Positions 1 to 27,832 of a DNA stretch of 27,832 nt are shown piece by piece; position 1 is the first letter of the stretch, and the number at the start of each line of letters is the position of its first letter. Source of the stretch: a virus. Location: IMG/VR virus record IMGVR_UViG_3300008218_001423, positions 1 to 27,832 of that record. The stretch is one strand, 5' to 3'. A program made the translations under genes and the position numbers. Below the pieces are notes generated by a model, which was not told the origin of the DNA, did not search any database, and saw nothing but the letters and a program-made list of their open reading frames with translations.

Positions 1-2
1 AC

Positions 3-1394
3 CCTTGTCCTCAAAATTATCAGGGCTTACCAAATACTCCAAGTGATGGTAGTTATTTCGGAGAACCTTGGAATACAAGCGGAACTGCAACAGTACTTTC
101 AGACTTTGGAGATGTTACGATTGACTATTCTATTCCTGCCTGGAATACATCTGGAGATACTGTTAATCAATTCATGGGTACTCAGCTTATAGTCTGGGAT
201 ACTTCGTTAACAAATACTATTACGGATGATGATGGTAATCTTATTGTTAATGGAGGAGTTGGTCAGTGGACTAATAAGCATGTTAATCTTCAAGATATGA
301 CTAGACCTACTGGTGAGGGCGGGTACGGAGATGATGATGGCGGATATCCTCGTCCACCAATAAAGATAGACTATCCTACAGAAAGCTTTGTTCCAGATGG
401 TCAGGTTCTTCAATGGAATAGTAGTAACTCTACTTGGGAAAGCAAGACTGCAAGAGAGGCACTAGAAACTTATTATACTAATATAACTTCTGGGGGCTGG
501 GTTGAAGATGCTGTTCTAATCGCAGATGGTCCAAACGATCTTGCTAATAGGCCACTAAAATTAGATGAAGTTGGTTTTATGCGACTTACAAATGATGGTG
601 AAACAACAGGAGCCAAGCCTGCAGAGGGTGCTAAGATAGTATGGAATGATCAAGGACAGTATTGGGGAGCTACTGCATGGGAAGGTGAGGCGGAAGATAC
701 TGTAGAGTATGGTACGGCTAATCTAATGGTATCGTTTAATAAAGATTTACCTGCTTTTGGTGACGCTGATTACTATGTAAACCGTGTTGAAACTATTCTT
801 ATACCTAGAGATATGACTATTACAGGTATACAGTTGTTGTCTGTTACTGGTGCATCATTAGTACGGCCTGAATTGCAGCCTAATCTTACCTTTGGAAGAA
901 GTGATTACTATCACCAAAACTGGAGAGCTGCCGATGGCAGTAAAGGTATAGGAGAAGCTTTTACAGAGGGATGGTTAATATATCATGAGAACGCTAATAC
1001 ATGGGATGAAGATGGAGATCCTACAGGATTAGATAGCTCTATTGAATTAATTAGTAGAGCTAAGCCTGATGATGGTACATCTAATGATTGGGTGGGTACT
1101 GAAGGAGATCAAGGCCCGTTCTGGGGAATGATTACATACTCAGATATTTATCATATAGATGGGTTTGGTAATCAGTTATTGCCCAATAATTCCAAAACTA
1201 ATCTAACTGATCATAATACCGCTGATGGTTATGGCTATAGTCCTATTACTCAGACTACTCTTTCTCAAGGAGATTTATTACATTTTGTATATAAAGAATC
1301 GTGGGCTCATAGTAATCCAGTTTTCCATGACCCAGACCAATCATGGAGACAATCAACAATAGTACTTTATGGAGACGAAGGAATAAGTGCATGA
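3..1394 (+). CDS. Tail fibre-like protein, 5' end missing
   Basis: The frame is open from the first complete codon at base 3 to the TGA at 1392-1394, giving 463 visible residues. The ATG at 174 is an internal methionine: the upstream codons read through with the same Asn/Gly/Ser/Thr-rich composition, so the true start lies left of the window. The protein is rich in Gly, Asp, Asn, Thr and Trp, has no membrane segment, and contains a DGQVLQWNSSNSTWE segment, a phrase style common in phage tail fibres. Two WNTSG copies occur near the visible start. It sits directly before the terminase genes, where T7-like phages often carry the fibre gene. Function as receptor-binding fibre or appendage is inferred from position and composition; no catalytic motif is visible. 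Confidence 0.55.
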   Translation, partial: PCPQNYQGLPNTPSDGSYFGEPWNTSGTATVLSDFGDVTIDYSIPAWNTSGDTVNQFMGTQLIVWDTSLTNTITDDDGNLIVNGGVGQWTNKHVNLQDMTRPTGEGGYGDDDGGYPRPPIKIDYPTESFVPDGQVLQWNSSNSTWESKTAREALETYYTNITSGGWVEDAVLIADGPNDLANRPLKLDEVGFMRLTNDGETTGAKPAEGAKIVWNDQGQYWGATAWEGEAEDTVEYGTANLMVSFNKDLPAFGDADYYVNRVETILIPRDMTITGIQLLSVTGASLVRPELQPNLTFGRSDYYHQNWRAADGSKGIGEAFTEGWLIYHENANTWDEDGDPTGLDSSIELISRAKPDDGTSNDWVGTEGDQGPFWGMITYSDIYHIDGFGNQLLPNNSKTNLTDHNTADGYGYSPITQTTLSQGDLLHFVYKESWAHSNPVFHDPDQSWRQSTIVLYGDEGISA

Positions 1395-1612
1395 ATACAG
1401 ATAAACAAAAACTACTACAGCAACTGTTAGTTGACTGTATGTTATTAGATTTACAAGATCCAGACAAGTGTACGCCTGGATTATATCAAGTAGTACGCGG
1501 TGTACTAAATGATAATAAAGAGTCAGAAGATAGTATACCTCAGGAGACTATGGATTTTCTAGAAAGTCGATTGAGTGCTGCTATACCATTTAAGAAGGAG
1601 ACAGGAACATGA
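1391..1612 (+). CDS. Terminase small subunit, T7 gp18-like
   Basis: A 73-aa protein whose ATG overlaps the fibre gene's stop (ATGA at 1391-1394). AAGGA lies about 8 bases upstream. A longer reading from 1343 has no supporting ribosome site and would run deep into the fibre gene, so 1391 is preferred. Residues 16-42 (CMLLDLQDPDKCTPGLYQVV and the following GVLNDN) follow the T7 gp18 pattern of a hydrophobic helix, a D-rich turn, then S/TPxLY and a second helix. T7 gp18 is 89 aa, so the size fits. In this family the small subunit recognises or regulates phage DNA and works with the large subunit at the portal during packaging. The large terminase follows one gene downstream, as expected for a packaging operon. 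Confidence 0.7.
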   Translation: MNTDKQKLLQQLLVDCMLLDLQDPDKCTPGLYQVVRGVLNDNKESEDSIPQETMDFLESRLSAAIPFKKETGT

Positions 1613-1836
1613 AGAGTGGACCAGATAATACATCACCAAAGAATAATGATGAAAAACTAGGAAGGCGTAGCCCTATCTATACAGGAGAACTGAATGCAGT
1701 ACAAGAAGAAGCAGTCGCAAAAGTTACAAAAAAGAAAACCAGCAAAAAGAAAGCCAGTAAAAAAGCAAACAAAGAAGAAGTATTAGCTGACGAATATGGT
1801 ACTAAGGGCCATGATGCTGAAGTTGGTAATATTTAA
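1609..1836 (+). CDS. Lysine-rich small protein between terminase genes
   Basis: A 75-aa protein starting at an ATGA overlap with the small terminase stop, preceded by GGAGACAGGA. It is hydrophilic throughout with no membrane segment. Residues 38-56 form a dense basic tract (KVTKKKTSKKKASKKANKE), with flanking acidic ends. Such Lys/Ala/Ser tracts resemble histone H1-like tails and suggest nucleic-acid binding, but no fold is recognisable. In T7 the equivalent slot between genes 18 and 19 holds spanin genes; this protein lacks the signal or transmembrane segment a spanin needs. Placement between the terminase subunits suggests a DNA-packaging or genome-condensing accessory role. That is inference from position and charge only. 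Confidence 0.6.
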   Translation: MKSGPDNTSPKNNDEKLGRRSPIYTGELNAVQEEAVAKVTKKKTSKKKASKKANKEEVLADEYGTKGHDAEVGNI

Positions 1837-1844
1837 TAAAGAAG

Positions 1845-3521
1845 ATGGATATACCTCAAGAAATGCTTGATGATTTTCGTAATCATCTATGGGCATGTTT
1901 TAAATACCTAGGATTAGGAGAGCCTACAGGCGCACAGTACGCTATGGCAGATGTTTTACAGAACGGACCAGTCGATATGCAACTACAAGCTGGTCGTGGC
2001 TTTGGTAAGTCTGTTATTACCGCATGCTTAGCCTCTTGGTTTCTTCTTAAAGATCCTAATACTACTATAATGGTTGTATCTGCTACGGGAAACAAAGCAA
2101 CAGAGTTTATCTCTATGACTAGAAAGATCTTGGATCTTGTTCCCTACTGCGAACACCTTAAACCTGGCGATCATACTACAGATAATGCTTTTGCCTTTGA
2201 TGTAGAATGTAGGACTAAGATAGGACAGGATAAGTCTTGTTTTGCTAGAGGTATTAGTTCTCAAATTACTGGTAGCCATGCTGAGTATGTAATTGGAGAT
2301 GATATTGAGATTGAAGGTAACTGTGAGACAGCTAATGCTAGAGAGAAGCTCCTGAATAAGGTATCTGAGTTTGAACAAATACGAAATGTAGGTGGTCGAG
2401 TTATATTCTTAGGTACTCCTCAGATTAAAGATAGTATATATAGCCAGCTTGCTACTGGATACCCAGTTACTAAATTCCCTGCTGTTATGCCAGATAGGAA
2501 TAACCTATCAGAGATAGACTCTGTTAGTGAATGGATATTACAGTTAGGAATAGAGGAAGGACAGCCTACTCAACCTGAAAGATTCCCTATGGATGTGTTA
2601 TTAGAGAGAATGGCTAAAATTGGACCAAAGCTATTTGCTTTACACTATAAACTAGACACAAGTTTAGCAGATTTTGAGAAATATCCACTAAGATTGGCCG
2701 ATTTACTGGTCATAGATGTCCATCCTGACATTTGTCCTGAGAAAATAGTATGGGGAAACTCTAATCCTATGAAAAGGATACCTAGTTTTGGATTAACGGG
2801 TGATATTATCTATGAACCCATGTGGATTTCTGATAAATTCGTCCCTTATACTCAAACTATTATGACAGTAGACCCATCAGGCCGTGGGAGCGACGAGACT
2901 GCCGTGTGCGTGGCTTCGTTATGTAATGGGTTTGTATACATCCATGATCTTATAGGCTACCCAGGGGGCTATGAGGAGCCTATATTGAAGAAGATAGTTA
3001 GACTAGCTATTCAGTACAATGTAAAGCTTATTAGAGTTGAATCTAACTTTGGAGATGCTATGTACTGTCAGCTTTTAATACCTGTGCTAAAGAAAATGTC
3101 TTCTAATATAGGGATTGAAGATTTTAAAGTAACGGGCAGGAAAGAAACTCGTATGCTAGCTGCATTAGAACCTGCAATTACACAGCATAGAATAGTTTTT
3201 GATAAACGTGCTATCTCTCATGAAGAAACACAAAAACAAATTACAAGATTATTCGATAAAAAGGGTGCACTTAATAAAGATGATAGGGTAGATGCTCTAG
3301 CATCAGCTATTTCTTATTGGGAAGACTCCTTATCTATATCTGTAGATAAAATTATATCTAAGAGAGTAGCTAAAGAGGGGGAAGATGTAATTAAGTCTTG
3401 GATTAATGATGATAGACGAATGGGATTGTTCTCAGAACGTCTACAGAATGCTGTAACAGGACAAAAACCTAGACAAAGAAACTGTAAGTGGACCGAACCA
3501 AGATTTTGGAAGAATAAATAG
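1845..3521 (+). CDS. Terminase large subunit, T7 gp19-like (ATPase and nuclease)
   Basis: A 558-aa DNA-packaging motor and headful/concatemer nuclease. The ATPase half has a Walker A at residues 49-56 (AGRGFGKS), a Walker B at about 148-155 (YVIGDDIE) and a coupling motif IFLGTPQ at 187-193. The RNase H-fold nuclease half has TVDPSGRG with D343, RVESNFGD with E399, and KDDRVDAL with D479/D480/D483; these blocks match T7 gp19 in wording and order. The length is close to T7 gp19 (586 aa). The start at 1845 follows the previous stop by 8 bases with a weak AAGAAG site. The stop TAG overlaps the strong AGGAGG of the next gene. All key residues are present, so the enzyme should be functional. Confidence 0.96.
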   Translation: MDIPQEMLDDFRNHLWACFKYLGLGEPTGAQYAMADVLQNGPVDMQLQAGRGFGKSVITACLASWFLLKDPNTTIMVVSATGNKATEFISMTRKILDLVPYCEHLKPGDHTTDNAFAFDVECRTKIGQDKSCFARGISSQITGSHAEYVIGDDIEIEGNCETANAREKLLNKVSEFEQIRNVGGRVIFLGTPQIKDSIYSQLATGYPVTKFPAVMPDRNNLSEIDSVSEWILQLGIEEGQPTQPERFPMDVLLERMAKIGPKLFALHYKLDTSLADFEKYPLRLADLLVIDVHPDICPEKIVWGNSNPMKRIPSFGLTGDIIYEPMWISDKFVPYTQTIMTVDPSGRGSDETAVCVASLCNGFVYIHDLIGYPGGYEEPILKKIVRLAIQYNVKLIRVESNFGDAMYCQLLIPVLKKMSSNIGIEDFKVTGRKETRMLAALEPAITQHRIVFDKRAISHEETQKQITRLFDKKGALNKDDRVDALASAISYWEDSLSISVDKIISKRVAKEGEDVIKSWINDDRRMGLFSERLQNAVTGQKPRQRNCKWTEPRFWKNK

Positions 3522-3532
3522 GAGGATAGTTT

Positions 3533-4249
3533 ATGCCGTGGATGATGCAAGGTGCAATGATGGGCATGCAAGCCCTTATGGGTGCTCAAGCAGCAGGAAA
3601 CCAAGCTGCTCAACAGATGACCCAACAGAACTGGGCTAATCATGTCCAGTCAATGCAGACAGATCAATCTAACAGAGATAAATCCGAAGCTAACGCTGCA
3701 CAGTGGATGCAGAACCAGCTTATCTCTGAAGCTGCTTGGACTGGAATGGCAGAAGAACAAGTTTATCTTAGATATAACTACAATAATGACACAGGACATC
3801 TATCTAGAAAATCAAAACAAAGCTATGATGCTTTACAATCGACACTAAGCCATAGAAATATTAAAGGGGGAACTGCCAAGGCTCTTATGAGACAGCAACA
3901 AGACTTAGATAGAAGAGTCTTTGAGGCAAGAGCAATTACCCATGGTAATCAAATGAGAGATACTGAACGAAAGCGAGACAGGATGCTTTCTAATAGAAAC
4001 TTTGGATATGCTAAACATGATACCTTTATACCTGCAGCTAATTTCACAGACCCAGATTCTGCTTATAAGAGTGCCCTAACTACTGGTCTTATCAAAACAG
4101 GCATAGGAACCTATACAGCATATCAAGAAAATAAAATGTTAGAGGGACAAAAGAAAATAGATCAAACTATGTGGGAATATTATAATGATCTAATGGATCC
4201 TAATAAACAGAATGAGAATAGATGGTGGGAGACTTCTCTCTATGGATAA
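3533..4249 (+). CDS. Internal virion protein, T7 gp14-like
   Basis: A 238-aa protein starting 11 bases after the large terminase stop with a perfect AGGAGG (3520-3525). The first 30 residues are rich in Met, Ala, Gly and Gln and could form a membrane-active helix, as in T7 gp14. Residues 95-125 (QSTLSHRNIKGGTAKALMRQ) parallel the gp14 stretch of an Ala/Ser helix, a short xNxxG turn and a basic helix; the middle is helical and highly charged. In T7, gp14 is ejected first and forms a channel in the outer membrane for the later internal proteins. Its place at the head of a run of huge hydrophilic virion proteins supports that role. The identification rests on position, size and weak similarity. 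Confidence 0.6.
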   Translation: MPWMMQGAMMGMQALMGAQAAGNQAAQQMTQQNWANHVQSMQTDQSNRDKSEANAAQWMQNQLISEAAWTGMAEEQVYLRYNYNNDTGHLSRKSKQSYDALQSTLSHRNIKGGTAKALMRQQQDLDRRVFEARAITHGNQMRDTERKRDRMLSNRNFGYAKHDTFIPAANFTDPDSAYKSALTTGLIKTGIGTYTAYQENKMLEGQKKIDQTMWEYYNDLMDPNKQNENRWWETSLYG

Positions 4250-5264
4250 TAAACTAAAACAAATAGAGGTCTTAAATTCTGTAGTTAAATCTAAAGGTGC
4301 AGATATAGATAAGTTCAATGTTCCTTCCCTAGTAGGAAAAAGAGAAATTGATCGAATGCAAAAGGTCTTACTTGAGACAAAAGGAATGCATCCTCAAGAT
4401 AGATACCTAAGATTTCTAAGAGAAGACATTCTAGTTAATGAACATACTAAAGATATTTACTATGAAGTTTTAGAAAACCTACATCCCATGGGGAAAAAGC
4501 ATGCTTATAAACAGATACGAAAAGACTTTGAAACTAAGATAGCTGGCTATCAGAACGCAGAAGAAAGAGAAGGATATCTTAGAGATGTCTTACCAAAGCT
4601 ACCAGCAGATATGCTGCCAGATATGGAAAGATTCTTTAATGTTAATGCAGATTTAATTAATGCTAAACAGAAACAAGCTAATAGAGTTGTTCAGTATCTA
4701 GAATTTGGTAATCTTCTTAACAGAAAATTTTCTTTTGTTTCATTAGATCCAAACAAGAGTTTAGAATCTCATGTTCAAGATTTACTTAAAGCATATGGCT
4801 TGGGATTTGATAAAGATATAAAGTATGTTGATGGTACAGCTACAATTCCAGGGCCCGAAGGAACAAGACAACCTGCCTACTTAGTACCCTCAAATAAAAA
4901 TATTGAAGATGAGTTTATTATGCAAATGGATCTCGCTCCTATAATTAGAACTCACTTAAAACCAATTCTGGATTCTGCTAGACAGAAAACTGCAGAATCA
5001 GAACATGAGGCTACAGAATCTATGTTCTATAATTTAAACAAACTACCTCAGGATATACAAACTAATGTATTAATTGATTATGCTATGGCTCAGAAAGCAG
5101 ATACCGTATCTATTGTCAATCAGGGTATAGAGTCTATTATAGACCGAGAAATTAAAGAGGGAGCTATTCATACAATAAACGATATTGTTATTAGTATGGG
5201 TATTCATAAAGATCGAATTAAAACTACTATAGCAGAAAGGTTAACAGATGTCCAACGGAGATAA
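4242..5264 (+). CDS. Unknown protein of the internal virion block
   Basis: A 340-aa protein. The ATG at 4242 overlaps the end of the gp14-like gene (stop 4247-4249) and has GGTGGGAG about 10 bases upstream. A start at 4212 would add ten residues but has no ribosome site. The sequence is hydrophilic and mainly helical, with no signal peptide, membrane segment or catalytic motif that I recognise. The centre holds a short beta-like stretch (YVDGTATIPGPEGTRQPAYL). It overlaps both neighbours, so it is translated as part of the ejection-protein operon. A structural or scaffolding role in the internal core is the simplest inference. No homologue is recognised. Confidence 0.8.
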   Translation: MDNKLKQIEVLNSVVKSKGADIDKFNVPSLVGKREIDRMQKVLLETKGMHPQDRYLRFLREDILVNEHTKDIYYEVLENLHPMGKKHAYKQIRKDFETKIAGYQNAEEREGYLRDVLPKLPADMLPDMERFFNVNADLINAKQKQANRVVQYLEFGNLLNRKFSFVSLDPNKSLESHVQDLLKAYGLGFDKDIKYVDGTATIPGPEGTRQPAYLVPSNKNIEDEFIMQMDLAPIIRTHLKPILDSARQKTAESEHEATESMFYNLNKLPQDIQTNVLIDYAMAQKADTVSIVNQGIESIIDREIKEGAIHTINDIVISMGIHKDRIKTTIAERLTDVQRR

Positions 5265-5787
5265 TCCCACTAGAATTCAAGGATCAATGGTAGACTTAAC
5301 AATAAAAGATGATCCTACCAAAGACATTGGTCAGGCAGGTAGAGTTGTATATGCTCAACAAACTTTTGAAGACAATCATGCAAATCTATTTGAAGATATT
5401 GTAATGGGCTTAGAAAATTTAGACTTCCTTGGCTTAAAAAAATTAGATATGAAAAGTAAAAGTATAGATATAGCAAAGCAGAAACATGAGTATGAGAACC
5501 TAAGGGAGTTAGAAATAAATAGTACAGCAACCAAAGTTACTCGGTTAACAAACTTGGGTTCAGACGCAGAAGCTATACTTAATCAGCAGTCCAAAAGATT
5601 AGGATACGGGAACCAATTTAATTGGGAGATATCCGATTTTGAGGAAGATGAAAAAATGTTCTTCACTCCATATCGTATAGATGAACATGGAAATATGTAT
5701 AATACTTTAGAAGATCGAGATCTAATAGAAAAGATGAGAAGACAAAGTTCAATGTATAACCACATTATCTTTGCTAATAGGAGATAA
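5248..5787 (+). CDS. Small unknown protein of the internal virion block
   Basis: A 179-aa protein whose ATG lies 17 bases inside the end of the preceding gene, with AAAGG about 8 bases upstream. It is hydrophilic. Residues 45-95 are strongly helical and may be a coiled coil (repeated LxxLxxK/E spacing around LENLDFLGLKKLDMKSK). The C-terminal third is acidic and aromatic (DFEEDEKMFFTPYRIDEHGN). No catalytic motif is visible. The next gene starts 2 bases after its stop. A part in the internal virion complex is inferred from the operon alone. Confidence 0.78.
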   Translation: MSNGDNPTRIQGSMVDLTIKDDPTKDIGQAGRVVYAQQTFEDNHANLFEDIVMGLENLDFLGLKKLDMKSKSIDIAKQKHEYENLRELEINSTATKVTRLTNLGSDAEAILNQQSKRLGYGNQFNWEISDFEEDEKMFFTPYRIDEHGNMYNTLEDRDLIEKMRRQSSMYNHIIFANRR

Positions 5788-5789
5788 AT

Positions 5790-8700
5790 ATGATAGGACC
5801 TAATCAACAAGCTTCAGACTGGTATTTGTCTATAGACAACGATCCTCTTTTAGAGAGAATACAAACTCCAACTGGCTGGAAGATTGTAGACGGGTTAGAA
5901 GAACACTTAATAGATAAAGATGATCCTGAGATACCTGCTTCTTGGAAACATATTACTAAGCCAGATCGTCCTTATTTAACCAGTCCCAAAATCCAAGATA
6001 AATCAGGTATTTGGAAGAGATATAACCCCTTTGTTTCTAAACATCACACAGTAACTCGTGATGATTCACGACGACCATGGACGGGTGTATTGTTTGAACC
6101 AGATCTTATTGACAAGCTCCCCTTTTCCTCGGCTAAAGATATACTAGAACAGGCAACATCTGAGCCCTCCAACCTAGAAAGATCTTCAGGAGAATACAGA
6201 GAACCTACTGGATATGGTTTCGATCAGCTTAAGGAAGACTGGAGTGGTAGCTATTTAGGTAAAAAAGGAACTAGTCTCTGGGAACATATTAAAAAAATAC
6301 CAAGTGCTTTTGCTAGGATTGGTACATTTGGTACAGAATTAGATTCTAAGTTTCAAGAAAGGTTTGGAGTCTCTCCTGGAATAGGAGATGTATCGGTTGA
6401 ACCTGAACTGGGTGATATAGGAGATGCTATAGAATCTGTGGGCGATTGGGCTGTTTCGGGAGTAGGTTGGGATGGGGTGGAAGAGAAGAAAGAACGACCT
6501 GACTATAGTTATCAACGAGCATGGATGAGGGGAGGCCCCGCAAGTTTGTTTAGTAAGGCAGGGACAGGTGTTAATACATCGGGGTACGAATATTTAATAG
6601 GATATATAAAAGAATCTCATAAGCTAGAACAAGACTTAATAAACCAAAAAGACCTACTTAAGAAGAGTGGAATTGATCCTATGACAGATCAAGATTTTTC
6701 CTATACTAAAGAAAAACTTGATGGCCTTTATAATAAAATACACACCATGTCTGATAATATTAAGAAATGGAGACAGGGTTATAGCCTAAGTATTTACAAT
6801 TATATTAATATAGAAAGCGATAGAATTAGAAACGAACTTGCTCATCTTGGACTTGAGAAAGAACCTAAACCATCTATACACAAAGTAGAAGATCCTGTAG
6901 AAAAGATTGATATAATTAATAAAGACAATCAAGATACAATTGAAAATAATTTGGCTAAAGATGTTATAGAAAATACTGGTAGTATTCCAAAAGGAGCATA
7001 CGATGCTTACTACTTTGAACCCCTAAACCAGCAAAAGTATAAAGAAATTAAAGAACCTATTGATGAGATTAGAAAGTCTCAGAATAGGTTTTTCAATATC
7101 AAAAATGAAATCTCTACCATGGCTAATAAAACTTATTCTGAAGGATTATATAGGCAGACCGATCCTTATATAATTGGATCAACTAAACAACTCGTACAGA
7201 TGCTAGTAAAGGCACCAGATCTTTCTAGCCAAGAACAAGGTATATTACTAAAAGATATTATTTCTAATTTAGATATTATTACTACTAGACTAGATAGTTC
7301 AACTCAACGATCAACAGAGTGGGGAACAGAAAACTCTACTGAAGAGTTATTAAAGTTTGCCTTTAGAGATATAGGATCTAATAGTACTGAAATAATGGCC
7401 AGCTTAATGAATATGATAGATGATATTAATACATCTTTGATAGTTCTACACGAAGAGAGAGCTGATCCTGTACGAAGTCTAGAGAACTTTGCTCTAGATA
7501 TGATGAGAGAAAATGTTAATCATGAGTTAAAAAGTATAGAAGATATGAACGCTTATGTTGGTGGACTTATGGCACAGGGCAGTAAAACTGGGCAATATAC
7601 TCATGGTGAAGTCGTAAGAGGTTTAGAGATTTATAATTCTGTGATGAAAAACGCTAAGCAATTCATGGGTAAGAAAAGTGTTAATGCTGGAATTGAGTCA
7701 GATATGACAGAGTTTCTTCATTTTCAAAGAGTACTGAATGATGATGGAAACATAGGTCCAGTTAAGAATAGTGTTAGTCCTAATAACTACTTGATCCGCG
7801 ATAAGAATCATAGGGCAAATCCAGATGAGGCAAGAGATTTACTAGAAGGCCAACGCTATATTGTTACCCAAGATTTTGCCAAAGACTTTAGACATTATAC
7901 TAGAAACATTCCAGCATTCTCCGAGTTATCTGAAGAAGAGATGATGGGTTTAGCCAATAATGCTGTTGGCAATATATTTATAGATAATGCTCCAAACGGA
8001 ACTGGAGAACTAAATACTAGGAGTTTATTTATTCCGCACTATGGAACAGCACTTATACTTAGTACTGCCAAACGAAGAAAAGATTGGGCTCCTGCGGAAG
8101 GTATGCATCCTGCTTTAGAAGTTATGGGAAAAACTCTTATGGATGTTGTAATAAGTGTAGGCGGTCGTAAGGGTGAAACAATTGAAAATGCTATTACCCA
8201 AAGAGATTTACACAATAGATATTATTCGTCTCTCTATAGTATAAATGAATTAATAAATGCAGCTGGAGATGCAAGTACTGGAGTATCTCATAATGTAGTA
8301 ATGAACATGCTAGGGCTCACAGAACAGAGCTATATAGCCCTTCAAGGATGGCTTGGTACTTTAGAAGCAAATGAATTTAATGCACAAGGTTTAAAAACAG
8401 GATCTTCTATGCTATCTACTTGGGCTACATTTGCCTTAAAAGAACTTTATGATAACAAGACTGGTGAAGTAATATCACCTAATCTAGAAGAAATGGACGA
8501 GAGGGAGTTAGCAATATATGAAACATTATATTCTCCTGAGTTATTAGCTGAAGTGTTTGGCGATACTAGAAATTCTAATATCAATAGAGATAACTTTATA
8601 GCTATTGCAACAGAGCAATATGATTCATCAAATTTTACTGATGAAGCAAAGCAGAGATTAGAAAGTCTTCCCGATCTTCCAAAGACCTTGATTGAAGCTA

Positions 8701-10685
8701 ATATGAAATATATTGATGCCACTAGTGAAGAATTTAGCGAAGAGAAATACATAAACGACATGAGACCATATCATAGATGGTTAGACCTAATGGATCCAAA
8801 TAGCCTAATAAACTTTATGGAGAACAACCGTCACTTAATAGATCAAGGACAGTATCAAGAATATATGAGCATGGCTACACAGTATCCTGAGTTAGTACAG
8901 TTGTCTATCCTGGATGACTGGGGCCGACAAACGGGTAATGAGTTAATGATGCAACATATAATTGGATCTTATGCAAGTCAGAATAAGGGAGATCTAATTC
9001 CATTTGGTAGTCTTCTTAAGATAGTTACCTCAGCACCTGCTAATAGTGGAATCAAACTTATCAATGGACGACCCATTCCTAATGATTATGTTCAGGTGAT
9101 GTTAGATCATTCGGGCGGAGCTACTAGAAGAGATAACCTTACAGGAGAAGGTGGATATTTCAGTACTAACTTCGGAAATGCTACAGCTGCAGTAGATAAT
9201 GATATTGGATTCTGGAGTCGTTTGTATAATCTTTCGACAACTGTAGCGCCAGAAAACCGACCATGGAGTTTTGGAGACTCTAGAATTGAAACAGTCAATA
9301 TACCTGATTCTCTTAAACCCATTATTAGAGAACGAGTTCAGTTTACTAAAGATGGAGTAACACTTTATAATAACTTTAATTATGGAAAACACTCTGGACA
9401 GGAAAGTCTAGCAATAGGAGAGCAACTCGTAAATAATCTAACAGGGATGGCTCACAATGCTAGTACAATCCAATTTAATACAGGATTTGAATCTTTAGAT
9501 TCTATTGGAAATCTAGGAACAGCGGGTGTATTAGAGGATCTGTTTATGCTTATGCAAGAACAACAGCTAGATGATCCTAGTGGTCAGCTCAATGATGCGC
9601 TGGTTGGAAAATTTTCTAATAAAGATATGATAGGAAACGCATTCTTTGATTGGGTTATGGTAAATTCAGAGACTAGAACAGTTGATGGTCAAGTCCAACT
9701 ATACTCACCAATCTTAGATGAAATAGGATGGGGGATTGAAGACCTTTTCCCTATACCTGTAACTGTAGCTCTGGAAGATAATAAAGAGATAATAAGAATA
9801 CAGAAAGAGATAAATGCTCATGAAGAAAAGCATAGAGATGATACGAGTTGGGATATTGCCATGTATGGTGCTTTCGAGCCCACTTTATATCTTGCTGAAA
9901 CGCAGACTTATAGGACAAACAAAAGAAAGTTAAAAGCACTAACTTCTAAAGAAGCCTTAATGAATAGATATGTAGGTACTGGTAAAACCGATTGGAAGTA
10001 TGCTGATGAAGATTTATATGTATTTCCTTTTATAGACTTTAAAGTGGAATGGGATACTATCACAGATCCTGTTACCAATCAGCGCAAAGATGTTCTTATG
10101 ATGTTTATAGGTGGAAAAGAAGTTCCTGGTCCAAATGGCATTCCGACTAGGAAATGGTTAAAACTAGGTACTGCTCCAGGTGGAGATAAATATAAGACTC
10201 CTATCCAAGGAACTGTTAGTGAAAAGTTTAAGAGAAATAGGACAGGGCATAATATGTGGACTGGTGAAAGACCAGTAAAAACTAAATATGATCTAGGTAA
10301 AGACTGGGCAGATCCTCAACAACAAATACACCGATCATACTTTCCTGCATCCCAATTTGGAGGAGAGGGACATGCTGAAGCATTTGTAAAAGATATACCA
10401 GCCTCTCCAGAAGCCTTAGCGGTGGAGTATGTTAGAGATCAGCAGTGGATAGACGATATGAGAGATTCAGAATTACAGAGAGTTAGAAGCAATGAAAGAT
10501 GGGCTACGTTAAACAAGAGACAAAAACAAGAAATTGAGGGTGATATTTTAAGACAAGCGAATTTAGATAGAAGACATTCTCTAAGTAGCTTTAGTAGGAT
10601 GATGGACAGTATGGACTGGACATTACCAGACGGATATATAGAGGATCTAATAAGAGAAAAGGAAATGATTAATGCCGAGAACTGA
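5790..10685 (+). CDS. Very large internal virion protein in the gp15 position
   Basis: A 1631-aa protein preceded by AGGAG at about 5780-5784 and starting 2 bases after the previous stop. It is hydrophilic with many predicted helices. It has no signal peptide and no clear membrane span, and I see no Walker, lysozyme, peptidase or polymerase motif. In T7-like phages the gene after gp14 encodes gp15 (747 aa), a tube-forming core protein that helps pull DNA into the cell; this protein is about twice that size. The last 150 residues are rich in Arg, Asp and Gln. The stop lies inside the start of the giant gene (14-base overlap), implying tight co-production of the two, as expected if they assemble together inside the capsid. 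Homology to gp15 is not demonstrated. Confidence 0.85.
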   Translation: MIGPNQQASDWYLSIDNDPLLERIQTPTGWKIVDGLEEHLIDKDDPEIPASWKHITKPDRPYLTSPKIQDKSGIWKRYNPFVSKHHTVTRDDSRRPWTGVLFEPDLIDKLPFSSAKDILEQATSEPSNLERSSGEYREPTGYGFDQLKEDWSGSYLGKKGTSLWEHIKKIPSAFARIGTFGTELDSKFQERFGVSPGIGDVSVEPELGDIGDAIESVGDWAVSGVGWDGVEEKKERPDYSYQRAWMRGGPASLFSKAGTGVNTSGYEYLIGYIKESHKLEQDLINQKDLLKKSGIDPMTDQDFSYTKEKLDGLYNKIHTMSDNIKKWRQGYSLSIYNYINIESDRIRNELAHLGLEKEPKPSIHKVEDPVEKIDIINKDNQDTIENNLAKDVIENTGSIPKGAYDAYYFEPLNQQKYKEIKEPIDEIRKSQNRFFNIKNEISTMANKTYSEGLYRQTDPYIIGSTKQLVQMLVKAPDLSSQEQGILLKDIISNLDIITTRLDSSTQRSTEWGTENSTEELLKFAFRDIGSNSTEIMASLMNMIDDINTSLIVLHEERADPVRSLENFALDMMRENVNHELKSIEDMNAYVGGLMAQGSKTGQYTHGEVVRGLEIYNSVMKNAKQFMGKKSVNAGIESDMTEFLHFQRVLNDDGNIGPVKNSVSPNNYLIRDKNHRANPDEARDLLEGQRYIVTQDFAKDFRHYTRNIPAFSELSEEEMMGLANNAVGNIFIDNAPNGTGELNTRSLFIPHYGTALILSTAKRRKDWAPAEGMHPALEVMGKTLMDVVISVGGRKGETIENAITQRDLHNRYYSSLYSINELINAAGDASTGVSHNVVMNMLGLTEQSYIALQGWLGTLEANEFNAQGLKTGSSMLSTWATFALKELYDNKTGEVISPNLEEMDERELAIYETLYSPELLAEVFGDTRNSNINRDNFIAIATEQYDSSNFTDEAKQRLESLPDLPKTLIEANMKYIDATSEEFSEEKYINDMRPYHRWLDLMDPNSLINFMENNRHLIDQGQYQEYMSMATQYPELVQLSILDDWGRQTGNELMMQHIIGSYASQNKGDLIPFGSLLKIVTSAPANSGIKLINGRPIPNDYVQVMLDHSGGATRRDNLTGEGGYFSTNFGNATAAVDNDIGFWSRLYNLSTTVAPENRPWSFGDSRIETVNIPDSLKPIIRERVQFTKDGVTLYNNFNYGKHSGQESLAIGEQLVNNLTGMAHNASTIQFNTGFESLDSIGNLGTAGVLEDLFMLMQEQQLDDPSGQLNDALVGKFSNKDMIGNAFFDWVMVNSETRTVDGQVQLYSPILDEIGWGIEDLFPIPVTVALEDNKEIIRIQKEINAHEEKHRDDTSWDIAMYGAFEPTLYLAETQTYRTNKRKLKALTSKEALMNRYVGTGKTDWKYADEDLYVFPFIDFKVEWDTITDPVTNQRKDVLMMFIGGKEVPGPNGIPTRKWLKLGTAPGGDKYKTPIQGTVSEKFKRNRTGHNMWTGERPVKTKYDLGKDWADPQQQIHRSYFPASQFGGEGHAEAFVKDIPASPEALAVEYVRDQQWIDDMRDSELQRVRSNERWATLNKRQKQEIEGDILRQANLDRRHSLSSFSRMMDSMDWTLPDGYIEDLIREKEMINAEN

Positions 10686-13600
10686 TCTTTGGGAACTAAA
10701 TCCAATGTCTATGACAGTAGGAGCTCCTGAGTTACAAAATGTCTTAGATGAGGAACGGAAAAGACAATGGGATAGTGTTAAGAATATGGAAGTCACTGGT
10801 CTTGACATCAACGAATATGGTAGAGCTCAACACTTTTTCGATCCTGATACAAATGAATGGATGTTTGGTCAGATGGATGCTGAGAGTGCTCTATTTGAGA
10901 GTATGTCAGCCAGTTATACTGCAGGTATCTTTGCTCGAAATGCAGCTAGCCAAGTTTCAGATGCACAAAACTTATCAAGAGGTAGAGATAAAGATGCTTT
11001 CGTAGGAACTATGATGGAGTTTGATGAAGATGCTGAGTTTTTAATTACGGACTTTTTAAATACTAGTAAAGTAAATATAGCTGCTGCCTTTCAGGGAGGA
11101 AAAGCTATACCTTTTGTTGAACAATGGTATGATGCTCCTGATGAGTTATTAATAAAGGAAGCCCCACTAGGATGGTCAGTAGCAGAAGCTATAGCACTGC
11201 TTGCAGATAGAAGTCCAGAGTCTTATGAAAAATATAGACAGGTATTAGGTGGTGAAGAAGGTATTCAAGAAGTAGTTAAAGATGCAAACAATCCTTATAT
11301 GTTTTGGTGGAAACTAAATACTGCAGTACAGAATAGAGCCTTTGCTTCTTCTATGGAATACTTAGAGAAGAATACAGGATTCTGGGAACGTAATTATCTA
11401 AAGGGTAAAAACTTTGTTGTTGCTGGTATTCTTAATGATCCTGATATGGTTGTATCTTTGGGCATAGGAGCAGCGTTGAATGTAGTTACCGCAGGTTCTG
11501 TTGGTAGTGCTTTGATAGCTGCTAGGATAGGTCAAAAATTCCACTCCTTAAGTAAGTGGGAGAAATCTGTTAATAGAATCACTAAGCTATCTAGTGTTGT
11601 TCATGGTTCTAGAGCTGCAGTTATGTGGCTACCTGAAAACATAGGCCCACATCTAATGAATAAATATGTATTTAAAAACGTTCAACATAAAGGAATAGGC
11701 AGATTCTTAGCGAATAGAACAGCAGATGCTGGTGAAGGTTTATTTACTGGTGGTCTTGCTGAGTACTTTAACCAGTCTAGGCAAATTAAGTACGGAAAAA
11801 GAGAAGAGTTTAGTGCTAGTGAAATTTGGACAGAAGCGTATTGGGAAGCTATATTTTCTCCAGTTATAAATCCTACTATGGGTCTTGCAATGAGAATACC
11901 AGGAGATATTGGTGGAGTTGTAATGGGCAATATCCCCCAGACTATGGCGAGATCAGCAGTAGGTACACGAACATATGATCTTATTCAGAAGTCTTTTGTC
12001 AGTAAGCAGATGGCTGGAGAAGCTAATATAGAACTGAAAAGACTTGGCAAGATGAGACAGCAGTTTGCTACAGCAACAGGTCAGGATTTCCATAATACCA
12101 ACATGGATGAATACCATGCTTTTAACTCTGCTGTAGCTCTATTACAATTGAATGAACAACAAACCGATGCTACAACATTTGAAGAAAGAATAGAGCAGGT
12201 TCTTAATAATGTAGTAGATGGTTTAGATGGACCAATGTCTGATATTGAAATAGCTGATAAAATGATTTCTGATTATGAAGCAACCTATGGATTCTCAACT
12301 AAAGAACCTGGTGGCATTTATGAGATGCGAGCTTTACTAAGAATGCGTTTACAATTAGATAAATCTAGAAAACTTTATAACGCTGATAATAGAAAGAACT
12401 TAGGTCTTGAAGAGTATATAGATCATGTAGAACAAACAGGAGATTATCTACAAGTCTTTGATCCTGTTACACAACAAGCTATACAGGATTGGTGGAAGAA
12501 ACAAAAGGTTAATAAGGATAAGCAATGGGCTGACACTTCTACAGATGACAAAGTACAGGCTGCAGTAGATATGCAGCTAGAACTAGCTGAAGCTGTACAA
12601 GCACTTGAAGAGCAATATAGAGTAGACAAAGAAGGAGCTCAAGAACAGTTACGATCATCTATAGATACAGTTAGAGAAAGCCTTGGGCAACCAACTAGAG
12701 ATCAAATCAGTACAGCTAAAATGGCTGCTAATACTGAGAAGAAACGGTCTAGCTTACAGGAAGAAGTAAAGAATCTGGATGAAGAAGTTAAGTCTGCTGC
12801 TGAATTTATTGGACCTCCTACTCAAGAAGCTTTAGACGCACAAGCACGAAGGGATGAAGCAAGTAAAGATCTAGATACTTTCAATGCTCAGAATCCTCCT
12901 CCAGGAGTTGATCCTAACTTTGTTGGGCCTATAACAGTAGATCAATCAGAGATGGAAGCTAACAGGGATGGTGATGTATCTCTCGATCCTGAGATAGAAA
13001 GTATGACAGATAAACAAGAAGCAGAGAGTAAGCTCTCTGGACTTATCAAGCAAGAGAATGAACTTCAGGCTAAGATTAGAGAAGCTCAAGATCAGCAAGA
13101 TAGAATTACTGAAGAAGATCTTGTTAAAGAAATGGCTAAAGTAACAGCACTAAAGAGAGATCTAACTGAAAGTTTAGATACTTTTATTAAACAAGAACGA
13201 GATGCTATTGAGCGTAGAGGTGGAGATCCTTCTATCATAGCTGATCTCGATGTCGTACTAGCTCTACGAAGGCGTTTAGAGAAAGCTGAAGAAGTACTAC
13301 GAGAAGCTAATAAAGATCTTTATAAGCTTAGATTCGCTATTATACCTGTTGCTTTGCACGAATTGCAACTTGCAATTAATGAAAATTCAGATCTCTTTGC
13401 TGATAAGGGTGAAGTAAACTCATCAGGTCTAACAGCTGAAGGTAGAAAAAATATTCAAGAGTTAATAGATAACATTCCAGATATTGGGCCGAAAATTGAT
13501 TATGGAATCTATCGTCCTCGTGGAAGGCAGTCTACTAGAATTAAGAATCTGTTAAGTAACTTCTTAAATAAACCAGGAGCTAAACTTAATCTGAAAGACT

Positions 13601-16600
13601 TAGCCGAGATAGGAACCTTTATTCAGGAAAGCTTAGCTCCCCATATAGAATCTAAAATTGAGAATTCTCAAGAAGGAAAAGCTTTGGCTGAGTTAAAAGC
13701 AGAAGAAGAGAAAGCATGGAATGCTTATAATGTTGCTCTAGCTAAGAATTGGCAAGTAGAAACTAAGCATAATAGATCCTTATTTATTACAATGGAAAAA
13801 CTTAGACAAGTTGTTAAACAGAGAAAGACTATTAAGACTGGTCTTAATCAGCGAGCAGAAATCTTTAATGGTTTAGTAAAGACAGCTACAGAACAAGGAA
13901 GGTCAACCTTGAAGTTCAATGAGATAAGAGGATTAATTCCAAAAACTTCTACGTACTGGTCAAGAGTATTAAGAAAATCTGTACATCCAGATAATATAGA
14001 ACTTTACAAAGAAAAAGAATATACTATAACTGAAGCTAGAACGATATTTGAAGAAGCTAGCGAGGAAGTTAGAAAATATGCAAACAAACTTCAAATAGGA
14101 ATGAGTAGACACATGATGTCTCTTGATAGCTTCTCCTCCTTAGATGCAGCCTTTGCTCATGATGTAGATGAAGACTATATCTTTGATGTTGAACAGACTA
14201 TAGATGAGTATTTAGATGAAACAGATATTGGTCTATCAGATGCTGAACAAGCAACGCGAGACTTGTATGTTGAAGCAGGAGAGTTAGAAGACTTTTATGC
14301 ACAGTTAAAACTATTTAAATCACGGTATAAAAATAATATTCCAGCAGGTTTAGTCAATGCTGTAATGCCTGTTTACTTTGATAAAGTAGGAGGTAAGGCT
14401 GGCATCGGACTATTCAGTTTCTTCAAGAAACACATTATATGGGAGGGAAACCTACACGAAGATATGACTCCTGGAGAATTATGGTTAGCTATGGATAGAA
14501 TTAAGTTTGACTTAAAAGGTGTTATCCAAACCACTAAAATTGCTATGCTTAGAACACATGTAGGTCTAGGTAAGTGGTCAGAAGCTCTTGCTAGAAAAGG
14601 CATGGATGATATTGTAACTGATCTAACAGATGAAGGTGGTAAGGACAGTATCTATAACTTAATCAATAGTACCAGAGTTATAACTAGACTTGAACAAGCA
14701 CAGAAGGTACTTAATACCAGACTATTTCAAGACTTTGGATTTGTACTTGCAAGAGACGAAGATGGCTTTCCTACAAGACTTGTTAAAAAGGGGGAAGAAA
14801 ATAGAGTTACAGAATCACAGTGGTTAGGCAAAGTAAGAGAAGCTATGGAAAAAAGAATAGCTCTTATTATAGAAGACCAAGGGGTAGAGAAAACTATAAG
14901 AAATATACAAGAGATATATCCTACCTTCTTAACTACCGAATCTGAATACAAAGGACTTGATAAAACTACCTATGTTATAAAAACAATCTATAATGAACAT
15001 GAAAGCGAAAGTAATGACTTTTCTCCTGACGAAGAGTTTCATATATCCGATATGGGTAACGGTAAACGTGATTGGCAATCTGCAGATGAAGTAGGCAAAG
15101 CTTTAGTAGATATGATTACTGGAAAAGAATTAGTTACTAAGTCTCCACTATACATGATGGATCCTGATGAAGCACTTAAAAGAGATATTGATGAGTATGA
15201 AGCTAACCAACATCCCTCTCTTCAAGTTACTCTTCCAATGGATAATCAATCTAATAGAGCTGCTCCTATAAGTCCAAGAGATCTATTTAGAAATTATCAA
15301 AACTATAAATGGAGAAAAAGAGTTCAAGCTGTAGTGGATGAGAAGTTAACTCCCGCCAAAAGAAGAAAGCTATATGCTTGGATTGAGAAGAAGAGTAAGG
15401 TTCTGTTCCCTGATAAGGTTGGAGAAGATTTACATATGGCTATATTACCTACAGTAGTAGGAACTGCTCTCCATGAAAGAGTTATAGGATGGGAGGAATT
15501 AAAGCAATTCTATAGAGAAACTATGCTCGAAATGCCAATGATTGGTATAGGACATATCCATGACGAGATGACAGCAGCTAAAACTGATAGGGTAGACTTT
15601 GCTGCAGAGTATAGAATTAACCATCCTGGTGTTTCTGCCGGCTCTTCACTTATAGTTCCCTTTGGAAAGATCGGTGAGATTATGGCTTTGGAATCTTCAT
15701 GGAGTGGATTCAAGGGTTTAACAAAAGCATCTATTATTCATGCAGCTAGAATTGTAGCTCAGCATATAGAGTCTGGTAAACCTATAGGAGATCTCTATGC
15801 TCCAGAACATTATAAAGATAGAAGCTTTAGTGGTCTTATGGAAATTAAACTTCTAGCTATGGCAGGCATTGGTGAAGGAATCAGTCTAGATGTCGATGGC
15901 GTTACTCATAATATAGATGAAGTTATAGACGGATTAATTAAAGGAACTATTGCTGACCAGTATGGCGGTGTAGAACTAGACTTCTATCGTGCTTCAGGAT
16001 CTTTTATCGCTGCTCAGATTGATGCTACATATAGACAGGGATTAGATGCAAAAGATACAGCTGGAGGTCTTCTCTCAAAATTTAACAATGTCTTCAGAAT
16101 ACTGAGAAGAGAAAATAGTAACGAGTTTATGACAATGGAAGAATGGGGAGCAGAAGTTGATAGGCTAAATGAGTTAGGTGATGAAGAGAGCTTGAAGAAA
16201 GTAGCTCAATTCAAAGCTGTTAGAGAGTTCTTTAAAGTGCCTGTTATGCGTAGACTATATCAAGGTGGCATGAATTCCTTTATGACTGAGTTTAGACCTA
16301 GTGATTTTAGGGATTTTAAAGGACAAGTAAGTGCTCCAAAAGGAGTCCAAGCTCTGCTTGAATTAGAAGATCAATTTGGGGTTAATTTTTCTGAGGCTGA
16401 AGTTGTAGCTATTGGTGAACAAATGTTTAAGGAAATAGTTAACCATCATTCTATCATGTTTACTCAAGATCTAATGAATACAGCTATACCTATGGTTAAA
16501 GAAGGCATTACTTTAGATGCTGCTATGGGTATGATGAAAGGTACTAAAAGTGCTGCAATAAACTTATTGAGAATGGATATCAGAGGAACATCGGCTGTAG

Positions 16601-19600
16601 AAACAATGGTTCGCAATTGGGTTGACAAGGTTCGTATCTGGTCTAATGGAGAAAAGACTGGACTCTCTGAATCACATCCTCTATATAAAGTAAGTACAAT
16701 TAAAGATTCTTGGGAATCTGTTATGGATGATATGACTGATAAAGTCTATGGTCGAGCTGAGGGTAACGAGAAGGCTTGGGAGAAAAACAGAAAAGCAGTA
16801 GCTAAAATGTATGAGCCTCGACTAAAGAAAGCAAGAAAATATCTAGATGATCTTCCAGATGGATTTCAGCTAATTCCAGGATCTAAAGAGTGGAAAGAAT
16901 TAGAGATGATCATGTATGGCAATGTTGATGGCGAAGCTGGAGAAGGTCCAAGAAAATTATACAAAAGTCTGGGATACTTTAAAGGCCTGAATATAAAGAA
17001 TAGAACAGCCCATAAACTAAACATTGAACGTATGAAAAGAATCTCAGAATATATGGGTATTCAAGACTTTGATTCTAGAGATTTCTTAGGTCTTGGTAAC
17101 TTCTTATTGTACCATACAGCCCTGCCAACAGTAGGAAGCTATCGAGTTACTGATCGAGCTGCTGGACATGGTATGAATACACAAGGAGCTTTCTGGGAAC
17201 GCATTGCTAAGAATCCTGATATGATTGATCCTGAAGTAGCAACCAAAGATTCTATCTTTCATATAGAAGCTAAGAAGCTAAGAAAAACTGTAGACGAATT
17301 AACCCTAGAAGAAAAGCAACTTATTCTTGCAGAGTATATGGAACAGAACTCTGATAACCTTGATGCCTTAGGTATGTCGGATATAGTAAATAATCCATAC
17401 TTTGGAAATGATGCATCAGGAAAACCTAAGTATACTAAAGAACAATTTGATCAATTAATCGAAGACTTGATGCTAAAGAATATGTTAATTCAATATTCTT
17501 CTTATGATAAACCGCCTCTTACTGATTATACTGCTGAGGATGTCGAAGGACAATTGGAACAAGAATGGTTAAAGGATATGTATCTTCACACTAGGCGTAG
17601 AGAAAAGACTCTGAAGAGTGAAATGGCACAAGAAGAAGATTGGCTTAATAAAGGAAGCAGAGATTCTCGGTGGATGACTCTTCTTGGTCTGAAAGCTAAG
17701 ACTGGTCGAATTGTTAATCCTGGTGTAGCAAGAGCTTTAGGCGTTTCTCTTAGTACCTTTACTAAGATGGAGTATCCTAAAACTACAGTACATGAGGGCA
17801 AGAAAGCTTTAAGTAAACATACAGGAAATCTTTTGGGTCCTCTATCAATGCAGCCTAAATATAAGCAGGTTTCATTCCATGACAAGGGTATGTTCTTCTT
17901 ACAAAAACTGGAAATGCAACGACAGCAAAAAGAAATTCTTGGTCCACATATGTTAGCTGAAGAGATGACTTTTGAAAATAATGAAGATGCATTTATTCCT
18001 AGACATCACTTTGGATATACACAACCTTGGAAACGAGAATCACTTCCTAAGCCATTACCTATTGCAACATCTTATCTTCAAAACATAAGAATGGATAATG
18101 AAGCAGGTATAAAAGCTGGACAACTGATGGGTCAATTATTTAGGTGGGCAGATTCTAGAGGATATCTAGAGACTATAGAAAAGGATCCCACAACTCTACC
18201 TTACTTTGTTAACATTATGAACTCAGAGAATATCAGAAGAAAGAATATTAGAAGACTGAACCGATCTCTAACTCCTGAGGCAGCGGAAGCAGAAATAATT
18301 TCAGAAAGAATTAATTACTTACTTGAACTACATAACTTGACTTATCTCTCTAGAGATATTAAGAGAGCTGTAGTCAAAGGACAGGTATGGTCTCCTAAAG
18401 GTAGGCCTCTATCTACTGTCGAAGGTTTAAGAACTATAGAGAAAAGATTATTAGCAAACGACAAAACTTTGATCATGGAAGATCTACTTACAAATCCTTT
18501 ATCTGAAACTAATCCTACAGGATATATTCTAGATCCTACTCTTATTCACGAACAACTAGAATATGGTTTAGTAGCTAGAGAAGGTATGACTTTAACTGGA
18601 GAAAATATTACCGACAATCCAGATGTCTTTGTGATGACTGATCTTCATCTAGTATCTGCTCCAATTCAATCGCATGACTTTAATAGATTTATGTTAGCTA
18701 TGCTCTATGATAACTATATTCAAGAAATTATTTTAACAAATGATGACTTTACTCATCTAAGAGAATTTGCTGGTAATCCTAATGCTTGGGATGTTGAGAT
18801 ATCTGTAGAAGAGCAACAGCAATTAGTTGATCTAGCTTTCTTGAAAGCAGAGATGGAACATGGTGGACTAAATATTGAATTCTTAATTCCTCAAGAAATG
18901 ATTAAAACTATTTCCTCAAAAGATGATGTACAGCAAATTAATATTATGCTAGATCAAGTTAGAGTTATCCGAAGAAACGATGGTGTTGAAGTAGACGTAA
19001 CCCAAGGTCTACGACATTCATTTAGTAATGTAGGTTTTGGTTTCCAGACTGTTGCACCTAGAGCTGTTATAGGACAGAACGTAAAGCTTGCTCTAACATT
19101 TGATGCAGCTATAGGAATGATGGCTCTACTAGAGAATCAAAAAGATCTAGCAACTATTAATCTAGGTATGCAGTCTAATAAGAACATTAATACTAAAATG
19201 AGCGATGCTTCTAAGTCAAAATGGGTTAGAGCTAAATTACCTTCTGATTATGCTGAAGAAGCATTGGGTCGTACAGAAGAAGCTAGAACTAGAGAAACTG
19301 TTCTTTCATCAGAAGCTATGGAAATGATAGCTAGAGCTATAGATCCAAATGCTGCACTACCTACTGTAACCAATGTTCATAATAAGATTGACGGAGTTCC
19401 TATTGAAGTCGTTGATCTCGATGCTTACAGATCTTCTCCCGTAGAAGGTATGAGCCATGTTGTAACTGAAATGTATATCGCTCCTATCCAAAATGTACTA
19501 AATAGAATCAGAAGAAATAATGTTAGCCATATAGCAGAAGATGGTCTTGCTAAGATAGAAAAGTTAATAGTAGATGTAAGAAGAGAACCCCATCATGATG

Positions 19601-22600
19601 CAAGACGGACTGAACTGATCTTATTAAGTGCTATGGTAGATATAGGAGATAGTGTCTTAACAAAAGAAATGATAGAAGTTGTTCTTAATAAAAAAGCTTT
19701 ACCTGCTAAACAGGCTGCTACGATTATTAAGAATGCCCATGATACAGCTTCATCTTTATACAGATCAATAGTTAATGTAGCACATGATAAACATGCTTAT
19801 TACAAGAATCCACTTAGCGATATGGCTAGAGAATTTTTATGGTCGTATCAAATTAGTCAAGAATCAACTATACAAAATAGTAGAGAAGCCTTTGTTAATA
19901 AAATTATGGAAGAGATAAGAACAGGAGAAGAGGGAGTATCTATTGATGAACAGACTCTTGATCTTAGTGCTTTGGTAGATTCTTATGGAAATTTTGAATC
20001 GCCCAAAGGAGAAACTTATAAAGTAAACGAAGATACAATTAAGTTCTTAGCTAATCAAGCTTATGATTTTGCTTTAGTAGAACAAGCCTCAGACTACAAT
20101 CAACCACAAAGAGAATGGTTTGGAGATATTCAAACCTATACTAATGATGTTGTTAGAGTTAGTAGGACTTCAGAAAACTTAAGATCCTATGCTCTTGAAC
20201 AAGGTGGTAAGGATGGCAATCCAGATCTTGAACGACTGGGGTCTCAAATAGATAATCTCACTGTCTCTAAAGAAAAGCCTGACAATTTCTTAGATGCTAA
20301 AGGTGCTAGAATATTAAGAGCTGTAATTCTTAGAATGTATACTTATGATCCAATGAGTCTTCACTTATTAAACTTTGATGAAGGTACGCTGACGCAAGGA
20401 GTTAATCAACATCTAACCTTAAGAGGTGAGTCAAAACGGATTGGAGACAGAGTTGAGATAACAGTAGACAAGGAATTAAAGGGTCAGCATCATAAAGCTC
20501 TAACTGTCCTAGTTCATGAGTTAGCACATGCTGCTACATTTAAATATCTAGCTCTTGGTTCTCCTGAGTATAATACTTGGCTTAGACTTCATAACAGTAA
20601 GAAGGGTAGAATTTACTTAGAGAAGATGGTTATCGCTTGGGAGGGTGGTATCCGAACAGCTAGAACAGATAAACTGGTTGAGTACTATATGTCTGAGCCT
20701 AAAGAATTTGTAGCTGCTATGGTACAGTTTCACTTACTTAATGAAGTAGCTGAAATACCAATGGACATGGAATGGACAGATGGAGATAATACAGTACATC
20801 AAGCATCTATGGGATTATTAAAAAAGGTTATGCACTATGCTCAAGAATTCTTTTTAAGAATAAGTTCTGTATTTACAAACTTTAAAAAAGAAGATCCTGA
20901 TCTGTACAGTCGCTATAAAGAATTAACTGAACGAGCGTTAGGATGGGATGCTAAGGCTGGTGAGACTATAGCACAAACAACAGAACCTGCTTGGACTAAA
21001 GCTAATTTTGTCGAATCAAAGAATGAACAACCAATCTTTCAACAGCAAGAAGGAACTGTCTCAGATAGTGAATATCAAGCATTAATAAATAGAAGAAATG
21101 AGCTAGATAATCAAAGACAGGCTTTAGATAAAGAAGGTAAGTTGGATGAGTTTGCTGATGCAAATGAACTTTTTGATCTAGAAGCAGATCTAGAAGCCCA
21201 TGGTGGAGAGGCTAGTCTAATTGGAGAGACTACACGGCTAACATATTTTGAGACTATTGCTCGATTAAAGCAGAGGTTTGCTCCTGAAAAAGGTGGTAAT
21301 CAGATTCTAGATCTTAAGCGTATGCTCCAATCAGAAGGAGTGGGTATAACTGAGCAAACAGTGGTCATGGAGTATATTGTAAGACGGTTAAGAGATGTCT
21401 TTGGCGATCCTATGACAGCCAATGCTGCTGTTGCAGGACGAAGAAGTTTGGAGTGGTTATCAAAGTTAGTCGGTAAAGATAAAGGATATGCTCAACAAAT
21501 GCTTACAGATGTTATGGTGGGTCAAACAGGTGCTACTAAAACTTGGAGTGGTCTAACAATATTCCAACAATTATTCTCTGCCTTACTAGATGATAGAGTT
21601 GTAATGACTATGAATGGTATTAGCCGATTTAAAGGTATGCCCAGTGTATCTAGACATCTTAACGAATTAGATTTAGTTGGCGAACAAATGAGATCTTTCA
21701 ATTTAGATCTTGAAGAAATTAGTAATAAGCAAGACGATACTATTGCTATGCAAACAGAACTAATTCACTTAGTAGATAATCCAGATCACACAATATCTTT
21801 ACCAGACAGGTTTACTCCTCAACAAGTTGCAGATGCTACTGAGATTATTGAACATGCTTCTGGATCTATGAGCAGATTCCTACGAGACTTAATTAAGAGA
21901 GGCAATGATATTGGTATTTTTTCTGGTGGATTTGAAACTCTAGTCCCTTATAGATTTAACGATGTCTTTACTGGAAATACAGAAGTAAAAGAAACATTCC
22001 AAGATCTAATGAAACGAATGATATTTGATAGGCTAACTAGTAGTATGATTGATCCTAAAGGAAAGGTAGATGGAGCTACTCTATATACCTCTAAGCAGAT
22101 ACCGTCAGTTTCCTCACCCGAAGCAATGGTTAAAGATATTAAACGATTAGTCAAGACTCCACATACTAGAAACTTTATCTATCATCTAATGTCTGATATC
22201 TTAGGACCAGATGGACTAGATAAGTTAGGAACAGCTACTGAACCTGGGCAAATTAATGAACAGATTAAAGCACAGATAGATGTTCTTGGCGAAGGTGTAG
22301 AAGGTGAAAAACTAGTTAGTGATGTTGCTAATATTCGTGCAATGTTAATGGACAGAATACAATCCTTTATTGGCGATGCTGCCAGTGGTAAAATATCTTG
22401 GACTCAGCTAGGTGTTATGTCTAAGAGTCCTGCTTCTAAGTGGCATTCAGATTATGAAGCTGCAATTACTGCTAATACTGATCCTATGAAACTAGCAGAC
22501 CAATCTATTATTACAAGAATTAATGAACTGTCAATTGAAGGTAGTCAACATTTATCTCATGTCTATCATCGAGTAGATCCAGATTCTCAAGGGCCTCCCC

Positions 22601-24870
22601 TATCAGGACATGCTGGTGGAATTAGATCTGTAGTTGATCTTCACTACTTCAATCTTGAAAGTAAAGCTTCTAGAGGTTTGTACTTCCCTAATGATGCTTG
22701 GGCTGTTCCCCGTTTTTCTGATCTTGCAGACCATCCTAAGTCTAAAGAATTAACCTCAGCTTTGATGACTAACCCTCACTTCTTGGTAACTCAATTTAAG
22801 AAATCTAAAGGTGATTCGATTATTGAAATTAAAATGATGAGAGAAGCTTTTGGGGTACATGGAGATTATGGTGATGTATTATCTCTGGCTAGGACAGTTG
22901 TTGCTCAAGCAGTTTCTATTAAACATCCTAATGGAGAAGCTATTTCAGATCATGAAAGACAGGATTTGAAAGATGGTATAAATCAGCTTGAAGGTAAGTG
23001 GGGCTTTGTTCGTGGTATTACTACTTCAGCTAAAGCTACAGACAGGTTCTCTCAATGGTTAATGGATGTAGCTCCTTCTATAACTAAGATTGCTTATGGG
23101 GGTAACTTAGCCCTAGCTAGTGGTATGGTAGAAGGAACCTTTAGTGCTATGATCGAATTGTTTGGTCGTCAAAGTATTACAGGATTTGCGAGAACATTTA
23201 TATCTCCATTATTACCACTTAATAAAACAGTTAGAAAGAAAGTAGCTAGAGATCTACTCCATCAAATTGAAGCTGTTACTCAGGGATATGTACCTGATTT
23301 CCAAAGACCTTCACAGGCAGCTCAAGATTCAGCTCTAACACGGCTTATAAAACTAGGTGGTAGAGGAATGATGTGGCCTGCAAAACAAACGATTCAAGGT
23401 ATTGCAATATCTAGAGCTATTACTTTAAGACTAGCAATTACTGATATGTGGAAATCTGGAAAGCTAGAAAAGTTAGTATATAAACTACAAGGAGCAGATA
23501 TTAAAACAGATCGAGATCTATTAAAGGCAATGAGATCTAAAGATGTTGGTATTTCTAGAAAAGAACTAAATGTAGTTAAGCTAATGATTGAAGCTGGTTT
23601 ATTCCTAGATGCTGAAGGTGGAGGATCTTGGAATGCTTTTAATGATATCTTTAATAAGTTTGGCGTTGCAGATGAATCATACTATGGGATTGGTGATTTG
23701 CTGAATAAATTTAATACTACAAAATCTTCTAGTGATGGAGACTATCGAAGTGCTCTAGAGGTTATGACAAAATTAAGAGGTGTTGAGAAAGCCTTCATTG
23801 AACAGGTACTAATTTCGCCTAATGCCTTTGATATCTATACAGGTGCTAACAAGGGTGGACAAGGTGTGATGGATACTATTTGGGAAATCTTTAGACGCTA
23901 CCCAGTTCTATTTACATCTCAAAAGTTTATTAGGGCTGGTGGTCAAATGAATCCTGCTATGTGGGGACTACAGCTCATGTCCTTAATAATACTAGATATA
24001 CTTTATATGATGATGCTTCGTATAGCTGCTGGAGAAGAACCCAATGAGATCCTGGATGATTTTGATAAGAATCCTAAATCTTTTATAGCAACCTATGGAT
24101 TCCGTATACCTATCATGGGTAGATGGGTGCCTATTCTAGGACAGATCGTAAAATCAGTAATAACTGATAAGCCTAATAGACAAGAGTCTATGATTCCGCT
24201 ATCAGCTTTTGGAGGTATTATACAGAATATTAAAGATGTTCTAGGTTCAGCCTTTACAGATCAAGAGATGACTGGAGAAGAATGGATGAAAGCTCTAAGG
24301 AATGTTCCAGGTATTGGAGATACTCTAGTTAGACTAGCCTACAACTTAGGTAAATCTTCTTTAGACTCTGAAAATAAAACTAAAGGTATGTCCCATAGAA
24401 CAAAGATGGAAGGCTTTAAGAACAACGGAGGAAACTTTGGTATGACTGAAGGCTTGAGACAGGCTACTCCTGAGTGGTGGATAGGTGAGCTAATCAAGGA
24501 ACTATTTGGTGGTATTCAACCATCAGTGATGGATACAAATATGTATAAGCAGTTAGTAGAAGGATCTCCTAGGCCAACCACAGAACCTACTCAAGCTCCT
24601 CCAGAGCCTGTAGGACCAAAGCCAGTAGAGCCTACATCTCCTGTAAATACTTCAGATGGAATCCTAAGGAAAATAGCTGCTCAGGAAGGCGTATCTGGAG
24701 ACTTAGCTCTTAGGCTTAGAGGAAGGCCAGATCGTCCAGGAGAAGGAGCCCATCGGTATATACCCCCAAAAAATCAGAGAGGCATTATAGAGAAGGGTGA
24801 AAGGGTTGAGGGAGAGTCTGAAGATTACTACCGACAGCATGGATACACAAGAAGCCAGAGAGAGCGATAG
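10672..24870 (+). CDS. Giant 4732-aa virion protein, probable ejected multi-domain protein
   Basis: One uninterrupted frame of 4732 codons (roughly 520 kDa), with AAGGAA before the ATG and a 14-base overlap with the preceding gene. It sits in the T7 gp16 position, last in the ejection block. Visible parts in order: a hydrophobic Ala/Gly segment at 260-288; a long coiled-coil region at about 626-890 and again near 1030-1090; a polymerase-like region (D1770; R1851-x3-K1855-x7-Y1863 within KVPVMRRLYQGG); a zinc peptidase signature HELAH at 3282-3286 with downstream EPKEF at 3342-3346; helical C-terminal blocks resembling the ends of phage polyvalent/ejection proteins; a strongly hydrophobic segment at 4430-4455; a Pro-rich linker at about 4620-4660; and a basic tail. 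I infer packaging in the capsid and ejection with the DNA. Giant virion proteins with enzymatic domains are known (N4 virion RNA polymerase, about 3500 aa); this one is longer. Confidence 0.9.
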   Translation: MPRTDLWELNPMSMTVGAPELQNVLDEERKRQWDSVKNMEVTGLDINEYGRAQHFFDPDTNEWMFGQMDAESALFESMSASYTAGIFARNAASQVSDAQNLSRGRDKDAFVGTMMEFDEDAEFLITDFLNTSKVNIAAAFQGGKAIPFVEQWYDAPDELLIKEAPLGWSVAEAIALLADRSPESYEKYRQVLGGEEGIQEVVKDANNPYMFWWKLNTAVQNRAFASSMEYLEKNTGFWERNYLKGKNFVVAGILNDPDMVVSLGIGAALNVVTAGSVGSALIAARIGQKFHSLSKWEKSVNRITKLSSVVHGSRAAVMWLPENIGPHLMNKYVFKNVQHKGIGRFLANRTADAGEGLFTGGLAEYFNQSRQIKYGKREEFSASEIWTEAYWEAIFSPVINPTMGLAMRIPGDIGGVVMGNIPQTMARSAVGTRTYDLIQKSFVSKQMAGEANIELKRLGKMRQQFATATGQDFHNTNMDEYHAFNSAVALLQLNEQQTDATTFEERIEQVLNNVVDGLDGPMSDIEIADKMISDYEATYGFSTKEPGGIYEMRALLRMRLQLDKSRKLYNADNRKNLGLEEYIDHVEQTGDYLQVFDPVTQQAIQDWWKKQKVNKDKQWADTSTDDKVQAAVDMQLELAEAVQALEEQYRVDKEGAQEQLRSSIDTVRESLGQPTRDQISTAKMAANTEKKRSSLQEEVKNLDEEVKSAAEFIGPPTQEALDAQARRDEASKDLDTFNAQNPPPGVDPNFVGPITVDQSEMEANRDGDVSLDPEIESMTDKQEAESKLSGLIKQENELQAKIREAQDQQDRITEEDLVKEMAKVTALKRDLTESLDTFIKQERDAIERRGGDPSIIADLDVVLALRRRLEKAEEVLREANKDLYKLRFAIIPVALHELQLAINENSDLFADKGEVNSSGLTAEGRKNIQELIDNIPDIGPKIDYGIYRPRGRQSTRIKNLLSNFLNKPGAKLNLKDLAEIGTFIQESLAPHIESKIENSQEGKALAELKAEEEKAWNAYNVALAKNWQVETKHNRSLFITMEKLRQVVKQRKTIKTGLNQRAEIFNGLVKTATEQGRSTLKFNEIRGLIPKTSTYWSRVLRKSVHPDNIELYKEKEYTITEARTIFEEASEEVRKYANKLQIGMSRHMMSLDSFSSLDAAFAHDVDEDYIFDVEQTIDEYLDETDIGLSDAEQATRDLYVEAGELEDFYAQLKLFKSRYKNNIPAGLVNAVMPVYFDKVGGKAGIGLFSFFKKHIIWEGNLHEDMTPGELWLAMDRIKFDLKGVIQTTKIAMLRTHVGLGKWSEALARKGMDDIVTDLTDEGGKDSIYNLINSTRVITRLEQAQKVLNTRLFQDFGFVLARDEDGFPTRLVKKGEENRVTESQWLGKVREAMEKRIALIIEDQGVEKTIRNIQEIYPTFLTTESEYKGLDKTTYVIKTIYNEHESESNDFSPDEEFHISDMGNGKRDWQSADEVGKALVDMITGKELVTKSPLYMMDPDEALKRDIDEYEANQHPSLQVTLPMDNQSNRAAPISPRDLFRNYQNYKWRKRVQAVVDEKLTPAKRRKLYAWIEKKSKVLFPDKVGEDLHMAILPTVVGTALHERVIGWEELKQFYRETMLEMPMIGIGHIHDEMTAAKTDRVDFAAEYRINHPGVSAGSSLIVPFGKIGEIMALESSWSGFKGLTKASIIHAARIVAQHIESGKPIGDLYAPEHYKDRSFSGLMEIKLLAMAGIGEGISLDVDGVTHNIDEVIDGLIKGTIADQYGGVELDFYRASGSFIAAQIDATYRQGLDAKDTAGGLLSKFNNVFRILRRENSNEFMTMEEWGAEVDRLNELGDEESLKKVAQFKAVREFFKVPVMRRLYQGGMNSFMTEFRPSDFRDFKGQVSAPKGVQALLELEDQFGVNFSEAEVVAIGEQMFKEIVNHHSIMFTQDLMNTAIPMVKEGITLDAAMGMMKGTKSAAINLLRMDIRGTSAVETMVRNWVDKVRIWSNGEKTGLSESHPLYKVSTIKDSWESVMDDMTDKVYGRAEGNEKAWEKNRKAVAKMYEPRLKKARKYLDDLPDGFQLIPGSKEWKELEMIMYGNVDGEAGEGPRKLYKSLGYFKGLNIKNRTAHKLNIERMKRISEYMGIQDFDSRDFLGLGNFLLYHTALPTVGSYRVTDRAAGHGMNTQGAFWERIAKNPDMIDPEVATKDSIFHIEAKKLRKTVDELTLEEKQLILAEYMEQNSDNLDALGMSDIVNNPYFGNDASGKPKYTKEQFDQLIEDLMLKNMLIQYSSYDKPPLTDYTAEDVEGQLEQEWLKDMYLHTRRREKTLKSEMAQEEDWLNKGSRDSRWMTLLGLKAKTGRIVNPGVARALGVSLSTFTKMEYPKTTVHEGKKALSKHTGNLLGPLSMQPKYKQVSFHDKGMFFLQKLEMQRQQKEILGPHMLAEEMTFENNEDAFIPRHHFGYTQPWKRESLPKPLPIATSYLQNIRMDNEAGIKAGQLMGQLFRWADSRGYLETIEKDPTTLPYFVNIMNSENIRRKNIRRLNRSLTPEAAEAEIISERINYLLELHNLTYLSRDIKRAVVKGQVWSPKGRPLSTVEGLRTIEKRLLANDKTLIMEDLLTNPLSETNPTGYILDPTLIHEQLEYGLVAREGMTLTGENITDNPDVFVMTDLHLVSAPIQSHDFNRFMLAMLYDNYIQEIILTNDDFTHLREFAGNPNAWDVEISVEEQQQLVDLAFLKAEMEHGGLNIEFLIPQEMIKTISSKDDVQQINIMLDQVRVIRRNDGVEVDVTQGLRHSFSNVGFGFQTVAPRAVIGQNVKLALTFDAAIGMMALLENQKDLATINLGMQSNKNINTKMSDASKSKWVRAKLPSDYAEEALGRTEEARTRETVLSSEAMEMIARAIDPNAALPTVTNVHNKIDGVPIEVVDLDAYRSSPVEGMSHVVTEMYIAPIQNVLNRIRRNNVSHIAEDGLAKIEKLIVDVRREPHHDARRTELILLSAMVDIGDSVLTKEMIEVVLNKKALPAKQAATIIKNAHDTASSLYRSIVNVAHDKHAYYKNPLSDMAREFLWSYQISQESTIQNSREAFVNKIMEEIRTGEEGVSIDEQTLDLSALVDSYGNFESPKGETYKVNEDTIKFLANQAYDFALVEQASDYNQPQREWFGDIQTYTNDVVRVSRTSENLRSYALEQGGKDGNPDLERLGSQIDNLTVSKEKPDNFLDAKGARILRAVILRMYTYDPMSLHLLNFDEGTLTQGVNQHLTLRGESKRIGDRVEITVDKELKGQHHKALTVLVHELAHAATFKYLALGSPEYNTWLRLHNSKKGRIYLEKMVIAWEGGIRTARTDKLVEYYMSEPKEFVAAMVQFHLLNEVAEIPMDMEWTDGDNTVHQASMGLLKKVMHYAQEFFLRISSVFTNFKKEDPDLYSRYKELTERALGWDAKAGETIAQTTEPAWTKANFVESKNEQPIFQQQEGTVSDSEYQALINRRNELDNQRQALDKEGKLDEFADANELFDLEADLEAHGGEASLIGETTRLTYFETIARLKQRFAPEKGGNQILDLKRMLQSEGVGITEQTVVMEYIVRRLRDVFGDPMTANAAVAGRRSLEWLSKLVGKDKGYAQQMLTDVMVGQTGATKTWSGLTIFQQLFSALLDDRVVMTMNGISRFKGMPSVSRHLNELDLVGEQMRSFNLDLEEISNKQDDTIAMQTELIHLVDNPDHTISLPDRFTPQQVADATEIIEHASGSMSRFLRDLIKRGNDIGIFSGGFETLVPYRFNDVFTGNTEVKETFQDLMKRMIFDRLTSSMIDPKGKVDGATLYTSKQIPSVSSPEAMVKDIKRLVKTPHTRNFIYHLMSDILGPDGLDKLGTATEPGQINEQIKAQIDVLGEGVEGEKLVSDVANIRAMLMDRIQSFIGDAASGKISWTQLGVMSKSPASKWHSDYEAAITANTDPMKLADQSIITRINELSIEGSQHLSHVYHRVDPDSQGPPLSGHAGGIRSVVDLHYFNLESKASRGLYFPNDAWAVPRFSDLADHPKSKELTSALMTNPHFLVTQFKKSKGDSIIEIKMMREAFGVHGDYGDVLSLARTVVAQAVSIKHPNGEAISDHERQDLKDGINQLEGKWGFVRGITTSAKATDRFSQWLMDVAPSITKIAYGGNLALASGMVEGTFSAMIELFGRQSITGFARTFISPLLPLNKTVRKKVARDLLHQIEAVTQGYVPDFQRPSQAAQDSALTRLIKLGGRGMMWPAKQTIQGIAISRAITLRLAITDMWKSGKLEKLVYKLQGADIKTDRDLLKAMRSKDVGISRKELNVVKLMIEAGLFLDAEGGGSWNAFNDIFNKFGVADESYYGIGDLLNKFNTTKSSSDGDYRSALEVMTKLRGVEKAFIEQVLISPNAFDIYTGANKGGQGVMDTIWEIFRRYPVLFTSQKFIRAGGQMNPAMWGLQLMSLIILDILYMMMLRIAAGEEPNEILDDFDKNPKSFIATYGFRIPIMGRWVPILGQIVKSVITDKPNRQESMIPLSAFGGIIQNIKDVLGSAFTDQEMTGEEWMKALRNVPGIGDTLVRLAYNLGKSSLDSENKTKGMSHRTKMEGFKNNGGNFGMTEGLRQATPEWWIGELIKELFGGIQPSVMDTNMYKQLVEGSPRPTTEPTQAPPEPVGPKPVEPTSPVNTSDGILRKIAAQEGVSGDLALRLRGRPDRPGEGAHRYIPPKNQRGIIEKGERVEGESEDYYRQHGYTRSQRER
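15775..17115 (+). other. RNA polymerase-like region inside the giant protein
   Basis: Residues 1702-2148. T7 RNA polymerase has GKPIG upstream of motif A, the catalytic D537 in motif A, and R627-x3-K631-x7-Y639 with VM three residues after the Lys in motif B. Here GKPIG occurs at 1702-1706, an Asp followed by RASGS at D1770, and R1851-x3-K1855-x7-Y1863 with VM at 1858-1859. The D-to-K spacing is 85, against 94 in T7. A PDGF at 2062-2065 resembles the T7 TPDGF segment. Motif C is not securely placed: candidates are D2137 (DSRDF) and D2691 (LTNDDF, preceded by SAPIQSHDF, compare T7 PNFVHSQD). No DxxGR/TxxGR was found. This is a divergent or decayed polymerase, or a coincidence. Confidence 0.38.
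20500..20715 (+). other. Zinc metallopeptidase (zincin) signature inside the giant protein
   Basis: Residues 3277-3348. HELAHAAT (H3282, E3283, H3286) follows a hydrophobic strand (ALTVLV), the classic HExxH zinc helix. About 56 residues on, SEPKEFVAAM provides a Glu (E3342 or E3345) where many phage polyvalent-protein zincins have an EF or EFxA third-ligand helix. The motif is complete, so peptidase activity is plausible, either self-processing of the giant or cleavage of a host or virion protein. Substrate unknown. Confidence 0.65.
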
Positions 24871-24963
24871 GAGCTCCTCTCAGAGCTTTGGCGGAGCAAA
24901 AGGATACCTGAGTAGGGAAATCCTTATTCGTGACGAGATCGCCTAAAAAGGGGCAAGAAAAGG

Positions 24964-24988
24964 CAAAGGAGAAATCCTTTGTTTTTTT
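24964..24988 (+). terminator. Intrinsic terminator of the late operon
   Basis: A perfect 7-bp stem CAAAGGA/TCCTTTG (24964-24970 and 24975-24981) closes a GAAA tetraloop and is followed at once by seven T residues (24982-24988). It lies 94 bases after the giant gene's stop and should end late transcription. Confidence 0.85.
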
Positions 24989-25006
24989 CCCCATAAGAAT
25001 CGACTT

Positions 25007-25035
25007 AGGGGGTCACGAATTTATACAGGGGGTCA
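25007..25035 (+). repeat. Two direct copies of AGGGGGTCA, 20 bases apart
   Basis: Identical 9-mers at 25007-25015 and 25027-25035, exactly 20 bases start to start (two helical turns), between two terminators. The spacing suits a protein-binding site pair or part of a phage promoter or terminus. No function can be assigned. Confidence 0.6.
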
Positions 25036-25068
25036 TAGTATAGTTTTCTTGTAGCAACCCCCCCCTAC

Positions 25069-25089
25069 CCCTCTTGTCGAGGGCTTTTT
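25069..25089 (+). terminator. Probable second terminator before the small-gene module
   Basis: CCCTC (25069-25073), a 5-base loop, GAGGG (25079-25083), then CTTTTT (25084-25089). The stem is short but GC-rich. It could back up the first terminator, or attenuate a transcript entering the 25111 gene. Confidence 0.5.
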
Positions 25090-25110
25090 GAATCATGAAA
25101 GGATTTAGTT

Positions 25111-25248
25111 ATGCCACATACAGAATCAAAGGAATCTAAGAGACTTCGTCTGTTGGCCGAGGAGAGAATAGAAGAGGAACGTCAGGTAGATGAGGCATCA
25201 TGCTCGTTGCATGAGATGTCTGAACAGTTGGAACCCGATGATGCTTAG
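25111..25248 (+). CDS. Very small charged protein, first of the small-gene module
   Basis: A 45-aa reading frame (MPHTESKESKRLRLLAEE at the start, EPDDA at the end) with AAAGGA at 25098-25103, seven bases before the ATG. It is rich in Glu, Lys and Arg and probably a single amphipathic helix with an acidic end; no membrane segment. The ribosome site, position at the head of a row of small genes with similar sites, and start directly after the terminator region support it as a gene. Small charged proteins at the start of T7-like genomes often inhibit host functions; that is only a guess here. Confidence 0.6.
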   Translation: MPHTESKESKRLRLLAEERIEEERQVDEASCSLHEMSEQLEPDDA

Positions 25249-25253
25249 CATCA
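25239..25253 (+). promoter_or_regulatory. Perfect hairpin TGATGC-TTA-GCATCA before a gene start
   Basis: A 6-bp perfect stem with a 3-base loop overlaps the stop of the 25111 gene and ends 12 bases before the ATG at 25266, immediately before the AGGAG. It shares the core GC-TTA-GC with the hairpin at 27005 and GC-(A/T)TA-GC with that at 25501. Stem length, loop size and GC closing pairs resemble N4 virion RNA polymerase promoters; an mRNA leader stem-loop is the alternative. Confidence 0.5.
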
Positions 25254-25265
25254 GGAGACTTTGTT

Positions 25266-25472
25266 ATGTTTGAGTATATTTTTGTTAGTGTGTTAGTTAT
25301 CGTTGCTCTTGCTATCGTCGGATGGTTCGAGCGTAACATCCTTCGGGGTGAGTGGCTCAAGGATGAGCCAGAGGAGGAAACACAGTTGTATCACGACTCT
25401 GTGTATATCTCAAAGGAAGAAGAGGAGGAACAGCAGAGAGCCTACAACTCTGTGTTTGAAGAGGAAGAATGA
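25266..25472 (+). CDS. Small single-span membrane protein with acidic tail
   Basis: A 68-aa protein with AGGAG at 25253-25257 and ATG at 25266. Residues 3-21 (IFVSVLVIVALAIVGW core) form one clear transmembrane helix, probably an uncleaved anchor since no signal-peptidase site is evident. The remainder is soluble and very acidic, with an EEEEE run at about 51-55 and an EEEE end. Charge placement (FERN and R after the helix) suggests the tail stays in the cytoplasm. The gene lies between two GC-(T/A)TA-GC hairpins. It could act on the host membrane or on DNA-binding proteins through its acidic tail; nothing specific is recognisable. Holin is possible but unsupported by a lysis neighbour. Confidence 0.72.
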   Translation: MFEYIFVSVLVIVALAIVGWFERNILRGEWLKDEPEEETQLYHDSVYISKEEEEEQQRAYNSVFEEEE

Positions 25473-25491
25473 TGGTATGTCCATCAACCTG
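25467..25491 (+). repeat. 25-bp hairpin repeat, copy 1
   Basis: Identical over 25 bases to 25808-25832. The copy contains TGATGG-TATGT-CCATCA (stem 25470-25475 and 25481-25486, 5-base loop). It overlaps the stop codon of the 25266 gene through ATGATGG, which also opens a mini-frame beginning MMVCPST. Exact conservation in two intergenic sites suggests a control or processing element. Confidence 0.8.
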
Positions 25492-25500
25492 GCGAGGTTA

Positions 25501-25513
25501 AACGCATAGCGTT
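25501..25513 (+). promoter_or_regulatory. Perfect hairpin AACGC-ATA-GCGTT before a gene start
   Basis: A 5-bp perfect stem with a 3-base loop ends 14 bases before the ATG at 25528, just upstream of AAAGGAG. Its core GC-ATA-GC matches the other two triloop hairpins except for the first loop base, while the outer pairs differ with complementarity kept. Confidence 0.5.
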
Positions 25514-25527
25514 AGAAAGGAGTTGTA

Positions 25528-25806
25528 ATGGTTCACCCATTGCTTTTCTTATCGTGTGTGTTGCTTGCGTACTACGCAATCTTCCTCACTTATCGTCACA
25601 TTATGAACGATGATCGTCATATTAGTACGATCATGTCAGTAATGTGGATGATTCTGTTGGTCTTGCTGTACTGTGTGCTCACTTGGCAAGGCGTTGAGGT
25701 TAAAGGACATTACTTTGACAACAGTAATCATGAACACCTTGAGGTGTTCCCTGATCATGAGCACTATCCAGATGGGTATGATTTCCCTGATGGTTGCGGT
25801 AGCTAA
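25528..25806 (+). CDS. Small two-span membrane protein with His/Asp-rich tail
   Basis: A 92-aa protein with AAAGGAG at 25517-25522 and ATG at 25528. Two hydrophobic helices are visible, at about residues 3-21 (LLFLSCVLLAYYAIFL core) and 34-53 (STIMSVMWMILLVLLYCVLT core), separated by a short charged loop (RHIMNDDRH). The tail from residue 58 is rich in His, Asp, Glu, Tyr and Pro (HEHLEVFPDHEHYPDGYDF) and could bind metal ions. Two membrane helices plus a charged tail fit small phage holins or host-membrane inhibitors, but there is no endolysin gene nearby in the window. Both arginine codons are CGT, unlike the AGA-rich late genes. Unrecognised otherwise. Confidence 0.72.
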   Translation: MVHPLLFLSCVLLAYYAIFLTYRHIMNDDRHISTIMSVMWMILLVLLYCVLTWQGVEVKGHYFDNSNHEHLEVFPDHEHYPDGYDFPDGCGS

Positions 25807-25807
25807 T

Positions 25808-25832
25808 GAATGATGGTATGTCCATCAACCTG
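25808..25832 (+). repeat. 25-bp hairpin repeat, copy 2
   Basis: Exact second copy of 25467-25491, again directly after a gene's stop codon (TAA at 25804-25806). Stem arms at 25811-25816 and 25822-25827. The mini-frame MMVCPST is again opened and here would run into the start of the 25859 gene. AATGATGG alone recurs a third time after the 25859 gene (26379-26386), without the second stem arm. Confidence 0.8.
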
Positions 25833-25858
25833 TAGCCTAGGACAAGGCAGGAGATATT

Positions 25859-26380
25859 ATGTCTTCACCAGTTAGCGTTCACGTAGTAGAACGCGATGGT
25901 GCACATCATTATCGTTTCCGATGGAACACTTCAGACCTTTCTGGTTCTGGTTTAGCCGTAGGCTATACTGACGAAGATGGGATTGACCACTATAATGTTG
26001 GTCTCGATTCCGATAGCTCACTTATCGAGCTAACGAAAGTCACTGAGCAATGGATGAGACTTCATGGAGTGGAACGTCCATGTTTTGCAGATTATACTGT
26101 TATACGGTATACTTGCGAAGAATGGTTTGGTAGTGTTCAACTGCTTCCGCCTGCTGTTACTGGCGAACCAAAAGCTGAATGGTGCAAGTGTGCCACTAAG
26201 CTAGCGGATCAATGGACTTCAGTATATGCGGATCTCAGTCTGTTAGAATCTTATAAAGATAATCCACGTCTCTATGGAAAATACTTTAAAGATGCTCTAG
26301 CACGTCAACTACTAGCTAGCCTATACCAAGAGCTGGAAGATGATGACGACGATAGCAGTAACATCGGTCGACGGTCTTAA
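25859..26380 (+). CDS. Unknown soluble protein with acidic tail
   Basis: A 173-aa protein with GGCAGGAG at 25847-25854, five bases before the ATG. The first 70 residues look beta-rich (VSVHVVERDGAHHYRFRW), followed by helices and WCKCAT at about residues 108-113, where two Cys could bind metal or form a bridge. The end is a run of acidic residues (ELEDDDDDSS) and then IGRRS. No family is recognised. Nine of ten arginine codons are CGN, a contrast with the late operon. Its upstream spacer carries copy 2 of the 25-bp hairpin. An early host-interaction role is possible from position; DNA mimicry by the acidic tail is speculation. Confidence 0.8.
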   Translation: MSSPVSVHVVERDGAHHYRFRWNTSDLSGSGLAVGYTDEDGIDHYNVGLDSDSSLIELTKVTEQWMRLHGVERPCFADYTVIRYTCEEWFGSVQLLPPAVTGEPKAEWCKCATKLADQWTSVYADLSLLESYKDNPRLYGKYFKDALARQLLASLYQELEDDDDDSSNIGRRS

Positions 26381-26602
26381 TGATGGCACCACTAATGAGC
26401 AAAGGCTCCCGCCCCTGCCCTCGCACGGCAGGGGCCTCATACAGATACATTCGGTTAGCTGAGTGTATCTGTATGAGGTACAGGATATATCTCAAGAGAA
26501 GAAAAGTAAACGGTGAGGGTCATGGATGACTGACTGCCCTTACCGTGTGTAGTAACGACCGTAACTGTAATGCCCGTTTAGAAATTTTAGAAAGGAAAAG
26601 CT
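26381..26602 (+). ncRNA. Highly structured 222-base non-coding region
   Basis: Several inverted repeats follow one another. GAGC/GCTC with a 4-base loop at 26397-26408. GCCCCTGCC/GGCAGGGGC (26411-26419, 26427-26435), a perfect 9-bp GC-rich stem. CCTCATACAGATACA (26435-26449) pairs with 26464-26478 as 15 perfect pairs, extended by five more including two G-T pairs to a TTAG loop. ACGGTGAGGG (26510-26519) pairs with CCCTTACCGT (26537-26546) with one G-T pair. No T-run follows the stems, so these are not ordinary intrinsic terminators. The 20-bp stem is long enough for RNase III, which processes T7 early mRNAs. It may be a small RNA or mRNA-processing region; no known RNA family is recognised. 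Confidence 0.5.
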
Positions 26603-26950
26603 ATGAGACCCTTAATTTTTGTACCCAGTGAAGAAAGAATCCAACAAGAAGTTCAAAGAAATAGAGAGCGTACTATGAATGTACGAACCGAACGAATCTT
26701 TTGTTTTAGTAGATCAACTGATAGAGAGGCAGCTATGCATTGTCGCAATGGCAACAGCCCAATGCCAGCTAAATTCTCTATAAGCGGTCCAAGAATCGCT
26801 GATACTTCAACACACTTAACATCTACTACACTAACACTAGGAACTGGAATTGGTTCAAACAATTCTGTTAGTATTGATGATATGCCTTACTCAGTAGATA
26901 CTATTGAACGAGATGCAATAGACATTGCAAATTGTTTTCTAGTATCTTAA
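26603..26950 (+). CDS. Unknown 115-aa protein
   Basis: A 115-aa protein with AAAGGA at 26591-26596 and ATG at 26603. The N-terminal 40 residues are basic and helical (EERIQQEVQRNRER), followed by a Ser/Thr/Gly-rich middle (STHLTSTTLTLGTGIGSNNS) that looks beta-strand or low-complexity, and an acidic C-terminal helix (DTIERDAIDIANC). Two Cys lie at about residues 34 and 47. No signal peptide, membrane span or known domain. Arginine codons mix AGA, CGA and CGT, intermediate between late genes and its neighbours. The long structured leader upstream hints at post-transcriptional control. Function unknown. Confidence 0.75.
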   Translation: MRPLIFVPSEERIQQEVQRNRERTMNVRTERIFCFSRSTDREAAMHCRNGNSPMPAKFSISGPRIADTSTHLTSTTLTLGTGIGSNNSVSIDDMPYSVDTIERDAIDIANCFLVS

Positions 26951-27004
26951 TAATTTGATAACTCCATAACCTACTGGGAGTCTAAAGTATTAGTAGACTA
27001 TTAT

Positions 27005-27019
27005 TCTAGCTTAGCTAGA
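27005..27019 (+). promoter_or_regulatory. Perfect hairpin TCTAGC-TTA-GCTAGA before a gene start
   Basis: A 6-bp perfect stem with a TTA loop ends 14 bases before the ATG at 27034, directly followed by GAAAGGA. The loop and closing GC pairs are identical to those of the hairpin at 25239; the outer stem bases differ but stay paired. Confidence 0.5.
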
Positions 27020-27033
27020 GAAAGGACTTAGTA

Positions 27034-27832
27034 ATGAACAACGTAAGTGTTAACCCCACGATGCGACAATTCATTCAGGAGTCTATTGAGGATCAAGTGC
27101 CAATGCTGCAAACGCAGATGTTAAGGCTAATGAACCTCAATAAGCAGGGACCATGGGTTGACCCTAAGAAATCATCCCGACAGAAGTCTTCACCAGCGGT
27201 GCAGGCATTTATGGACAAGATGGCTGGCGAGTTTTACTCGATGACCATCGAACAAGGTATTGTAGGTACAGACGATGCAGCTCGTGAAGCAGCGATGGAA
27301 CTTGTACAACAAGGTTTAGGTACAATGTCATATGCAATCCGTCAAGAAGTGGCGGGTGATGTCGTCCTAGAAGACAGACAGTATGTTCCTGGAGATGAAT
27401 GGGTGAATGTGCTTGATTGCAACTATCCCGTAGAATCACCAAGACATACTCAGTTAAAGCGATCAGATCAAGTTGATGCTGGTGAAGTCTATCATATCTC
27501 TCAAACGCATATTGATGCATGTAGTGTTCTCAGCAATACCCTTAGTTGGTTTGATGAGGAACAGTTTCTTATCTGTATGGGCGTGAAGGTTAAACTTGAC
27601 CCTGAAGAACAGAACGATTACATGGGATCAAAATCTGTTGGTAGCTTTAAGAAGTATTTCAGAATGGCCAGTGGTCAAGATCGCCCAGAGATCTATATCA
27701 AGCAGCCTCTTACTAATTTAGATTATCGTTTTCGGAAGTATGCTATCATGCTTCTGTCTATTACAGGCAACAAACGAATTCGATCAATACACAATGCTCC
27801 ATCCTATGCCTTTACAGAGAGGTGTCGAGATC
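27034..27832 (+). CDS. Possible T7-type RNA polymerase, N-terminal part, cut by window edge
   Basis: Open from ATG 27034 (GAAAGGA at 27020-27026) to the window end, 266 codons without a stop. Residues 168-179 (NTLSWFDEEQFL) recall T7 RNA polymerase NTAWKINKKVL. From that Asn to the terminal CRD here is 98 residues; in T7 it is 96 residues to the Asp of the DWRGR motif, with IWFPYNMD there against SYAFTERCRD here. If the next codons read xRGR the call is confirmed. The region before the NT element is about 150 residues shorter than in T7. An RNA polymerase here would fit gene 1 of T7-like phages, following small early genes. Overall similarity is weak and no catalytic residue is in the visible part; it could be an unrelated protein. 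Confidence 0.4.
   Translation, partial: MNNVSVNPTMRQFIQESIEDQVPMLQTQMLRLMNLNKQGPWVDPKKSSRQKSSPAVQAFMDKMAGEFYSMTIEQGIVGTDDAAREAAMELVQQGLGTMSYAIRQEVAGDVVLEDRQYVPGDEWVNVLDCNYPVESPRHTQLKRSDQVDAGEVYHISQTHIDACSVLSNTLSWFDEEQFLICMGVKVKLDPEEQNDYMGSKSVGSFKKYFRMASGQDRPEIYIKQPLTNLDYRFRKYAIMLLSITGNKRIRSIHNAPSYAFTERCRD

Follow-up and report, generated by a model that had tools for sequence, protein, structure and literature searches.

Genes of the window

The window, which is the whole stretch of 27,832 nucleotides analysed here (IMG/VR virus record IMGVR_UViG_3300008218_001423), contains a T7-like packaging region followed by two large open reading frames:

1845..3521, + strand: large terminase subunit, T7-like, identified by family matches
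5790..10685, + strand: ORF of 1631 aa directly 5′ of the giant ORF; judged by its position, probably a second ejection-type protein
10672..24870, + strand: giant ORF of 4732 aa; a proposed ejected virion protein with a polymerase
14284..16566, + strand: proposed polymerase domain within the giant ORF (residues ~1205-1965, boundaries approximate), a conserved block

The terminase is 39% identical to TerL of the marine T7-like phage S-TIP37, PF22530 was matched, and a match to the T7 gp18-type DNA_Packaging_2 family fell just under the cut-off. The packaging genes are thus T7-like, as an earlier note on this DNA had described them. They are not of the N4-like kind (Schitoviridae), and the phage is not placed as a schitovirus. 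A family search with the 1631-aa ORF gave no match.

Relatives have giant ORFs homologous to that of the window, of 4662-5490 aa. In 12 relatives that carry the giant gene there is also a separate T7-type polymerase of 814-842 aa, encoded farther along the genome. A truncated ORF at 27034 in the window was considered as a gene-1 polymerase and rejected: T7-like and N4 profiles gave nothing above shuffled sequences, comparison with N4 RNAP1 and RNAP2 gave nothing noteworthy, and a homologue search found none. Relatives were found neither in isolated phages nor, with the C-terminal block as the query, in bacterial genome contigs, and deeper sampling of IMG/VR by motif and for the homologue L145 added no further family members.

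Conserved motifs of a single-subunit RNA polymerase

Four elements in the giant protein have actual or proposed counterparts in single-subunit RNA polymerases:

15319..15321, + strand: R1550, proposed counterpart of N4 R424 and T7 R425
15817..15834, + strand: motif A, D1716-x3-S1720-G1721
15979..15987, + strand: D1770-x-Y1772, counterpart of T7 D569-I-Y571 and N4 D610-L-Y612
16222..16260, + strand: motif B, R1851-x3-K1855-x-P1857-x5-Y1863

The earlier note had drawn attention to the spacing of R1851, K1855 and Y1863 in KVPVMRRLYQGG, which resembles motif B of T7 RNA polymerase. This spacing is present as quoted, as are all the other strings that were cited, including D1770, GKPIG, D2137, LTNDDF and SAPIQSHD. 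Because the three motif B residues are invariant in 21/21 homologues that share only ~15-30% identity, and P1857 is kept in 20/21, the motif stands far beyond chance; by its conservation, it is a true motif B of a single-subunit RNA polymerase. Among 20 homologues compared over 1200 aligned residues, the invariant columns are R1550, D1631, G1657, P1663, D1716, R1851, K1855 and Y1863. We propose that R1550 (21/21) be equated with the N4 and T7 arginines, from a comparison of RANHFLKFDPE in L145 with RMQMLGKYNPQ in N4.

Motif A was assigned from conservation and from a profile alignment (hhalign) that pairs D1716 with N4 D559. D1716 is present in 20/21 sequences as aligned, the lone exception being L145, whose motif A is displaced in the alignment, and S1720 in 18/21. 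The earlier note had overlooked this element and had instead proposed D1770, in a segment reading RASGS, as the aspartate of motif A. D1770 is indeed conserved (19/21, with Y1772 in 20/21), but conservation, the register of the N4 profile and structural alignment all assign it to the D-x-Y element. RASGS, and the GKPIG that had been read as a T7 hallmark, are present in the window protein but are not conserved across homologues and were rejected as hallmarks.

No database match was obtained for the protein of the window, PF00940 and the phage RNA polymerase families included. L145 is a homologue (a profile of the family that excluded it gave E 7.5e-18), and it matches phrog_414 (annotated 'RNA polymerase' in PHROG) at 529-635/816 with E 8.5e-8, in the area of motif B; its match to PF00940 (E 8e-4) was under the cut-off. 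Its MDANGSG and RGLMKGPVMTVPYNAG are close to ADGVTNG and RGIAKNPLTITIYGSG of N4. Per-sequence HMM comparison with the N4 virion RNA polymerase (vRNAP) gave E 0.06-0.9, for several members on motif B. The earlier note had suggested a profile-profile search: in such an alignment to N4 vRNAP the three elements motif A, D-x-Y and motif B fall into the same register, at a modest P of 0.0098, or 0.0061 with another alignment, both uncorrected for the small number of comparisons.

Structure models

Two AlphaFold models were examined, one of which spans 1200 aa; both are of low confidence (mean pLDDT 56.3 and 58.2). In both, all PDB chains that reached Z of at least 5 are T7 or mitochondrial polymerases. 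When the other model was aligned to 511 chains, there were four of these. The best match had Z 7.4 over 101 residues (rmsd 2.7), and N4 mini-vRNAP had Z 3.7, values in the range that the alignment tool terms middling. The best matches begin at residue ~1769, corresponding to T7 ~568 and N4 608-609, and in the 1200-aa model T7 polymerase again came first, in the identical register. The structure prediction proposed in the earlier note thus recovered a fingers fold, the better part of these models: residues 1769-1954 align with T7 568-690 in the top rows of both (Z 7.0-7.4). The palm region, where the catalytic aspartates were expected to cluster, lies mostly at pLDDT <50 in both models, and no confident palm domain was predicted. 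A Foldseek search of both models against the PDB gave no polymerase among its matches, and one against viral models gave a single, uninformative match to an uncharacterized protein (E 3.3e-4).

Position of motif C

Two aspartates downstream of motif B had been put forward as motif C, and both were dropped because they are not conserved. D2137, about 280 residues after the lysine, is variable (7/13), and D2691 of LTNDDF is an Asp in 1/12 sequences, unique to the window protein. Of the pair formed by SAPIQSHD and LTNDDF, which had been likened to a T7 pair, the first half holds up in that its D2669 is conserved. Two aspartates are thus of interest:

15562..15564, + strand: D1631 (IGHIHDEMTAA), proposed motif C in a permuted place
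18676..18678, + strand: D2669 (SAPIQSHD), past motif B; may correspond to N4 D929 and T7 D787, or be a rival motif C

With D2691 dropped, D2669 close to invariant and an invariant D1631 preceding motif A, the palm may be permuted. In the first of two possible arrangements, only slightly the likelier, motif C has moved 5′ of motif A to D1631, giving the order C-A-B known from birnavirus RNA-dependent polymerases. D1631 is invariant (21/21) and lies in motif-C-like contexts (ATVHDSI in L145, AIHDAI in L133; GVHDAI in the N4 family), whereas no Asp after motif B is fully invariant. L145, moreover, has textbook motifs A and B, and its sole HD/FD motif-C-like string in a scan from 700 residues before to 1100 after motif B is the upstream one. 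Against this arrangement, shifting the N4 motif C segment upstream improved the profile alignment no more than shifting other segments did, the region is of low confidence in both models, and the nearly invariant D2669 lies downstream.

D2669 is the basis of the second arrangement, slightly less likely, in which the order is conventional and motif C is separated from motif B by ~800 residues, coinciding with D2669 or lying in a diverged hairpin close to it. Position 2669 is Asp in 17 and Glu in 1 of 18 sequences, and SAPIQSHDFNRFM is similar to IHSLDALIMSEL of the N4 family, itself ~22 residues before motif C. However, D2691, the place at which motif C would then be expected, is not conserved, an insertion of ~550 residues is needed, and one homologue has the Glu.

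We found no permuted DNA-dependent single-subunit RNA polymerase in the open literature. If motif C truly lies upstream, this would be, to our knowledge, the first one known.

Candidate hairpin promoters

A 25-nt hairpin recurs 3′ of the giant gene, twice in the window:

25467..25491, + strand: candidate hairpin promoter 1, GAATGATGGTATGTCCATCAACCTG, start codon 41 nt past the stem
25808..25832, + strand: candidate hairpin promoter 2, the same 25 nt, start codon 31 nt past the stem

It occurs at 8 sites in five of 16 phages examined, compared with 0 in 200 randomised sets and 0 for a genome-wide control pattern. At 6/8 sites a start codon lies 28-46 nt past the hairpin, and the hairpin of one phage (G013) has one compensatory stem change. 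From these sequence properties, the conserved hairpin is a plausible candidate for a vRNAP promoter; the other phages may use a different stem or none.

Interpretation

We consider it probable that this T7-like phage lineage has, in the giant protein, a virion RNA polymerase resembling N4 gp50 that is ejected and reads hairpin promoters. The giant protein would be carried inside the phage head and leave it by ejection together with the DNA. Its polymerase domain (~1205-1965, with R1550, D1716, D1770-x-Y1772 and R1851-K1855-Y1863) would then transcribe the first genes, starting at the small DNA hairpins just 3′ of the giant gene. In relatives, the separate T7-type polymerase could take over later transcription, as RNAPII does in N4. 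Conservation, the profile matches of L145, the two models, the N4-like domain order and the candidate hairpins all support the main claim of the earlier note, an N4-like single-subunit polymerase within a giant virion-type protein of a phage with T7-like packaging. The fuller version, in which the palm is permuted (Arg motif, C, A, D-x-Y, B) and the promoters have 6-bp stems, is a tentative proposal.

An unlikely explanation is that the fold is degenerate, a former polymerase retained for a non-catalytic task, for instance to bind DNA in the ejection channel. The unsettled position of motif C and the separate T7-type polymerase of the relatives would fit such a loss of function. On the other hand, motifs A and B keep their catalytic-type residues without exception at ~25% identity, which argues for selection on them, and the conserved early hairpins suit an enzyme that reads hairpins. 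A motif that arose by chance in a helical virion protein of other descent would explain why the window protein alone gives no sequence signal, but it is strongly disfavoured and very improbable given the invariance of the motif residues, the significant profile matches of L145 and the single register shared by the two models.

Comparison with other systems

One further feature of the giant ORF bears on its likeness to N4:

20515..20529, + strand: HELAH zincin site (HELAHAATF; H3282-E3283-H3286, with E3345 downstream), invariant where covered

In N4 vRNAP an HExxH site also follows the polymerase domain (PMC12633501); it reads IHELVHASTF, at 2228, and occupies the matching place in the domain order. 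N4 gp50 (Schitoviridae; mini-vRNAP residues 998-2103) likewise carries a single-subunit polymerase in the middle of a giant chain, followed by an HExxH domain, has D-x-Y and a motif B of the form R-x3-K-x-P-x5-Y, and belongs to a genome with a further T7-type phage polymerase and with hairpins in the early region. It differs in size (3.5 kaa vs 4.7-5.7 kaa here), in its motif A (D-G-x-T-N-G vs D-x3-S-G) and in its promoter hairpin (a loop of 3 nt vs 5-6 nt in the candidates). In addition, the phages studied here have a T7-like terminase, no motif C was found downstream, and no per-sequence match to gp50 was significant.

T7 RNA polymerase (gene 1) and the mitochondrial polymerases (PF00940) share motif A (D537-x3-S-G in T7), D569-I-Y571, motif B and the fingers fold, with Z up to 7.4. 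Unlike these enzymes, the domain described here is embedded in a giant protein that PF00940 fails to match, and the relatives carry an ordinary T7-type polymerase in addition. The internal core or ejection protein gp16 of T7 is, like the giant protein, encoded by the largest ORF and the final gene of a block of presumed internal virion genes; it is without a polymerase, and no sequence match between the two was seen. In phage P23-45, a virion RNA polymerase is fused with the tail tape measure protein (~5000 aa) and there is a second, non-virion polymerase (PMC10770324). That arrangement is parallel in that a polymerase lies within a virion protein of such size and is accompanied by a second one, but the polymerase of P23-45 is a homologue of the cellular enzymes and is housed in a tail protein.

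PMC12633501 describes the giant virion polymerase as a feature that only N4-like phages have. Our results suggest that the N4-type transcription strategy is also present, as a very divergent copy, in an unrelated, T7-like marine phage lineage. If so, two strategies would be combined in these phages, a giant virion polymerase and their own T7-type polymerase, together with T7-like packaging. An implication is that the lineage would bear on the relation between gp16-type and gp50-type ejection proteins, and it could be a source of new hairpin-reading polymerases.

The giant gene and its relatives

10672-24870, giant open reading frame, 4732 aa

We propose that this giant protein is an N4-type virion RNA polymerase within a T7-like phage lineage. 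Because searches of PHROGs, Pfam, PDB sequences and phage isolates with the window protein as query gave no useful match, relatives had to be gathered by another route. The window terminase is 39% identical to that of S-TIP37, and 80 IMG/VR loci, many of them from contigs of ~57-67 kb, were drawn by terminase. A homologue of residues 1400-2833 is encoded in 14 of the 26 records tested; individual matched pieces are 25-40% identical, most of them 25-32%. The relatives' giant frames were extracted and aligned, and further members were recovered through conserved N- and C-terminal blocks. Three terminase relatives (L149, L150 and L151, from G019, G020 and G022) encode another kind of giant protein, ~3500 aa long, which has HELGH at about residue 1030-1060 and in which motif B could not be recognised. 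The giant protein of record G016 (L145:14874-20000) contains an exonuclease domain (phrog_298, E 5.8e-8; PDDEXK-like DUF3799).

Active-site motifs

In 21 sequences (identity to the window ~15-30%), R1550, D1631, G1657, P1663, R1851, K1855 and Y1863 are invariant, and D1716, Y1772, P1857 (20/21 each) and D1770 (19/21) nearly so; in a separate alignment of 20 sequences over 1200 residues, invariant columns are confined to the first ~400. Judged by sequence, these positions are the sites expected of a single-subunit polymerase: motif A, the D-x-Y element and motif B. The equivalences were checked against retrieved T7 and N4 sequences. Motif A reads D-x3-S-G in the family, D537-GSC-SG in T7 and D559-GVT-NG in N4; D-x-Y corresponds to T7 D569-I-Y571 and N4 D610-L-Y612, and motif B to T7 R627/K631/Y639 and N4 R666/K670/Y678. 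The earlier note, whose quoted strings are all present in the frame, was correct in assigning motif B to R1851, K1855 and Y1863. Its motif A residue, D1770, belongs instead to the D-x-Y element, and the motif A Asp is D1716.

In a profile-profile comparison against ten N4-type virion polymerases, motif A, D-x-Y and motif B align together at modest P values (0.0098; 0.0061 in a second alignment). Sequence by sequence, the N4 profile gave weak scores, yet these were located on motif B in several members. The homologue at L145, whose giant frame is 4409 aa long, reads YMDANGSGPN..DLYLEV..RGLMKGPVMTVPYNAG in the corresponding region and matches the phrog_414 RNA polymerase (E 8.5e-8); its match to PF00940 (E 8e-4) is under the Pfam cut-off. 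A window-family profile built without L145 matches it at E 7.5e-18, just upstream of the polymerase-like stretch.

Structure models and motif order

Two AlphaFold2 models cover residues 1485-2684 (model 1) and 1205-1965 (model 2). Confidence is low for the models as a whole, and the fingers belong to their better parts. In VIA-align comparisons, model 1 ranked T7 RNA polymerase first among 210 chains (Z 7.0), followed by the yeast mitochondrial polymerase (Z 6.6). For model 2, four of 511 chains reached Z of at least 5, all T7 or mitochondrial polymerases, and the N4 mini-vRNAP came next (Z 3.7). Foldseek alone recovered none of these polymerases with either model. For both models the best-scoring T7 alignments pair residue ~1769 with T7 ~568, and the N4 alignments pair it with 608-609, which is the register that the motifs predict. 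Of the palm and fingers fold proposed earlier, the fingers are supported and the palm was not confidently modelled.

The position of motif C divides the confidence in the virion-polymerase explanation between two sub-hypotheses, a conventional and a permuted layout. Neither Asp suggested earlier survives, D2691 being not conserved and D2137 variable among homologues. D2669 is Asp in 17 of 18 sequences (Glu in one), in a context resembling that of N4 D929, which precedes N4 motif C by 22 residues; the alignment has no conserved Asp in register after it, at the place of motif C. The invariant D1631 stands upstream of motif A in motif C-like surroundings (ATVHDSI in L145 and AIHDAI in L133, versus GVHDAI in the N4 family), which suggests the order C-A-B. 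This order occurs in birnavirus RNA-dependent polymerases. When the N4 profile was permuted to carry motif C upstream, its alignment gained no more than when other segments were relocated. We regard the permuted layout, with motif C ahead of motif A, as a tentative possibility. If true, it would be something new in kind; otherwise, the protein would be a variant of the N4-type virion polymerase.

Domain order and additional polymerases

Downstream of the polymerase lies an HExxH site (H3282-E3283-H3286 with E3345), invariant in the family wherever covered. Its context, VHELAHAATF, resembles IHELVHASTF at 2228 of N4 gp50, within the C1 domain, which comes after the polymerase in gp50 (PMC12633501).

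Twelve giant-gene relatives on long contigs also encode a T7-type polymerase of the ordinary kind, 814-842 aa long, as N4 has RNAPII in addition to its virion polymerase; the window record itself ends at 27.8 kb. Further matches were noted:

G015:C1:2375-3475, minus strand (L095), second, divergent T7-type polymerase beside the usual one on the contig, 717-aa frame, 98.8 bits to PF00940
G027:C1:39576-40737, minus strand, T7-type polymerase match across two frames (620 and 259 aa), possibly through frameshift, insertion or sequencing error
G006:C1:860-1006, plus strand, 385-aa frame that matches PF00940 in part (19 bits) and may be a fragment of a polymerase

The window frame at 27034-27832 (266 aa, cut by the contig end) was considered as a T7-type polymerase and rejected: SNTLSWFDEEQFLI and LDYRFRKYAI are faintly similar, profiles gave no signal, and a homologue search found none.

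Early-region hairpins

25467 and 25808, exact 25-nt repeat, two copies, downstream of the giant gene
26435-26478, long hairpin, CCTCATACAGATACATTC / GAGTGTATCTGTATGAGG

The 25-nt repeat folds into a 6-bp stem capped by the loop TATGT. The shared element, TGATGG-TAT(n)T-CCATCA followed by A-rich or C-rich ACC/AGC, also lies 3′ of the giant gene in other phages: it occurs three times in G005, is present in G002 and in the near-identical records G008/G009, and has a compensatory stem change (TGTTGG/CCAACA) in G013. It has eight sites in 52.7 kb, whereas 200 randomised sets contained none. Outside these early sites, a scan of the whole genomes gave a single further match, in G021, and a backwards control pattern gave zero; the element is in this unlike a T7-type promoter, copies of which would be expected throughout the genome. 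At six of the eight sites the next start codon is 28-46 nt past the stem; the other two are ambiguous. The N4 virion polymerase recognises small hairpins with a 3-base loop ahead of early genes (PMC4496689). We infer that the hairpins are candidate promoters for the giant-protein polymerase.

The long hairpin has a repeated relative in G005 (L216, 999 and 1430; AATACAGATACATTC..GTGTCTGTATT), which makes it another element conserved in the early region; it may serve as a terminator or a processing site.
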